From a virus: a stretch of DNA of 49,848 nucleotides. The position numbers were made by a program, and so were the translations under genes. The first letter of the stretch is position 1, and each line of letters opens with the position of its first letter. The stretch is from positions 1-49,848 of the IMG/VR virus record IMGVR_UViG_3300044985_000034; one strand, given 5' to 3'. Under the pieces are notes generated by a model. It worked only from the letters and a program-made list of their open reading frames with translations, was not told the origin of the DNA and ran no database searches. This document shows, one piece after another, positions 1-49,848 of this stretch.

Positions 1-163
1 AGTTCTTGTGCTAATAGATGTCCTTGTCGGAATCCAATCACTTGTCCTTTACGTTGACGCTCGTTATCATGTTGTTTCTTACGTAACATCTTCCAAGCTG
101 TGATTTCATCTATTTGTTCTTGTGTATGTGTACCTTTTTCAACATCTGCTAAGTGCTCTGGGA
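1..163. repeat. Contig-end direct repeat, left copy
   Basis: These 163 bases are repeated at 49686-49848. The copies differ at one position only: A at 36 versus T at 49721. In the RNA polymerase reading frame this changes ATT to ATA, both isoleucine. The repeat lies inside a coding sequence, so it is most simply the overlap of a circular or permuted assembly rather than a biological terminal repeat. Unique length is about 49,685 bases. Confidence 0.95.
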
Positions 164-1133
164 ACGGGGTCATCTCTATCGTCTCACGATTAGGAATCCC
201 TATCTTCAAGTTCCTTTGGAATACTTGCTCCTGTACCTTCAATACTTCCTCGTTGATTTGCCAAGCTGTACGTTGCATCTTGTTCACAGCACGCTTATGT
301 TGGAGCGGGTTGTGTTCTGCTACGTATGCTCGGGCGTCTTTGCCTGTCGTCTTAATGAACGGCATTGACATACGAGGTGTGTAGTATCCTCCACGAGGAT
401 TATCGCCCCACGGAACTGGTGGGCATTTAAGTGGTAGGTACATAGGGAGTAGTAGACCCCGTTCCTTCTCGAACTCAGCAATCCAATCATCAAACTCTTG
501 AGTAGTATCTATGAAGAAATCAGTCTTTCCTCTGCTCATTAGTTTCTGAGTGAATATTAAATCGTCCATACCTTTAAGTAGGTTACGTAGTACACGTGCA
601 CCTATGTGTACTTTCATCTGTGTAGTCCAGTCATTCCACGCTAAACCAAAGTCGTTAAACTTCTTCATTAGAGCTTTCTGCATATGGACAGATGATGTCA
701 CAGCTTGGTCGTCGAATGACCGCATGACTGTGTGGAAGTACGCAGGGTACTCCGCTTCGAACATAGCGCATTTAAGTTCTGTCTCTAACTTACTTCCTAG
801 TTTAGATACAAACTTAGATACTCCTACCTTCTTTCCTTCGCCAATTTTAGCTAGTAGAAATTTAAGACCAATGTAACCAACTTTCATGTAGTCTTCATTA
901 TCACCAGCTACTTGACGTACTAGTTTATTATATGAAGCATTACGTCCACGTGCGCCTAGCTTGCAGTCGTCTTTAATCAAGTCGCCTACTATCTGCATTC
1001 TCTCTTTTAGAATGAATGTTGTACTATCTGTGAGTTCGTTTCCTTTCTCACGTGTTTTCTGCTGTAAGTCGAGGTATCGCTGTGACCCTCGCTTTAGGCA
1101 CTCTTGTTCCCATAGAAGTTGGTCTTGTGTCAT
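1..1133 (-). CDS. T7-type single-subunit RNA polymerase, N-terminal part (gene continues at the other contig end)
   Basis: This is the first 378 or so codons of a DNA-dependent RNA polymerase that would transcribe phage genes from phage promoters. The ATG is at 1133-1131, overlapping the stop of the endonuclease VII gene (TAATG). Reading off base 1 and continuing from base 49685 keeps the frame, giving a 797-residue protein that ends at 48425; T7 RNA polymerase is 883 residues. The N-terminal part is the promoter-recognition and thumb side; all catalytic motifs are in the 48425-49848 part. The gene follows the replication genes and precedes the structural genes, as in phiKMV-like phages. A second, divergent polymerase is at 19757-21766. 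Confidence 0.93.
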   Translation of the reverse strand, partial: MTQDQLLWEQECLKRGSQRYLDLQQKTREKGNELTDSTTFILKERMQIVGDLIKDDCKLGARGRNASYNKLVRQVAGDNEDYMKVGYIGLKFLLAKIGEGKKVGVSKFVSKLGSKLETELKCAMFEAEYPAYFHTVMRSFDDQAVTSSVHMQKALMKKFNDFGLAWNDWTTQMKVHIGARVLRNLLKGMDDLIFTQKLMSRGKTDFFIDTTQEFDDWIAEFEKERGLLLPMYLPLKCPPVPWGDNPRGGYYTPRMSMPFIKTTGKDARAYVAEHNPLQHKRAVNKMQRTAWQINEEVLKVQEQVFQRNLKIGIPNRETIEMTPFPEHLADVEKGTHTQEQIDEITAWKMLRKKQHDNERQRKGQVIGFRQGHLLAQE

Positions 1134-1516
1134 TATATAGCCTTCTTTCTAGCACGTGCTAACCGAGCCTTAGCGTTACGTTTGTCTCGCTGCATCTCTG
1201 GTGTCATGTGCGTTGGATGTATTAATTGGAACTTTAGGGCGGGTGGTTCTTCTAGGTACTTACCAAGCCCAATGATGTAGTCTTTTGCAGACACACCTTT
1301 GTGACCTAAGTTAGCCTTAGTCTTCACTCTCCCCTCAGCACCGTTACACGAATTATGTAATGCACCACGGACGTAGCCAGTAGTATGACAATGGTCAAGT
1401 ACTGGTCTATCTCGTGGTGTAAATGGCTTATTACATACCGCGCATTTGTTTCCCTGCTTACTGACCAATTGGTCACATACAGACTTAACCTCTGACGGTC
1501 GTAATTGTCTAGCCAT
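1133..1516 (-). CDS. Recombination endonuclease VII-like nuclease
   Basis: A 127-residue protein of the phage endonuclease VII (His-Me finger) family, which resolves branched DNA before packaging. The sequence shows the zinc-binding pair CAVCNKPF at residues 24-31, then LDHCHTTGYVRGALHNSCN at about 41-59. This contains the catalytic DHCH segment, the G-x-x-RG-x-L-H-x-x-CN signature and the second cysteine pair position. It is typical in length for the phage family. It overlaps the upstream gene by 8 bases and its TAA overlaps the polymerase ATG, so it is translationally coupled to both. In T7 the resolvase is gp3, a different fold; here the T4-type nuclease takes that role. Confidence 0.88.
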   Translation of the reverse strand: MARQLRPSEVKSVCDQLVSKQGNKCAVCNKPFTPRDRPVLDHCHTTGYVRGALHNSCNGAEGRVKTKANLGHKGVSAKDYIIGLGKYLEEPPALKFQLIHPTHMTPEMQRDKRNAKARLARARKKAI

Positions 1517-1691
1517 TAGCCATCTCCAGTTTGAATTCTCGGATAGCTAACTCGGGCGTTGCACCAAATCCTGCTATACCTGATTGTAGGTCTTTCCCTG
1601 CTAATACGCACCACTGGCTGCCGTCTTTTCCTAGCATAGCGTATATTTCGTAGTTAGTTGTTTTTACATTTATACTTATACCGTTATCCAA
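1509..1691 (-). CDS. Small hypothetical protein, probable TTG start
   Basis: The open frame extends up to a GTG at 1739, but there is no ribosome binding site there. A clear AAAGGAG sits 9 bases before a TTG at 1691-1689, so I place the start there, giving 60 residues that overlap the ligase 3' end by 8 bases. The protein reads as an alternating strand pattern (ISINVKTTNYEIYAML, then WCVLAGKDLQSGIAGFGATP), suggesting a small beta-rich domain with a C-terminal helix (ELAIREFKLEM). I do not recognise a family. It lies between ligase and endonuclease VII. Confidence 0.7.
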   Translation of the reverse strand: MDNGISINVKTTNYEIYAMLGKDGSQWCVLAGKDLQSGIAGFGATPELAIREFKLEMANG

Positions 1692-2565
1692 GTTCGTGTA
1701 CTCCTTTGTCGAAACGTTGTGCTTTGAATCTAGGTTCACGGTACTTACCGTTTGTCAGTACTTTCATAGCTTTAATCTCAACTACTGAGCCTACTATCTC
1801 TGATGGTGTTACTAACCAGAGTGTGCGTTCTTTATGTGTAGCACAGCCCATACCAATCTCATGTAGCTGGCCTACTTCATCTTTACAGACAAGCTTACCA
1901 GCCATACCTTCATGGTCGCCTTGACCTTCTATGACTTTAGTGACTAACATCTCTACAGTCACTTCTTCCTTGATTTTCATCAACGTTGAAATGCGTTTTC
2001 CCTGAGTATATAAAGCGTTTCTAGCCTTTAAAATAAGCCCTTCTCCGCCTCTGGCTTGGATTAATTCAGCCGTTTCATTCCATCGCTTAGGGTCTTGAGA
2101 GACTCCAAGGATAGGTGATAGGCGTACTTGTGGGTGTCCTAATCGTTGTACTATCTCTTTAGCAAACTGATAACGGTGGTGTGCTGACATAGTACAGAAC
2201 TGAAAGTCAGGGATGAAGTCATGTACTTGTAAGTATACGTCCTCTGCTTGTTCGTACTTACGGTTTAATATACCGTTAAGTGTATGGAAGCTATCTATCT
2301 CCATACCTTCTATCATAATCTCAAAGATTAAACGGCCTTTAACGTCTGGTCTATGTGTTCTGATAGAGTCGGATAGTTCTTTTAGTGCAGGTATCTCACG
2401 TAGTTGTCGTGAGTGGATAATACAGCTAGGGAAGTCTAAGAAGCCAAACCAACCATCATGCTTTTCGAACATCATGTACGGTGTATCTATTTCTGGCTTC
2501 TTCTTGTCCATCTCTAGGAACAAGTGCTTAGCTTTCTGTATACCCATCATTAAGGTGTTAGTCAT
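1684..2565 (-). CDS. ATP-dependent DNA ligase
   Basis: A 293-residue nucleotidyltransferase-type DNA ligase that seals nicks, presumably at Okazaki fragments and after recombination. The adenylation motif I is FEKHDGW with the nucleophilic lysine at about residue 35. Motif III is LIFEIMIEG near 100, motif IV GGEGLILK near 175, and motif V is the LMKIK segment near 195. The C-terminal OB-fold part contains EIKAMKV and REPRF. The length is between minimal viral ligases and T7 ligase (359 aa). The start overlaps the upstream stop, and the next gene begins inside its 3' end. It stands in the DNA metabolism block. Confidence 0.92.
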   Translation of the reverse strand: MTNTLMMGIQKAKHLFLEMDKKKPEIDTPYMMFEKHDGWFGFLDFPSCIIHSRQLREIPALKELSDSIRTHRPDVKGRLIFEIMIEGMEIDSFHTLNGILNRKYEQAEDVYLQVHDFIPDFQFCTMSAHHRYQFAKEIVQRLGHPQVRLSPILGVSQDPKRWNETAELIQARGGEGLILKARNALYTQGKRISTLMKIKEEVTVEMLVTKVIEGQGDHEGMAGKLVCKDEVGQLHEIGMGCATHKERTLWLVTPSEIVGSVVEIKAMKVLTNGKYREPRFKAQRFDKGVHELG

Positions 2566-2747
2566 TATAGTATTCCTATAGATGCTAAGTACAGTGGTAC
2601 ACCTACAACTACACCTATTAGTCCACCCATACCTGCCTCACGGTTAGTAGTTACTTTTGTAAGTTTATCTCCTAACGATAATTTATACAGGTTTATTAGT
2701 GCTGATACAATGTACAGCACTATAAATGCTATTTGAAAGTTGTTCAT
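2565..2747 (-). CDS. Small membrane protein, two transmembrane segments
   Basis: A 60-residue protein with a hydrophobic segment at about 5-25 (FQIAFIVLYIVSALINLY), a short charged middle (GDKLTKVTTNREAG) and a second segment at about 41-60. This gives a hairpin topology in the inner membrane. Start and stop overlap the neighbouring genes (ATGA upstream), so it is coupled to them. No function can be assigned. Small hydrophobic proteins near ligase in T7-like phages are often host-interaction factors. Confidence 0.75.
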   Translation of the reverse strand: MNNFQIAFIVLYIVSALINLYKLSLGDKLTKVTTNREAGMGGLIGVVVGVPLYLASIGIL

Positions 2748-2860
2748 ACGAATTTACCTATCATGTCTATTACTGCGTATAATAATGTATATGTTACTAT
2801 TACTCGCATACTGTGTATACTCAATGGTAACACTGGGAGTTTATCAAATAAGCTAGTCAC
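2744..2860 (-). CDS. Very small membrane protein (38 aa, GTG start)
   Basis: A GTG at 2860 is preceded by AAGGAG at a 7-base distance. The frame runs 38 codons and its TGA overlaps the ATG of the next gene, while its start overlaps the end of the upstream frame. The C-terminal two thirds (RVIVTYTLLYAVIDMIGKFV) looks like a single transmembrane helix. Tight packing with good spacing supports translation; function is unknown. Confidence 0.6.
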   Translation of the reverse strand: MTSLFDKLPVLPLSIHSMRVIVTYTLLYAVIDMIGKFV

Positions 2861-3032
2861 GACAAAGCTCCTTAATCATTCTCTTATGGAACTGTACAGG
2901 TATACCCCACTCTTTAAATACTATTCGTAGCTTACGTTTTGCTACTCGCATAGAAATGTCACCCATATCTACACGCATTACTGTTACTGAGCCGCCATCT
3001 TCTGACTCATTTACTGGAATTAGAAATACCAT
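2853..3032 (-). CDS. Small basic hypothetical protein (59 aa)
   Basis: The ATG at 3032 overlaps the upstream TAA (TAATG coupling), and the frame ends at 2853. The 59-residue product starts MVFLIPVNESEDGG. Its second half is rich in Lys and Arg (VAKRKLRIVFKEW, then FHKRMIKEL), compatible with a small nucleic-acid or protein-binding factor. No family recognised. Confidence 0.65.
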   Translation of the reverse strand: MVFLIPVNESEDGGSVTVMRVDMGDISMRVAKRKLRIVFKEWGIPVQFHKRMIKELCRD

Positions 3033-3241
3033 TAGTACATCTCCTTATACTCTTGCGTTGTTAGGTCTTGGTAAGAGTCATATACGGACACACCACAACT
3101 ATGTTCTAGTGCGGGCTTACCCTTCACTGTAATTGGTGCACCGTACCATGCCCCATGTGTACAGAACCATCCATCCCCGTCTGCTTCGAAGAATGTCTGA
3201 CCACCATTTTTGTTGTTGTAAACTCTATAAGGCGCTTTCAT
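3032..3241 (-). CDS. Small hypothetical protein (69 aa)
   Basis: A 69-residue protein with many aromatic residues and glycines (NNKNGGQTFFEADGDGWFC, HGAWYGAP), likely a compact beta domain. It is coupled to the exonuclease gene upstream, sharing base 3241 between stop and start, and to the 59-aa gene downstream. Not recognised. Confidence 0.75.
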   Translation of the reverse strand: MKAPYRVYNNKNGGQTFFEADGDGWFCTHGAWYGAPITVKGKPALEHSCGVSVYDSYQDLTTQEYKEMY

Positions 3242-4233
3242 TATATACGTCCTTTATGTATGGCGCGGAATGTCTCCACTGCCTCTTGTTGTCTGTTAGT
3301 TGGGTGTACTTTGTAACCAACTTCTTTGAAGAAGTCTACTAAGTCCCACTCATTGTCGGTACGCTGCATCCATAATAGGTATGCTTGCTCTACGAATCTA
3401 GTCATAGCGTGTGCACCGTAGTACTCGCGGTATGCTTCGTATACTCGTCGCATTGCTTCTTTATCGGTAGTTACACCTTTTAGCATAGCTACTGCTTTAG
3501 CTTCGCCACATGCACCTGCACCTGACTTACGAGCTTTGTGTGATTTGAGAGGTAAGTAACGGTCGAGTGTTGTATTGTCTAACTTCTCTAACCCAGGGAT
3601 GTTGTCAACCTTATCTCCCATAACCATCTGATGCCAGAACCATGAGGTTCCTTCACCGATAAGTTTAGGTTTAACGTTTCCTACTTCTCTGTATTCTGTG
3701 TGGTTGTAACCAGTCACAGTCCATACTCGTCCAGTCTTAGGACAGGCATGTTTGCCCATAATCATCCAGAGATCTTTGTCTCCTGACATTATGATAGTAT
3801 CTATACCTTTTAGTAAAGCTGCTGTTTGATAACGACACATGATGTCGTCAGCTTCAAAGAAATGACAAGCTACTGGTTTGATATGTTCTGACTCGTAGTT
3901 AGCGAGTAATAAGCGTAACTCTCTTACACGTACCTTGATAGGTGCGTCTGGGTCACGGTTCTCTTGATACGGCTTTAATGATGCCATTTGTTCACGCCCT
4001 GACTTACAGCCAAGTGTGATGAATGCGTTGATTGTACCTGCTCCAACTACTAAACGTTTCATGTTTAATAAGTCAATTAGGTTCTTAAAGTTGTTGGCTG
4101 CTGGTACGTCCATGTCGGCTACCTCGTAACACGAGAAGTCGGCGTCGTACTGTAGTACTCGGGCAGCCTCAACCTTACGGTTTAAGTTGCCTGAGCTTTT
4201 AGCAGCCGCGTTACCAATTGCGGCTAAGTCCAT
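3241..4233 (-). CDS. 5'-3' exonuclease (FEN/PIN-like, T7 gp6 role)
   Basis: A 330-residue flap/5'-3' exonuclease that would remove primers and degrade host DNA. The acidic metal-binding motifs are visible in order: FEADDIM near residue 126, MSGDKDLWM near 149, and GDKVDNIPG near 206, followed by the helix-hairpin-helix segment (GEAKAVAMLKG). It follows an 81-aa gene and the ssDNA-binding-type protein. The first 11 residues (MDLAAIGNAAA) match the start of the ssDNA-binding-type protein at 4487-5242 (MDYSAIGQAAA), an unusual shared N-terminal peptide described in the findings. Confidence 0.9.
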   Translation of the reverse strand: MDLAAIGNAAAKSSGNLNRKVEAARVLQYDADFSCYEVADMDVPAANNFKNLIDLLNMKRLVVGAGTINAFITLGCKSGREQMASLKPYQENRDPDAPIKVRVRELRLLLANYESEHIKPVACHFFEADDIMCRYQTAALLKGIDTIIMSGDKDLWMIMGKHACPKTGRVWTVTGYNHTEYREVGNVKPKLIGEGTSWFWHQMVMGDKVDNIPGLEKLDNTTLDRYLPLKSHKARKSGAGACGEAKAVAMLKGVTTDKEAMRRVYEAYREYYGAHAMTRFVEQAYLLWMQRTDNEWDLVDFFKEVGYKVHPTNRQQEAVETFRAIHKGRI

Positions 4234-4237
4234 TGTT

Positions 4238-4483
4238 CTATCCTAGTAGTTGTTCAAGTGTAGATAGTTTCTGTTGCATAGGAGCAACTTCATCTATCAT
4301 TTCTTGTTTAAACTCACCAAGTAGAGTATGTAAACGCTCTTGTTGGTCAGGTGTTAAGTAGTAACCGTTGTAACCGCTATTAGTCTTAACGGCGTAATCT
4401 CTATAGGACATTGTACCAGCCAGTTTACTAATCTTGTCTAGCTGTACTTCAACAGCTTTTATGGCTTGTTTTAATACGTCCAT
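4238..4483 (-). CDS. Small helical hypothetical protein (81 aa)
   Basis: An 81-residue protein with an N-terminal helix (DVLKQAIKAVEVQLDKISKLAG) and a C-terminal helix (EFKQEMIDEVAPMQQKLSTL) separated by a Tyr/Gly-rich linker, probably a helical hairpin or coiled coil. It sits between the ssDNA-binding-type protein and the exonuclease with gaps of only 3-4 bases. A role in the replication complex is inferred from context only. Confidence 0.72.
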   Translation of the reverse strand: MDVLKQAIKAVEVQLDKISKLAGTMSYRDYAVKTNSGYNGYYLTPDQQERLHTLLGEFKQEMIDEVAPMQQKLSTLEQLLG

Positions 4484-4486
4484 GGT

Positions 4487-5242
4487 CTAGTCCAAGTTAG
4501 GAACGTCACCTTCAACTGGAACTTCGTCCAATGAGATGTGTTCTTGTGTTAATGCTTGGGTAGTTGAACCTTCCCACTCGATGTTTTCCATAACAGTTTC
4601 TTGAATCCAATTCTTTGAAACTTCTACGTTCTTATCGTTGGTACGAGTACCGTCAATGTAGATACTTTCCCACATCTCTGTGATCTGAGCGTCAGTCATA
4701 CCTTCTACTTCCCATAGGAATACTTTAGGTACGCCTTGTAACTCAGGTACTGGGATTGGAGTAGCTGTCCCTGCAATAGGGTCTTTCATAACTGGTTCTG
4801 CGAATGACCACGAACCGTCAATGTCTAAGTTAGCATATTTCTTGCCTTCCCATTCGTTGTGGTATACGTGACCTAGCATTGGCTTACCAATCATCTGGGC
4901 TATGTGGTTGAAACCACCACCTAATGCTCGGTTTAATGCTTTAAACAATGGCATGTACTTACCTTTGTCTGAATATGTCTTGTTTACACGGACTGTCATT
5001 TTGGCAGGAACTTTCTTGCCATCAAATTCAATCATGTGGTCTGGGTGTGATAGCTCAAACGTTAACAACACTCGTAAGCTAGGCTTATGTGTTGGGTTCT
5101 TTGCTTCATGACGCCCTGTTTCAATGTAGTCTACAAGTCTTAGTAATGCTACGCCTTCACGAGGTATCTCACGGGTGGTTTTGCGTTCTACGGTCAAGTC
5201 TTCTGATGTTGCTGCGGCTTGGCCAATTGCTGAATAATCCAT
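4487..5242 (-). CDS. Putative phage ssDNA-binding protein (T7 gp2.5 position)
   Basis: A 251-residue protein directly downstream of DNA polymerase. It has a beta-rich body with an OB-fold-like pattern and a strongly acidic C-terminal tail (DEVPVEGDVPNLD), the hallmark of single-stranded DNA-binding proteins that recruit partners through the tail. The family resembles the phage ssDNA-binding proteins annotated in T7-like and phiKMV-like phages; I infer it from position, size and tail rather than from a specific motif. The N-terminus MDYSAIGQAAA is almost identical to that of the exonuclease two genes downstream. Confidence 0.72.
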   Translation of the reverse strand: MDYSAIGQAAATSEDLTVERKTTREIPREGVALLRLVDYIETGRHEAKNPTHKPSLRVLLTFELSHPDHMIEFDGKKVPAKMTVRVNKTYSDKGKYMPLFKALNRALGGGFNHIAQMIGKPMLGHVYHNEWEGKKYANLDIDGSWSFAEPVMKDPIAGTATPIPVPELQGVPKVFLWEVEGMTDAQITEMWESIYIDGTRTNDKNVEVSKNWIQETVMENIEWEGSTTQALTQEHISLDEVPVEGDVPNLD

Positions 5243-5262
5243 GGTGTTTATTTTCTCTTAAT

Positions 5263-7575
5263 TTAATGTAATGTGCTCATAGTGAACATGTCTTCGCCAA
5301 TCTCGCTCTCGCAAGGGAATGGCACTGTGATGTTTAACTCGTCGTATGAGTTGTTAAACGTAGTTGGTACGTCTTCTAAGATTGCTTGTACTTCTCGTAC
5401 AACTGTATCAAACTTAGCGCCTTTACCGTCTAACCAAACACAATCGTGTACTGTATTAACTAGTAATATGTCACCATTGAATCGGTCATTCTTTAGCATG
5501 TAGCGGAATACTAGACCTAACATGGTCTGTACTATCTCTCCACCAAACCCTTGTACTGGATAGTTTTTACGCTCAGTTGGACTGAACCCTGTGTACTTTC
5601 CGTGTTTGTGCATGAAAGTTGGAGCAATACCTTCTCTCCACATATAGCGCGTTCCAGTAGGGCTATCCCAATGGGCTTCACCTTGTTTGAATGCGACCCC
5701 TTCAATAAAGAGGTTATGAGTTGTTGGTATACGGTTTGCATCTATCTCCGCCTTTAGTGCATCGTCGAACACTTTAACCATAGGGTACATAATCTCTTCT
5801 GCTGCTATCAGTTCATCTACTTCCGACTTAGGCATACCTATATCGTCAGCAATCGTCTGTGCACCACCACCGTATGCTCTCAAGAATGAGAACTTCTTAG
5901 CGAATGTACGACCTTGTTTGTATATCGTGTCTTCTTCTACGTGGCATTTATCCCATACGTATTGGTAGTCTTCATTTAATTTAGCGGCTAAACGCTTACA
6001 ATGGAAATCTACCTTATTGTTTAAATCTTGACATAGGTTAGGATCTCCTGTTAGTACACCTTGTACAACTACTTCCAGTTGGCTGTAGTCAATCTCAGCC
6101 ATTCTTCCACCTTCTTTAAATCTGCTTCTGAACATCTTCTTGACGTTGGATGTGTCTCCACGAGGGACATTCTGTAGGTTTGGGTCGGATGATGATAGTC
6201 TTGATGTAACCGTACTTGTGTGGTTAAGTTTGTGGTGGATAAGCCCTTGGCCGTCGACCAATGTAAGCATACCCTTACGCTTACCTTTCTTATCTTCTTT
6301 CCAGTAGTAAGTTCCCAAGTCTTTATCAAGACCCGTACGCTTAACAAGCGCGTCAGTGAAGGGCAAACCTCTCTCAGCAAGCTTAGATATGATCTTAGCT
6401 CCTGTGGAGTACAAGGGTTGGTCGTAAGCATCAGTCTGTTCTGACTTCCAAGCCCCTGAAGGCTTAGTATATCCATCAAACTTAAAGTAGTGCGGTTTTT
6501 GTGCACCTTTAGGTTTAGTGATATCGTCGGTCTTAACGTTGCGAAACTTACCTTCGCCAGCACGTTTTCCAGACATGTAACTATCTTGGACTTTGTAGAA
6601 TCGTTCATTGTGTTTAAATTGTCCTTGTGCCTCTGGTACTTCTAGTACGTATAACTCACCTGCTTTCTTACACTCACTAGGAGGTACAGGTATATTGTCG
6701 AATAGAGGATGTTTATCAGTCTTCTGTGCATATAGTACGTTTCCATTATCGTCGGTATGTGCTACCCACTTTGAATACTTTACTACACCACCAAAGATGA
6801 TACACGATTTGTGTGTGTTACTAGCCCAGTTAAATACTAACTCAGGTGGCAACTCAGGTATAAATGTCTCTAATGTTTTAGTTGCTTCTGCTAACTCAAT
6901 GATTAAGTCGTCACGTAATACGTTACCTACCTCACTGTCACAGAATACACCGTTGTATTCCATCTCACATGTAGCGAGTAGACCATCCATACGGTACTTT
7001 AACATTGTTCTAAATTCTTTTGGGTGATTCGCTTTCATCTCTTTTATCTGACCTGCGAATATCAACCATGTGTTCATTATGTCACCTACAATCTCTTTGT
7101 TACCAACTAGGTAATCATGTAGTAGGTCTGGTGGAATCTGACTGGTCAAGTAACCGTCTTCCCACATCTCTTTAACTGCGTCAATCTTCGTACCACCACC
7201 ATACTTGGTAGCAATATCGTTCATTGAACACATTTGTACGTCTTGTGTGTGACCGCCTAGTAAGTACTCAACGTATTGTCCACAATATATTGTAACACCG
7301 CGTTTGAGAGCTGCTTGGAAAGATGGACTATCCCATACCCATAGCACATCAAATTTGGTATTAAAACCATTAATAATATCACCATCTTCTAACTTGTCCC
7401 ATTGGTCTTTCATGATATCGTCACGATGCCATGCATCACAACGTTTTGATTCTGGCTTACCACCGTTCCATGACCAACCTGCTTCTACTACGTAGTTGCG
7501 TGGGTCAAATGGTGAGGCTAATCGTTTGTTTAGTCGGTGATTTTCGACTTCTAAATCAAAGGTAAGTACTTTCAT
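5263..7575 (-). CDS. DNA polymerase, family A (T7 gp5-like)
   Basis: A 770-residue replicative polymerase with an N-terminal 3'-5' exonuclease domain. Exo I is FDLEVEN (D7, E9) and Exo II is NGFNTKFD (D76). The Exo III position reads YLVGN (155-159), with Asn where the catalytic Asp is expected. Polymerase motif A is EIDYSQLE (D496). Motif B is RTFAKKFSFLRAYGG (556-570). Motif C is NTVHDCV (H710-D711). About 115 residues at 265-380 are poorly conserved and look like an insertion near the thumb, the region that binds thioredoxin in T7. The start overlaps the stop of the 66-aa gene upstream (ATGA). Confidence 0.96.
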   Translation of the reverse strand: MKVLTFDLEVENHRLNKRLASPFDPRNYVVEAGWSWNGGKPESKRCDAWHRDDIMKDQWDKLEDGDIINGFNTKFDVLWVWDSPSFQAALKRGVTIYCGQYVEYLLGGHTQDVQMCSMNDIATKYGGGTKIDAVKEMWEDGYLTSQIPPDLLHDYLVGNKEIVGDIMNTWLIFAGQIKEMKANHPKEFRTMLKYRMDGLLATCEMEYNGVFCDSEVGNVLRDDLIIELAEATKTLETFIPELPPELVFNWASNTHKSCIIFGGVVKYSKWVAHTDDNGNVLYAQKTDKHPLFDNIPVPPSECKKAGELYVLEVPEAQGQFKHNERFYKVQDSYMSGKRAGEGKFRNVKTDDITKPKGAQKPHYFKFDGYTKPSGAWKSEQTDAYDQPLYSTGAKIISKLAERGLPFTDALVKRTGLDKDLGTYYWKEDKKGKRKGMLTLVDGQGLIHHKLNHTSTVTSRLSSSDPNLQNVPRGDTSNVKKMFRSRFKEGGRMAEIDYSQLEVVVQGVLTGDPNLCQDLNNKVDFHCKRLAAKLNEDYQYVWDKCHVEEDTIYKQGRTFAKKFSFLRAYGGGAQTIADDIGMPKSEVDELIAAEEIMYPMVKVFDDALKAEIDANRIPTTHNLFIEGVAFKQGEAHWDSPTGTRYMWREGIAPTFMHKHGKYTGFSPTERKNYPVQGFGGEIVQTMLGLVFRYMLKNDRFNGDILLVNTVHDCVWLDGKGAKFDTVVREVQAILEDVPTTFNNSYDELNITVPFPCESEIGEDMFTMSTLH

Positions 7576-7772
7576 TTAACATCCTTTGTTAATAAGTCTT
7601 CTGGTCGGGCGTCTCGGTACTCTGTATTGTCGTATGTGTGACCTACTATATCTGATGGGTCACTAGTAGGGTAATGATAGGTATGATTTTCTTCTACCTG
7701 TAATACCATAGTTTGTTTACCGTACCAATTTGTAGCTACGCGATAGCGTTGTTTTCCTGTTAGTTTCTTCAT
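7572..7772 (-). CDS. Small basic hypothetical protein (66 aa)
   Basis: A 66-residue protein starting MKKLTGKQRYRVATNWYGK, with a strong AGGAGG ribosome site (the leader reads GAGGAGGGTTACG before ATG). It is the first gene after the 840-base gene-free region and is coupled to DNA polymerase by a 4-base overlap. Not recognised. Confidence 0.78.
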   Translation of the reverse strand: MKKLTGKQRYRVATNWYGKQTMVLQVEENHTYHYPTSDPSDIVGHTYDNTEYRDARPEDLLTKDVK

Positions 7773-8612
7773 CGTAACCCTCCTCGGGTTGTGTGTTAAT
7801 GTGTTTACTACTACGCACAGAGCTCTGGACCTTTGTAGCGATTATTGTCTTGTAGGTCGTTAAGACTACTACCTTATCAGATGTGCGTATGAGTAAACAT
7901 ACTATTTAATTATGTTTGTATACTGCGGCTTATCCCCGTTAGCGTACGGGCTGAACCCGCGCCCTTCGTTTCAAACTGCTCGCATCATTATATGTGTTGA
8001 CCCTCCTAGTTACCTCAGTCGTGGCCTTTGACTTCTAGTATACAAACGTAATTATTGTGAGCAGTTTAAACACATGCTCAGGTATCTTGTTTACGTCTTA
8101 TAGTGACGAGATGGACTCACCTCCTATGCGCTTGTTATAGTCTGGATAGTGACTTGTAGGTCTTTCATCTACTGTGTCAGTTTTTATACTATTTATATGA
8201 CCAATACTAGTTGCAGCTCAATATTGTTTATACTCAGTTCTCTGCTTCGAGTTACCTTTTAAAGAGTTGTATCTCTAGGGAGTTGCGGTTCGCCCATTGT
8301 ACCGACCTAGTTTTGTCCGTAGGAGGATTCACCCATTGGATGCCTACCCTTCCGTGGTAGGTTGCTTTTCGCTTAGAGACGTAACCAGCCTCAACTACCT
8401 TGCTTACTTTTATATCCCAAAGGTGTTAGATAAGTACTAGGTTTAACGAGTCTGCTTTGCTCGGTATTTTACATCTACTCGATGTAACATCAGGGCGACT
8501 TAGGTTTGAGCGCCCACTGTTTACGACCAAGCTAGTTGTCGAGTCTATACTAGACCAAGGGTTTGCTTCTGAGTTTTAATGGTCTGACTAGCCATACGCA
8601 CCATAGTAGTCT
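7773..8612 (-). ncRNA. Large structured gene-free region; candidate giant ncRNA (GOLLD/ROOL-like)
   Basis: No credible reading frame occupies these 840 bases between the endolysin and the 66-aa gene. The minus strand folds extensively. An 11-bp helix pairs 7914-7924 with 8037-8047. A 9-bp helix pairs 7973-7981 with 8059-8067 and crosses the first, making a pseudoknot. Two 7-bp helices (7803-7809 with 7892-7898; 7813-7819 with 7882-7888) stack into a long arm. Local hairpins lie at 8469-8487, 8493-8515, 8343-8361 (loop contains GGAA) and 7935-7950. Motifs such as CAATGGGYGAA occur twice. Size, structure and phage setting resemble GOLLD-type RNAs; identity is inferred, not shown by a covariance model. 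Confidence 0.7.
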
Positions 8613-8996
8613 CTACCAACGAGCTGCGATACCACGTGTATCTACGTGTACGAAGCCATCTTTAGGGTAATACCCGATACCAAGCAAGTTGGCATACGGT
8701 AAACCCTTAACTAGTAAATGTAGCTCTTTAGTGCTCATACCTTCTACTCTAATGTCAACCGCATCTGAAAGAGGGTCTTCATCTGTAGACTTATGTTCAC
8801 TGTTCTTACCACCACCTACACTACGGTTGTATTTAGTACATCTTGCTCCTGAGGATAATACTACTGGAGCATTAGCCTTCTCTCGAATATGTTCTAATAC
8901 AATGAGTATAGCAATGGACAAGCCACCAGTACCACAGCAAGAGCATACACTCTTACTGTCAGTTGCTTCTGTAAAGTGCTGTGTTTCATATTGCAT
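8613..8996 (-). CDS. Endolysin: peptidase M15-family domain
   Basis: A 127-residue zinc peptidase of the M15 / D-Ala-D-Ala carboxypeptidase fold, predicted to cut peptidoglycan cross-bridges at lysis. The metal motif is SEHKSTDEDPLSDAVDI (about 74-90), matching SxHxxG...xxD with His and Asp ligands. The distal HVD (about 118-120) supplies the third ligand and catalytic acid region. An N-terminal CSCCGTGG precedes the domain. There is no signal peptide, so release would need a holin. Holin candidates are far away at 28 kb, so the lysis genes are split. The start has an AAGGAA site. Confidence 0.85.
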   Translation of the reverse strand: MQYETQHFTEATDSKSVCSCCGTGGLSIAILIVLEHIREKANAPVVLSSGARCTKYNRSVGGGKNSEHKSTDEDPLSDAVDIRVEGMSTKELHLLVKGLPYANLLGIGYYPKDGFVHVDTRGIAARW

Positions 8997-9004
8997 AGTA
9001 TTCC

Positions 9005-9346
9005 TTATAGGTTAGCTTGCGCTGCCCTTGGGTCGTAGTCTGCTTCTTTTACGAACACACCATCTACCATCATACCTCTACGGTCTTTGATATCATCGTA
9101 TGCTACCTGTAAGCATTCTTCTATGGTGACGCCATTACGTACTGCTATGTTTATGAGTACAACGATAATGTCGCCAATATCATCTTTAATGTCTTTACCT
9201 TTACAAATGTTATCCGAGAGTTCGCCACACTCCTGAATTAGTTTAGCAAACTGTGACTTATCGTCCGAACCTTCAATAAGGTTACGGTCTTTATGCCACT
9301 GTGTTATCTTACGAATATTATAGTTTATACTGTCGTTTATTGACAT
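9005..9346 (-). CDS. MazG-like nucleoside triphosphate pyrophosphohydrolase
   Basis: A 113-residue all-alpha NTP pyrophosphatase domain. The metal-binding pattern is visible as QECGELSDN followed by DDIGDIIVVL, with hydrophobic helix ILINIAVRNG-type packing after it. Phage MazG proteins hydrolyse nucleotides and may modulate the (p)ppGpp or dNTP pool; sitting directly after ribonucleotide reductase supports a nucleotide pool role. The frame opens at 9355, but AAAGGAG lies only 2 bases before that ATG and 10 before the ATG at 9346, so I use 9346. It overlaps NrdA by 10 bases. Confidence 0.85.
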   Translation of the reverse strand: MSINDSINYNIRKITQWHKDRNLIEGSDDKSQFAKLIQECGELSDNICKGKDIKDDIGDIIVVLINIAVRNGVTIEECLQVAYDDIKDRRGMMVDGVFVKEADYDPRAAQANL

Positions 9347-11034
9347 GCTAAACATTCTCCTTTACTTGCACTTACACCCGCTGCTGTGCGCATGTAGTAC
9401 AAACCTTTAATGTTCTCGTCCATGAAGGCTTCTTGATGGATTTCCATCATGTACTCTTCATCTTCGTCTGCATCAAAGAATAAGTTAAGTGATTGACCTT
9501 GGCATATATACTGTTGTCTAGCTGACGCCAGTCTAAGTATAGCACGTTGGTCTATCTCGTATGCAGTTTTGAATACTAACTTCTCATGGTCGGATAACCA
9601 ATCTAAGTGTTGTACACTACCTGCTGTGTTAAGTGTTAAGTCTTCTACTAACGCGTCTGTGAATTTACCACGGTCTTTCGCCAACTCAAGGAAGACGGGA
9701 TTAACGCGATATAACTCTCCAGCGCTCGTAGGTTGGTTGTAGATGTTTGCGACAACTGGTTCAATACCTTGGCTAACGCCTCCGCAAATAAGTGCGAGGG
9801 TAGTAGTTGGAGCGACCGCAGTGCGGTGTGTGTTACGTACGCCGTAACCTTTACACCATTCTGGTTCACCCAGTTCACTCGCCATCCAACGTGATGCCTT
9901 AAGGCTTTCCACTTGTATGTGACTGAATACTGTGTTGTTCCACATGTGTGCTTCAAATGCTTCAAAGGGAATACTCTCTTGTTGTAGGTATGTATGGAAA
10001 CCACACACTCCTAAACCAAGGGCACGTGACTTCTCTGTGAATCGTACTGTCTTCTCAAAACCTAGGTTCTTCTTGCCTTGAGCTATGAACTCTGAGGCTA
10101 TACAATCTAGGAATATTGTAGCAATATATACTGCATCAGTGTCTTTCCACTCATGCCACTTGGCTAGGTTCATACTAGCTAGTACACATGTAAATGAATG
10201 GTCTGCGTCACTGAATAAGTTTATCTCGATACATAGGTTGGAAGCTAGTACCCGTAAGTCTAAATCTTTGTACATCTGTGGGTTATGTCGGTTTACTTTA
10301 TCAACGAAGAAGAAGTAACCTTTACCAGTAACAGCTTTAACTTTCATAGCTCGTTTGAGCTTGTTGATAGCTTCTTTGTTACCGTTATTTAACAGTTGAA
10401 TGAAATCGTCTGTTATAACCCAGCCCATGTTAAGGCCGTCTGGATGATGCTCTAAGTAGTCAACAACTTCGTCGTAGTCGCCATGAGTAATAGGTAAATA
10501 ACCTGCCCATGCTCCTCGTCTAGCTGTACCTTGAGCTACTTTGTTCATTATGTCGACACATGAAGTGATAACATCAATAACACCTGATGCTTTACCGCCT
10601 TTACTAATATTACTACCTCTACTACGAATGTTACCTAAGTAACTAGACGTACCGAAGCCGTTCTTAGTAAGTACTGCAAGTTCATGTGCACTCATGTAGA
10701 AGTCGCTTATGCTGTCGTCGATCAATTGACCTGAACACGATACAGGCATACCACGGTTTGTTCCCATGTTAGCTAGTATTGGTGTTGATAGTCCTAAGTG
10801 ACCTTGCCACAAGATACTGAAGAACTTCGCCTTCCATGCGTATGGGTCAGGCATATGTTCTGCCGCTGCTTGCGCAATACGTACGTAGGTATCATGTAGA
10901 GTTTGGTTATCTACTTGATACTTCTGTTTAAACATCTGCCAACCACCAGTAGTAAACCACTGTGGTACTTCACCTTCCGCTTGTAATTCTTTACGCTCGA
11001 TTGATAGTCGTTCGTATATTGTTAGTTCTTCCAT
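9337..11034 (-). CDS. nrdA: Class I ribonucleoside-diphosphate reductase, alpha subunit
   Basis: A 565-residue catalytic subunit reducing ribonucleotides to deoxyribonucleotides for phage DNA synthesis. Visible signatures are MPVSCSGQ (active-site cysteine near 91), the NGFGTSSYLG loop, NLCIEI (N-x-C-x-E radical-site motif near 265) and FTCVLASMNL with the second redox cysteine. The C-terminal ECLACQ is the cysteine pair reloaded by thioredoxin or glutaredoxin. It is shorter than the 761-residue E. coli enzyme, lacking most of the N-terminal ATP-cone. It overlaps nrdB by 13 bases. Confidence 0.96.
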   Translation of the reverse strand: MEELTIYERLSIERKELQAEGEVPQWFTTGGWQMFKQKYQVDNQTLHDTYVRIAQAAAEHMPDPYAWKAKFFSILWQGHLGLSTPILANMGTNRGMPVSCSGQLIDDSISDFYMSAHELAVLTKNGFGTSSYLGNIRSRGSNISKGGKASGVIDVITSCVDIMNKVAQGTARRGAWAGYLPITHGDYDEVVDYLEHHPDGLNMGWVITDDFIQLLNNGNKEAINKLKRAMKVKAVTGKGYFFFVDKVNRHNPQMYKDLDLRVLASNLCIEINLFSDADHSFTCVLASMNLAKWHEWKDTDAVYIATIFLDCIASEFIAQGKKNLGFEKTVRFTEKSRALGLGVCGFHTYLQQESIPFEAFEAHMWNNTVFSHIQVESLKASRWMASELGEPEWCKGYGVRNTHRTAVAPTTTLALICGGVSQGIEPVVANIYNQPTSAGELYRVNPVFLELAKDRGKFTDALVEDLTLNTAGSVQHLDWLSDHEKLVFKTAYEIDQRAILRLASARQQYICQGQSLNLFFDADEDEEYMMEIHQEAFMDENIKGLYYMRTAAGVSASKGECLACQ

Positions 11035-12011
11035 GTGAATCCCTCTGTATTCCAGTCTCTGTTATAGCTACTGTCGATACCTGTGAAGAAGTCGTTTAGC
11101 TTAACCATGTTAATGTCTTTGTAGAACCATTCACCAATAGGGTTTGATGGTGGTTTAAACAACGGCTTGAAACCTAAGTTCCCTAAGCATATATCTAGTC
11201 TGGACGCTACGAAGTTCTTCAATTGCGGCTTGGTTATACCTTCTATATCACCTTCTGAGAATAGCATGTTTACTATTTGACACTCGTGGTGGTATAGTTC
11301 TCGGGCTACTGCGTATATGTCTGTTTCTAGTGTAGAGTATACTAAGTCGTTCTCTTCTTCTTGTAACTGCTTTTCACGTAGTAACTGTTTAAACGCCCAC
11401 GCTCCACCTTCACAGTGTAGGTTCTCGTCTCTTACTGAGAAGTTGATACCTCGTACCACGTTCATTAATTTGTTCTTTCCACGCGTTTGAAAATGCTTCA
11501 AAAAGGCAAAAGCAGAGTAAAGGACAGCGCCTTCAACCATACTAAAAGCACCAATTGATACTAAGTCATCATCGTGATTTACAAAGCTCTCTACGGCTTC
11601 CATACGTGCCTTCAAAACAGGGTTATTTACATAATCTGTATAGAACTCATCGTTGTCGAGGTGTAGTGCTTTATTTATCTTGTTATAGAAAGGTGCATGT
11701 ATACCTAGTTCTGTGTATGCAAACGTTGCTGCCATTTGACGTATGTCATGGCGTGGGAACATACGCTTAAAGCGTCCTCCCCAATACTCATTACCTGCTA
11801 CCAGTTCATATAAAGTGAACAGTTTTAGGGTAGTTATAACTCCATGTTGTTCTGCATCAGTCATGTTGACTCGCATATCCATGATGTCTTTATCTACATT
11901 AATCTCGTTGGCAGTCCAGAAGATTTTCTCTTGTGCTTCCGCCATCTCAATTGGTGCAGGGTAATCAAACGTATAAGCTTCCTTGTACGTCTGCATTTGT
12001 ACTTTGTCCAT
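11022..12011 (-). CDS. nrdB: Class I ribonucleoside-diphosphate reductase, beta subunit
   Basis: A 329-residue radical-generating subunit with a di-iron centre. Iron ligands and radical site are readable: LYELVAGNEYW (first Glu), YTELGIHAPFYNKI (E-x-x-H and the tyrosine at the radical position), FSMVEGAVLYSAF (Glu) and RDENLHCEGG (E-x-x-H). This fits NrdB rather than a Mn or dinuclear-free variant. It precedes nrdA and overlaps it, so the two are co-translated. The leader upstream (12012-12102) carries AGGAGG before the ATG. Confidence 0.96.
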   Translation of the reverse strand: MDKVQMQTYKEAYTFDYPAPIEMAEAQEKIFWTANEINVDKDIMDMRVNMTDAEQHGVITTLKLFTLYELVAGNEYWGGRFKRMFPRHDIRQMAATFAYTELGIHAPFYNKINKALHLDNDEFYTDYVNNPVLKARMEAVESFVNHDDDLVSIGAFSMVEGAVLYSAFAFLKHFQTRGKNKLMNVVRGINFSVRDENLHCEGGAWAFKQLLREKQLQEEENDLVYSTLETDIYAVARELYHHECQIVNMLFSEGDIEGITKPQLKNFVASRLDICLGNLGFKPLFKPPSNPIGEWFYKDINMVKLNDFFTGIDSSYNRDWNTEGFTWKN

Positions 12012-12102
12012 ATATTCCTCCTACTAGTACGTCTACGACACAGGTATAGAATACTTCTTGCTAAGTCTAGTTGCTAAACTCCTGTGCCTTGACTGTAATA
12101 GG

Positions 12103-12483
12103 TTACCGTATTTCGACGCTAGGTATAATTATAGACGGTTTGAATACTATTTTGTACTGACTAGTACTTACTGAAGCGTATCGAGTCTGTTCAGAGAAAT
12201 ACGTCACGTTGTCCGATAGACCTAGGTAGTGTTTCTTAAATTCGTTAGATCCTGTTTTACAGGTTACACTTAACTGTCCTGAGAAGCTGCTTACTGAGCA
12301 GAGTCCTTGGATGGTTAAAATGTACTCTCCCGTGATACCGTTATAGAATACTATACGACGTTCAATCTGAAAGTTATCTGCTGCTTTAGACAGGTTATGT
12401 GATGCTACGTCAGCGTCCGAACAACCTGCTAAACCTGTTGCTAGTAATACACTTACTAAAAGTGCTTTAAATTTATTGTTCAT
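12103..12483 (-). CDS. Phage beta-sandwich lipoprotein
   Basis: A 126-residue lipoprotein: positive N-terminus (MNNKFK), hydrophobic stretch and lipobox LAGC, giving a lipidated Cys at about residue 21. The mature part contains the block NLSKAADNFQIERRIVFYNG, then EYILTIQG, LSDNVTY and a C-terminal FKPSIIIPSVEIR. This pattern matches a widespread phage protein usually called a beta-sandwich lipoprotein. Its role is not established; location in the periplasm or outer membrane suggests superinfection exclusion or entry control. It sits between a DUF3310-like gene and ribonucleotide reductase. Confidence 0.75.
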   Translation of the reverse strand: MNNKFKALLVSVLLATGLAGCSDADVASHNLSKAADNFQIERRIVFYNGITGEYILTIQGLCSVSSFSGQLSVTCKTGSNEFKKHYLGLSDNVTYFSEQTRYASVSTSQYKIVFKPSIIIPSVEIR

Positions 12484-13099
12484 TATCTACTCCATGCTGT
12501 ACTGCATGACGGTGAGCAAAGAATACGATCTTCTCTGCACCGCGTTGTGTGGTATGACCCGCTTTCTGCTTACCTAATGTACGGGCTGCTGCTGTACGCC
12601 AAATCTCTTTGAACATATTAGCTTCTGCATACGTCATGTCTAATGATTCAATGATGTCGTTACATTCTGCTGTATACGTAGCATCATTCATATGCTCACC
12701 TTCATTATTTGATGGTGTTGTTGGATTCATTACATCTACTTGGTAGTAGTTACATGAACCACCTGAATCCTCTACGTCTTCTTCCATATCATCTTCGATT
12801 AGGATATCTGGCTTATTACCTGTAAGTAATGCGTGCATAAGTGGTGTTCTGAATGTACGTCCCCATGTTGGGTGTATTAACATGTTAAGTGGTGAGTCTA
12901 GTACCCACGGTACATGCCCTTCACCCTCCAACATGTCATTTATGCGGTCTATTGACCATACGCCGTATTGCTCACCACCTACTCTGTCCACATGGAATAT
13001 ACGTAGCTTGTCGGTATCTGGGTTGTCTTTGAATATCAACGGGTTGTTAGCGTTTGTATGGAATCGTACGTTTAATAGTTGTTCTTTAGTGTATTTCAT
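12473..13099 (-). CDS. Hypothetical protein with DUF3310-like C-terminal domain
   Basis: A 208-residue protein. The N-terminal 100 residues are of unknown type (PLIFKDNPDTDKLRIF, VGGEQYGVWS). An acidic linker (EDDMEEDVEDSGG) follows. The C-terminal part, CNDIIESLDMTYAEANMFKE then IWRTAAARTLGK and AEKIVFFAHR, has the order of the DUF3310-type domain found in T7 gp1.7-like nucleotide kinases. T7 gp1.7 also carries this at its C-terminus. The match is by pattern only, and kinase function is not shown. It is coupled to the helicase gene upstream and overlaps the lipoprotein gene. Confidence 0.6.
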   Translation of the reverse strand: MKYTKEQLLNVRFHTNANNPLIFKDNPDTDKLRIFHVDRVGGEQYGVWSIDRINDMLEGEGHVPWVLDSPLNMLIHPTWGRTFRTPLMHALLTGNKPDILIEDDMEEDVEDSGGSCNYYQVDVMNPTTPSNNEGEHMNDATYTAECNDIIESLDMTYAEANMFKEIWRTAAARTLGKQKAGHTTQRGAEKIVFFAHRHAVQHGVDNEQ

Positions 13100-14346
13100 T
13101 AGAAGAATCTCCCTCTATCTGCGTCGAATGTAATCTCCTCTCTCAAGTCTGACATACCTTCGCGCTTTGATTTAGTTTTAGGCATACTGATGCCGCGTTT
13201 AGCTTGTAGTAGTGGGTCGTCGCTAGAACCTAGCATAATGATACCATCACAAGCTCCTTGTTTACCTGTCTTGCTGTCCTTCAACATATTCTCTGTTGGG
13301 AACATTAGTCCTGCACCTTCGTTACTTATCTGGGATGTAGGGAATACGGGACAGTTGTATTTGACTCCGAGTTCTCTGCTCCACTGATACAGTTGTTCAA
13401 GGCGTTGGTCTTCTCGCAAGTCTTTTCTGGTGGGAAACTTAACATTGTCAAGCATATCAACAACAATAGCACCGATATTATCCAGTCCAATGTTCTCCAG
13501 AACATCTTCGAGATATGAGTTATTCTTTCCATGAATGTCATAGATTCGGACTCTGTCTTTACTTCCCATGGCTTTAATGTATTCATTAGTAAGCTCTCCT
13601 TTGGCTTTAAGCTTTGCAAGCTCGCCATTGGTCATGTTAAGTGCTGACATGATTTGCCGAGACATTATGCGTTGTCGTCGTGATTCGTTATTGAACCAGA
13701 CAATTATCTTGTTGTTAGGCATCTGCTGACACATACTCCAGTTAAGGAACGTTAGGAAGGAAGTCTTTCCCTTCCCTGGCCTAGCTGCTATGATGTACTG
13801 GTCACCACCTTGTATGTTACGATATATCTCATTCATACAGTCTAGAGGCCATCTCATACCATTGTCGTCGTTTTCTTCACCCACTGTTGAATCATCTAAG
13901 TCAGAGAACTCATGCGACGATGATCGCTCTATTGTCTCTTTAACTTTGGTGGTTATGTTATCAATAGCTAATACTATCTCAATCTCTTCACCTTGTTCAT
14001 ACTCACTGATAAGGTTGCCTACGTCCGTAGCAAACTCTAGTTCTAACAGTTGGTTTATAATGTTCTTTTTAACTGACTCTGCAACGTCTGTCTGCATACG
14101 GTCAATTAGTTGGTTGTAGTAGTCGCAGTCGCTCTCACCCATGCCTTTGTGCCATGTTGTGAAGAACATACTACGGAATGCAGGGAAGTCAATTTGGGCT
14201 TCGTCTTCATTCATTTCAAAGTACTTACGAATATCGTCTGTTACAGCCTTTGTACGCTTATCAATTGCGCTTCGTGGGATGTAACGGTGTACTTTGTCGT
14301 ATTGTTCTTTGTATTTAATTATGCGTAGTAAGGCTAAGTCAATCAT
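13099..14346 (-). CDS. Replicative DNA helicase, DnaB/T7 gp4 C-terminal type
   Basis: A 415-residue hexameric helicase that would unwind the fork on the lagging strand. The Walker A motif is ARPGKGKTS at about 188-196, Walker B is IGAIVVDMLDN near 290, and the sensor region is FPTSQISNEGAG near 345. The N-terminal 160 residues lack a zinc finger or TOPRIM domain, so this is helicase only; primase is encoded separately two genes upstream. A short acidic linker (DDSTVGEENDDN) joins the parts. It shares single-base overlaps with both flanking genes. Confidence 0.92.
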   Translation of the reverse strand: MIDLALLRIIKYKEQYDKVHRYIPRSAIDKRTKAVTDDIRKYFEMNEDEAQIDFPAFRSMFFTTWHKGMGESDCDYYNQLIDRMQTDVAESVKKNIINQLLELEFATDVGNLISEYEQGEEIEIVLAIDNITTKVKETIERSSSHEFSDLDDSTVGEENDDNGMRWPLDCMNEIYRNIQGGDQYIIAARPGKGKTSFLTFLNWSMCQQMPNNKIIVWFNNESRRQRIMSRQIMSALNMTNGELAKLKAKGELTNEYIKAMGSKDRVRIYDIHGKNNSYLEDVLENIGLDNIGAIVVDMLDNVKFPTRKDLREDQRLEQLYQWSRELGVKYNCPVFPTSQISNEGAGLMFPTENMLKDSKTGKQGACDGIIMLGSSDDPLLQAKRGISMPKTKSKREGMSDLREEITFDADRGRFF

Positions 14347-14564
14347 TAGTTGTTTCCTCGGGTGTCCTGTACATCAATACGTTTTAGTATCTCCATAGCA
14401 AACTGGTAAGCTTGATAGTTATCCATTGAAATTAGTAATGGTACTTGTGTACGTGAGTCTAAGTTGTTACCTTCATCATCCATTGACCTGCAACATCTTA
14501 ACACTATGTCTGCGTTGTAGCTTTGTCTTGATAATTCTACGTCTGCGCCTTTAAAGTTAAACAT
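14346..14564 (-). CDS. Small hypothetical protein between primase and helicase (72 aa)
   Basis: A 72-residue protein (MFNFKGADVELSRQSYNADI..., LISMDNYQAYQFAMEILKRI) with a predicted beta start and a C-terminal helix. It overlaps primase by 8 bases and the helicase start by 1 base, so it is part of the primosome operon. It could help join the separated primase and helicase; that is inference from position only. Confidence 0.75.
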   Translation of the reverse strand: MFNFKGADVELSRQSYNADIVLRCCRSMDDEGNNLDSRTQVPLLISMDNYQAYQFAMEILKRIDVQDTRGNN

Positions 14565-15357
14565 TTAATTGGCTCCTTATATCCTTATCGGAAAGTTCTT
14601 TAGGGTCTAATGGAGTTAGTATATTACTAACTGTTGTTAAAAGACTTAATGTCTTTCGAATCTTGTATGCACCTTGCCTTCCTGCTCTATCTGCATCAAG
14701 CCACGTTGTGACTTCGCTATATTGTCCAAGATGAGCTGCTTGTGCTGTAGTAATCTTGGTGCCAAGTAAGGATACGGTGTTAATATGTCTCCCAACTCTA
14801 ATTGCTGATAGGATATCTTCAACGACAATAACTCGTTGTACATCTTCTCTGCATAAGGTGACGTGAAACATGACTTTACTTCTATCTCTTGCGGGTTGCA
14901 AGTATTTAGGTTTCTGTCCTGCTTGTAGCGCTCTGCACTGATACCAGATAAGGTTATCTTGGGCATCGTATACAGGGAGTACAACTCTATCAAGTCTTTC
15001 TGAATAGCCAATATTATGGCTTCGATAGACTGGCTCGGTGATACCTGCTTTGAACAGCCACATCCTCGCGTGTAGTGGTAGGTCATTAGTGAAGTCCTTT
15101 GGTAGGTCTAGTGTTAGTTCAATTGATTCAGCAGCCTTGTTAAGCTCCTGAATACGTGTTAGTTCTGCTAGGGATTGTTTACCTTTGTACTCAATGTCGG
15201 TAAAACCACAGCGATAGCAATTGCACCAGTATGACTTCATTGAATGAGTCACACTTAGCTTTTCGCCACTACCACAGTTTTCTGGACAGAGTGTTTGTAC
15301 CTTACCGTTTAGTGGTAGGTCTTTAGCAATGTCTTTCCAATTCTTCATCTTCATCAT
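14557..15357 (-). CDS. DNA primase (zinc finger plus TOPRIM)
   Basis: A 266-residue primase corresponding to the N-terminal half of T7 gp4. The zinc-binding part has CPENC near 24-28 and CNCYRC near 46-51, used for template recognition. The TOPRIM fold shows VIVVEDILSAIRVG near 170 (catalytic Glu), SLLGTK near 190 and WLDADRAGRQ near 215 (the DxD metal pair). It has no ATPase domain, so priming and unwinding are split between two genes. A second start is possible at the internal M3. It lies downstream of the tRNA and a 38-aa gene. Confidence 0.92.
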   Translation of the reverse strand: MMKMKNWKDIAKDLPLNGKVQTLCPENCGSGEKLSVTHSMKSYWCNCYRCGFTDIEYKGKQSLAELTRIQELNKAAESIELTLDLPKDFTNDLPLHARMWLFKAGITEPVYRSHNIGYSERLDRVVLPVYDAQDNLIWYQCRALQAGQKPKYLQPARDRSKVMFHVTLCREDVQRVIVVEDILSAIRVGRHINTVSLLGTKITTAQAAHLGQYSEVTTWLDADRAGRQGAYKIRKTLSLLTTVSNILTPLDPKELSDKDIRSQLNV

Positions 15358-15439
15358 CCTCTAAGAGCTGACGCATTAAGTCTTGCTCCGAGGGTGTATA
15401 GGAAGCAATCATTTCATCAATTTCTTCTTGTGTAGGCAT
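15323..15439 (-). CDS. Small acidic protein (38 aa)
   Basis: ATG at 15439 preceded by AAGGAGG at good distance. The 38-residue product begins MPTQEEIDEMIASYTPSEQD and is very acidic near its end (LLEDDEDEE). It overlaps the primase start by 35 bases in another frame. The strong ribosome site and location argue that it is real. Possible roles include a primase accessory or DNA mimic, but nothing specific can be seen. Confidence 0.62.
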   Translation of the reverse strand: MPTQEEIDEMIASYTPSEQDLMRQLLEDDEDEELERHC

Positions 15440-15458
15440 AGTGCCTCCTTAGTTAATA

Positions 15459-15552
15459 TGGTACGGGATGTAGGATTCGAACCTACCCGCTACACCTAGT
15501 AGTGTAACACCTCCTCAATAGAGGCGCGTCTTTCCAACTCCGCCAATCCCGT
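15459..15552 (-). tRNA. Type II tRNA with Leu-like body; anticodon ambiguous
   Basis: The 94-nt minus-strand sequence has a perfect acceptor stem (ACGGGAT with ATCCCGT), encoded A73-CCA, a D arm GCG/CGC with GG in the loop, a long variable arm (TACAC/GTGTA) and a T arm GTAGG-TTCGAAT-CCTAC. The long variable arm makes it Leu, Ser or Tyr; A73 and the D arm favour Leu. The anticodon arm is odd. The fully paired register gives loop TATTGAG, lacking U33. The canonical register gives loop ATTGAGG and anticodon TGA (Ser), with a C-T mismatch in the stem. Confidence 0.85.
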
Positions 15553-16170
15553 GTAAATTTGTTTATGTGTACATCTTTCGAACAAAGATGTACATGTAAC
15601 CAAACTCTACCACTCCAACGGCTGCTTATGACCTTGTAGGGAGTGGCTTGTTACGATTCTAAACGGTACATTTTAACTACGCATAATTTATTCCTTTAGT
15701 TATAAATAATAATCCCTAAACAACCTAACGTCTAATGTGCCAACTTCTGTATACCAGATGTGCAAATTCAGTTAAAGGTGTTTAGGAGTATTACTCAAGT
15801 ATGCCATTCTGGCTGAGGTTTGTTGCCTCGTTATACCGAATTTAATCGGTTGACTATACGTGTAAGTATAAATCCGATAGCACACTGGGGATCGCCAATG
15901 TACTAACGAGTTATACTAATATCATCTTATTTTATACACTAGGTGACAAAGTGTACCTACTTATACGTGTTGAACCTACGGATAAGCAGGATTTCCGGAT
16001 TTAGCTCCTATTTGTGGAATTTATCGTCCACCCACCTGATCAAGGCTTCGCCAACATGTATAGGTACATGGATAGGTAGTCTCTAACCCTTACACTATCA
16101 TCTAAGGGTATACGCCCACCTTAGGAGTGGGATTTCTGCTTACTGTCTGGACAAGTCCATCCTAATAAAC
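15553..16170 (-). ncRNA. Second large structured gene-free region, directly upstream of the tRNA
   Basis: About 620 bases without a credible gene lie between the terminator after the 153-aa gene and the tRNA. The minus strand has many pairing elements. These include an 11-bp hairpin at 15568-15594 just before the tRNA, a 7-bp stem 15610-15616 with 15640-15646, an 8-bp stem 15715-15722 with 15779-15786, and hairpins at 15835-15850 and 15935-15955. A 7-8 base segment at 15983-15989 can pair either with 16136-16142 or with 15622-15628, so alternative folds exist. Length and tRNA linkage resemble ROOL/GOLLD-class phage RNAs. Assignment is inference. Confidence 0.62.
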
Positions 16171-16200
16171 TTTATAAAGCAACCTACATTAGTAGGTTAC
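16171..16200 (-). terminator. Hairpin terminator after the 153-aa gene
   Basis: On the minus strand a 7-bp stem (AACCTAC/GTAGGTT, loop TAAT) is followed by GCTTTATAAAG. It lies 24 bases after the stop of the gene at 16222-16683 and at the 5' border of the structured region, so it could end the early transcript or mark the RNA's start. The T run is short. Confidence 0.55.
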
Positions 16201-16221
16201 TTGAAAAGCTTACTACAAGGA

Positions 16222-16683
16222 TTAACCTTCTAGTTCTTCAGCTTCGCCTTCTACGTCAGCTTCTAAAGCGTCTAAGTCAACGCCTTCTGGAGCTTCTTCT
16301 GCAATAGGGTCTTCTAAAGACGCTGCTGCAACTTTTACTTTGTTCGCAGGGTTAGCTTTAAACTGTGCTGCAACGATAGCTTCATCGAATGCACCTGCGT
16401 CTAAGCCAGCTTGTAGTTGTTCAGTGAACGCTACTACTTGCTCTGCTGATGCGTTGATACGAGTTGCTTTTGGAGCTACTGCATCTAATGCTACTGTGAT
16501 ACGACCAATTGTTAATGTTAACGCTTGAGTACCGTCTTCTTTAGCAACTTTGTTACCGTCTTTAATCTTAACCGCTAAACGCGCTTCTTCGATTGTTAAC
16601 AGGTAAGATGGAGTAGCTGAACTTGAACGTGAGTTGTTGTTTGCTACGGCTTGTGTTGCTAGTGCTGAAAAGTCAAATGACAT
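16222..16683 (-). CDS. Acidic hypothetical protein (153 aa)
   Basis: A 153-residue protein starting MSFDFSALATQAVANNNSRS and ending in a very acidic tail (EADVEGEAEELEG). The middle is Ala-rich with strands (YLLTIEEARLAVKIKDG, TLTIGRITVALDAV). Codon use is regular and Ala-rich, like a highly expressed protein. The start resembles the FSAL/SAIG-QA starts of the phage exonuclease and ssDNA-binding-type protein, and the acidic tail is also SSB-like, so a DNA-binding or DNA-mimic role is conceivable. I do not recognise a family. Confidence 0.8.
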   Translation of the reverse strand: MSFDFSALATQAVANNNSRSSSATPSYLLTIEEARLAVKIKDGNKVAKEDGTQALTLTIGRITVALDAVAPKATRINASAEQVVAFTEQLQAGLDAGAFDEAIVAAQFKANPANKVKVAAASLEDPIAEEAPEGVDLDALEADVEGEAEELEG

Positions 16684-16747
16684 ATTAGATATTTCCTATA
16701 TAAAGTGGTATCTCTACCATGTTTGTACGTAATTGTACGGTTTGGGT

Positions 16748-16773
16748 GAGCTTACTTCCCAATGATTAAGCTC
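16748..16773 (-). other. Inverted repeat in the leader of the 153-aa gene
   Basis: A perfect 7-bp inverted repeat (GAGCTTA ... TAAGCTC, 12-base loop) lies about 65 bases before the start at 16683. No T run follows, so it is more likely an RNA processing site, mRNA-stability hairpin or operator than a terminator. Confidence 0.45.
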
Positions 16774-16785
16774 AATCGACTGAGG

Positions 16786-17001
16786 TTAGTCCTCGGATTT
16801 GATTCGTGCTATTAACTGCTTTGTAGTGCAGTTGCCATACGAACCATACATATGGACATGCTCATAGTTACTATAAACATGTACGTATATACTGTCAGTG
16901 GTACGTGAGATATCTACCCGTGTCGTGTTGTGGTGTATCTTACGTACTACTTTTAATACTTGCTTGTTAGCTTTAGCTAGTTCGACTTGGAGTACATTCA
17001 T
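16786..17001 (-). CDS. Small hypothetical protein (71 aa)
   Basis: A 71-residue protein, helical at the start (VELAKANKQVLKVVRKIHH), then strands rich in His and Tyr (SIYVHVYSNYEHVHMYGSYG), then a Lys/Arg helix end. It overlaps the upstream 89-aa gene by 29 bases. Not recognised. Confidence 0.68.
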   Translation of the reverse strand: MNVLQVELAKANKQVLKVVRKIHHNTTRVDISRTTDSIYVHVYSNYEHVHMYGSYGNCTTKQLIARIKSED

Positions 17002-17242
17002 ACTTGAATCTCGCTAGTAAGTTGGTGATCTTCTGCATACCACGTGCTAGTCGGTAACTTTTGATTGTCTCAGGGTTAAATGGGCTGTTCTCTGCACACT
17101 TGGCTGAGAAGTCAGGCATACCGTTTGCTAGCAAAGGGATAGTCTGTTTAAATGAATCAACTAATCTATTTACTTTACGGTTGTATTTCTTTAATGAAAA
17201 GCTAGTACCTGTTAAGATACCTAGTGGCTTTTGCTTACGCAT
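16973..17242 (-). CDS. Small basic hypothetical protein (89 aa)
   Basis: An 89-residue, Lys/Arg-rich protein (MRKQKPLGILTGTSFSLKKY, NRKVNRLVDSFKQ). It begins 5 bases after the prepilin gene and overlaps the next gene by 29 bases. No signal peptide or known motif. It belongs to the early operon with the SPFH and prepilin genes. Confidence 0.7.
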   Translation of the reverse strand: MRKQKPLGILTGTSFSLKKYNRKVNRLVDSFKQTIPLLANGMPDFSAKCAENSPFNPETIKSYRLARGMQKITNLLARFKYECTPSRTS

Positions 17243-17247
17243 GTTAA

Positions 17248-17499
17248 TTACTCCACAACTATTACGTTGCTGTTGTTAAACTGTTGTTCTTCAAGGGGAT
17301 ATAGACGTAGTGAGTTCTCTTCACAGTCGTCTGCTGTTAACTCATGCTCTGTTAGGCATGATGTCATGAACTGGTGGCGCATTATATCGTTGGCTTCACC
17401 GCCAAACATATTGGGTGCTATTGCGCCTGCTAAGATGCCGAGGATAGCTATTACTATCATCAGCTCTATTAGCGTGAAACCCTTAGTTCCTCGTATCAA
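17248..17499 (-). CDS. Type IV prepilin-like protein
   Basis: An 83-residue protein with a complete prepilin leader and N-methylation motif: a short basic leader (MIRGTKG), then FTLIELMIVIAILGILAGAI. Gly at -1, Phe at +1 and Glu at +5 are all present, so host prepilin peptidase (PilD type) could cleave and methylate it. The hydrophobic helix is followed by a small domain with two cysteines (TSCLTEHELTADDCEE), like the disulfide loop of pseudopilins. The start is TTG at 17499 with GGAG 8 bases before it, overlapping the SPFH gene by 17 bases. This is very unusual for a phage. It may insert into or block the host pilus or secretion system. Confidence 0.88.
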   Translation of the reverse strand: MIRGTKGFTLIELMIVIAILGILAGAIAPNMFGGEANDIMRHQFMTSCLTEHELTADDCEENSLRLYPLEEQQFNNSNVIVVE

Positions 17500-18373
17500 T
17501 TAATAACTCCGTACCTGCTCCTGCTACTACTTGAGAACGTTTACCGTCCCAGCGTTTGGCTTCAACGTAAAGTACTAAGCCGTTGGTAATAGATTTGTTT
17601 AACTCTACGTTACCTTCTGCTTCAAGTACCATGGATTCTTTCACACCTTCTGCTTTCAGTACAGCTGATTGCTTATCGTTCTCTGCTGCTAATAGATTAG
17701 CTTCTGAGGTCTTAACAATCTTCTGTGCTAGTGTTTCAGCAATTGCTAACTCTGAGTCAGCTTGTGTTTCTTCTTCTTGACGTTGCTTAGTCTTAACCAT
17801 GAATTTCTTCACTACTGGGTCTAAGCGAATGTCACTGAACTGTACTACTGATAGCTTATAACCACCAACGTCTGTTAGGTATGTGTTAACGCAATCTAAT
17901 ACGCTAACTGCCATACTCTCTTGTGTTGTCTTATCAAAGAAGGCTTGGGAGTTTAACACTTCACCACCTGCTTTAGTTAAACATGAACCAACACGCTTGT
18001 TAACGTGGGTTGTTAGGTAACGCGACTCTTGTCCAGTGTTCTCACGAGACTGTGCTGCGAAGCCTGATACGAATGCACCTGTAAAGGCTACGTCCATACT
18101 TGTTTTGAATTTGTCTTTCGATGCTACAGCAACGTCGTCCATACTGTACGTTTGGTGCTGTAAGTTGTATGAGTCAATGTCCCACCAGAATGCTACTAGG
18201 TTGAAACCTGTGTAGTTCTTGTCGGTATGTACTTCACCAAATGATGATACTGCTGCTTCTTCACCTACACTAACTACAGTAAATGAGTTGATTGCTACTA
18301 GTAATGATACTACTGCTAGTACGCCTGATACAGCCATCTTAATTGGTGACTGCCAGAATGATTTCTTTTCCAT
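17483..18373 (-). CDS. SPFH/band-7 (prohibitin-like) membrane protein
   Basis: A 296-residue protein anchored by an N-terminal transmembrane helix (MAVSGVLAVVSLLVAINSFT, about 13-32). The SPFH-type domain shows VVSVGEEAAVSSFGEV and FKTSMDVAFTGAFV. A long Ala/Glu/Lys-rich coiled coil follows (RQEEETQADSELAIAETLAQ and on to about 250). The layout matches prohibitin/HflK-like proteins, which form ring assemblies at the inner membrane and bind FtsH. In phages such proteins may guard against FtsH-mediated events or shape the membrane; that is inference. It overlaps the prepilin gene. Confidence 0.88.
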   Translation of the reverse strand: MEKKSFWQSPIKMAVSGVLAVVSLLVAINSFTVVSVGEEAAVSSFGEVHTDKNYTGFNLVAFWWDIDSYNLQHQTYSMDDVAVASKDKFKTSMDVAFTGAFVSGFAAQSRENTGQESRYLTTHVNKRVGSCLTKAGGEVLNSQAFFDKTTQESMAVSVLDCVNTYLTDVGGYKLSVVQFSDIRLDPVVKKFMVKTKQRQEEETQADSELAIAETLAQKIVKTSEANLLAAENDKQSAVLKAEGVKESMVLEAEGNVELNKSITNGLVLYVEAKRWDGKRSQVVAGAGTELLIDTRN

Positions 18374-18374
18374 G

Positions 18375-18524
18375 TTATTTACTCTTATGTCGTGTAATGA
18401 TTAATGGTTTGGCGTTTGCTCTCGCACGCCAGTTGTCTTTGTTACTTGCTACTATACCATTCGAGGGTGTGGCGGTACGTAACATACGTTCTACAATCTC
18501 TTCTGGGTGTTTTAATGATTTCAT
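18375..18524 (-). CDS. Small basic hypothetical protein (49 aa)
   Basis: A frame of 49 codons from ATG at 18524 to TAA at 18375, ending one base before the SPFH ATG. The product (MKSLKHPEEIVERMLRTATP...) is rich in Lys and Arg at its C-terminus (RHKSK). The upstream AAGGTTAAGATA leader contains AAGG. Tight spacing supports it; function unknown. Confidence 0.58.
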   Translation of the reverse strand: MKSLKHPEEIVERMLRTATPSNGIVASNKDNWRARANAKPLIITRHKSK

Positions 18525-18550
18525 TATCTTAACCTTTACTGGTTGTGTAA

Positions 18551-18823
18551 TTAGCCAAAGCGGCTTTTTGTCTGTGTAACATGGAATACGTTAACACCTT
18601 CGATTTTACGTGCTTTCTCACCTCTGCGTACTACACGACCATACCGTGTCCAATAATCAAAAGTTGCTACGGTTGCACCGTATTGTGTACGTGCGTATGC
18701 CTCGAAATCTGACTCAATTTCTGACTCAATCTCTTGGGTAACACGTTTCTCAGCTGCGTTGTTTATTTCGTTTACAGCATGTAGTTCTGCTAAATCTTGT
18801 ACTTTTTGTAATAATGGGTTCAT
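18551..18823 (-). CDS. Small protein with ArdC-N-like segment (90 aa)
   Basis: A 90-residue protein. The first half is helical and acidic (AEKRVTQEIESEIESDFEAY). The second half, YWTRYGRVVRRGEKARKIEG then VNVFHV, resembles the W-T-x(n)-G-x-x-V-x-x-G-E-K core of the ArdC N-terminal (ssDNA-binding, anti-restriction) domain, which is normally followed by a metalloprotease that is absent here. The likeness rests on a short pattern. An anti-restriction or ssDNA-protection role in the early region would fit. Confidence 0.62.
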   Translation of the reverse strand: MNPLLQKVQDLAELHAVNEINNAAEKRVTQEIESEIESDFEAYARTQYGATVATFDYWTRYGRVVRRGEKARKIEGVNVFHVTQTKSRFG

Positions 18824-18824
18824 C

Positions 18825-19112
18825 TTACTTATCCAGTGTAGGTAGTGCAGCTATTGCTGTACATGTGTTTAGAACGTCTTGTTCTGTTAAATGTCCTAAT
18901 ACATCAGATGTAATAGGTGTTGTGTAATCTAGTTCACCGTTGCTCATAACCGCTAGTTCATAACGACCATCAGCTGAACCATAACCATCGTTAATAATTG
19001 ATGCTTGGTAGCCGTTAAGGAATGTTACTACAGCTTGTGTACCCTGTCCTCTCGCGCCTTGCTTTACTGTCACACCTAGAACTGATAGTGCTTTCTGTAT
19101 TATTAAATTCAT
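18825..19112 (-). CDS. Small hypothetical protein (95 aa)
   Basis: A 95-residue protein with a basic start (IIQKALSVLGVTVKQGARGQ), a beta-rich middle (AVVTFLNGYQASIINDGYG) and a helical end. It is one base from the following gene. First gene after a 253-base gap that contains several TTGACCTT-type repeats. Not recognised. Confidence 0.72.
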   Translation of the reverse strand: MNLIIQKALSVLGVTVKQGARGQGTQAVVTFLNGYQASIINDGYGSADGRYELAVMSNGELDYTTPITSDVLGHLTEQDVLNTCTAIAALPTLDK

Positions 19113-19365
19113 TGTCGGTTTCCTTTTGTTGTGAATTTGTTGGGCATTGTCGGTATCCCCTCCCGTCCCGCTTTTGACCTTGGCGAGTCTCCGAGCTGCA
19201 CTTAGTGATTGAACGGTGTTACGTTCAGCCTCGCAGAGCTCTTTTGACCTTAGCGTCAGGATGACAAGAGCGTTAGTGCTTTAGCACGCAGGGAAGACGA
19301 AGTCTTTCATGAACGCCCATCTTGTGACCTTAATCTTTAATCACTAAATCTTTAAGACCTTGACC
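19113..19365 (-). promoter_or_regulatory. Intergenic control region with TAAGGTCAA repeats
   Basis: This 253-base gap holds no gene. On the minus strand it carries four copies of the motif TAAGGTCA or close variants (plus-strand ttgacctt at 19174, 19244, 19325 and 19360). Two of them are extended to TAAAGATTAAGGTCA and lie 35 bases apart. A hairpin (GTGCTAAAGCAC) sits near 19282. It follows the early RNA polymerase by two transcription units, so the repeats may be promoter or operator elements; this is inference. Confidence 0.5.
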
Positions 19366-19542
19366 TTAATCTTTAGTTTCTACTATCATTTCTAGCTCAT
19401 CACCAAGCACTTCACACCAAACTACATTTGGCTTATCTACTAGTGAGAACTGATGCCAACCAAATGAACAGCCCATATACTCTAGACGTTCTTTTTGATG
19501 TTGCCAATTATACTTACGACCTACTACTGGTGTATTACTCAT
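19366..19542 (-). CDS. Small hypothetical protein (58 aa)
   Basis: The frame is open further upstream to 19638, but AGAGGTT lies just before the ATG at 19542, so I start there. The 58-residue product begins MSNTPVVGRKYNWQHQKERL and has a Trp/Cys-containing centre (YMGCSFGWHQFSLVDKP) and an acidic end. Not recognised. It lies between the RNA polymerase terminator and the repeat-containing gap. Confidence 0.6.
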   Translation of the reverse strand: MSNTPVVGRKYNWQHQKERLEYMGCSFGWHQFSLVDKPNVVWCEVLGDELEMIVETKD

Positions 19543-19712
19543 GTTAACCTCTGGTGTTGTGTGTGGTGCGCCCTCCGCTTGAGGAGTCCCCGAAGGGAAC
19601 ACGCTTTTAGCTGAGGGACGAAGTTTCATTATAATCACTAGGCTTTAGTTGCCGTCTGCTAGGACGAACTTGACCTGTGACGTGGGAGCGCAGCGACCTC
19701 AGTCACTAACGC

Positions 19713-19736
19713 GATAAAGGCACAATTAAGTGCCTC
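19713..19736 (-). terminator. Intrinsic terminator after the early RNA polymerase gene
   Basis: Minus strand: stem AGGCAC/GTGCCT with loop TTAATT followed by TTTATC, 21 bases after the polymerase stop at 19757. It would end the transcript of the polymerase operon. Confidence 0.7.
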
Positions 19737-19756
19737 GGTTGTTTGTGTGTGTATGT

Positions 19757-21766
19757 TTAGCTAAATAAGTATGTACTCTCTAATACATCTGTTAAGTTCA
19801 GCCCGTTATCTTCTTGTTCGTATTCTTCCGATATACCCATAGCACTGTATAGTGTTTCAAGTGGTTTGGCTTGTATCACTTCTACATATGCGATTCTTAC
19901 CGCTTGTAATGCTTTTCTAACGTCACAAGTTTGTACACCTATATCATCATGTATACAACTGATATCGCTATCAATATAGTTAACTGCTTTACGCAATAAC
20001 TCGCTATCTAAAGAATGAACAAGATTAGGTGCAATACCGCGTGCAAGTGCTTCATGGTCTGCAAAGCTATCACCTGTTAACTTTGCCGTATAGCTTGAGC
20101 CGTATAGGTTCAATGCTTGGCTGTTCATAGGTTTTAGTTTTACTTTAATATCACTTAACTGGTAGGTGATAGACGTTAAAAGATCTTCACCTTCGTTTTT
20201 GCGTGTATCTTGTATGTCTTTTAAATCAATTTGTAAGTAGTTGTTAAGTTTAGTTATTGCCGCGAATTCCGCGTCAATGGCTGACATAATAAGTTTTTGT
20301 ATGCTCTTGGCGTTGTTTGTGCGTTCGTTGTTCTCTTTCAAGAACTCTCGAACGGTGCGTATAAGTGTATCTTCCCCAGCACCATACGCTAATATCATAA
20401 CCACTTTTTTAGTGAGGTCACGCATATACTTTTTAATTATGTTTCTATCTGTTCCTTTCTTTGCTAGTTTTAGCGCTGTTTCAGCTACTAACCCGTAACA
20501 ATCTTCGGGTTCATCGTCTGGCGAACTAATACCAACGTTTACCGCTTTAGCTGTTTGCGAGTCTAAAAATAAGCCTGATGTTATTTGAACACCCGAACAA
20601 GTACCATCAATACGCGCGATGATGTTTGTTAACCCACTCGTTTTATATTCAACGTATGCAAGGCGCGAACGCTCTGCATATAATGAATCACTCGGGGTTG
20701 TCATTAGTTTTATATGGTTATTCTTCACCCATGTCATACGGTCTGTGATGCTTGCTTTATCGTAACCGTGAGCGTTTGCTATGTGTAAGAATAAGCCGTA
20801 TTCGTCCACTTTTGTATAGTTGGCGAAATCAAATGCTGCCCTCAAATCCTTTACACCTTGGAAGGTAGTTAAACCACCTCGTGCATATGCTCTGCCTCTA
20901 TAATCTGGTGTGTGTGGAAAATAGTAAGCTTTGTTCATAGACAATTCCAGCATAGATCTCATTGTTGCTTCTAATGGTTCACCGTCTACAGTCTTCTTAT
21001 ATAGACCTTTCTTCAAATTCTTTTTGATCTTGGCGCGTATGGTGTTGTTAACGATGTAGCCTGTATGCCCCATTTTATTTAAGGAGTCTATAAAGTGTTG
21101 CGTTACTTCTTCGTTAAAATACAAGTTTGTAAGCTCGCATACTACGCGCATACCTTTCTTATACCATGTTAAAGGGAACAGCATTGGTTTCATTTTTGGC
21201 TTGGCATGTTCCCACATATCGATCATGGTACTTAATCTAAGCTCTATTATTTCAGCAGTCGCCGCATTACCTAAGAAAGTGTGTCCTTCCTCGCTTTGTC
21301 CTTCTGTTAACTCACTGACTATTATTTCATCAATGATAAACTGTTTAACAATCGCCTGTGCAATTGCTGTAATATCTATTGTTTGTACTATTAATACACT
21401 GTCTTCATCGATCCAGTTTTCTATCGCGGTAGCTATATGATTTTCAGAGGTGTAACCGCTCATTAAAACACTATAAGCCGCAACCATGTATAAACTAGCA
21501 TTTAAGCTCTGTGGCATCCCCTTAGCAGTTTTCATACCTTCAGGGAATACGCGTATCGTTTCTTCTTCAACCACGTTATCAGATAAGCGCGTTATTATGT
21601 TGCCAGTTAAACGGCTAGCTAATTGGTTTAAGTAAATACGCTCTTTACCACCTGCAACCATGAAATCTAGTTCCATTTGTTTAGTAGTACAAGCCACGTT
21701 ATCAAGTACCGTGTTTTGTATTACTGCAAAAAGTTTGGCTATTGGTGTGTTTATATTGTTTAACAT
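19757..21766 (-). CDS. Second, divergent single-subunit (T7-family) RNA polymerase
   Basis: A 669-residue DNA-dependent RNA polymerase. T7 catalytic motifs are intact: TPDYRGRAYA near 286 (T7 DxRGR), motif A RIDGTCSGVQITSG (D387, T7 D537), motif B RDLTKKVVMILAYGAGE (R449, K453, Y461; T7 R627, K631, Y639) and motif C CIHDDIG (H606-D607; T7 H811-D812). The C-terminus LNLTDVLESTYLFS parallels T7 LNLRDILESDFAFA. The N-terminal domain is about 150 residues shorter than T7's. It occupies the early gene-1 position, has a GGAGC ribosome site and its own terminator. The other polymerase (1-1133 plus 48425-49848) is closer to T7 and lies before the late genes. Confidence 0.95.
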   Translation of the reverse strand: MLNNINTPIAKLFAVIQNTVLDNVACTTKQMELDFMVAGGKERIYLNQLASRLTGNIITRLSDNVVEEETIRVFPEGMKTAKGMPQSLNASLYMVAAYSVLMSGYTSENHIATAIENWIDEDSVLIVQTIDITAIAQAIVKQFIIDEIIVSELTEGQSEEGHTFLGNAATAEIIELRLSTMIDMWEHAKPKMKPMLFPLTWYKKGMRVVCELTNLYFNEEVTQHFIDSLNKMGHTGYIVNNTIRAKIKKNLKKGLYKKTVDGEPLEATMRSMLELSMNKAYYFPHTPDYRGRAYARGGLTTFQGVKDLRAAFDFANYTKVDEYGLFLHIANAHGYDKASITDRMTWVKNNHIKLMTTPSDSLYAERSRLAYVEYKTSGLTNIIARIDGTCSGVQITSGLFLDSQTAKAVNVGISSPDDEPEDCYGLVAETALKLAKKGTDRNIIKKYMRDLTKKVVMILAYGAGEDTLIRTVREFLKENNERTNNAKSIQKLIMSAIDAEFAAITKLNNYLQIDLKDIQDTRKNEGEDLLTSITYQLSDIKVKLKPMNSQALNLYGSSYTAKLTGDSFADHEALARGIAPNLVHSLDSELLRKAVNYIDSDISCIHDDIGVQTCDVRKALQAVRIAYVEVIQAKPLETLYSAMGISEEYEQEDNGLNLTDVLESTYLFS

Positions 21767-21844
21767 GTTAAGCTCCGATGTAAATTAATTGTGCGTTTAG
21801 GATAAAATCTTTAAATGTATATCTTGTACCACGATGTAAGAACA

Positions 21845-22081
21845 CTATCTTGATTCTTCTATACGTGTACCTAACTTGTATATGTCCGATACTGTTTTGC
21901 TGTCTGTACAATACCAATCAAAAGCATCTGATGATAATCTTAAAATCATCTGTTCCAACTCTTTATAAGTTGGCTTTACCTTGACCTTAGAATTATCATG
22001 GGCAGTTTGGATGAAGGGCGAACTTAGGCGCTTATCACTTAGATTGTTAGTAGAACTTAGTGCTTTTGTTTTGTTAGACAT
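21845..22081 (-). CDS. Small hypothetical protein upstream of early RNA polymerase (78 aa)
   Basis: A 78-residue protein with a polar, Ser/Lys-rich first half (SNKTKALSSTNNLSDKRLSS) and a helical second half (YKELEQMILRLSSDAFDWY). An AGAG leader precedes the ATG. It contains one of the TTGACCTTA repeats (21981) within its coding sequence. Position suggests a possible partner of the early polymerase; no family recognised. Confidence 0.65.
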   Translation of the reverse strand: MSNKTKALSSTNNLSDKRLSSPFIQTAHDNSKVKVKPTYKELEQMILRLSSDAFDWYCTDSKTVSDIYKLGTRIEESR

Positions 22082-22517
22082 AGTACTCTCCAGTTGTTTA
22101 CGGTTATCACGGTTGTTCGTTTTCGGGCGTAACGCTTGTAACTCAGGTGAATAGGTTGTACCAGTCGCGCTTGCGCCCTCGAAGAGGTTGACTTGTACGT
22201 TCTAGGCACTTGTGTTTCAACTTGAGTGAAGCCGCAAACGGACGAGTGTGATAATCATAGCACCGAGAGTGTTGTCTAACTAAACAGAAGTGCTTAGTGA
22301 TACTTACAATATCAGTGGTAAGTAAGATTTACTTGACCTTATCTTTTGAACTTAATCTCTTGAACTTGACCTTAATTACTGCCCGTCTAGCGAGAAGCAT
22401 TTAACGTCTCTTTGTTAAATCTTGGAGTAGGGAGAGTCTTTTGACCTTCCCTTATTCCCTAACTAATTATTACGTTGTAAGCTACTATAATCTTTACTAG
22501 TAACTTATACTTAATAA
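22082..22517 (-). promoter_or_regulatory. Gene-free control region upstream of the early RNA polymerase operon
   Basis: These 436 bases contain no convincing gene. They hold at least three TTGACCTT(A) motifs on the plus strand (22333, 22366, 22441) plus the variants TTGAACTTA at 22346 and TTGAACTT at 22360, a density not seen elsewhere. Several GC-richer imperfect inverted repeats lie at 22140-22260. It separates the first early block from the polymerase operon, so promoters or operators are likely, but I cannot fix a start site. Confidence 0.5.
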
Positions 22518-22718
22518 CTAATCCATATCCTTGTACAACTCTTCACTTTGTTCAGGTGTAATACCTATACGTATAAACTCACGTTCATCTGGTGTGAGGT
22601 TAGGCATAGCATTTTGTATTGATGTACCTTGACTCCAATCATGTAACTGGAATGGTGTAACATCTATCTGCATAGCATGTTGCTTACGATCTATTGGACT
22701 TATTCGTTGTATTAACAT
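22518..22718 (-). CDS. Small hypothetical protein (66 aa)
   Basis: A 66-residue early protein (MLIQRISPIDRKQHAMQIDV..., LTPDEREFIRIGITPEQSEE) with a helical, acidic C-terminus. Adjacent to the upstream gene with a one-base gap. Not recognised. Confidence 0.68.
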   Translation of the reverse strand: MLIQRISPIDRKQHAMQIDVTPFQLHDWSQGTSIQNAMPNLTPDEREFIRIGITPEQSEELYKDMD

Positions 22719-22719
22719 A

Positions 22720-22914
22720 TTACCTCTTTTGTATTCTTGCCCATGTGCTAAGTATGTTACTTAACCTACCATGGCAATAGAATACACCATTGTGTGGTAA
22801 CTTTTTACCGTTACGTTTATGAGTGACATGACAGCCTTGGGTGTATTTAGCTTTCAGGCTATCGATTTCTTCTTGAGTAGCATCTTTTAAGCCTATTGCT
22901 TGTGCTTTAGACAT
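22720..22914 (-). CDS. Small basic hypothetical protein (64 aa)
   Basis: A 64-residue early protein with an N-terminal helix (DATQEEIDSLKAKYTQG), a Cys/His-containing centre (CHVTHKRNGKKLPHN, VFYCHG) and a basic end. The His and Cys pairs could bind a metal ion. Function unknown. Confidence 0.66.
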   Translation of the reverse strand: MSKAQAIGLKDATQEEIDSLKAKYTQGCHVTHKRNGKKLPHNGVFYCHGRLSNILSTWARIQKR

Positions 22915-22955
22915 AATTACCTACTTAATGAATGTAACTGTACCGTCTTTATTAA

Positions 22956-23177
22956 CTATATACATGATTGATCCTTTAATAAGTTAGCCATCTTACTGGC
23001 ATTAATGTGTGGTTTGTACTTAACTGATGTTTTATCTTCACGGTTGCATGTAGCACAACTCGCTCTTGCTATACCACAACCGTCATCGCAATTATTGAAT
23101 GCACAACCTGTACATGTACCGTGAGATTGAACAGCTTTAAACTCTTTACCATTAACCACTATTACATCATGGTTCAT
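22956..23177 (-). CDS. Cys-rich small protein, probable zinc-binding (73 aa)
   Basis: A 73-residue protein with eight cysteines: six in CTGCAFNNCDDGCG and CATC, one in ARASC, one at the C-terminus. The CxxC...CxxxC...CxxC pattern suggests one or two zinc ribbons. An early small zinc protein could bind host polymerase or nucleic acid. Ends by overlap with a 14-codon frame I do not call. Confidence 0.7.
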   Translation of the reverse strand: MNHDVIVVNGKEFKAVQSHGTCTGCAFNNCDDGCGIARASCATCNREDKTSVKYKPHINASKMANLLKDQSCI

Positions 23178-23186
23178 AACTTACTC

Positions 23187-23351
23187 CTATCCATGTATCT
23201 TTCTAAACTCTAGGTCTTCTAGAACCATTGGTAGCCCATGTCTATCATATGTACCCAAGAACACTTCTTGTATGATTGATAATTCTACTGAGGATCTTTT
23301 ATGCTCTTTAAGTAGCAATTGACGTAACTCCCATGCCTGTGTAACTGTCAT
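23187..23351 (-). CDS. Small hypothetical protein (54 aa)
   Basis: ATG at 23351 to TAG at 23187. The product MTVTQAWELRQLLLKEHKRS... is helical and basic at the start and ends VLEDLEFRKIHG. A GGAGTAATAAGTT leader gives a ribosome site overlapping the previous stop, so it is coupled to the 21-aa gene upstream. Confidence 0.6.
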   Translation of the reverse strand: MTVTQAWELRQLLLKEHKRSSVELSIIQEVFLGTYDRHGLPMVLEDLEFRKIHG

Positions 23352-23357
23352 AACTTA

Positions 23358-23423
23358 TTACTCCTCACCAAATTCGTCTGTATAAGGGTCTGGATGTGCT
23401 GTGTCTTCATACTCATGTTCCAT
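23358..23423 (-). CDS. Tiny acidic peptide (21 aa)
   Basis: A 22-codon frame (MEHEYEDTAHPDPYTDEFGE) preceded by GGAGTAAACT just after the 144-aa gene. It is acidic and could be a small inhibitor or DNA mimic. The ribosome site and tight packing are the only support. Confidence 0.4.
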   Translation of the reverse strand: MEHEYEDTAHPDPYTDEFGEE

Positions 23424-23426
23424 AGT

Positions 23427-23861
23427 TTACTCCGCATACTTACTTAATGAATTTAAAGCACATCTAACAACATGCTGATCTTTGAACTGTATAACTAGCC
23501 TACATGCCTGAGCATACTTACTAGCTTGTTGCCTACCATAACCATAGTTATCCATTATAGACAACTGACTGATGGTAGGAAGTTTATGTAACATACTCCT
23601 AACTACAGCAATATTAAGCTTAGAGCCTTTATGACTATCAGCCGTAGTAAATGAACGAACAACACCTGTTATTATATCATCAAGTGCTTCATCAATTGTG
23701 TACTCTTCATGTATATCAGCTAATATAGAACCTACATTATTGTTAGCAACTACTAAAGCCTTACGACCATAGTTAGCATACTTAGTAACAACAACACCTG
23801 CGGCTGGTAACTTAACACCTTTAAGACGTAACATTCTACGCTCGAAGTCAACCAATGACAT
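23427..23861 (-). CDS. Early protein with HTH-like segment (144 aa)
   Basis: A 144-residue basic protein. Residues about 95-125 (ISQLSIMDNYGYGRQQASKY) read like a helix-turn-helix in which YGYGRQQASKYAQ is the recognition helix region. Other parts (MSLVDFERRMLRLKGVKL) are helical and basic. It may be a DNA-binding early regulator. The leader contains AGGAGTATATT. I do not recognise the family. Confidence 0.7.
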   Translation of the reverse strand: MSLVDFERRMLRLKGVKLPAAGVVVTKYANYGRKALVVANNNVGSILADIHEEYTIDEALDDIITGVVRSFTTADSHKGSKLNIAVVRSMLHKLPTISQLSIMDNYGYGRQQASKYAQACRLVIQFKDQHVVRCALNSLSKYAE

Positions 23862-23870
23862 AATATACTC

Positions 23871-23942
23871 CTAGTCACCCATACTGATACATAACATTAC
23901 AACTATACTTAACATTATAACTATACTTAATAATAACTCCAT
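23871..23942 (-). CDS. Tiny membrane peptide (23 aa)
   Basis: ATG at 23942 preceded by TAGGAGGTAGT, an excellent ribosome site. The peptide is almost wholly hydrophobic (ELLLSIVIMLSIVVMLCIS), a single transmembrane helix. Phages often encode such micro-membrane proteins early; their targets are mostly unknown. Confidence 0.55.
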   Translation of the reverse strand: MELLLSIVIMLSIVVMLCISMGD

Positions 23943-24013
23943 ACTACCTCCTATCTACTTAATTAATGTTAAGCGTCACCTTGTTCTAAAACTCATTCTA
24001 TGAAATTATACGG

Positions 24014-24160
24014 TTATGCCTTTGACTCTAGCTTACTAACGTAGTCTTTCATCAGGAGTATTAAGCATTTACGTATAACACTTATTATACCTCCTGTGTT
24101 ATCTCTTTGTAAATCAGCTAATAAACCTTTTGCTAATACTTTTCTTTTATTCATGTTCAT
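24014..24160 (-). CDS. Small basic protein, first gene of the early region (48 aa)
   Basis: ATG at 24160 with AGTAGGAGGTTACT upstream. The 48-residue product (MNMNKRKVLAKGLLADLQRD...) has a basic start and a hydrophobic helix (IISVIRKCLILLMKDYVSK). It is the first frame after the gene-free segment that separates terminase from the early genes. Confidence 0.62.
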   Translation of the reverse strand: MNMNKRKVLAKGLLADLQRDNTGGIISVIRKCLILLMKDYVSKLESKA

Positions 24161-24340
24161 AGTAACCTCCTACTAATTCATCTATCTACTATCCTAATGT
24201 TCTGGATAAGCTTTGCATTTGCCGCCCTATAATAAAGAAGGATAGGGCAGTTTAGTACATAAATGTTAGCACATAGAGAACAGTACAACACACATATAAA
24301 CACATACTACACACATACAAACACATTTAATACACTTTCG

Positions 24341-24363
24341 AAAAAGACATATCAAGGGATGTA
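24341..24363. repeat. 23-base direct repeat, copy 1
   Basis: The 23 bases from 24341 (starting AAAAAGACATATCA) recur at 24393-24415 with two mismatches, 52 bases apart. The length is like that of T7-family promoters (about 23 bp), so a phage promoter or a binding site is possible on the minus strand, but nothing fixes the function. Confidence 0.75.
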
Positions 24364-24392
24364 GCAGTGAGCATATACATAACACTGAAAGC

Positions 24393-24415
24393 AAAAAGAC
24401 ATATCAGTGGATGTA
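24393..24415. repeat. 23-base direct repeat, copy 2
   Basis: Second copy of the unit at 24341-24363, differing at two central positions (AAGG versus AGTG context). Both copies precede the first early gene. Confidence 0.75.
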
Positions 24416-24822
24416 GAGGAGTGAGTCACCAAGCACACCAACATACTCACCATAAGCAAAGATATAAGCCTAAGCCTACAATGAATACACCAATGTAACC
24501 AAGTGCACCAGCACCACGCAGTGGTAGCACCACGCTATTAGTGGTATCACTATGCTTGTGTTGCGTAGAGCTATCGTAGTGCGTAGCACGTCTGCACTTT
24601 GCCCTCAAGGAGGAACGACGACGGGCATGAAGCTCTTAAGAACAGAGCCTCGCGGAGAGTGTGTTACACATGTAACGCCTTGCGCGTAGCAATGCTCAAC
24701 GTGAGTTGCTCCTTGCGAGTAGCAAAGCAAACGAAGCCGAAGGCTTTGTGCGGTAGTTCTGTTAGCATCCAATGCAATTGGTCATTCAATGAATATTGAC
24801 AGCCCTCTGCTGTTAAGAGCAT

Positions 24823-24869
24823 CCCCCTTAGGGGGAATATAGGGGGAAATCTTGAGGGGGAGTGCCCCC
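24823..24869. repeat. G/C-tract palindromes after the terminase operon
   Basis: CCCCC-TTA-GGGGG at 24823-24835 and GGGGG-AGTG-CCCCC at 24856-24869, with a further GGGGG at 24842-24846. On the minus strand these give two hairpins and four C5 tracts about 115-160 bases after the last late gene. They could terminate late transcription or mark the packaging/cleavage region. Confidence 0.65.
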
Positions 24870-24982
24870 ATAAACTTGTTACCTGTTTTTAATATTTTGG
24901 TAGTTGCAGTATGTTGGTAACTCACTGTAACTCACTACAACCTATGTAACCGTCCAATGGACGACTACACAAGTTCTATACA

Positions 24983-25354
24983 CTACTCGAAGGTAGTGTA
25001 GTCATAGTCTGGGAACACTACTGTAGCATCTTTACCCATACCTGCGATTGTAGTCGTAGGAGTATGTATAATATGCTTAGCACCAGTATCTTTAAGACCA
25101 TTACGTGTCCAAGGTTCACCATGACGTTTAGATACGAACAAAACACATGCACGATTTAACTCGGCCTCGTCTTCTGGTGTACCTGTGTTATCAGGGAATG
25201 TAGGACTAACAGCACCTTCTGCATCTGTTACTCTAACTACTAGAGGTTGGTATACTGATAATCGACCATCAGTGTCACCTACTATATTAACTGAGTTAGT
25301 TGCTGTAGCAAGTTGTTCGATGGTACGTTCTGGGATGTTGAATGGATTAGCCAT
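24983..25354 (-). CDS. Hypothetical protein, last late gene (123 aa)
   Basis: A 123-residue beta-rich protein (VNIVGDTDGRLSVYQPLVVR, VSPTFPDNTGTPEDEAELN, then HIIHTPTTTIAGMG). It shares base 25354 with the upstream stop. Its place after the terminase suggests a late gene, perhaps a small structural protein. Not recognised. Confidence 0.72.
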   Translation of the reverse strand: MANPFNIPERTIEQLATATNSVNIVGDTDGRLSVYQPLVVRVTDAEGAVSPTFPDNTGTPEDEAELNRACVLFVSKRHGEPWTRNGLKDTGAKHIIHTPTTTIAGMGKDATVVFPDYDYTTFE

Positions 25355-25785
25355 TATTTAGATTCCTCTATGTCTGTGTCTTTAGCATCTTCTGTTTTTA
25401 CTTCTAATGCTGTAATTGCGTCTGCTAGTTCAATAGCTAACTTGTCTGTAGTTAGACGTTCATCTAAGTCAATCTCTAACTTAGCTGCTTCATCTAAAAT
25501 TTCTTTACGTTGTTTCGTGTCTAGCGCCAAAGCTTCTACTTCTAGTGCTAAAGCTTCATCTACTTTACGTTTAGCTTCTAGTGCTTCTTCACGTTTGACT
25601 TCTTCTTTCTCGAACTCAACGATTTTGGTATGCATGAATTTAATAACGGCTTTCAGTAACGCCATACGATGCTTATGCTCGCGTGCCTTATTGAAAGTTG
25701 CCACTAAAACAGTGCGAAGTTTACCTAGTGCCTGTAGTGTATCTGTAGGCATATCGGTTATTTCTAAGTATGATTTGTACATCAT
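25354..25785 (-). CDS. Coiled-coil protein after large terminase (143 aa)
   Basis: A 143-residue protein dominated by a long charged coiled coil (KIVEFEKEEVKREEALEAKR onward, then LDERLTTDKLAIELADAITAL). There is no transmembrane segment, so it is not a normal Rz spanin even though it lies where T7 has lysis genes. The start ATGATG overlaps the terminase stop. Function unknown. Confidence 0.74.
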   Translation of the reverse strand: MMYKSYLEITDMPTDTLQALGKLRTVLVATFNKAREHKHRMALLKAVIKFMHTKIVEFEKEEVKREEALEAKRKVDEALALEVEALALDTKQRKEILDEAAKLEIDLDERLTTDKLAIELADAITALEVKTEDAKDTDIEESK

Positions 25786-27827
25786 CTGTTCCTTCTGAAC
25801 TTGTGGTTTCTCTTGGATGTTGACTTGAATCTATCTGATGATAGTCCTAGACAACCGTTTTGGTTCCCGCCTACGTCTGCGCCCCATAGTGCCATAAAGC
25901 CTATATTCTCGTCAGTTTCCTTCTGAGACATACGTTTATGTTCATCTATAGCTAGCATCTCAACCCAGTGCCTGACTGAACCTGCTACTGCATCAAGGCT
26001 ATCGTCGTGTATTAAGCTACCACGTTCACGGCTAATTTTAGCCATTTGGTGGAAGAACTTATACGACTCGCGTTGGTCAATTGGGTATCTTGTGACACTA
26101 TCTACATCGTATTGGATTATATCCTCATGGATGATTAGGCGGTGTCGCGCCATTACTGGTTCTAGTACGTCTATTATACGTAGCTCTTTCTGACCACTCT
26201 CCCACACATCTTCAATAGCAGGACACATTGTTAGTTCTGCTTTCTCGTATGTTGCGTGAAGTATTGGTCGCCAAGCTGCTGCAAATGCACCGTACCCGAA
26301 GTTTTTCTCTACCTCTATACTATTTACTCGGTGTCTGAGTGATAGGTCTGATAGTTGTTGGTAGTACTCAGGGCTATAACCTCCTGGCAGCTTCAATATC
26401 TCTGCTAGGAATATGTAGCCATGCAAATGGTATGTAACTGCTGCTACAGTCTCATCTCCATTCTCACCACCACCAGCGGTATCCACATACATGTGTTTAC
26501 CTTCGAACTTATATAGTTCTGCTGACATTTGGAATGGTCTATAGAACTGTGGTTTAGATGTGAACTTACCGTCACATGCTATCAAGTTCTGTGGGCTAGG
26601 CATCCATGTGATCTCACCCGGTGCCTTGTCCATCCCGAAGCTCATTACTACTAAGTTCTTTGTCTTTAAAGGATGTCTTAATGCATCTGACAGCTCAGTG
26701 TTTAACATGTGCTGTAAGTTGAAGTAAGCTGTACCTTGATCTAGCTCTTTGTCGGTTAACGCTTGTTCACCTAGTAAAACAGGGTCAGTTGGTACACCAC
26801 GTGTTCCATCTACTCCACCGCCTATCTGGTTCTTAGGGTCGTCCATCATAGCTTGTATGTAGGGTGCTAGTGTTTCCCCGTAGTGCTTAGCTTCCTCGTT
26901 GGTTGGTACTCGACCAGTCCAAACACGGATAATATAACCACGGGAAGGGAGATTATTATAGATGGAATCTACCGTTTGTGGCGTTCCCATATACAAAATA
27001 CGCCCTTTTTGACAGATGGATGTAAAATCCTTTGACAAATGCTCAAGTGCCGCCCTTTGCGTTTCTGTTGTCCCGTTCTTTGATGATTCTATATCATCTG
27101 GTATTAGTAAGTCAGCCCTCCGACCTTGCATATTGGCTGTAATACCTATACACGCAATCGAAGGGGACTTCTCAGCACCTTTTAACTGCCAATTGATGTC
27201 AAAAGCTTTACTTGAAGCTCTGTCACCATGTTGGCGGTCTGGTCGTAGACACTCTAACATGTCCCAACTCATAATTATCTGGATAATCCAGTTAGCAATC
27301 TCTGCCGCAACTTCGCTACCTGCTGACACCACCAGTATACGGTGTTTACAGTCATGTATTAGTTGCCATACAGCGAACATCGCTACGATTGTACTCTTTG
27401 CTTGTGATCTCTGCGCTTGAACCATGCCATATTGCACGCCCGATTGTAGAAATTCACCAATGTCTATCTGTAAGTCAGTACATTGGAAGCCCATAAGCTC
27501 AGTCATACAATCGTAGAGGAAGTCCTCAAATTCAACGTAGTGCTCACGTAGAGCTTCTACTTCTGCCCATCGGAGTACACACTGACGTTCAACCTCGGAT
27601 AGAGTATTCATATACTCCATATCGTTAGCCATGCGGGTAAACTCTTGGTCTTCCGCAAACTCGTCTACTGCTTGACGTGCAGGACTTAGTAAGTCCCACT
27701 CTTCGTCAGTGTATTCACCTTCTGGTGCATCTAGGTAGTCATCGTTGCGTTCTGCCATAATTGCCAGTGCCATCTCTTCGGTCAAATCCTCTCGGAGTTG
27801 CTCGTAAGTCATGTCTTTTATACGCAT
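25782..27827 (-). CDS. Terminase large subunit (DNA packaging ATPase-nuclease)
   Basis: A 681-residue packaging motor of the T7 gp19 type. The ATPase shows a deviant Walker A AQRSQAKSTIVA near 140 with RILVVSAGS following, and Walker B ADLLIPDDIESS near 235. The nuclease half shows HMYVDTAGGGENGDETVAA near 450, IEVEKNFGYGAFAAAW near 500 and the acidic LIHDDSLDAVAG near 635, consistent with RNase H-like metal sites. It starts 3 bases after the small terminase gene and overlaps the coiled-coil gene. Confidence 0.94.
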   Translation of the reverse strand: MRIKDMTYEQLREDLTEEMALAIMAERNDDYLDAPEGEYTDEEWDLLSPARQAVDEFAEDQEFTRMANDMEYMNTLSEVERQCVLRWAEVEALREHYVEFEDFLYDCMTELMGFQCTDLQIDIGEFLQSGVQYGMVQAQRSQAKSTIVAMFAVWQLIHDCKHRILVVSAGSEVAAEIANWIIQIIMSWDMLECLRPDRQHGDRASSKAFDINWQLKGAEKSPSIACIGITANMQGRRADLLIPDDIESSKNGTTETQRAALEHLSKDFTSICQKGRILYMGTPQTVDSIYNNLPSRGYIIRVWTGRVPTNEEAKHYGETLAPYIQAMMDDPKNQIGGGVDGTRGVPTDPVLLGEQALTDKELDQGTAYFNLQHMLNTELSDALRHPLKTKNLVVMSFGMDKAPGEITWMPSPQNLIACDGKFTSKPQFYRPFQMSAELYKFEGKHMYVDTAGGGENGDETVAAVTYHLHGYIFLAEILKLPGGYSPEYYQQLSDLSLRHRVNSIEVEKNFGYGAFAAAWRPILHATYEKAELTMCPAIEDVWESGQKELRIIDVLEPVMARHRLIIHEDIIQYDVDSVTRYPIDQRESYKFFHQMAKISRERGSLIHDDSLDAVAGSVRHWVEMLAIDEHKRMSQKETDENIGFMALWGADVGGNQNGCLGLSSDRFKSTSKRNHKFRRNR

Positions 27828-27830
27828 AGT

Positions 27831-28142
27831 TTATACCGCTATTAATGCTGCCTCACCTGCGCTTTTCAGTCGCGAGTGTCTTTGTTTCTTAGCGAGTGAT
27901 TCGCGTAAGTTATTCATGTTCTCGTCTACTTCGACGTCACACGTAATCTGATTGTCCTTCAAGAACTTTATAGCAGCGGCAATAGTAGCGGGTTGTGCGG
28001 TGTATCGCATGTTACCTGTACTAACTGCCTCTCCATCTGAATCGAAATCCATGTCTTCTTCTTGGTGTGATATCTGAGCAGTAAGAACCTGTGCTACCGC
28101 GCCATGTAGCGCGCCTAGCTTATTCTCAGTTGCTTTGCTCAT
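27831..28142 (-). CDS. Probable terminase small subunit
   Basis: A 103-residue acidic-then-basic helical protein (LGALHGAVAQVLTAQISHQE, then DEDMDFDSDGEA-type acidic stretch, then IAAAIKFLKDNQITCDVEVD) immediately before the large terminase. Size, position and the pattern of T7 gp18-like small terminases support DNA recognition during packaging. It overlaps the membrane protein upstream by 17 bases. Confidence 0.75.
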   Translation of the reverse strand: MSKATENKLGALHGAVAQVLTAQISHQEEDMDFDSDGEAVSTGNMRYTAQPATIAAAIKFLKDNQITCDVEVDENMNNLRESLAKKQRHSRLKSAGEAALIAV

Positions 28143-28311
28143 ATTGTTCTTTGAACTCCTTTAACCACTTATCGTCTTTCGTAGTCTCTGTGGACTTTAC
28201 AGCCGCGTCAGCGATTGCAAATAGTGCGTACTTAATCATGTACTCTGAGGCTATTGTTACCAACATACTCTTTAGGACTGCTAATAAGCCCTTTAGCAAT
28301 AATGTTCCCAT
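28126..28311 (-). CDS. Small membrane protein (holin or lysis accessory candidate)
   Basis: A 61-residue protein with a hydrophobic N-terminal half (MGTLLLKGLLAVLKSMLVTI, then MIKYALFAIADAAV) and a charged tail (KDDKWLKEFKEQYEQ). Proteins of this form lie between holin and terminase in many podoviruses. Inner-membrane location is likely; a lysis role is inferred from position. Confidence 0.65.
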   Translation of the reverse strand: MGTLLLKGLLAVLKSMLVTIASEYMIKYALFAIADAAVKSTETTKDDKWLKEFKEQYEQSN

Positions 28312-28320
28312 TACTACCTC

Positions 28321-28404
28321 CTAAAACTGTTTAATTGTACGGTATAGTGCCCAGCATCTATAGGCTATAAGTATAACTACACACAATGCTAGTACTATTA
28401 CCAT
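28321..28404 (-). CDS. Tiny membrane protein in lysis region (27 aa)
   Basis: ATG at 28404 to TAG at 28321, product MVIVLALCVVILIAYRCWAL..., a transmembrane helix followed by basic residues (RTIKQF). It overlaps nothing but touches both holin candidates. It could be a lysis regulator or a spanin remnant. Confidence 0.5.
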   Translation of the reverse strand: MVIVLALCVVILIAYRCWALYRTIKQF

Positions 28405-28405
28405 A

Positions 28406-28627
28406 TTACTTACTCTTCCATTTACTCCATATAGACAAGCCTCGTTCTACTATAAGCAGAACTAAGGCTACACCCATACCGAGCTTAAACCAAGCACCAT
28501 ATGTTAAGCCTAGCCAAATTGACTGCTCAAGCTCTAGTGCTGTTATGATGCCTTGGTTGGTCATTTCATTTACTACGGGTACACCAACCACTGCACTCCC
28601 TACTACGTCTTTCATGGACTGTCCCAT
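28406..28627 (-). CDS. Putative holin (T7 gp17.5-like)
   Basis: A 73-residue protein with one clear transmembrane helix (FKLGMGVALVLLIVERGLSI) near 47-66, a basic C-terminus (WSKWKSK) and an amphipathic N-terminal part. Size, tail charge and position between tail genes and terminase match T7 gp17.5. It would form the membrane lesion that releases the M15 endolysin encoded at 8613-8996. Confidence 0.75.
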   Translation of the reverse strand: MGQSMKDVVGSAVVGVPVVNEMTNQGIITALELEQSIWLGLTYGAWFKLGMGVALVLLIVERGLSIWSKWKSK

Positions 28628-28656
28628 TAATTGTTAACCTACTATAAGTAGACTCC

Positions 28657-28680
28657 TATAAAGTACCTTATTAGGTACAG
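28657..28680 (-). terminator. Hairpin after the accessory tail protein gene
   Basis: Minus strand: stem GTACC/GGTAC with loop TAATAA followed by TTTATAGG, directly after the stop at 28682. A weak terminator or processing hairpin between tail and lysis genes. Confidence 0.5.
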
Positions 28681-28681
28681 G

Positions 28682-29356
28682 TTAGCTTCTACGTTGTAGA
28701 CCTAGGTTAGCATCTAGTATCTTGATAGTAGCTGACTTCTCCGAGCAACCCCAGAGAGCGAGCTTATCTCCTTCTTCCAACGTTACATTACCACCACCAG
28801 AGATGTTAACTCTATCATTAGAGGACACAACCCGTGAACCTGTCACACGTTGGGAGAAGTTAATGAACCCTGCTCTCTCGACACCAAAGATGAAGCCTAC
28901 GTTATTGTTGTTAGTACTACTACTCACCTCTAGGTAAGCATGAGGTGTATTATAAGAACCTGCCCCACCTACACCGATAACTAGCTCTCCATTGACTACA
29001 CTAACTGCACCGCTAGAGTCAATCTCTGTGAAGCCTAATATCTTGACGTAACCTTTATAATCACCGCCAGTCACAGGCTGAGGAGTGATAGGTGGCGTTA
29101 GTAAATCATCGCCTCCATTACCTGCCATCACTATATCAAGATGCCCCGAAGTATTAGGTATACCTGTCCCGTCTGCTACTGTGTTACCAAAAGAGCCAAA
29201 GTCAGTAAGTGGTGCTAGCAGGTGCTTTATATCCGCTAAAGTTATCTGTTTACTTGTACCCTCTGCACTTCCTGAAGTGTCACTTACATCTACTATATGT
29301 AATAGGTCGCTCAATGTAGGTTCTGTTAATGTACTCTGATCTGTTAATTTAGGCAT
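28682..29356 (-). CDS. Accessory tail/head fibre protein (224 aa)
   Basis: A 224-residue protein. The start (LTEPTLSDLLHIVDVSDTS, ITLADIKHLL) has the pattern of the N-terminal attachment domain of many phage fibre proteins. The rest is glycine- and Asn-rich beta structure (GVGGAGSYNTPHAYLEVSSS). It has a strong AAGGAGG site. It likely decorates the tail or head; the target is unknown. Confidence 0.7.
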   Translation of the reverse strand: MPKLTDQSTLTEPTLSDLLHIVDVSDTSGSAEGTSKQITLADIKHLLAPLTDFGSFGNTVADGTGIPNTSGHLDIVMAGNGGDDLLTPPITPQPVTGGDYKGYVKILGFTEIDSSGAVSVVNGELVIGVGGAGSYNTPHAYLEVSSSTNNNNVGFIFGVERAGFINFSQRVTGSRVVSSNDRVNISGGGNVTLEEGDKLALWGCSEKSATIKILDANLGLQRRS

Positions 29357-29364
29357 ACGCCTCC

Positions 29365-29682
29365 TTAGTTAAATTCATAATTGCTACCGTCTTGGAAAGT
29401 GTAGTCACTCCCGTTTTGGAAGGTAAAGTTATGTAGTATTGCATCAGAGAGTATTAAGCTATCTACTGTAAGAACTCCTGTACCTGTGAAATCTATATCA
29501 TTAATAGGTACAGGTATTGGTGCCCAAGAAGCTCCTGCCACTACTGTGAATGGTTCTCCTCCTGAGATGGTAACTACTACATCCGTTATAGCCAACACGA
29601 CTAAGTACCCTCTGTCCCTATCCCGACCTAAATCGGTAAGGTTAAGAGACTGCATGTTGACTGCTGTTACACTTGTATTCAT
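29365..29682 (-). CDS. Small virion-associated beta protein, paralogue of the protein at 30824-31048
   Basis: A 105-residue protein. Residues 1-75 align closely with the 74-aa protein at 30824-31048: both start MNTS, then have RGYLVVLAITDVVVTISGG versus RRYLAVIATTTVTATISSG, and PINDIDFTGTG versus PINDITFTGTG. The extra C-terminus contains a repeated GSDYTFQDGSNYEF-like motif, an oligomerising or adhesive repeat. The two copies flank the LamG-like gene. The role may be a fibre connector. Confidence 0.75.
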   Translation of the reverse strand: MNTSVTAVNMQSLNLTDLGRDRDRGYLVVLAITDVVVTISGGEPFTVVAGASWAPIPVPINDIDFTGTGVLTVDSLILSDAILHNFTFQNGSDYTFQDGSNYEFN

Positions 29683-29703
29683 GTTATACTCCTCATAGTG
29701 TGC

Positions 29704-29925
29704 CTATGTACTGGCCTCACCCTGATTCGTTGTAGCCCAGTTGGTTTTTATATGCAGAGCTGCTTGCTCTTGTGTCAAGCAGTTACAGTTATCATGTGTA
29801 CTACAACTCAACACTACTTCTGTTCTGTCTTCATTAACCCTAGCGTTAGGGTGTGACAATGCATAATCAGAATCTATATAGTCAGAGTAGGATATAAACT
29901 TGTAGCTCTTAACTTTGTTTATCAT
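29704..29925 (-). CDS. Small hypothetical tail-region protein (73 aa)
   Basis: The frame opens at 29937 but GGGG precedes the ATG at 29925, which also overlaps the LamG stop (ATGA), so I start there. The product (MINKVKSYKFISYSDYIDSD...) has a short Cys-containing loop (CSTHDNCNCL) and a helical end. Not recognised. Confidence 0.65.
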   Translation of the reverse strand: MINKVKSYKFISYSDYIDSDYALSHPNARVNEDRTEVVLSCSTHDNCNCLTQEQAALHIKTNWATTNQGEAST

Positions 29926-30818
29926 AACGTACCCCATCTTTCTTCATGGAAGTTCATTGCTTCACCTGCTGTAGTTTCTTTGACAGTTATGTCAGTTATA
30001 GTACCTACGGTATTAAGCTCTAGTGACTGGAAGTTGAATCTACTAGTTGAACCATCTGTTATCTCCATAAAAACTGAAGCCTTAGTATTCGCTTGTACAA
30101 TCACGTTAACGTTGTCAAGGTTTAGTCTTACTCGTTCGTTGCATTGATTATGAAAAGACACATAATATGGTACACCCTCCTCTAGTACTTCGTGGGGGGA
30201 ACTGGCAATGGTAGAGAACTGGTCTCCCTGATTATCCACAACTACAGGGTTGTCACCTTGCCATAACTCAGGTGCGCTAGTATCTGCTGTATTCTTTATC
30301 AAAGGGTTACTAGCCCAACCATCATTAATAGGATAGTTATAGACTGAGCCATCATTAACTTTAAAGTCATATATCATAAAGTTACAACGATGTGAAGTAC
30401 CTCCCGCTGCACTACCTATGTACCTTATAGATGTATTTCCCGTAGCTGTAAATACTAAGGTATGCTCAAGTTGGTCGTCTGGTATAACCCTATTAAGTGC
30501 AGGGTTTCCATCTATAACCAATGTACATTCACGTAAGGATAGAGTTAATGAGCCTCCCTCAGTATTACCTAACCTAGACCTAATGCCATTAGGTTCCCCA
30601 CTTGCAGAGTTAAACAAAGCTCTGTAATCAGTATACCGCTCCACGCCATTAACCTTGACTTCAAAAGTATCACCTATTACTAGGTTTATGGTTGGAACTT
30701 CTATATAATCATCTATACCATCAAGGTTGTAGAACTTTCTACCTGCTCTGATATCGTAGCCAAAGCCTCCTGAGAATCCTCCTAAGAAGCCCCCAGTATG
30801 TCCTGTGTTGTTAGACAT
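29922..30818 (-). CDS. LamG/concanavalin-like accessory tail protein
   Basis: A 298-residue beta-sandwich protein. A Gly-rich start (GHTGGFLGGFSGGFGYDIRA) is followed by the LamG signature FYNLDGIDDYIEVP near 31, IGDTFEVKVNG and strands to the end. Such domains bind glycans; here it could attach the virion to host surface sugars. It is enclosed by two paralogous small genes. Confidence 0.8.
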   Translation of the reverse strand: MSNNTGHTGGFLGGFSGGFGYDIRAGRKFYNLDGIDDYIEVPTINLVIGDTFEVKVNGVERYTDYRALFNSASGEPNGIRSRLGNTEGGSLTLSLRECTLVIDGNPALNRVIPDDQLEHTLVFTATGNTSIRYIGSAAGGTSHRCNFMIYDFKVNDGSVYNYPINDGWASNPLIKNTADTSAPELWQGDNPVVVDNQGDQFSTIASSPHEVLEEGVPYYVSFHNQCNERVRLNLDNVNVIVQANTKASVFMEITDGSTSRFNFQSLELNTVGTITDITVKETTAGEAMNFHEERWGTL

Positions 30819-30823
30819 AACTA

Positions 30824-31048
30824 CTACCCCAGTACTAGAGTGCCAGTACCCGTGAAGGTAATGTCATTGATAGGTGCAGGGATAGGTGACCATACTGCAC
30901 CTGCTTCTATGGTGAAAGGTGTCCCACTTGAGATAGTTGCTGTCACTGTAGTGGTAGCTATTACTGCTAGGTATCTGCGATGTTTATCAACAGCTACATC
31001 ACTCAGTGCGGTTGATCTCATGTTGCAACCTAGAAAACTTGTATTCAT
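30824..31048 (-). CDS. Small virion-associated beta protein, paralogue of the protein at 29365-29682
   Basis: A 74-residue protein with the shared fold MNTS...RRYLAVIATTTVTATISSG...PINDITFTGTGTLVLG. It lacks the C-terminal repeat of its paralogue. The ATG has AAGGAGAATAC upstream. It is the first gene after the tail-fibre terminator and leader. Confidence 0.74.
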   Translation of the reverse strand: MNTSFLGCNMRSTALSDVAVDKHRRYLAVIATTTVTATISSGTPFTIEAGAVWSPIPAPINDITFTGTGTLVLG

Positions 31049-31301
31049 GTATTCTCCTTACAAGCCTCTCACAGTCTAGTGTTTGATGTACTGCTGAGAC
31101 TGGTTTAGTATTGTAATTTAGTAGTATATTACTACCGTTAATTTGTTAAGGGTTATCCCCTCCGTGTGGCAGGTCTTAGACCTCCGTTGTTCATTGAAAT
31201 TTATTAAAAAATAACAATCATAAAAGCACCTCTAAAAAGAAGTGCTTTGAGTTTGTTACTATTTGACTAAGTAATACTTATCGTAGGTGTTAATGATTCA
31301 C
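31049..31301 (-). promoter_or_regulatory. Gene-free leader between tail fibre and accessory tail genes
   Basis: About 250 bases with no gene. It starts with the tail-fibre terminator (31205-31248) and continues with a leader to the gene at 30824-31048. Transcription should restart here, so a phage promoter is expected, but I see no promoter sequence repeated elsewhere with confidence. Confidence 0.4.
31205..31248 (-). terminator. Strong intrinsic terminator after the tail fibre gene
   Basis: Minus strand: AAAGCACTTC, loop TTTTTA, GAGGTGCTTT, then TATGATTGTTATTTTTT. A 9-10 bp stem and a T-rich tail, about 55 bases after the tail fibre stop. Confidence 0.85.
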
Positions 31302-34124
31302 TTACTGCTGTTGGAAGTGCCACACTAAACCAGACGTACTTTCAAACGCTACAAGGTCTATCTTCTTACCTATATCTAATGTGAAGTCAGATAATAAAGA
31401 AGCTTGTGGTATGCTAGCCTTAAAGAGTACACTAGTATAAGGGACGTTCCCTATGTCTAGGTTAGTAATAGTCGCCCGTTGACCTACATGACTTGGTTCT
31501 GTCATGGTAGCCACAGACGCAGTACTACTATTACCTGCAACACCTATTTCTAAGTAAGCTGTAATGTTGATACCTAATGTAGTGGTCAAGCCGAAGTGCC
31601 TGTTTATCATATCCAAGTGCATATCTGCTTCAAACATATTACGAGGAGAATTTAAGCTAGAGTCAGGTCTATGTATGTTATCTCCTAATACTGTGTAGTT
31701 GAACTTCAACTTCTCTTCTTCTGTACCGTCACCCCCTGTTATCTCACCAGATTGGTAGAAGGTTGCCTCTCTTAGTAGCGTTTCGTCCCAATCCCGTACA
31801 TGAGCTGTCCAATGGATGCTACTCGACTTGAGGTTATGTGGTGTACCCTCTAATGCCCTTACACCAGCGAATTGCCCATTAAATCTATCGTAAGTACTTG
31901 CCTTAGTGTGTGTATGTATATTTATATCGAAGTGACCAGAATCATCATCTAGTCTCAATAAGTAATCTGAGCCTATAGTAGCAGGTGCTTGATTAAGCGC
32001 GTCATACCATAAGTGCATCTCGCCTACTCTAAGTTCTGCGTCTGGGTCACTCATTACGAAGTAAACCCCACCCCCACTAAAGAAGGTACGTTGAGCATGA
32101 ACAGGGAACACATGAACCTCACCTATGTTAAGACCAAACGGCTCATTCAGTTGTGCTATCCTTACAGCCCCTTTCTCTTGATAGAGGGTTATCTTATCTA
32201 TTCGGAAAGATTGTTGCAGGTCAGTGAATGTTGCCGCTAGTCCAAAGGAGTTAATAGTAGTACTCTTACCTCGCTTGATAATCTCCTTAATGTAGGTATT
32301 TCTAGCGCCTGTATTGTACAGCACAGTAGTCTCACCTGCGGATACATCAACACCATCACTCGTATGCGTTAACTTATGTACGATTGTATTCTGCGCTCTA
32401 TCCTGAAAAGCTCCACTAGAAGCATAAGTATTAGAAGAATCATCATATACAACTATGTCATGGAACTCACACTCCCAAGCATCTTGATGCGTGTCATAAG
32501 AGAAATTAGTTGTGCCTACAGCTACACCACTCATTACATGGCAACGTACCGCACCCCCGTACTGGTCAGGTCGTGTGTCAAGGTATGTAGTCTCATCTAT
32601 AGAGTTAGCCCCTGTAGTGTAAGTATGACGACAAGCACCTGAACTTAAATTGAACCACTTGCTCTCTTGCGAACCCCTGTCTACACCTACATAGCCTAGA
32701 GCGTTATCGCCAGTTACATCAGCTTGCCAAGTAGATGTAATATTAGTCAGAGTAGCCCTAAAGCAACTAGCCACTACTAGCAAAGCAACATGATATTCAG
32801 TGCAATGTAGGTTTGTTACTTTAGGGTTCACATAACCTATAGGTGTAATTGCTTCTGCATAGTGGTTTGCTATGTGAGGTAAGTCTCTTCTAATCTTTAT
32901 GTTACGAAGATTACAGGTTTTTTCCTTATTCATCCTAGCCACTCTGCGTGAGGAAGTATCTCCGTCTACATCGTGCGCGAAGATATACTTGCCTACACAT
33001 ATTAACTGAGTTGCTGTTACAGACTCTACTACAAAGTACTCAGCACATCGTTGTTGGTCGAACTCACTATATGGGTTTATCACTTGGTTAGAGTATAACT
33101 TGACAACATCCCCAAATACAATACCGTGACCTGTAGGTAAGTCTATAGTAGTACGTCCTGCTGTAAACCCTATAGCACTTACTACATGTGGGGCATCTAG
33201 TAGGTTACGTAGCAGTATCAGCCGTTCAGTTGTATTACCTATAGAAAGTAGTGTGTTGTTGTTTAAATCTAGGTCAACACTTTTATTATCTATTAAGTCT
33301 ACCCCGTCAATCCCTATATCTTTATCTACAAGGTTAGTAGTGAACTTCTTCTCGGAGTTGAGTATAACAGAGAATCTAAGGTAGTTGTTGTATACACCAT
33401 CAGCTATAATCCCTGCTTGCTCTATAAGGTAACTATCACCTGTAGGTAATAGTAAGGCTACGTTCCCATTAACCAGCTCATGGTCTATGTAGGTATCTAC
33501 CGTCTGATTAGCTACTATAACATACTTACCGCCTCCTATACCCTCACCGTGGTAATAGCTACCAGTTTCAGCGTATGCACCTACAGGTAAGAACTGCGCC
33601 TTTAGATGGTCAATGGAGTTAAGTATAGCTGTCCCTGAACCACCACCACCATTACCAATGTCTGCTATTGTATCTTCAAACACCTGCTTTGTAACAGGGT
33701 CACGAGGGTCTACAGCGTGCGCTAGGTTCTTTATTCTATGCAGGTTCATATCAATGTCTACAAGCATTACTAGGTCGTCGTTAGTAGGTGTAAAGAACCC
33801 ATCTTGGAGTTCTTCTAGAATCATTAATGATTGTACGAAGGACGCATCTAGGTTACTTTCACGTAGTATTGCACCTTCTACATAATCATTAATAGGATTG
33901 TTTCTATCTACTACTCGTCGTATGTTAAAGGCTACACCCGCATCCACGGGTGTATCTAACACGATTTGAGTAGCGCTTAGGAATGAATAAGCTAACTGTG
34001 TAGTGTATTCATTACTGTCTAGTGACACATATATGTCACTCTCTTTTAGGTAACCTAGCGAAAACGCTAAGTCGTATACTGTACGTATACCATCACCTGT
34101 ATGGTCTAATCGTGTTAGTGCCAT
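31302..34124 (-). CDS. Tail fibre/tailspike with T7 gp17-type anchor
   Basis: A 940-residue host-recognition protein. Residues 1-150 match the T7 gp17 N-terminal anchor (MALTRLDHTGDGIRTVYDLA, VDRNNPINDYVEGAIL, then LDASFVQSLMILEEL). A Gly-rich linker (GNGGGGSG) leads into LKAQFLPVGAYAETGSYY, typical of pectate-lyase-fold (beta-helix) tailspikes, and to a long beta-helix with Asn ladders (NLHCTEYHVALL). Catalytic residues cannot be assigned by eye, so depolymerase activity is possible, not shown. It starts right at the stop of the 1317-aa gene. Confidence 0.88.
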   Translation of the reverse strand: MALTRLDHTGDGIRTVYDLAFSLGYLKESDIYVSLDSNEYTTQLAYSFLSATQIVLDTPVDAGVAFNIRRVVDRNNPINDYVEGAILRESNLDASFVQSLMILEELQDGFFTPTNDDLVMLVDIDMNLHRIKNLAHAVDPRDPVTKQVFEDTIADIGNGGGGSGTAILNSIDHLKAQFLPVGAYAETGSYYHGEGIGGGKYVIVANQTVDTYIDHELVNGNVALLLPTGDSYLIEQAGIIADGVYNNYLRFSVILNSEKKFTTNLVDKDIGIDGVDLIDNKSVDLDLNNNTLLSIGNTTERLILLRNLLDAPHVVSAIGFTAGRTTIDLPTGHGIVFGDVVKLYSNQVINPYSEFDQQRCAEYFVVESVTATQLICVGKYIFAHDVDGDTSSRRVARMNKEKTCNLRNIKIRRDLPHIANHYAEAITPIGYVNPKVTNLHCTEYHVALLVVASCFRATLTNITSTWQADVTGDNALGYVGVDRGSQESKWFNLSSGACRHTYTTGANSIDETTYLDTRPDQYGGAVRCHVMSGVAVGTTNFSYDTHQDAWECEFHDIVVYDDSSNTYASSGAFQDRAQNTIVHKLTHTSDGVDVSAGETTVLYNTGARNTYIKEIIKRGKSTTINSFGLAATFTDLQQSFRIDKITLYQEKGAVRIAQLNEPFGLNIGEVHVFPVHAQRTFFSGGGVYFVMSDPDAELRVGEMHLWYDALNQAPATIGSDYLLRLDDDSGHFDINIHTHTKASTYDRFNGQFAGVRALEGTPHNLKSSSIHWTAHVRDWDETLLREATFYQSGEITGGDGTEEEKLKFNYTVLGDNIHRPDSSLNSPRNMFEADMHLDMINRHFGLTTTLGINITAYLEIGVAGNSSTASVATMTEPSHVGQRATITNLDIGNVPYTSVLFKASIPQASLLSDFTLDIGKKIDLVAFESTSGLVWHFQQQ

Positions 34125-37100
34125 TTAGTTTTGCTCCATTGATTTAATCACCGCGTTAGTAACTTCGTTCATAAGCGGTAAAGTGTTTAAAGGTGTTATT
34201 TGTTTAATTGCTGCGGGGTCGCCTTGTACAGCATTCATAGCTGCATCCATACTCGAAAGTACTGGAACTGACTTAGCTCCCTCCCACAATGATTCAATAC
34301 CATCTTTCTCTTGGTATGCTTTAATCCCGTCCTTACTGAGGTTGTATAAGTCACCTAGAATTCCTAGGTTACTCACATAGTTCTCTGTTTGCATCTGGTC
34401 AGCGGTTGGTTGGTGGAACTCAGCATCTGATAATGCTACATAAGCTCCTGCACCTGCGGCTACTTTGGCATAACGAGTTACACCTGCTGTCATAGCATTA
34501 AGGACTGTACCTAGAACTGCTTCACGGTCAGCAAACTGTAGGTTACGTTGTGCACCCTTTGACATAAATGCCAATGGTGTCTTACGGAACTGCATGATTG
34601 CTTGCCATATAGGTCTGTTCATAAATACTGGTAACTCACCAGCCATAACTCTAGGCATCAACTGAGCTTCTTCACGATTCATAGCATGTACGAACTCGTC
34701 AAGTGCAGGTTTACTCCATTGTTCAAAGTTAAAGTTTGTAGGGAATCCATCTACGTCGAACTCAACAAACTCACGCATACTGGTTGCAACCATACCATCA
34801 TCTGTTAGACCTAGATCTGCTAGACGTTTGGGTGTGGATGTACCTTTACCGAACTTAAACCCTCGCGCTATGTCTACAGAAAATGAAGCCTGTAGTAAGC
34901 GTGACTGTGCTTTCTGTACAGCGTTGACACCTGATAGACTTCCTAGCATACGACCAAACTGTGCTTTAAAAGCGCCTAGTGTAGCTTTATCTACTGCATC
35001 AATAGATGCTGCTCTAAGATTAGATAGTTCATCTACTTGTGCTTGGTCGATGTTGTTTACCGAGTAACGGTTGATATACTGCATGTTATCGTTAACGGCT
35101 GCTATAGAACGTACTTGTCCCATTACACCTTTATCGTCCATACTCTCACCTGCCATAGCCCATATCTTCTTACCAATCTTTGGTTGTGAGAAGTAGTTGA
35201 CTATTAGACGTTGTGCCATCGTACCTGTCTCAGCTAACTGAGCAACACCTATCCCACCCATCTGTTGTACTGTCACCAAGTCCATAATAGAACGTAATTC
35301 AGGTGACATACCTTGACGCGTAGGGCGACCATAGAGCATGTCTGCGGCATCCTGAGCCAATAATTTATCAGATTCAGAGTCTGGCATTAGGAATTTATTA
35401 AAGTCACCCTCGGAGCGTATAAGACCTCCTGTGGCGTCTGATATTCCAATGTCTGCACCTGCACGCTGTATATAGCTATCCATTATGGAAGGTATATCTG
35501 TATCTACTAAATCAACCATAGACAGACCATTATGTTCTGTCGTGAAGTCTAGAGGTATACGTGATTTACCACGCCCTGATACACCTGCACCTATTGTATC
35601 TGTATGTTCCATTGAGTCACCTAGACCGTTAATCCAGTTTAGTTGTCTCTCTGCTAATTCAGATGTAGAGGCATCGTCAGCTAGCTTACCTGCTCGTTTA
35701 GCAGATTCTATAGACTTAGTTAATAAATCTAATACAGCTTGTTCACCATGACGTTTAGTAATCTCTCCTACCTTAACCTTCTTCCAAACATGTGGAATGT
35801 AGTTCTTGATACGACGAGCTGCGTCAAAGCCTTTTATGTTAGCTGCTATGCGCCCATCAAATAATTCATCATTCACCTTGTTTAGCGCGGTTACGTAGTC
35901 TCTTATGAAAGGGCTAACTAGGTCGTTGTCTGCTATATGAGGTACATTCATCTGTAATGCTTCTTGGTAGCGAAACACCGTACGATGGAAAGACTTTGCA
36001 AGGTCGTTAACCTTACCACCTTCCCACGCTGCTTTGAATTGCTTGTATGCACCATGACCTTGTTCTGCTACCCAACCTTCAATGTTCCGTACATACGACT
36101 CATTAAGGTTAGCTACGTTACGTGTGTATATAGCATCTTTAGTCATTGCTGCTGATGCTTTACGTTTGAACTTACCAGTGAAACCTGCGCCTGTCTCTAG
36201 TATATGAGAACCAATATAAGCCATCTTACTGTCTTTACTGAACATCATCTTAGAAGCAAACTCTTGTAATCCTACACCTTTACCTATAGCACGATGTACT
36301 TTAGCAATCCAGTTATGTGACTTGTTAGCGGCCTCCATTGCTGGTTGCACTACATCCATTTGATGTTGTAATGCTAAGTCAACCTCAGCTGCTTGCCATG
36401 AGGCGTCAGCGGCTTCAATCTCTTCTGGTGTTCTAGTGTCTACAGGAGGCTCGTCTGTCTTAGGCTTACCTGCTGGGGCACTTGCATGCTCCGTACTAAC
36501 CATAGGTTCATGTACTGGCTCAGGTTTAGGAGTAGTAGGTCTAGCCTCTACTTCTATGTTTTGAGTAATAGTAGGTGTATCGCCTGTTTGTAGTTCAGTT
36601 GCTATTTCATCCTGCATGTCGTCCATGCGGTCACGAATCTCATCTGTACTACGTCTGTACTCGATATCGTCTAAGCCTTCACCTGCTGCTTTAGCTTTAG
36701 CACTTGCACCATAACGGTCAATACCATGTGCTGCACCTGCGAATATAGCACCGAACGCACCACCAAAACCTGCATCTAATGCCCAAGTCTTTAACAACTC
36801 GTCATTAGTAAAGTCTTTATAGTTATGCCCTGTGAATACAAATGATTCGCCTAGTCCTGTACCTGCACCAACTGTGAAACCAGTCATTAGCTTTTTAGTC
36901 AGTGGGCTAGCCACCTTCTGGAATAGTATCTTACTACCTGCTACTGTTACCTTAGCTCCCATACTACCACCCACATATGTGACTGGGTCTGTTAGGTAAG
37001 GTGCTGCTGCATGGTAGAATTCTTTAGCTACTGATGCGGCACCTTTCTGGTTAGCTAGACTCTGACCTATTGCTATGGTCTCTGCATCTATCTTAGCATA

Positions 37101-38078
37101 CTCAGCAATCTCTACTGCCGCCATACCACCATCTGTTTCGTAGGCAGTATACATCTTAGCTGCTACTTCTGGAGGTACATCATTGTCTACTATATATGTA
37201 TGTAAGTCTTGTTCAGACCAACCTACCATGTGCTGTATATCTGTCTTTTGGGAGGTTGTATCACTCCATTGGTTAATAGCATTCTTGGTCATAGCCCAAT
37301 AGGAAGTGTCCACACGAGGTGTCACGTCCATACCAGTTACTCGTCCTTGTGACTCAATGTCCGAACGTGTAAATGGGTCATTCCAATTAGCTAACATTAC
37401 CTTAGCTGTAGTTGAGTTCTGAGCTTTCTCATACCAGCGACGTTTTTGTGCTAGCGTAAGTAATTCAGGGTTACTCATTAACTCTTTACCAACTAACTTA
37501 GCTTGGTCTTTGTCTAATACACCTTCTTGTGCATCTGACATGTGTGTCTTTAAGGACTTTCGTAATAGTTCAATACGGTCAAAGTCTTCATCTGAGATTA
37601 TCTCATTAGGTTTAATACCTGATTCTAATAACTCATATGCTTCAATGTTGGTAGACTGACTTTGTCCTGCGTACCATTTGTATCGTTCATCTTGCTCTGA
37701 ACCCATTTCGTCATAACCGTAGTTAGTCCAATTGTCTGATACTCCTACTTCATATAGTAAGTGTCTCCAATCCATACCCTCTACTTCTAAGTTACCAATC
37801 TCTCGTTTGAATACTCCTTTCCCTTGTAGGTCTGTCTGTTCGACATCTGACCCACTAAAGATTCCATATAAACCATTGCGGAAGTACTCAGCGTCACTTC
37901 CTGCACCGATCTCAGTACCACCTACGCCAGCGATGCGTAAGGGAGTTTTACGTCCCTTCGCATCTACTATCGACGGTGTATCTGCATCGTATGATTCTGG
38001 ACTGAGAGTGGACTTAGTTAAAGAAGGAGGCACGTTTTCGCTTGGAACTACGACTTCGTTCTCGTTGTTTATATCCAT
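34125..38078 (-). CDS. Internal virion protein, T7 gp16-like (1317 aa)
   Basis: The largest protein, 1317 residues, in the position of T7 gp16 and of comparable length (T7 gp16 1318). It is long, helical and Ala-rich, with hydrophobic segments (AKVAAGAGAYVALSDA near the end, and VTVAGSKILFQKV near the middle), as expected of ejected core proteins that span the envelope. I do not see the lytic transglycosylase motif that T7 gp16 carries at its N-terminus. Its 5' end overlaps the 805-aa gene by 65 bases in another frame. Confidence 0.82.
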   Translation of the reverse strand: MDINNENEVVVPSENVPPSLTKSTLSPESYDADTPSIVDAKGRKTPLRIAGVGGTEIGAGSDAEYFRNGLYGIFSGSDVEQTDLQGKGVFKREIGNLEVEGMDWRHLLYEVGVSDNWTNYGYDEMGSEQDERYKWYAGQSQSTNIEAYELLESGIKPNEIISDEDFDRIELLRKSLKTHMSDAQEGVLDKDQAKLVGKELMSNPELLTLAQKRRWYEKAQNSTTAKVMLANWNDPFTRSDIESQGRVTGMDVTPRVDTSYWAMTKNAINQWSDTTSQKTDIQHMVGWSEQDLHTYIVDNDVPPEVAAKMYTAYETDGGMAAVEIAEYAKIDAETIAIGQSLANQKGAASVAKEFYHAAAPYLTDPVTYVGGSMGAKVTVAGSKILFQKVASPLTKKLMTGFTVGAGTGLGESFVFTGHNYKDFTNDELLKTWALDAGFGGAFGAIFAGAAHGIDRYGASAKAKAAGEGLDDIEYRRSTDEIRDRMDDMQDEIATELQTGDTPTITQNIEVEARPTTPKPEPVHEPMVSTEHASAPAGKPKTDEPPVDTRTPEEIEAADASWQAAEVDLALQHQMDVVQPAMEAANKSHNWIAKVHRAIGKGVGLQEFASKMMFSKDSKMAYIGSHILETGAGFTGKFKRKASAAMTKDAIYTRNVANLNESYVRNIEGWVAEQGHGAYKQFKAAWEGGKVNDLAKSFHRTVFRYQEALQMNVPHIADNDLVSPFIRDYVTALNKVNDELFDGRIAANIKGFDAARRIKNYIPHVWKKVKVGEITKRHGEQAVLDLLTKSIESAKRAGKLADDASTSELAERQLNWINGLGDSMEHTDTIGAGVSGRGKSRIPLDFTTEHNGLSMVDLVDTDIPSIMDSYIQRAGADIGISDATGGLIRSEGDFNKFLMPDSESDKLLAQDAADMLYGRPTRQGMSPELRSIMDLVTVQQMGGIGVAQLAETGTMAQRLIVNYFSQPKIGKKIWAMAGESMDDKGVMGQVRSIAAVNDNMQYINRYSVNNIDQAQVDELSNLRAASIDAVDKATLGAFKAQFGRMLGSLSGVNAVQKAQSRLLQASFSVDIARGFKFGKGTSTPKRLADLGLTDDGMVATSMREFVEFDVDGFPTNFNFEQWSKPALDEFVHAMNREEAQLMPRVMAGELPVFMNRPIWQAIMQFRKTPLAFMSKGAQRNLQFADREAVLGTVLNAMTAGVTRYAKVAAGAGAYVALSDAEFHQPTADQMQTENYVSNLGILGDLYNLSKDGIKAYQEKDGIESLWEGAKSVPVLSSMDAAMNAVQGDPAAIKQITPLNTLPLMNEVTNAVIKSMEQN

Positions 38079-40431
38079 CTAGCTCTATCTCCATTGCAGC
38101 GCGACTCATTACCTGCCGTCTGCCATTTAGTTCTAACACCAAGTTACCTTGGTATACTGATACCTGTAAGCCAGGTACTTGATTTAACTTGTACAGTGTA
38201 GCACCACTCTTTGTAGTATCATTCTTTAGTAAGCGTTGTAAAGGTTCTGTGAACCCTGACTTAGCGAACTCGCCTGATACATAAGAGGTACTGAATGTCT
38301 TCATTATGTCTTCTAAACTATCATCACCTATCTTCTCAAACGAGCCACCGTACTGCACACGTGTACCGTTTACTGTAGGGTTGATATCCTTCATATAGTT
38401 TTTCGCACCTATAAGAGCTTTATCGTGCCCTTTGTATAGTAACTTTCTGTATTCTTGCATAGCCATATCTTGTACGTCCGAAGGCGCACCTGATAAACCC
38501 ATACTAGTTAGAAACTTATCGCCACTTAACTTCATTACGTTAGGTGTATCTATCTTACGCTCGGCTGTGTTCATACCGTTGTTAGTCTCAGTGATACCAC
38601 TGCCTTGCCCTACTGCATCTATGATAGTTTGGATGTCTCCACGCTCTCGTGTTGTAGTGAACGTTGCATTAAACAATGCGGAGTTCTGCAACATAAGTAC
38701 ACTCAACGAACCTGCTTGCTTCTTCTGTGATGGTGTATATAGATTCGTATCATTGGTGGCTTTCAACTGTACACCTAAGTTGGCGATAGCTGTTGTAACC
38801 TCTGGTGAATCCACTAGATATGAACCGAACTTACCTGACGCTTGCATGAACTGCTTAGTTGATAAAGGGTTAGAGAATATAGATTCTAACTTATCTACTG
38901 CACTCATATCAGGGTCTGGTAGTACTTGGTCAGCTACACTAGTTACTGCACCTGATAGGTGAGCTTTCTTAGACTTAGGGTCTGAGAGTGTATAACCACC
39001 GCCTGTAACAAGTGATTGTGTACCTTCTCGTAAGTCTATTTCTGCCTGATGAGCTTTATTAACAGCGTCCTCAGCATCCGCCTCACGTTTATCGTGTGCA
39101 GTCTGCCAACCCTGTAATCGCTTCTTACCTGCTACAAACTGCTTCATTAGGTCACTTCGCACTTCTTTACTCAATGTAGGGTCATGTATAGCAAGGTTCA
39201 AGGCGTTTAACCTATTAGCCTGTAAATCACGTCTCTCCTCCGAGGGGGCGTCTAGTTGCGCAATATCGAACTCAAATACGTCCTCGTTATATACTTCCGT
39301 AGCGACATTCGCTGCTATTGCCGCTTTGTGCTCTTTATCTAAGCGTGCTTGATACTTCTCGCCTAGGACAGTGTGCCATCTATCAGACCCTGCGTATGTC
39401 GCCATATGCTTTGCTGTACCAGTGTCACGTGCCCCGACTTGTCGGATAGCACTAATATGTGCTTGTTTAGCTTGAGCTACTTCATCCGCAGAGCCTGTCA
39501 GTATAGTAGCCTCATATTTTAAACGCTCAGCTTGCATAGCATTGAAGTTGTCTGTATCAATGATACCTACAGCTTTAACGTAACGCTTTAACTCTTTCTC
39601 GTTAAATGTACTTACTATACCTGAATCATTCAATAGCTTTAAAGCAGAGTAATCGTGTGCTTGTGCCGCTTCTATAGACTCGGTTATTAACACTTCACGG
39701 TAAGATACATCACTCATACCTGTAGGCTTATATTTACCTGAGTACATATCCTTACCAAGCTGTGCAGCTTTGTCAGGGTTAGTGCTTATCATAGTCTTAT
39801 AGACATCAAGGTCAGTTTGCCAACCTTCTGCTACAGTTAGACGAGCCTTCTGCTGTTGTCGTACTTTGTACAACTTGACCTGCTGTTTAGATAACTCGTT
39901 GGAGTTCTCCTTCCAGTTACTCATGAAGGCGAATGCTGCGTCAGGGGCATCAGAGAAGTTCTCTGCATTATATTCTGTTAACTTATCCTGCATACGTTCA
40001 CGGTATTGGTCGGGTGTTAAATCACCACCTTCACCCTCAATGAACTCTGCTTCTTCTATATACATAGAGTTAGAAGCGTTACGTGCGGCTGCGTGTAAAG
40101 CACCTAGATACTCTGGTGTTTGACCACCATATATTAACTCAGTAAAGCCTGTCTTCTTCATGTCCCGTTGGAACTCAGACAGACCTTCTGCTGTGCCTTG
40201 TTCATGGTAAGCTTTCATGTAGCGTTGTTCGTTCTCTACTTTCTTCTTACCATCCATAAACTTACCCAATGCGTTACCTAGTGTGCTAGATATAGCGTTG
40301 ATTTGTTGCTGTCGTTGAATAGCACCACTGTTGTTTTGCTTTGCAACTGTTGCTGTTCTCACAGCGTGTTTCTTAGTAGGAGCAACATCCATAGCTGCTC
40401 CAGCATTTGCATCCTGTATTGGACTACGCAT
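38014..40431 (-). CDS. Internal virion protein, T7 gp15-like (805 aa)
   Basis: An 805-residue, largely alpha-helical protein with Gln/Lys-rich coiled coils (TVAKQNNSGAIQRQQQINAI, LSKQQVKLYKVRQQQKARL) matching the size and position of T7 gp15 (747 aa). It should form part of the internal core ejected at infection. The C-terminus is basic (RERSRSSKRKRASFFN). It overlaps the next gene by 65 bases. Confidence 0.82.
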   Translation of the reverse strand: MRSPIQDANAGAAMDVAPTKKHAVRTATVAKQNNSGAIQRQQQINAISSTLGNALGKFMDGKKKVENEQRYMKAYHEQGTAEGLSEFQRDMKKTGFTELIYGGQTPEYLGALHAAARNASNSMYIEEAEFIEGEGGDLTPDQYRERMQDKLTEYNAENFSDAPDAAFAFMSNWKENSNELSKQQVKLYKVRQQQKARLTVAEGWQTDLDVYKTMISTNPDKAAQLGKDMYSGKYKPTGMSDVSYREVLITESIEAAQAHDYSALKLLNDSGIVSTFNEKELKRYVKAVGIIDTDNFNAMQAERLKYEATILTGSADEVAQAKQAHISAIRQVGARDTGTAKHMATYAGSDRWHTVLGEKYQARLDKEHKAAIAANVATEVYNEDVFEFDIAQLDAPSEERRDLQANRLNALNLAIHDPTLSKEVRSDLMKQFVAGKKRLQGWQTAHDKREADAEDAVNKAHQAEIDLREGTQSLVTGGGYTLSDPKSKKAHLSGAVTSVADQVLPDPDMSAVDKLESIFSNPLSTKQFMQASGKFGSYLVDSPEVTTAIANLGVQLKATNDTNLYTPSQKKQAGSLSVLMLQNSALFNATFTTTRERGDIQTIIDAVGQGSGITETNNGMNTAERKIDTPNVMKLSGDKFLTSMGLSGAPSDVQDMAMQEYRKLLYKGHDKALIGAKNYMKDINPTVNGTRVQYGGSFEKIGDDSLEDIMKTFSTSYVSGEFAKSGFTEPLQRLLKNDTTKSGATLYKLNQVPGLQVSVYQGNLVLELNGRRQVMSRAAMEIELDGYKQRERSRSSKRKRASFFN

Positions 40432-40441
40432 GTTACTTACC

Positions 40442-41080
40442 TTATGCTAATTGTACACTCATATCTGATTGCTGATAGTTTATTGCTAGTATGTCATTAC
40501 CTGAGCTATTACCCCAAGCATCGTCACCCCATGCAACGTCAGCAGTACTGTCTACTCCGAACAACCCATCCATACCATCCATCAAGTCAGCACCCATGCC
40601 TACCATAGCGGCGGCACTGTTACCTAGACTCATAGCCAAACTTGGCGTACTTACATAGGTACCATCTAGTGCTAACATAGTTGATGTTGATTGGTATATA
40701 GACGCTAATTGGTTCTCGATTTGTTGTTCAGCGTTCTTTCTGTTATTCGACTGGGCTACACTTGAGTTAACCTCAGTCTGATAGATCACGTCATTAACTG
40801 ACTGACCCTCTACTCCTGATACTGCCGCTGCTACCTTAGCCTGTGCTTCTGCTTGGTCTTGCTTCATAGCAATTACCACATTAGTATTAATACGGTCTTG
40901 CTTTATTGCTGCAATGTTAGCTTCTGCCGCTGATCTCTGGTTAGCTGCGTTGTGCATACCTGCAAATGCAGAGTAGTATTGCCCGTAGGCTATATCATAC
41001 GCTGCGTCTGCTGAGGCACCAGTCATCAGGTCTGCGACTCCTGTTATAGCTGCCGCGTAACCTCCTGCACCTACTGCCAT
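40442..41080 (-). CDS. Internal virion protein, T7 gp14-like (212 aa)
   Basis: A 212-residue protein with a Gly/Ala-rich hydrophobic N-terminus (AVGAGGYAAAITGVADLMTG), a helical middle (NQRSAAEANIAAIKQDRINT, EAQAKVAAAVSGVEG) and a low-complexity end. Size and position match T7 gp14 (196 aa). It shares a base with the tail tubular B stop (TAATG). Confidence 0.78.
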   Translation of the reverse strand: MAVGAGGYAAAITGVADLMTGASADAAYDIAYGQYYSAFAGMHNAANQRSAAEANIAAIKQDRINTNVVIAMKQDQAEAQAKVAAAVSGVEGQSVNDVIYQTEVNSSVAQSNNRKNAEQQIENQLASIYQSTSTMLALDGTYVSTPSLAMSLGNSAAAMVGMGADLMDGMDGLFGVDSTADVAWGDDAWGNSSGNDILAINYQQSDMSVQLA

Positions 41081-43479
41081 TATTTCATCCTTTGTTTAGA
41101 TTGGAAGTACTGACCTTCCCAACTAAGGGCGGCTATAGTACAACCTAAATAACTATCTGTAAAGAAAGTCGCTGTGGCTAGGTCGGCTCTTTCTGAATAA
41201 GGGAACTTCCAATCACCTGTAAAGGCGTTGATTGAACCTAGTGGGTATTGACCTACGAACCTAGCTTCGAACTTACTTGTTAGATCATCACTGTATTTAG
41301 ATGTCTTGAGCATGGTTAGCTCAGGAGTCTCTACTAATGATACTATCCACTTACCTATACGGAGTGTGTCTGTTGTTATAGTAGACCCATCTTCTGCATA
41401 CTTGAATGGTCTGCTAGGTTCATACAGAGATGTGTATAATTTCCCTATATATACCTGTGCATCAATAGCTAAAGGTTCATCTAGGAGAATTTTACCAGCC
41501 TTCATTTGGTATCCTATCTCCCATAGTTCACTCTCCGCGTTCACACCTCGTACTACAATGCTGTTAGCTATATCGTAGTCGGCTGGGATAGTTACAGTAG
41601 TACCTCCTGATAGGAAGTCTACACCACGTATTAACATATCATCTAGGAACACGTCCGTTGGACTACCAGTAATTCGCGTATACATAGGTATAGCCTTAGT
41701 ACGTATACTATTGCCTTTCGCTACTACGAGTACTAACTCGTTCTTACGAAACTTTATATCTATAATACGTTCATCTTCTAGGAAGACCCATTCACTCCAA
41801 GAGCGTTGGGCAGTCTTACTATTAGCGTCAGTGTATTGTTCATATACGTATAGGACGTTGTCTGCTGATTCTGTTGTCGTCATTGCAATCATTTCAAGGT
41901 TAGGTGAGGCAGCTAATAACTCAGCCGTACCTTTTAAATAACCTACTACATGATTAGTAACGGGACTAGCGAAATCTTGACTTGTGTCCTTCTGACCTGT
42001 ATACATTTGTAACCCTGTACTGTCCCCATAATCAATAGGGAAGAATACTGTGTTACCTATAGTTACAGGTGATACTGAAGTCTGACAGTTGTACTTAGTA
42101 GTCAGTGGCATACTAATAGTCTGAGGCGTAATAGCCTCTGCACCACTAATCTTAAACTGAGCATTAGCAGATATACATAGTAAGTCTCTGTTCTGAGATA
42201 CTAAGTGTAACAGTTTATCAGAGCCTAACTCTGACGTTGTTACTGCTACTGCATCTGATACTAATAAGGTTACAGCGGACTGTTTAAACCAGTTGAGTGT
42301 ATCGTCTGTTTCAGTCATGTATACAGTATTACCTGCTACTACTATTAACCGTTTCTGGAAATATCCCATTGTCGTAAGTGGTTGACCTACAAAGTCTGGT
42401 ATAGGTGCTGAATCATCATCACCTGCTTGCCGAGACTTAAAAGGAACTTGTGCAAAAGAAAAGTTTGTACCGTCATACTTTATAACGTGTGGCATAGTAC
42501 TGTTGTCTAATGAGTGTGGTTGGTCTGGGTGTCTACTTTCTGCCCATACTACCTCTTCTAATTCTAACCCTGTAACTATGTCTCCAATACGTTCTGCCTG
42601 TAGGTAGTACGTACCTTTACTAGATATTGGGTCAGGGCGGATAGTTACTCTCGTACCTACCTTAGCGTACTTAGGAAACCCTTCGGTACCCTCTACTACT
42701 TGGTTAATCGCAACTGCGGAACCATCACCTTGTCCAGATTCTATATCTACTTTTATCCAGTTAGCTTTACCATCTTCCCAGATAGCTACTGTCGAACCTA
42801 TAGCTGCTGCTGATATGTTCTCGAGTCCACTCTCTGTTACTTCTGGAGGCCACGGTGAGGGTGTATATAGTACGTTGATCTTTCTAGCCAACTCTTCTGC
42901 AACTGCGGCTGTAGCTCTCGCTTTATCCGCTGTGTCGTAATCTGCTGGGTCGCCTAACTCTGGTATCTCTACCACTACGTACTGTCTAAGCCCTAATGAA
43001 TCTGTAACTGATAGTCGTATAGACTCTGAGTAGTTTAACGCTGAAATTATATTTACATGCGATACTTTCTCTATACTACCCGTGTCCACGTCTGTTAAAC
43101 TTTCTATAGTCGTACTTAGGGATAGTACATATGTGTCGTGTTCTATAGAAAACATCTTGAACTTGTCACTGGCATAACCAGAGGTATCTAGTGTATCTAT
43201 AAGTACGTCGTCTACAGAGCAGTACATTAAGTCGAGGCTAGAGTCATGTAAGAAACTAAACTCTTGTCCATCTCGCGTATACGAATGGTATGCCGCTGTG
43301 AATGAACTTGCTACTTCTGCTATTGTAGAGCGCCACATACTCGGTGGTCGTCTTGTCAGTTTATTAACAGGGTCAGACCTAAAGTTTATTTGTCGCTCAG
43401 CGTAACCCTGTGGTCTAGCTCTAGGTGCAAGCGTACTTACACCATGTATAGGACTAGGATAACTTTGTTCAATTCTCAT
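41080..43479 (-). CDS. Tail tubular protein B (nozzle), T7 gp12-like
   Basis: A 799-residue beta-rich nozzle protein. The start (MRIEQSYPSPIHGVSTLAPR, then GYAERQINFRSDPVNKLTRR, PSMW) is the classical gp12 signature. Body signatures include YFQKRLIVVAGNTVYMTETD and TDTLRIGKW. Length matches T7 gp12 (794 aa). It lies 9 bases after the tail tubular A gene. Confidence 0.93.
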   Translation of the reverse strand: MRIEQSYPSPIHGVSTLAPRARPQGYAERQINFRSDPVNKLTRRPPSMWRSTIAEVASSFTAAYHSYTRDGQEFSFLHDSSLDLMYCSVDDVLIDTLDTSGYASDKFKMFSIEHDTYVLSLSTTIESLTDVDTGSIEKVSHVNIISALNYSESIRLSVTDSLGLRQYVVVEIPELGDPADYDTADKARATAAVAEELARKINVLYTPSPWPPEVTESGLENISAAAIGSTVAIWEDGKANWIKVDIESGQGDGSAVAINQVVEGTEGFPKYAKVGTRVTIRPDPISSKGTYYLQAERIGDIVTGLELEEVVWAESRHPDQPHSLDNSTMPHVIKYDGTNFSFAQVPFKSRQAGDDDSAPIPDFVGQPLTTMGYFQKRLIVVAGNTVYMTETDDTLNWFKQSAVTLLVSDAVAVTTSELGSDKLLHLVSQNRDLLCISANAQFKISGAEAITPQTISMPLTTKYNCQTSVSPVTIGNTVFFPIDYGDSTGLQMYTGQKDTSQDFASPVTNHVVGYLKGTAELLAASPNLEMIAMTTTESADNVLYVYEQYTDANSKTAQRSWSEWVFLEDERIIDIKFRKNELVLVVAKGNSIRTKAIPMYTRITGSPTDVFLDDMLIRGVDFLSGGTTVTIPADYDIANSIVVRGVNAESELWEIGYQMKAGKILLDEPLAIDAQVYIGKLYTSLYEPSRPFKYAEDGSTITTDTLRIGKWIVSLVETPELTMLKTSKYSDDLTSKFEARFVGQYPLGSINAFTGDWKFPYSERADLATATFFTDSYLGCTIAALSWEGQYFQSKQRMK

Positions 43480-43488
43480 GTTAGCTCC

Positions 43489-44088
43489 TTACACATCAGG
43501 GTCACCAAAGAAACGTTTATTACCTCGTGCATATGGGAATACCCCACCACGCGCTCTAGCAATTCTAGGATTCTTGAAGATGTTGTATTGACCTTCTTCT
43601 AGTTCCTGCTTCTTTAAGTCTAAGAATGATTTACCAGCGTCTTCCTTTAAAGATTGCTCTTTCTGGGCGTCCTCTAGTTCATCTCGTACAAACTCTGCGG
43701 CTGCTGAGTAAGCTACTGTTTCTTGCATAACCTGTGGCATATCATCCCATTCTAGGACGTATGTAACACGGGTTAGTACCACGTTGTCGGTAAATACTGC
43801 TGTCTGTAATTGTTTGTCGTAGAGTCTGCGACCACGTAATACGTAGGTGCTGTTCTCTGCCACTAAGGACGTCACTGTCTCAGGTACAATAATTGCACCT
43901 TGTTCATCGGGTGCTGTGGTGATGTTGTAATCAATGTTACACCACCAACCTTTCCGTTGTATACGTCTACTTACACGTTTCATTGTAGCTCTGGCGTTAG
44001 CCGCGTCTGGATGATCTGTGTCTATCGAGTTTACTGGGGAAGACCCAATCAACCTGAGTAACATGTTTAATGTTTCTAACTCGTTCAT
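43489..44088 (-). CDS. Tail tubular protein A (gatekeeper), T7 gp11-like
   Basis: A 199-residue head-to-tail adaptor. MNELETLNMLLRLIGSSPVN is the typical opening, followed by ARATMKRVSRRIQRKGWWC and the loop RRLYDKQLQTAVF. Length equals T7 gp11 (196 aa). AGGAG precedes the start, after the capsid terminator. Confidence 0.93.
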   Translation of the reverse strand: MNELETLNMLLRLIGSSPVNSIDTDHPDAANARATMKRVSRRIQRKGWWCNIDYNITTAPDEQGAIIVPETVTSLVAENSTYVLRGRRLYDKQLQTAVFTDNVVLTRVTYVLEWDDMPQVMQETVAYSAAAEFVRDELEDAQKEQSLKEDAGKSFLDLKKQELEEGQYNIFKNPRIARARGGVFPYARGNKRFFGDPDV

Positions 44089-44111
44089 TGAGTCGTCTCC
44101 TGTTGTTTAAT

Positions 44112-44145
44112 ATTATTCATAAAGCCCACTAACTAAAGTGAGCTT
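44112..44145 (-). terminator. Terminator after the major capsid gene
   Basis: Minus strand: AGCTCACT, loop TTAGTT, AGTGGGCTTT, then ATGAATAATATT. The stem has one G-T pair. It lies in the 75-base gap after the capsid gene, the same place as T-phi in T7. Confidence 0.75.
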
Positions 44146-44163
44146 GAGTATAATACTAGTCTA

Positions 44164-45234
44164 CTACGAGGTAGTAGTAAAGATAGCTGCCGCCATCTCT
44201 GCACGATTCGGAGTTACACCGAACGCTAAGTATGAATCAATGAACCATTGTAACTCAATATCTGAGTAGTAGACTTTAGAAGTCAATGGAATTGTTTCAC
44301 CTGCAAGTAATGCTTTAGGTTGTAAGAACAAAGCAATACATTTAGCATCGTTAGCTGTTACATCGTAAGCGTTACCGTTACCCGCGTTAGACAAGAAATG
44401 AGTTTGACCTACATCTGATGCTGCTGGGAAGCGGTTAGTTACTTGAATACGTACACCATTCGCTTGAAGTACTTGACCTTTAGCGAAGTCACCGTTCATC
44501 TCTGAGAAATCACGGTCTAATAACTTATCGTTACGTAGTAAAGTGTAATACTCAGCAGGACGCACTAAGATAACACCATCAGAAAGCTCTACGTCTTTCT
44601 CTGCGATAGCTTGGCACATGTCTTGAATGGCACGTACTAACTTATCGCTATCAGCTTCATCACCTAAAGTGGTAAGCATGATAGGTGTAGCACCTTGGAA
44701 TCCTTCTGGTGCTGTACGGATAATCTCCGTATAACCACCAACGCCACCTAACCAACCACCTAACTTAGTACCCGTTGGGTCTTGGTTAGTGATTTGTGCG
44801 GCTTTGATACCTTGCACGATGAATGCTTCATCGAAGAACTTACCGATAGTACGACCATGTTCCATACCTACTTCTTTACGCACATCTAAGTGAGCTAGGA
44901 AGTCGTCTAATAAGAACTGGTTGGTACGCGCTAATACGATAGTATCTACTTTAACAGAGATGTTATCGAATGTAGGGCTTGAATCAGTAGGACGTACACC
45001 GCGACTAACTTTCTGTAAAGCTGTGAAGCCCATACGGTCGTTAGTTACTGTGTCTGTACCACGTACTGACTTAAAGTTGAAGAACTGGCGCATGAAAGAT
45101 TCTTTCAGGATGCGATGTTCTACTTCACCACCGTATTGCTCGATGAATAAAGGGTTGACTGAACCACTGTTGATTCCGCCTTGGTGACCGTCACGTACTT
45201 GTGCTTGCGCGACTGCTTGACCGATAATTGACAT
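44164..45234 (-). CDS. Major capsid protein (T7 gp10-like)
   Basis: A 356-residue HK97-fold capsid protein. Recognisable segments are NPLFIEQYGGEVEHRILKES, FFNFKSVRGTDTVTNDRMG and LARTNQFLLDDFLAHLDVRK, as in T7-type capsids, with a conserved C-terminal ELQWFIDSYLAFGV. Length is close to T7 gp10A (345 aa). The strong AGGAGA site suits abundant expression, and a terminator follows. Confidence 0.94.
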   Translation of the reverse strand: MSIIGQAVAQAQVRDGHQGGINSGSVNPLFIEQYGGEVEHRILKESFMRQFFNFKSVRGTDTVTNDRMGFTALQKVSRGVRPTDSSPTFDNISVKVDTIVLARTNQFLLDDFLAHLDVRKEVGMEHGRTIGKFFDEAFIVQGIKAAQITNQDPTGTKLGGWLGGVGGYTEIIRTAPEGFQGATPIMLTTLGDEADSDKLVRAIQDMCQAIAEKDVELSDGVILVRPAEYYTLLRNDKLLDRDFSEMNGDFAKGQVLQANGVRIQVTNRFPAASDVGQTHFLSNAGNGNAYDVTANDAKCIALFLQPKALLAGETIPLTSKVYYSDIELQWFIDSYLAFGVTPNRAEMAAAIFTTTS

Positions 45235-45260
45235 TTATATGTTCTCCTAGGAAGTTATGT

Positions 45261-46115
45261 CTATTTGATACCACGTTGGATAGATTTCGTACGTCTTGCA
45301 TCTAATGCTGCAATTTCGCGTGACTCTCCATACTGATGTCCTGCTTTCACAAGTTTATTCAGTTCCGTGTTGTATTCAGATTTTGTAATTGATTTGTCGT
45401 TAGTGACAGGTGTTTTGTCACCATCTAACAACTCTGCTTCTTGAAACTCTTGAGTACCAATCGATTCTTTGAATGCAGTCGTTAATTCTTGCACAGCTAA
45501 CTTAGCGGCAAGTCCACCTTGAGCTAACAGTTTGTTAATCTCAGTGCGGTGTTCGTTCGATACGTTAGGTTCCCCTTCTGTCTCTCCCTTAGTCCAAGTA
45601 GCTAACTCTTTCCACATTGACTCACCTGTTTGATCAGGGTCGCTTGTAATGTCTTTGAATGCTTCTTTAACTTGGTCGTATACAGCTGTATCTCTTGCAG
45701 TTGCCGCTGTGGACTGTTCGTTATGAATGCCCTTAATCTGGTCAGCAATTAATGATGCTACTGCGTCACCATGCTTCTCCTTCAATGCAACTAATGTGTC
45801 TAAGTCAACCTTACCATCATTGGCTTTGGCGTACTCAGCTACTTCTTTCATGCTCAGACCAGCTTTTTCAATAAGCCCTGTGACTTGTCCAAGGGTTGAC
45901 TTGTCCACTTCTTTTTCAGGAAGTTTAGTGTCTTTCTCTTGTTCGTCAGGCTTCTTACCCTTAGCTTCTTCTTCATTAGGTTTCCCTGAGTCTTGTTCTG
46001 CTTTGGTTGCTGCTGTCTGTTCAGCTGTTTGTTCTGGTGGCGTGTCTCCGCCACCACCGCCTTCACCGCCAGATTCCTCTGCCATGTAACTACGGTTAAA
46101 TCTATTGAAAATCAT
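45261..46115 (-). CDS. Capsid assembly scaffolding protein
   Basis: A 284-residue scaffold between portal and capsid. It has an acidic, Gln/Glu-rich low-complexity start (ESGGEGGGGGDTPPEQ, EEEAKGKKPDEQEKDT), a helical middle and a basic C-terminus (LDARRTKSIQRG) that would bind the capsid, as in T7 gp9 (307 aa). The frame starts MIFNRFNRSYMAEESGG; the internal ATG at M11 is an alternative. Confidence 0.88.
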   Translation of the reverse strand: MIFNRFNRSYMAEESGGEGGGGGDTPPEQTAEQTAATKAEQDSGKPNEEEAKGKKPDEQEKDTKLPEKEVDKSTLGQVTGLIEKAGLSMKEVAEYAKANDGKVDLDTLVALKEKHGDAVASLIADQIKGIHNEQSTAATARDTAVYDQVKEAFKDITSDPDQTGESMWKELATWTKGETEGEPNVSNEHRTEINKLLAQGGLAAKLAVQELTTAFKESIGTQEFQEAELLDGDKTPVTNDKSITKSEYNTELNKLVKAGHQYGESREIAALDARRTKSIQRGIK

Positions 46116-46130
46116 GTGCTGAGTTTCCTG

Positions 46131-47678
46131 TTATTGTGTTGGTTGTTGAGGCTGAGCCGCTACTTTAGCTTGCTCTTCCATACCGACCATTTGTGCTTGT
46201 TGCTTCATACGCTGTTCACGGGCTGCTTCAACTACATCTTTGTCCTTTAAGAACTTCTTGTAGTCTACGCCATGTCCTGCACCTAGCATTGCTATAACAT
46301 CGCTGAATTCCATCCACTCTTTCACTTCGTCTGGTACGTCAGATAGAATAATCATGTCCTGCATAAATGCTCGGAAATTATCTAACTCACTGTTACGAGA
46401 TAGTGATTCAAGTCCTGTAACGATAACAGGTTCGATGTCTTTAAATACGGCGTCTAAGTTTCTTAATGCACGTCTAGCTAGAGGTAGTTGTAGTTCAGTA
46501 GCAAGTCGTGAATAAACACCACCTAATGAACCTTCTAACTCTTGAGCTTGCATTCTAATCTCTTGTGCTGTAACACGCTCTGCGTCACGAGTGACTGCTG
46601 AGTTTAAGAGGAATGCTGCACCAATGCGTCTAGCTACTTGGTCGAACTGATGTGATAGGAAGTCAGTGACGTTCGCTACTTGAGGTTGATGTACGAATAT
46701 ATCTTCTTCTCTACCATGTACGTATGCACCTGATGGGGATTCTGTTAACTCTCGTACGTCTGTCATACCTGCTGGATTTACTAAGTTCTTCACATCTGTC
46801 ATAACAGTTGTATAGTCTACTATAGCTTCCGATAGGTTAGACAACTTGTGGAAGTCACCTGAGTATAATTCTACTAAACCTGTACCGTAGTCTTTACCAC
46901 GTGCTAAATCCCATGTTAATGGAATCCAAGGTAGTTCGTCCTGCTTATACACACCGATTGATTTATGGCAGTAGCAAATGTCTTCCAACTCTTGCCATAC
47001 CATGAACTTATCGTCACCCACTTTCTGGATGCCTGTGTAAATAGATACGTTGTCCTCTGACATGTAACCCGCTGCCTCTGCAATAGCTGCTAGCTCGTCA
47101 CTTAGTCCTGACACTGATTTAGTTTCACGTATGATACACTTAATCATTCTACCACGTAGGTCACGTTTTGCTGTATAGTCACGTAATGAATACGCTACCA
47201 TGTCGGCGTTAACGTCTTTCGGTGCATAGATTAAACTGTTACCAGTAATGATTAACTGCTTCATAACATCGTGCATTATAATACGCGCGTTAGAGGCATT
47301 CATGTTAGTCATGGCTGCTCGTTCAGCTTCCGCTAGTGATGCGTCTATCTGTGCACCCTTCGTACCTGTAGCTAATACTTCTTGTCGTTGCTCTTGTGTC
47401 AAGTTCATACGAAAGAATGGTCTTGATGGTTGGAATAGTGCCATCATTATTTTGTTTGATAAGTTGGTGACTGCTTGAGCGCCTACTGATTGGTAATCCA
47501 GTTGCATCTCATCGTACTCCATTAAGGGGTCGTCTGGGAATACCGTTGGTATAGTCCAACCTGCATAACGCTCACAGCGGGTCAATGTTTCTTCTCGGCT
47601 ATAGTCGCCTTCTAGGAACTCCCCGCGTAATACATAATCACCAGACAAATGTTTTGCTTTTATCTCGTCTATGTGCAT
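46131..47678 (-). CDS. Portal protein (head-tail connector), T7 gp8-like
   Basis: A 515-residue portal, typical for T7 gp8 (536 aa). Visible family segments are RCERYAGWTIPTVFPDDP, YQSVGAQAVTNLSNKIMMAL, FQPSRPFFRMNL, RDYTAKRDLRGRM and AEERVTAQEIRMQAQELEGS-like (DAERVTAQEIRMQAQELEG). It is 1 base after the 81-aa gene and 15 bases before the scaffold. Confidence 0.95.
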   Translation of the reverse strand: MHIDEIKAKHLSGDYVLRGEFLEGDYSREETLTRCERYAGWTIPTVFPDDPLMEYDEMQLDYQSVGAQAVTNLSNKIMMALFQPSRPFFRMNLTQEQRQEVLATGTKGAQIDASLAEAERAAMTNMNASNARIIMHDVMKQLIITGNSLIYAPKDVNADMVAYSLRDYTAKRDLRGRMIKCIIRETKSVSGLSDELAAIAEAAGYMSEDNVSIYTGIQKVGDDKFMVWQELEDICYCHKSIGVYKQDELPWIPLTWDLARGKDYGTGLVELYSGDFHKLSNLSEAIVDYTTVMTDVKNLVNPAGMTDVRELTESPSGAYVHGREEDIFVHQPQVANVTDFLSHQFDQVARRIGAAFLLNSAVTRDAERVTAQEIRMQAQELEGSLGGVYSRLATELQLPLARRALRNLDAVFKDIEPVIVTGLESLSRNSELDNFRAFMQDMIILSDVPDEVKEWMEFSDVIAMLGAGHGVDYKKFLKDKDVVEAAREQRMKQQAQMVGMEEQAKVAAQPQQPTQ

Positions 47679-47679
47679 A

Positions 47680-47925
47680 CTAGATCCTTACACCTGTGGA
47701 AAGTTCATCATCGTCTAAGTCGTCGTCAACTTCTAGGCTAATTCTACCTAAGTCACCAATGCCCTCACCTTCTGTCTCTGCAAATATCTCTGCTTTTCTA
47801 GCTTGCTTGTCAGCTTCTAGTGCATCCTTCCTTGCGTTTTTCTCGGCTTTCTCTGCGGCTCTCTTTGTTTGCTGTTGAACAGCAACTCCTGAGACTACAA
47901 TAGCGCCAGCTATCCAAAAACTCAT
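47680..47925 (-). CDS. Small membrane-anchored coiled-coil protein before portal (81 aa)
   Basis: An 81-residue protein with a hydrophobic N-terminus (FWIAGAIVVSGVAVQQ), a Lys/Ala/Glu coiled coil (AAEKAEKNARKDALEADKQA) and an acidic tail (VDDDLDDDELS). Proteins in this slot in phiKMV-like phages are minor virion or assembly proteins. Function unknown. Confidence 0.72.
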   Translation of the reverse strand: MSFWIAGAIVVSGVAVQQQTKRAAEKAEKNARKDALEADKQARKAEIFAETEGEGIGDLGRISLEVDDDLDDDELSTGVRI

Positions 47926-47928
47926 ATG

Positions 47929-48468
47929 TTAATCCTGATGTGTTAGTTGGTTTGAATAACTGATGAACTCATCGTAGTTATCAAACGTTAAGTCATCAAC
48001 TAGTTCATCAGGGTTACTGACGTCCGTTAAGTGTGCTGTGTTCCAGACTGCTTCCTCTGGTGCATACACTACACGTTGAGTACCTGCCTTACTTATAAAT
48101 GTACAAGGGGCTACATACTCGTTGTGTCCATTAGAGTCTATTACAATAACTCGACCTGTTGAGATAATGTTAACTAATGGCCGCTTATGTACACGGCTAA
48201 GAACTATAGAACCTTTCGGTATTAATAACTCCCGTACGTATAACCCGTCAACCATATGGTTAGTTACATTATCTTCTAGCATGATTTTAGCTAGGTCACC
48301 GTCTTCATTGAATTGCTCTAAGTAAGCACGAAGTGGACGTACTTCTTTGTCGAACGTAGTAGGCGTAAGTCCTGCTAAGCTCGCTGAAATTATTTGGAGG
48401 TTTATTCCCTCCGTGTGTAGGGCTTTAGCCAAAGAAGTAAGTGGCTTTTGTAATGTCGTCAATGTCAT
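47929..48468 (-). CDS. Cupin-like/beta-barrel hypothetical protein (179 aa)
   Basis: An open frame continues to 48615, but GGGGAG lies just before ATG at 48468, which overlaps the polymerase 3' end by 44 bases, so I start there. The 179-residue protein has a helical N-terminus and a beta-barrel-like region (GSIVLSRVHKRPLVNIISTG, then VIVIDSNGHNEYVAPCTFIS) that resembles a cupin/jelly roll with a buried loop. Related proteins sit between polymerase and portal in T7-like phages. The function is not known. Confidence 0.7.
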   Translation of the reverse strand: MTLTTLQKPLTSLAKALHTEGINLQIISASLAGLTPTTFDKEVRPLRAYLEQFNEDGDLAKIMLEDNVTNHMVDGLYVRELLIPKGSIVLSRVHKRPLVNIISTGRVIVIDSNGHNEYVAPCTFISKAGTQRVVYAPEEAVWNTAHLTDVSNPDELVDDLTFDNYDEFISYSNQLTHQD

Positions 48469-49848
48469 AATCTCCCCGTGGTAACCCTCGGGTCGATACA
48501 CCCTGCTGATCCGCCCAATGACGGATTGGGTCTGTTTTAGTATACATATGGCGAAATGCTCGCCTAATGGTCTTAAACAGCTTACCAGTGTTCCCAGCGT
48601 GTGTACCGAAATCATCGTGAATCATTGCGTAGGAATGTAAATCTACCGCATTGATAGTTAATACCATATGAGAGCTATCAACCGAATGTACGAAATTTGG
48701 TGAAATCCCGCTCCGTTGACCTGCTAGGTATACACCACCTGCGTTAGCATCTGGTACATACAACTTCACTTTACCTTCCAAGTGTGTGCACACCTCCACC
48801 ATGTTGTCTATCTTATAGTGTTGGTATACTGGAAAGCCGATTATTGTCTTCCACTGACAAAAGTCTGTCCCTACGTTCTTTTGAAGCCATGCCATAGCAG
48901 CTCTCGCAGCGACCACTACCTCACCTATGGCTGACCATAGTATCGGTGTAAGGTATTTAGCCATTGCCCACTGTTCTTTCTCGTCCATATTGAACTTAGT
49001 CCAGTTATCTAGTACATATTCGAATATGTAGTTTCGGGCTGACTGCTGAGTAGCTCCATAGGGAAGCGTCATTACAGGTCTTTTGGCGCACTTACGGGTA
49101 ATGCCCACCTGTAACCAGATTTTAGCTAACGCACAACCATCATCAGCTAATACTTGTAGCTTGTCGGTTGTAACTTGCGCTACCTCTCCGTAAATATCTT
49201 CGGGTTTATCACAGTCTAATAGGTTAGTAGCTTTTGCGCCTACTTCGTCTCTTAACATTGCTGAGAAGTGTTGAAGTCCATTACAACTACCATCTAGCCC
49301 TACAGCTAAATGACCTATTGCTTCTGGGTTTCTACCATAGTCAGAACGTCCCCATTCAAAGCAGAATGCTAGGAACTGATATGGTTTGTCAGCTTCACTC
49401 CATTGAGTGTTGCTAATTGGGTCTTCAACGATAGCGCGGATTAATGGTTCGTTGTCTAGTACCCATTGGACTCTATCCTCGTAAGGTAGTTTGTCCTCAC
49501 CAAATACATTAGCACCTTGTATTGCTAACCATTTAATGCCCTCTTTACCAAGTCTCACACCCTTATCGAATCTTAACAATCCTTTAGCTGAGTCTGAACC
49601 TTGTGGTGATAAACCTGTTGTAGCACAGTATATACGTCCTCTAAAGTCACAGTTGTACACGAAGTACAGGCTGTCCCATGAACGTAGTTCTTGTGCTAAT
49701 AGATGTCCTTGTCGGAATCCTATCACTTGTCCTTTACGTTGACGCTCGTTATCATGTTGTTTCTTACGTAACATCTTCCAAGCTGTGATTTCATCTATTT
49801 GTTCTTGTGTATGTGTACCTTTTTCAACATCTGCTAAGTGCTCTGGGA
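48425..49848 (-). CDS. T7-type single-subunit RNA polymerase, C-terminal part (gene continues at the other contig end)
   Basis: This is the catalytic half of the 797-residue polymerase whose start is at 1133. T7 motifs are almost textbook: CDFRGRIYCATTGLSPQGSD near 390 (T7 DWRGRVYAV), motif A GLDGSCNGLQHFSAMLRDEV (about D509, T7 D537), motif B TRKCAKRPVMTLPYGA (about K579, Y587) and motif C AMIHDDFGT (about H734-D735). The C-terminus DIDDITKATYFFG has the expected aromatic foot. The last 163 bases are duplicated at 1-163. Its stop overlaps the cupin-like gene. Confidence 0.95.
   Translation of the reverse strand, partial: PEHLADVEKGTHTQEQIDEITAWKMLRKKQHDNERQRKGQVIGFRQGHLLAQELRSWDSLYFVYNCDFRGRIYCATTGLSPQGSDSAKGLLRFDKGVRLGKEGIKWLAIQGANVFGEDKLPYEDRVQWVLDNEPLIRAIVEDPISNTQWSEADKPYQFLAFCFEWGRSDYGRNPEAIGHLAVGLDGSCNGLQHFSAMLRDEVGAKATNLLDCDKPEDIYGEVAQVTTDKLQVLADDGCALAKIWLQVGITRKCAKRPVMTLPYGATQQSARNYIFEYVLDNWTKFNMDEKEQWAMAKYLTPILWSAIGEVVVAARAAMAWLQKNVGTDFCQWKTIIGFPVYQHYKIDNMVEVCTHLEGKVKLYVPDANAGGVYLAGQRSGISPNFVHSVDSSHMVLTINAVDLHSYAMIHDDFGTHAGNTGKLFKTIRRAFRHMYTKTDPIRHWADQQGVSTRGLPRGDYDIDDITKATYFFG
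49686..49848. repeat. Contig-end direct repeat, right copy
   Basis: Copy of bases 1-163 with T at 49721 versus A at 36. It supports circular closure of the contig; the true length without duplication is about 49,685. Confidence 0.95.

Follow-up and report, generated by a model that had tools for sequence, protein, structure and literature searches.

The 840-nt gap at positions 7773-8612 of the window, by which we mean the whole stretch of viral DNA analyzed here (49,848 nucleotides), carries on its minus strand a compact H-type pseudoknot of about 28 nt that belongs to a widespread family. At least 405 distinct sites satisfy both stems of this element, in unrelated viral contigs, named phages and bacterial genomes. 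We hold with high confidence that the element exists and that the copy in the window is a member of the family. To our knowledge, this widespread pseudoknot is undescribed. It was absent from Rfam 15 wherever tested, and searches of open papers with its letters, with descriptions of it and with the associated peptide considered below returned nothing relevant; an earlier description in the subscription literature is possible.

The record of 49,848 bases begins and ends with 163-bp direct terminal repeats (1-163 and 49686-49848, 99% identical), which indicates that the phage genome is probably complete. Among named phages, the nearest relatives of its DNA polymerase are those of the Foturvirus phages of Alteromonas (67%). 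The gene order on the minus strand is ribonucleotide reductase, a MazG-like gene, an M15 peptidase, the 840-nt gap, a gene of 66 amino acids and the DNA polymerase. The initial annotation had called the gap gene-free, and this was borne out, as it is flanked by two minus-strand genes and holds no plausible gene; candidates considered and rejected included small genes hidden in the gap or ending right before the pseudoknot. The sole tRNA of the window, at 15459-15552, is about 7 kb away. Two other long gaps are present in the table of open reading frames, at 15358-16221 and 23862-24982, the first of which contains a long tRNA-Gln of 94 nt, and an 840-nt segment starting at 15501 was far more stable than its shuffles (z -11.6, from eight shuffles only). 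Elsewhere on the minus strand, TTAMATTMATTAAGTARRTA occurs three times before small genes (22937, 23456 and 23971), perhaps as promoters of a phage RNA polymerase, and AGGTCAA words are repeated, for no reason that we can give, in the gene-free gaps 19113-19365, 19639-19756 and 22082-22517.

Table 1. Features in and around the 840-nt gap of the window.
Feature	Position	Strand	Evidence or remark
Upstream gene, peptidase M15 family (PF08291)	8613-8996	-	
Second conserved island ACCGAGCAAAGCAGACUCGUUAAACCUAG	8437-8465	-	29 nt, 100% identical in L132
H-type pseudoknot AUACCUGAGCAUGUGUUUAAACUGCUC	8085-8059	-	Pattern match, covariation, compensatory change in L132
Stem 1 of pseudoknot	8085-8082 with 8073-8070	-	AUAC/GUGU
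Loop 1 of pseudoknot, CU	8081-8080	-	
Stem 2 of pseudoknot	8079-8075 with 8063-8059	-	GAGCA/UGCUC
Junction base of pseudoknot	8074	-	
Loop 3 of pseudoknot, UUAAAC	8069-8064	-	
Structured 150-nt domain, directly 3' of pseudoknot	7905-8058	-	Kept in L132; z -5.5 for 7905-8085
Closing helix of 150-nt domain, 5' strand, containing the 11-bp helix of the initial annotation	8037-8054	-	Both known sequences
Closing helix of 150-nt domain, 3' strand	7907-7924	-	Both known sequences
GAGCAGUUU, potential 9-bp pairing with 8059-8067	7973-7981	-	Exact complementarity; unique among the 405 members listed
Two-part hairpin arm, not conserved	7803-7898 (7803-7819 with 7882-7898)	-	15/17 pairs; absent from L132
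Downstream gene, 66 amino acids, family unknown	7572-7772	-	AGGAGG ribosome-binding site at 7784-7779

The pattern of the pseudoknot occurs once in the window, where shuffles of the window predict no occurrence. This copy fits the consensus NNNC-CU-GAGYA-N-GN'N'N'-NNAAAC-UGCUC with four plus five base pairs. In its general form the element has a stem 1 of NNNC/GN'N'N', a CU loop, one junction base and a final loop ending in AAAC, and besides GAGYA/UGCUC its stem 2 is found as AAGCA/UGCUU, AGGCA/UGCCU and GGACA/UGUCC.

The first lead came from blastn, which returned 26-nt matches at one intergenic spot in Roseobacter-group and crAss-like phages. With a pattern of a 21-base core, CCTGAGCATGTNNNTAAACTGCTC, at least 120 viral contig stretches were then recovered. 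In these, changes in the base that precedes ACC go together with changes in the base that follows GT, which defines a stem crossing the GAGCA/TGCTC stem. Wider scans, in which parts of each stem were freed and bacterial genomes were added, yielded the generalized consensus. As a guard against circularity, each stem was tested on matches that had been selected without using that stem. The three free positions of stem 1 were paired in 107, 106 and 78 of the 115 matches from the genome set, compared with 54, 83 and 52 after shuffling. In the viral set (n = 126) the outer two pairs of stem 1 formed in 111 and 99 matches, compared with 65 and 56 after shuffling, and the pairs of stem 2 in 91-107, compared with 73-83; these viral-set values were reached in none of 2000 shuffles. 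Pair counting over an alignment of 95 sequences, some of them hand-picked as members, found 95.4% of cells paired, as against 23-42% when the partner was slid, and 110 cells changed on both sides, as against 35 in shuffles, none of 500 of which gave so high a count. Comparative evidence of this kind establishes the element as an RNA structure with two crossing, covarying stems.

The bacterial genome scan gave at least 116 stretches from many phyla. Named carriers include Siovirus, crAss-like phages, Chaseviridae and phages of Lactobacillus, Staphylococcus, Nostoc, Mycobacterium and Arthrobacter hosts. Loci that already held one copy contained 33 extra copies in 1.1 Mb, with none expected. The copy in Staphylococcus phage 80 lies between the head and scaffold genes and makes four of the five pairs of stem 2, that of Nostoc phage NMeng1 is directly ahead of a tRNA pseudogene, and the element is also carried by Mycobacterium phage Labelle, by Lactobacillus phages and, with a weaker stem 1, by Escherichia phages flopper and phiEcoM-GJ1.

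Some of the carriers deserve separate mention. In Chaseviridae, the pseudoknot is held by regions of 0.9-1.5 kb with few or no genes (L139 2390-3611, L523 611-1508 and L144 1416-2934). This gene-poor region also has a tRNA-Arg annotated as possibly intron-containing and is conserved across many Escherichia phages, which makes it suitable material for a covariation study. In the crAss-like phage cr7_1, a stretch of 630 nt without genes (L003 983-1615) contains the pseudoknot, a second imperfect copy of it and a sequence resembling the 3' half of a tRNA, GGGTTCGAATCCC. At L463 (1679-1778), the GP20-b RNA (RF03003) starts 18 nt past the pseudoknot, upstream of a scaffold gene.

Within the gap itself, conservation could be followed in one homologous phage sequence, L132, from the nearest relative that has the gap, which is 87% identical to window positions 8082-7905, the pseudoknot included. 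The only other parts of the gap that align with L132 are the island (8437-8465) and the ribosome-binding site ahead of the 66-amino-acid gene; a 24-nt core of this island recurs in a gene-free stretch of contig L502. Stem 1 in L132 reads CGUC/GACG, a compensatory change relative to the window, and the formation of stem 2 there requires a last loop two bases longer. The closing helix of the 150-nt domain that follows the pseudoknot makes 17 pairs with one mismatch in the window. In L132 its 11-bp part is kept and extends to 17 pairs, and one C-to-U change between the two sequences preserves a G-U pair. Two search patterns found the domain in no other IMG/VR contig population. The domain probably folds as a structured RNA, a fold that two sequences cannot prove. 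We rejected the closing helix as a module shared with Chaseviridae, since similar strands exist in flopper and GJ1 but an automated partner test was negative and homology is unproven, and as a phage promoter, since it is unlike the one annotated GJ1 promoter that was inspected. What is conserved is a 28-nt knot common to hundreds of unrelated genomes and a 150-nt domain common to one other phage.

The initial annotation had seen in this region a structured minus-strand RNA with a pseudoknot formed by an 11-bp helix (7914-7924 with 8037-8047) and a 9-bp helix (7973-7981 with 8059-8067). Both helices are exact and they do cross. The minus strand does carry a structured, pseudoknotted RNA, as proposed there, but the knot with comparative backing is a different, smaller one that shares the strand 8059-8063. 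The larger knot was rejected as a functional structure. Its 9-bp helix is broken in L132, where the copy of GAGCAGUUU is retained but its pairing partner is shifted by two bases, and the 9-bp partner GAGCAGTTT adjoins only one of the 405 family members listed, the window's own. Where it is present, GAGCAGUUU could pair with 8059-8067 at the expense of stem 2 of the pseudoknot. The hairpin arm also noted there exists in the window but not in the homologue. The density of long pairs, which had been judged improbable, is a real excess, with eight complementary 9-mer pairs in the gap against 1.4 in 1000 dinucleotide shuffles (p ~0.001), but a lone 11-bp match arises in 5.5% of shuffles.

Folding energy does not set the whole gap apart. 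Its MFE z-score was -2.5 (60 shuffles), compared with -2.4 +/- 2.6 for 840-nt windows of the genome; a run with only 20 shuffles gave -3.1. Windows of 420 nt had a background of -1.7 +/- 1.5, by which measure the 5' half of the gap (8193-8612) was unremarkable at -1.3 and the 3' half mildly stable at -3.8, and the segment 7905-8085, which was picked after its conservation had been seen, reached -5.5 against the same 420-nt background.

The element is mostly intergenic and runs in the same direction as the gene whose end precedes it. Among the 405 members listed, 242 have, no more than 60 nt upstream, the end of a frame of 80 codons or more. The distance from the stop codon to the first C of CCU in these is 8 nt in 61 members, 9 nt in 27 and 7 nt in 6, and a nearer stop was found in one, at 3 nt. 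A stop at 8 nt leaves a spacer of 5 nt between the stop codon and stem 1, and a folded stem 5 nt past the stop about clears the entry channel of the terminating ribosome. Start codons downstream that have a ribosome-binding site lie mostly 19-29 nt after the element, and few are nearer. The other 163 members listed, the window included, have no long frame ending within 60 nt upstream. An upstream stop or downstream start no more than about 30 nt away is frequent among members, though not universal; the copy in the window lies about 530 nt after the peptidase gene and 285 nt before the 66-amino-acid gene, so that the spacing rule is invisible there. Sequence conservation stops at the stems, after which comes a G-poor tail.

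Neighboring genes are diverse (ribonucleotide reductase, Hsp20, ssDNA-binding protein, scaffold, thioredoxin, PhoH, thymidylate synthase and endolysin), which argues against a switch for a single metabolite. A riboswitch with a single ligand such as preQ1 or SAM was rejected because of the diversity of the downstream genes and because no Rfam family matched at the element. The upstream stops are mostly UAA and the read-through frames are short in most members, which argues against recoding, and a stimulator of readthrough or frameshifting was rejected on this evidence, in a survey that did not systematically cover slippery sites.

A separate observation concerns a gene for a 20-residue peptide, approximately MKRFxIPRxAHCxxGCxxxS, whose UGA stop sits inside the pseudoknot (CCUGA). 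It is found at L385, L386, L389, L394, L399, L401, L408, L412, L425, L426, L442, L445 and L492, in Aminicenantes, Deltaproteobacteria, Actinomycetes, KSB1 and others. Some of these loci are flanked by promoter-like and terminator-like sequences, with a terminator-like hairpin after the element. The peptide had no match in NCBIfam, and no paper on it was found in the open literature. Reading of the UGA within the knot as selenocysteine was rejected, since the frame closes soon after it in several of the loci.

Our preferred explanation is that the element is folded at all times and acts between cistrons as a barrier that fixes mRNA ends. The gap would be an untranslated part of the replication-gene transcript of a Foturvirus-like podophage, and it holds one copy of the widespread H-type pseudoknot, with a lineage-specific structured domain behind it. 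With a stop mostly at least 8 nt before it and a start usually at least 20 nt after it, the element should lie outside the footprints of both the terminating and the initiating ribosome and would thus stay folded while both genes are translated. In the folded state it could passively halt exonucleases, and perhaps drifting ribosomes, in a polycistronic phage mRNA, and so set and protect the mRNA ends between neighboring genes. The fixed CU and AAAC loops would, by analogy with other compact pseudoknots, most likely serve to lock the fold through loop-stem triples and not to bind a gene-specific ligand. Such a barrier would account for the position of the element, its breadth and its lack of gene specificity, and REP elements offer a precedent (PMC12306157). 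We infer the barrier role from position only, and the whole explanation, mechanism included, is offered tentatively, as somewhat short of an even chance. The peptide genes of one set of bacterial loci count against it, because translation up to a stop inside the element would unfold the element there, and so do the terminator-like hairpin after it in some of these loci and the copy in the window, at which the spacing rule cannot be seen.

The near-invariant sequence also exceeds the needs of a mere barrier and could indicate a specific partner. The pseudoknot might then have a regulatory role and bind a universal factor (the ribosome, RNA polymerase or an RNase) or some common small molecule. 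It could, for instance, serve as a site of landing or cleavage at which the downstream 5' end is made, or be a put-like RNA that modifies RNA polymerase. We regard this as possible but doubtful. In its favor, the loops and the junction are nearly invariant across phyla; however, tertiary contacts within the fold can explain invariant loops, and the apparent invariance is partly a product of search patterns that fixed CCT and AAAC. The presence of several copies in the genomes of some phages, a TATAAT-like promoter just upstream in some viral contigs, which places the element in a 5' leader, and the start of the cis-regulatory GP20-b soon after the element in one prophage are all consistent with regulation, but the flanking genes are too varied for one ligand, no expression platform is visible and the ribosome-binding site lies outside the element. 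In its broadest form, an undescribed RNA class of less than 30 nt, in phages of many phyla and in some bacteria, may be a universal gene-boundary signal in polycistronic messages that acts through a pan-bacterial partner, with a related set being part of a minute gene for a conserved 20-residue Cys-His peptide whose stop lies inside the knot. This combined reading we consider unlikely.

Another alternative to the barrier is that the element tunes the termination of the upstream gene, with a knot at the entry channel that slows the ribosome at the stop codon or prevents its drift. The sharp peak of stops exactly 8 nt before the element would fit such a role, and the resulting 5-nt spacer falls within the range used by frameshift pseudoknots. 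The 20-residue peptide genes terminate inside the element, and REP elements no more than 15 nt from a stop are known to stall ribosomes (PMC12306157). The large fraction of members that have no long frame ending nearby (163 of the 405 listed, the window among them) and the ordinary identity of the stop codons nevertheless make this explanation improbable.

The initial annotation had proposed a candidate giant phage RNA, of a class such as GOLLD and ROOL or of a new one; in a reading of this kind, the pseudoknot and the 150-nt domain would be parts of a single non-coding RNA that takes up all 840 nt. GOLLD and ROOL are frequently near tRNAs, and cryo-EM structures of them are available (PMC12286853). 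Like them, the region is phage-borne, structured and several hundred nucleotides long, and in Chaseviridae the regions holding the pseudoknot also adjoin a tRNA. However, no Rfam 15 family reached its gathering cut-off anywhere in the window, and at E<=10 there were zero matches on either strand of 7500-8800, GOLLD, ROOL, HEARO and OLE included, which excludes these four at the level of sequence and structure. The distant tRNA of the window, a global stability that equals the background, and a gap mostly unalignable with its homologue, in place of a covariation-backed global structure over 600-900 nt, likewise led us to abandon a cage-forming RNA of this type. A large RNA of some other kind could draw on L132, which has, in the same place, an 890-nt gene-free gap containing the conserved domain and, 355 nt ahead of the pseudoknot, the other conserved segment of 29 nt, and on the gene-poor Chaseviridae regions that also carry the pseudoknot. 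Given the average stability, the unremarkable 5' half, the poor alignment, the lack of any Rfam match and the absence of the gap from other relatives, we think this quite improbable. Least probable is a small RNA that cleaves itself and thereby the polycistronic message: the element is small, knotted and intercistronic with invariant loops, but it is unlike any known ribozyme core, it matches no Rfam ribozyme, and the natural self-cleaving RNAs known to us are all larger.

Few RNA classes extend across so many phyla together with their phages, and searches built on larger conserved structures would miss one so small. Several carriers (flopper, phiEcoM-GJ1, Labelle and phage 80) are experimentally easy, so that a role at mRNA ends or in translation is readily testable, and in the annotation of phages, long gene-free regions would gain a new landmark.

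Among known systems, REP elements form stable structures after stop codons that block exonucleases and, within 15 nt of the stop, stall ribosomes (PMC12306157). The element resembles them as a stable intergenic RNA structure just past stop codons, and the pseudoknot family shares their position, the blocking of exonucleases being putative by this analogy. REP elements, in contrast, are palindromic hairpins repeated many times within one enterobacterial genome, whereas the element is no simple inverted repeat but a pseudoknot with crossing stems and invariant loops, found in many phyla with one to a few copies per phage and one in the window. GP20-b is likewise a cis-regulatory phage RNA, located upstream of the GP20 scaffold gene and adjoining the element in L463, but it is a separate 62-nt structure that excludes the pseudoknot. 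In architecture, the closest parallels are compact H-type pseudoknots such as the frameshift element of the luteovirus BWYV and the class I preQ1 riboswitches, which have about 28-34 nt, two short stems and an A-rich last loop; the luteovirus pseudoknots also have a short first loop, as does the element. It differs from these in its conserved bases, in the lack of signs of recoding or, within the survey described above, of a slippery site, in the absence of preQ1 genes and in matching no Rfam model. Finally, the pseudoknot in the leader of T4 gene 32 is also a small pseudoknot in a phage message, but it is the autoregulatory site of one gene, whereas the element adjoins dozens of gene families.

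Follow-up and report, generated by a model that had tools for sequence, protein, structure and literature searches.

In T7-type phages, the intercistronic processing sites are RNase III hairpins, and the primary origin of T7 lies near its RNA polymerase gene. Viral tRNA-like structures and the tRNA-like domain of tmRNA keep an acceptor stem and a T arm while their anticodon arm is altered. Among the large RNAs of phages, ROOL and GOLLD are often found near tRNA islands (PMC12286853). The window analysed here, a 49,848-base IMG/VR virus record, contains a gene-free region that adjoins a tRNA-like element and that recalls each of these systems in part.

The minus strand of the window carries the genes of a primase, a DnaB-like helicase, a DNA polymerase and two single-subunit RNA polymerases. 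According to the primase and a gp8-like protein, the closest named relatives are the Alteromonas phages vB_AspP-H4/4 and vB_AmeP_R8W (genus Foturvirus), hereafter H4/4 and R8W, and the phage of the window is Foturvirus-like and of T7 type. Its RNA polymerase genes (48425-49774 and 19757-21766, minus strand) are of two different single-subunit types (Pfam RNA_pol, E = 3e-91 and 2e-28), and two RNA polymerase genes are likewise reported for H4/4 (PMC5658483). Besides, a small ORF at 17248-17499 (minus strand) displays a type IV pilin-like N-terminal signal, GFTLIELMIVIAILGILA, which is unusual for a phage. Four IMG/VR contigs from one metagenome (L004-L007) are identical at the locus and were counted as one sequence, L004. 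In the latter, the first codons of the helicase occur twice, at 8691-8746 and from 8927 onward, which represents a partial duplication: 18 residues, with 94% identity, precede the complete gene. A GTDB search for helicase relatives returned a single distant match that was not useful, a search for phage promoters through repeated words gave nothing convincing, and sigma-70 and terminator scans stayed at background level.

On the minus strand, the gp8-like gene (16683-16222) is followed by a hairpin (16202-16176), the structured region, the tRNA-like element, a small ORF and the primase. The structured slot has an RNA polymerase gene on one side and the primase on the other. Since the replication genes are read from the minus strand, the structured region is on the transcribed strand, and since the tRNA is placed at 15552-15459 on that strand, the gene-free region stands immediately 5' of it. 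That the unit ends in a tRNA, as an earlier first-pass annotation had stated, is supported by both ARAGORN and Rfam. The features of the locus are as follows.

16176-16202, minus strand: hairpin past the gp8-like gene, either terminator-like or a processing site, with a counterpart in L004
15596-16150, minus strand: RNA body, 5' end at the high coordinate, ends predicted; z = -4.7, top-ranked windows
16124-16130, minus strand: 5' strand of P1, CCACUCC, pair probability 0.99 at full length
15610-15616, minus strand: 3' strand of the 7-bp P1, GGAGUGG
15999-16133, minus strand: conserved core, aligned with L004 and folded the same in each (model R1), one compensatory pair
16114-16121/16074-16081, minus strand: core helix
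16104-16109/16086-16091, minus strand: core GAUGAUAGU hairpin
16056-16069, minus strand: core hairpin AUGUA-CCUA-UACAU
15999-16013, minus strand: single-stranded core block AAAUAGGAGCUAAAU
15923-15954, minus strand: module M3, hairpin ACACU-UUGUCACCU-AGUGU followed by AAAAUAAGAUG
15552-15459, minus strand: tRNA-like element with encoded CCA (ARAGORN and Rfam, 35.4 bits)
15439-15323, minus strand: small ORF before the primase, whose SD AAGGAGG begins at most 15 nt past the tRNA
15357-14557, minus strand: primase

The first-pass annotation had described 15553-16170 as gene-free, and indeed no SD-bearing ORF lies on the minus strand within 15440-16221, the longest chance ORF of the region being one of 47 aa on the plus strand. 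It had also described the region as structured, which agrees with a z of -7.7 for 15553-16215, a value obtained from only 20 shuffles and with the flanking hairpins included. When the body alone (15596-16150) is folded, thereby leaving out an 11-bp hairpin and the terminator-like hairpin, z amounts to -4.7 on the coding strand versus -2.4 on the opposite one, and none of 60 shuffles folds as well. As controls, 17 stretches of about 600 nt taken from the minus strand, most of them coding, gave z values between -0.4 and -4.2. When the minus strand of the whole genome was scanned in 249 windows of 200 nt, the four that cover 15441-16240 were all among the first 11. Considering this above-background fold and the conservation in a relative, the proposal of a large structured non-coding RNA is very probably correct for 16150-15553. 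At another place of the minus strand, 44041-44240 gives the strongest local fold of the entire strand (z -7.3); it occupies the gap beside gene 44164-45234, which resembles the major capsid gene, and is likely a terminator hairpin. The gene-poor stretches 19113-19365 and 22082-22517 (minus strand) have the repeated string AAGGTCAAAAG in common, and the former has a partial match in the contig L167.

Regarding the predicted structure, the 11-bp hairpin announced at 15568-15594 is exact (UGUACAUCUUU-GUUCG-AAAGAUGUACA) and stands directly 5' of the tRNA on the minus strand; it is absent from L004. The 8-nt segment 15982-15989 (CUGCUUAU), said to be able to pair with either of two distant partners, is indeed complementary to both. 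More precisely, it pairs with AUAAGUAG at 15957-15964 with a probability of about 0.99, whereas AUAAGCAG at 15622-15629 is a perfect complement whose pairing has a probability of 0 in the full-length fold, and this alternative therefore exists only on paper. A more credible candidate for a competing long-range pairing, overlooked by the annotation, is provided by CUCC at 16124-16127. In the models, it is partnered either with 15610-15613, within P1, or, as part of CUCCUA (16122-16127), with UAGGAG at 16005-16010, in a rival helix that forms in the isolated core. Because P1 takes the CUCC that closes the core helix, two mutually exclusive long-range states are predicted. For the middle of the RNA (about 15640-15920), no homologue has been found so far.

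L004 retains the order of gp8, hairpin, RNA, tRNA, small ORF and primase, with a shorter RNA (about 330 nt), a second tRNA-like element 5' of it and an additional stem-closed module 3' of the tRNA. A core of 155 columns is alignable between the window and L004, with the invariant blocks AAAUCCCACUCCUAAGGUGGGCG, AUGUACCUAUACAUG and AAAUAGGAGCUAAAU, although the primase beside the RNA is only 72% identical between the two. When folded separately, both cores give a closing helix CUCCUA/UAGGAG, an inner helix AGGU../..ACCU and the GAUGAUAGU hairpin, in which one C-G pair of one sequence is replaced by A-U in the other in a compensatory manner. An absence of conserved structure in relatives, named by the annotation as an argument against the RNA, is hence not what is observed, L004 folding its core alike. 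The core model R1 detects no homologue with a convincing E except the window and L004. In the 15.5-16.2 kb RNA, the core and M3 have one compensatory pair each, numbers for which shuffles do not exclude chance. Because the core is represented by two independent sequences and M3 by four with a single compensatory pair, covariation within this RNA taken alone is suggestive, not decisive. Comparison of the whole region by blastn with 50,697 phage records yielded tRNA pieces and short chance matches only. As search blocks against IMG/VR, AAATAGGAGCTAAAT proved too short (101 mostly chance matches) and CCCACTCCTAAGGTGGG also matched an unrelated terminator in contig L008; both were set aside. Near the AAATAGGAGCTAAAT match in L028, L066 and L078, a sequence resembling a group I intron seems to interrupt a tRNA in its anticodon region.

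Two slots were compared across the relatives, namely the one between gp8 and the primase and the one between the lysis gene and the DNA polymerase. In the window, the latter slot holds the following features.

7773-8612, minus strand: second large RNA, between the lysis gene and the DNA polymerase, apparently of the same modular family
8447-8463, minus strand: module M2, in the 7773-8612 RNA
8106-8156, minus strand: module M7, in the 7773-8612 RNA

This sister RNA folds with a z of about -3 and matches the contig L128 over 180 nt at 87%, and over 29 further bases without a difference. The idea of two large RNAs in one phage is supported by the fact that 7773-8612 is also conserved, its M7 hairpin covarying across eight phages. 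The direct comparison of the two regions that the annotation had suggested connects them through modules common to the RNAs of relatives (L132, L003, H4/4 and R8W). M3, with the consensus hairpin UUGnCAnCU followed by AAAAUAAGnUG, recurs in L003, H4/4 and R8W, there upstream of the DNA polymerase and directly followed by M7, and its hairpin shows one compensatory pair among these three and the window. The M3 of the window scores 41.9 bits against that of L003, where 1000 dinucleotide shuffles reach at most 31.9 and 139 other window segments at most 33.7. In L132, the primase slot combines elements from the two window RNAs: the 7.8-8.6 kb RNA is represented by M2 (E = 4e-8) and M7 (E = 2e-11), and the 15.5-16.2 kb RNA by AUGUACCUAUGCAUG and CUACAAAUAGGAGCUAAAU, which are singly weak but collinear. 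With 32.8 bits, versus up to 31.9 for shuffles and up to 33.7 for other window segments, the match of L132 to the primase-slot RNA appears weak on its own.

In the M7 hairpin of the eight phages, 97% of the cells are paired and six cells are changed on both sides, which is equalled by 1 of 500 shuffles. The M7 model recovered G001, H4/4 and R8W, none of which had been supplied to it, and against 530 kb of unrelated viral contigs it found nothing better than E = 0.5. Judging from the sequences, support of a helix by compensatory change is strong only for this M7 of the sister RNA. From the M3 and M7 scores, the M7 covariation and the blind M7 matches, we conclude that the shared blocks are homologous RNA modules that move between slots. 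Taking a family to comprise RNAs that lie in either slot and have at least one module (core, M2, M3 or M7) in another phage, the 15.5-16.2 kb RNA falls within it. Since related phages, among them cultured Alteromonas phages, carry pieces of them in shuffled arrangement, the window RNAs look like members of an undescribed modular family of large RNAs from Foturvirus-like phages; no description of them was found in the literature searched, of which journal coverage was partial. Matches of the 7773-8612 RNA to the roseophages SIO1, P12053L and ICBM1-3 (25-27 nt, E = 0.07-0.9), located at or near a short gap after the ribonucleotide reductase gene, were taken as chance.

The tRNA-like element of the window folds into a cloverleaf with acceptor, D, anticodon and T arms and CCA, on a body that we take to combine a tRNA-Leu-type D arm with a long variable arm. 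Its loop UAUUGAG presents the anticodon UUG (Gln) with A33 and without U33, which departs from the anticodon loop of a decoding tRNA. Thus, while the cloverleaf, the encoded CCA and the 35 bits obtained with the Rfam tRNA model are those of a phage tRNA-Leu or tRNA-Gln gene, the element differs from such a gene by its UUG and A33 on a Leu-type body, by its homologue in L004, at the same place (34.2 bits), whose loop has another length and no assignable anticodon, and by the constant position of this type of element behind a structured RNA. In G001 and R8W, an element inside the RNA of the DNA polymerase slot keeps the pairing of a 7-bp acceptor and a 5-bp T stem through three double changes, lacks a normal anticodon loop and ends in GCUA instead of CCA, and G007 has one tRNA-like element above the Rfam cut-off and one below. 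tRNA or tRNA-like structures therefore recur in the RNAs of the family (G001, R8W, G007, L004 and the window), and their anticodon loop is frequently unusable; the only strong ordinary tRNA is a tRNA-Met of L120 (79 bits). We infer that the tRNA-like parts may serve processing or mimicry rather than decoding. A search for tmRNA found none. The papers on R8W (PMC8228385) and H4/4 (PMC5658483) report no tRNAs.

The reading that we favour, with somewhat more confidence than doubt, is that of a structured, tRNA-linked and tRNA-processed RNA of a new family. Made from the minus strand as part of an early transcript, an RNA of about 560-600 nt would end in the tRNA-like element; its 5' boundary would be marked by the hairpin 16176-16202, and a cut by RNase P at 15553/15552 would form its 3' end and free the primase mRNA. 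Such a tRNA-directed 3'-end formation is plausible because the unit ends in a tRNA-like element. If the constant loops carried on changing stems are taken as contact sites, the released RNA would work in trans as a scaffold or a tRNA mimic, a role whose chances we place just short of even. Its more elaborate form, a new class in which hairpin modules are shuffled between two loci and non-decoding tRNA mimics are displayed to act in trans, for instance as an RNA assembly or by baiting host factors that target tRNAs, is tentative and rather unlikely, these examples included. The region could instead be a cis-acting intercistronic leader or spacer with no job as a free RNA, a serious rival against which we lean only slightly. 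It would keep gp8 and the primase operon apart, and likewise the lysis gene and the DNA polymerase; cut by RNase III or RNase P, it would determine where the mRNAs end, how stable they are or how accessible the ribosome-binding site is. In line with this, every RNA of the family directly precedes an SD, either that of the small-ORF/primase operon or that of the DNA polymerase, the closing stem in H4/4, R8W and G001 extends into the SD of the DNA polymerase (GUAAAUAAGGAG or AUAAAUAAGGAG), and where the primase slot has no large RNA (L122, R8W and H4/4), it still has a simple hairpin. However, a multi-branched RNA of 600 nt with tRNA-like parts and constant loops far exceeds the needs of a processing site, and the modules, being exchanged between slots ahead of different genes, are not tied to one downstream gene.

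The variability of the primase slot, which contains a nucleotidyltransferase gene in H4/4 and a short hairpin in R8W, and the degenerate look of the tRNA-like elements would also suit a decaying island of tRNA and genes with chance structure and no present function. This is improbable in view of the compensatory changes and constant loops, of the strand specificity of the folding signal, and of core blocks that are identical in L004 despite the divergence of the primase. The gene in the slot of H4/4 argues as well against a DNA element such as a replication origin, which the place between an RNA polymerase gene and the primase brings to mind by its resemblance to the T7 primary origin; as the fold signal is stronger on the transcribed strand and the constant-loop hairpins and compensatory stems are RNA-like, we deem it exceedingly unlikely. 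A group I intron, or a remnant of one, beside the tRNA is barely conceivable: the string UUAGAGACUACC, which presumably resembles the conserved R element of such introns, is not conserved in L004, no Rfam match to such an intron was obtained at E <= 10 and the region lies before the tRNA, not inside it, notwithstanding a 15-nt block that also occurs in the apparent tRNA intron of L028, L066 and L078. Finally, the first-pass annotation had proposed a ROOL-type RNA, which is not borne out, Rfam RF03087 being unmatched at E <= 10 in either region. Since a dedicated ROOL search matched no control genome, this negative depends chiefly on the relaxed cmscan. Neither RF03087 (ROOL) nor RF02032 (GOLLD) is matched at E up to 10 in the window or in eight related records. 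Apart from the tRNA, the relaxed-threshold Rfam scans returned meaningless microRNA matches at the 11-bp hairpin and a few sub-threshold chance matches. A divergent member of either family is consequently very unlikely, despite the similar size, phage origin, adjoining tRNA and multi-branched fold (PMC12286853).

Should the favoured reading of a processed, tRNA-linked RNA be true, the cultured Alteromonas phages H4/4 and R8W would offer a tractable system for large phage RNAs. It raises the testable questions of whether phage tRNA-like elements act as RNA-processing ends or mimics as opposed to decoding, and of whether conserved loops mediate RNA assembly or binding. Like the processing sites of T7-type phages, the window RNAs are structured spacers between early genes, but they are far larger and contain tRNA-like elements and mosaic modules. 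As in viral tRNA-like structures and the tmRNA domain, the elements of R8W and G001 keep the acceptor stem and the T arm with an altered anticodon arm, with the difference that they lie inside RNAs of dsDNA phages. With GOLLD, the 15.5-16.2 kb RNA shares the trait of a large phage-borne RNA beside or containing tRNAs, which alone does not make it a GOLLD, together with multiple branches, constant loops and the combination of one conserved and one variable part (PMC12286853). In contrast, the window RNAs have no match to RF02032, which covers a conserved 3' domain, and no shared sequence with GOLLD was found; they measure 560-840 nt, belong to a small lytic T7-type phage and have modules swapped between two slots. 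To ROOL, they are close by a size near 570-600 nt, phage origin, vicinity of tRNAs and a complex fold, whereas RF03087 is unmatched and the loops UUGnCAnCU, GAUGAUAGU and ACUAnnAA are, as far as tested, exclusive to the present set. ROOL and GOLLD exemplify the very large RNAs, as yet unexplained in their purpose, that phages produce, and the family of the window would be a further one, invisible to the models of both.

Follow-up and report, generated by a model that had tools for sequence, protein, structure and literature searches.

Two T7-family RNA polymerase genes in a Foturvirus/Tawavirus-like phage and a possible relay of transcription from host to early to late enzyme

Control by a single phage RNA polymerase is a hallmark of T7-like phages, and in T7 the phage polymerase alone does nearly all phage transcription; what, then, would a phage of this kind do with two? 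The question is raised by IMG/VR virus record IMGVR_UViG_3300044985_000034 (the window, meaning here the whole analysed stretch of 49,848 nt). A 669-residue open frame on its minus strand (19757..21766), recognized by homology, catalytic residues and a structural model, lies in the position of T7 gene 1, and we refer to its product as the early polymerase. Two further minus-strand frames at the contig ends encode the N-terminal part (1..1133) and, by homology, the C-terminal part (48425..49848), where motifs A, B and C lie, of a second enzyme, the late polymerase. The ends of this contig overlap by 163 bp (49686..49848 with 1–163; one mismatch, 99.4% identity) and close it into a circle of 49,685 bp, in which the 377 and 473 residues of the end frames become a single frame of 797 residues; the mismatch leaves the late protein unaltered, VIGFRQ being encoded by both copies. 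The answer that we favor, with a probability of a little under 60%, is that an ancestor of this phage group acquired the second polymerase, which took a place in the early region, and that host, early and late polymerases act as a relay in which the late enzyme is the ancestral one of phiKMV type.

A preliminary description, made from the sequence alone, had proposed that these are two full and highly divergent T7-family polymerases, each with complete motifs A, B and C and the catalytic Asp, Lys, Tyr and His-Asp residues, and our searches bore this out. The early enzyme scored 100 bits against Pfam PF00940 (curated cut-off 22) and thus passes as a T7-family single-subunit RNA polymerase, the E-values within the window's own record being 2.6e-28 for the early and 1.2e-91 for the late enzyme, and T7 RNA polymerase was the top match for both in PDB sequence searches. 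A profile of the early family aligned early residues 125–669 with T7 residues 202–883 (2.5e-75, 20% identity) and equated D387, R449/K453/M457/Y461 and H606/D607 of the early enzyme with D537, R627/K631/M635/Y639 and H811/D812 of T7. The first five are invariant in 16/16 aligned early enzymes, and H606 and D607 are nearly so, one row (L023) stopping short of both; this 16-row profile, A5, does not include L011, L012, L016 and five named-phage copies outside IMG/VR. All of the listed residues are kept in the late enzyme and in 12/12 late-clade members, so careful alignment revealed no catalytic residue lost from either enzyme.

A model of the early enzyme built from 16 relatives (mean pLDDT 87.1, pTM 0.83) has the complete T7 polymerase fold. 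Its best structural alignment was to T7 elongation complexes (Z 38.3 over 595 residues), model residues 6–668 aligning onto T7 1–882 across the whole fold, a shorter N-terminal domain included, and the closest model in a viral library was that of the phiV141 early enzyme (TM 0.82). Like T7 RNA polymerase in gene position, fold and catalytic residues, the early enzyme differs from it in length: 289 residues precede its R290, the counterpart of T7 R423, compared to 422 in T7, the sole polymerase of its phage, and 392 in the late enzyme. The suggestion that about 150 N-terminal residues are absent was therefore roughly right as to size (a deficit of about 133 relative to T7, or 103 relative to the late enzyme), but the missing residues are dispersed over the N-terminal domain and linker and do not amount to a cut at one end. 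A beta-hairpin of the model (strands 149–157 and 163–169) is the equivalent of the T7 intercalating hairpin, which, along with the specificity loop, is used by T7-type enzymes at promoters.

More distant structural alignments were to mitochondrial polymerases (Z about 24–34), the large subunit of N4 RNAPII (24.5) and N4 mini-vRNAP (about 20–21). The second of these bears on a reading that we consider very unlikely, namely that the early enzyme is a fused polymerase resembling N4 RNAPII, which would need phage activators and act on single-stranded or pre-melted middle promoters. N4 RNAPII (gp15/gp16) is likewise a T7-family polymerase of a phage other than T7, the combined length of its subunits (269+404 aa) is near that of the early enzyme, and N4-like matches were also found among the PHROG families. 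However, T7 was the better match in both sequence and fold, N4 RNAPII fell outside the early clade (its very long branch making its place unsure), and the early gene is one unsplit frame whereas the N4 enzyme is divided into two subunits. N4 RNAPII also has no T7-type late partner, and is instead paired with a virion polymerase.

The preliminary description had raised the alternative that one of the two enzymes is a dead copy, and the early gene, being divergent, shorter, fast evolving and broken in phage PhPV1.2, would be the one to suspect. Three diverged pairs of early enzymes gave dN/dS ratios of about 0.13 (0.127 for H4/4 versus R8W, 0.131 for L020 versus L023, and 0.126 for the window versus L010, this last a rough value at a dS of about 2), and two near-identical pairs with few changes gave 0.20 and 0.30; the late enzymes of H4/4 and R8W gave 0.038. 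By these ratios both enzymes are under purifying selection. Together with the open frame, the invariant catalytic residues and the retention of the early gene in 12/12 genomes spanning its site, the ratios refute decay in the window and in those relatives that were tested. Judging from identities between the window and L010 (94% for TerL and helicase, 72% for primase, 67% for the early polymerase), the early enzyme does evolve faster than some of its neighbors.

The statement that T7-like phages normally encode one such enzyme stood up to a wider search. A tblastn search of 50,697 phage records with the early enzyme identified 2329 places in 2301 records, and thus at most 28 extra places; the records listed with two were those of H4/4 (two records), R8W, JSF7 (two records) and 20 Vibrio K-series phages, and with the H4/4 and JSF7 enzymes as queries phiV141 and PhPV1.2 came up as well. 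A PF00940 search of 19 named records showed two separate genes in H4/4, K437b, JSF7, R8W, phiV141, PhPV1.2 (its early gene broken in the deposited record) and Lactococcus phage KSY1, and a single gene in 11/11 other Autographiviridae records, controls that were picked by hand, several from match lists showing one place, and so are not a random sample. N4 also showed one PF00940 gene, its virion polymerase being undetected by this search. KSY1 resembles the window in that a single record has two distinct frames matching PF00940 (615 and 820 aa), and differs in its Lactococcus host and its size of 79 kb. An alignment search of IMG/VR identified 18 early-family loci, eight of them in two-gene records, of which two are H4/4 and JSF7 themselves. 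A single-sequence search of viral contigs with the early enzyme identified no relative, and a second viral profile scan brought in 11 more loci, all of which match only part of the early enzyme; one of them, L097, matches residues 89–356, lies close to the end of its contig and may belong to the early clade as a truncated copy. Among bacterial genome contigs there were 37 matching loci, each matching only from about residue 244 on and none clearly belonging to the early clade.

The pair also occurs, with its gene order kept, in Alteromonas phages H4/4 and R8W, in Vibrio phages JSF7, phiV141 and K437b, and in six IMG/VR contigs, and both genes are present in 12/12 genomes or contigs that span both positions (17 were compared, five of which, G004, G008, L010, L011 and L012, end short of the late site). 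A few genes being unmatched in some genomes, the conserved order runs TerL, left end, early polymerase, primase, helicase, DNA polymerase, exonuclease, ligase, endonuclease VII, late polymerase, portal and capsid. By homology and gene order we located in the window, all on the minus strand, a T7-type terminase large subunit just before the genome left end (25782..27827) and a middle module with a DNA primase (14557..15357), a DnaB-like helicase (13099..14346) and a family A DNA polymerase (5263..7575). An endonuclease VII gene (1133..1516, minus strand) lies directly upstream of the late polymerase and a portal (head-tail adaptor) gene near the start of the structural genes (46131..47678, minus strand), in the same places as the annotated H4/4 gp28 and gp32, respectively. 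Comparison of gene orders agreed with the earlier placement of the early gene in the T7 gene-1 position and of the late gene in the phiKMV position: in phiKMV, RHEph02 and Atu_ph02 too a T7-family polymerase gene lies between the exonuclease/endonuclease VII genes and portal, although these phages have one polymerase only.

In its gene order and in the clades of both its polymerases the window agrees with the two-polymerase autographiviruses, and it is a phage of the T7 supergroup that falls in the Foturvirus/Tawavirus-like group, a small group of which it is a new and divergent member. The pair is thus not unique to it: among named phages, the Foturvirus members H4/4 and R8W, the Tawavirus members JSF7 and phiV141, and the Vibrio K-series already have it. 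H4/4 and R8W (Autographiviridae) match the window in gene order and in the places of both polymerases; unlike it, they have an early enzyme only 27% identical and a late one 54–55% identical to those of the window. The layout and the clades are also shared by JSF7, phiV141 and K437b-like phages, at 22–24% identity for the early and 43–45% for the late enzyme.

A tree of 42 enzymes placed all 19 early rows together in one clade and all 12 late rows in a second, each with support of 100/100 (L011 and L012 as near copies of L010, L016 as 99.9% identical to L018, L024/L025 and L032/L035 as copies of H4/4 and JSF7, and the broken PhPV1.2 gene were left out). The late clade joins the single-polymerase phages RHEph02, Atu_ph02 and Vibrio 1.204.O (97/93), and the early clade sits on a long stem beside phiKMV and SnaP-R1 (97/90), its exact neighbor being unsure. 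Duplication within the lineage was rejected, as a tree with early and late enzymes as sisters had a p-AU of 0.002, from which it follows that the early enzyme was probably acquired once and long ago, by the ancestor of the group. The two enzymes have, going by these trees, probably been inherited together since before the split between the Vibrio and H4/4-like phages. An apparent conflict between the early and late trees over the place of the window was discarded, since joining the window's early lineage to the H4/4-like group, which is the arrangement in the late tree, was not rejected (p-AU 0.158).

In the relay that we favor, the host RNA polymerase would transcribe the left-end genes, the early polymerase among them; the early enzyme would start at phage promoters just past its own gene, in the place of T7 phi1.1A/B, and transcribe the replication module, at the end of which lies the late polymerase gene; and the late enzyme, whose specificity loop differs, would transcribe the capsid, tail and packaging genes from promoters of its own. 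This order of action is inferred. What makes such a cascade plausible is the gene order, the conserved pair and the unlike specificity loops: those of the window's two enzymes have no likeness by eye. Between lineages the late loop is 23–43% identical, compared to 43–58% for the whole protein, and the early loop 3–21%, compared to 22–27% (66% in L010 and 41% in L013). That both loops change fast would explain promoters specific to a lineage, and why footprinting failed at such distance.

The loops also bear on a rather improbable reading in which the pair is redundant or a back-up for host range, either enzyme sufficing at overlapping promoters. A single promoter-like class at both the middle and late starts of the window, described below, would fit such an arrangement. 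Against it are the dissimilar loops, both fast-changing between lineages, and the fact that neither gene has been lost from any of the 12 genomes spanning both sites, PhPV1.2, with its broken early gene, being the sole exception seen.

Directly 3' of the early gene is a non-coding stretch with a hairpin (AGGCAC-TTAATT-GTGCCT, 19718..19735, minus strand) and a 36-base block (GTGACTGAGGTCGCTGCGCTCCCACGTCACAGGTCA, 19671..19706, minus strand), both invariant in L010 and L011 even though much of the surrounding DNA differs and the flanks of the block have diverged. The preliminary description had given the early gene its own terminator, which stands insofar as a conserved hairpin follows the gene; termination there is doubtful because its U-tract is weak, and a terminator scan listed the stem on the plus strand only, opposite to the direction of the gene. 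The stability of the region is mildly above that of shuffled sequences (z -1.6 to -1.9), and Rfam gave no match at gathering scores in the window, H4/4 or R8W. The equivalent place in T7 is occupied by promoters phi1.1A and phi1.1B, according to the annotation of the T7 record. The primary T7 origin lies in the phi1.1 promoter region, and this stretch, kept in relatives, lends some weight to the chief rival of the cascade, a real if unlikely possibility: that the main task of the early enzyme is to prime replication at an origin past its own gene, or to pull the genome in, nearly all transcription being left to the late enzyme. The occurrence of one promoter-like element, GGAGGGRATA, at both middle and late starts, as though one enzyme read both, points the same way. 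However, the phage itself encodes a primase and a DnaB-like helicase, the early enzyme retains the hairpin and specificity-loop regions that serve T7-type enzymes at promoters, and the late gene ends the replication module as in phiKMV, so that something must transcribe the module first.

If the two polymerases have separate tasks, two classes of promoter should exist, and we identified two candidate promoter-like elements in the window's lineage, AGGTCAAAAG and CACACGGAGGGRATA, both leads picked after looking. GGAGGGRATA has three copies in the window, all on the sense (minus) strand and all intergenic, at 48412, 31163 and 19163. They are GGAGGGAATA inside CACACGGAGGGAATAAACC (48403..48412), a candidate late promoter directly after the late polymerase; GGAGGGGATA inside CACACGGAGGGGATAACCC (31154..31163), a candidate late promoter after a 940-aa tail gene; and GGAGGGGATA (19154..19163), a candidate phage promoter where the middle region begins. 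The first two are alike beyond the core as well (CACACGGAGGG), and a sequence similar to the third follows the early gene in L010 and L011 when aligned by eye, the L010 site scoring below the best coding matches of that contig. Being present after both polymerase genes, this element may not separate the two enzymes. The three copies of AGGTCAAAAG in the window all lie within 0.7 kb of the early gene, none antisense; L010 has two copies, as does L011, which nearly duplicates it, and these too lie on both sides of the early gene. In its 11-mer form, AAGGTCAAAAG, it is found on the minus strand upstream of the early polymerase (22438..22448), as a candidate promoter or operator, and downstream at 19241..19251 and at 19171..19181, the latter beside the GGAGGGGATA site; the count of three exceeds that of the best word in all 60 shuffles, whereas the 10-mer AGGTCAAAAG fails to beat all shuffles.

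Neither candidate turned up in the other lineages searched, H4/4 and R8W included, and no promoter family common to the clade was found. A mismatch-tolerant word search of intergenic DNA in 10 genomes, with five shuffles each, found two promoter families in none of them; words beat the shuffles only in G006 and JSF7, by one copy, the G006 word being doubled by the repeated ends of its contig. The JSF7 word, AAGCACTAGTGCACAT, has four copies, one above its shuffles, and its loose matches favor the sense strand (sense:antisense 12:3 in JSF7, 14:3 in phiV141 and 10:1 in K437b), scattered and many inside genes. Word-based motif discovery, a check that the preliminary description had put forward, yielded no convincing family, and the candidate elements, which would fit the two-step cascade proposed there, are few.

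At the left end of the genome a sigma70-like TTTACA-18-TATAAT (24084..24113, minus strand) is a weak candidate host promoter upstream of the first early gene; of 11 left ends scanned for a sigma70-like early promoter, that of the window was the only one to beat all 20 shuffles. Comparison of relatives, the count leaving out L012, revealed a left-end element with two minus-strand copies in the window, TATGTCTTTTTG (24392..24403) and TATGTCTTTTTC (24340..24351), which is missing from Vibrio phages JSF7, phiV141 and the K437b-like phages. A hairpin promoter of the N4 vRNAP type at this element (GGGC-loop-GCCC before TATGTCTCTTTT) was considered and is not proposed, since the hairpin is evident in some loci but has decayed elsewhere.

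The second polymerase of this group has been annotated before and is, as far as the open literature shows, unstudied; we found no open-access paper on the function of the pair. The H4/4 genome announcement of 2017 lists 'two DNA-dependent RNA polymerases' without comment (PMC5658483). The main text of the R8W paper does not use the words RNA polymerase (PMC8228385), the JSF7 paper names a phage RNA polymerase among its ORFs (PMC12628668), and Tawavirus is listed among the genera of Vibrio autographiviruses (PMC9331696); jumbo phages with two multisubunit polymerases are a separate matter (PMC7598289). We put at slightly less than even odds the fuller proposal that this group runs a three-stage program, with host, acquired early phage and ancestral late phage polymerases, in which the phage enzymes are orthogonal, in one piece, and of promoter specificities that change fast between lineages. 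If true, this would be a transcription strategy between those of T7 and N4, of which we found no description, and a clade keeping a non-sister second polymerase would show how a simple viral transcription program gains a stage. Each genome would moreover offer two natural enzyme-promoter pairs, and since H4/4, R8W and the Vibrio phages are in culture, a cascade can be tested directly.

The named members of the two-polymerase group come from the sea or other waters.

A left-end element (GTGGGC..GCCCAGA)TATGTCTYTTTT occurs twice on the minus strand of the window, at 24392-24403 and 24340-24351, and its copies recur in both of the two-polymerase Alteromonas phages, at positions 219, 240 and 259 of H4/4 and 32 and 56 of R8W, as well as at further loci. 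Most H4/4-like members keep it upstream of the early genes; it is absent from the three Vibrio phages JSF7, phiV141 and K437b. The annotated 217-bp terminal repeat of H4/4 has the element at its edge, and we ask whether it might be a packaging site or an early promoter. The ends of the window itself overlap (1-163 and 49686-49848) with a single mismatch; this leaves the amino-acid sequence of the late polymerase unchanged and appears to reflect variation between strains.

In the replication region, the primase/helicase and DNA polymerase genes are each preceded by a long, apparently structured non-coding stretch (15440-16221 and 7773-8612 in the window; 13283-13553 and 7365-7571 in H4/4). Compared by eye, these stretches are alike among H4/4, R8W and one further genome (G012); those of the window, H4/4 and R8W had no Rfam match at gathering. 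The window also encodes a tRNA-Gln (anticodon ttg) spanning 94 bases at 15459-15552 (-), and its early region an SPFH/Band 7 domain protein (17483-18373, -; PF01145; phrog_200, named lipoprotein).

The early polymerase of Vibrio phage PhPV1.2 is fragmented (34671-36100 and 23817-24317), with stops within and one fragment inverted, so that either the gene is broken or the record is misassembled. Lactococcus phage KSY1 (NC_009817) has two PF00940 frames of 615 and 820 aa, matched at 6244-7092 and 17445-18392, and is possibly an independent two-polymerase case. Another virus with two polymerases is perhaps represented by the 85-kb viral record IMGVR_UViG_3300044695_003432 (loci L095 and L098), where polymerase-profile matches fall at two places far apart.
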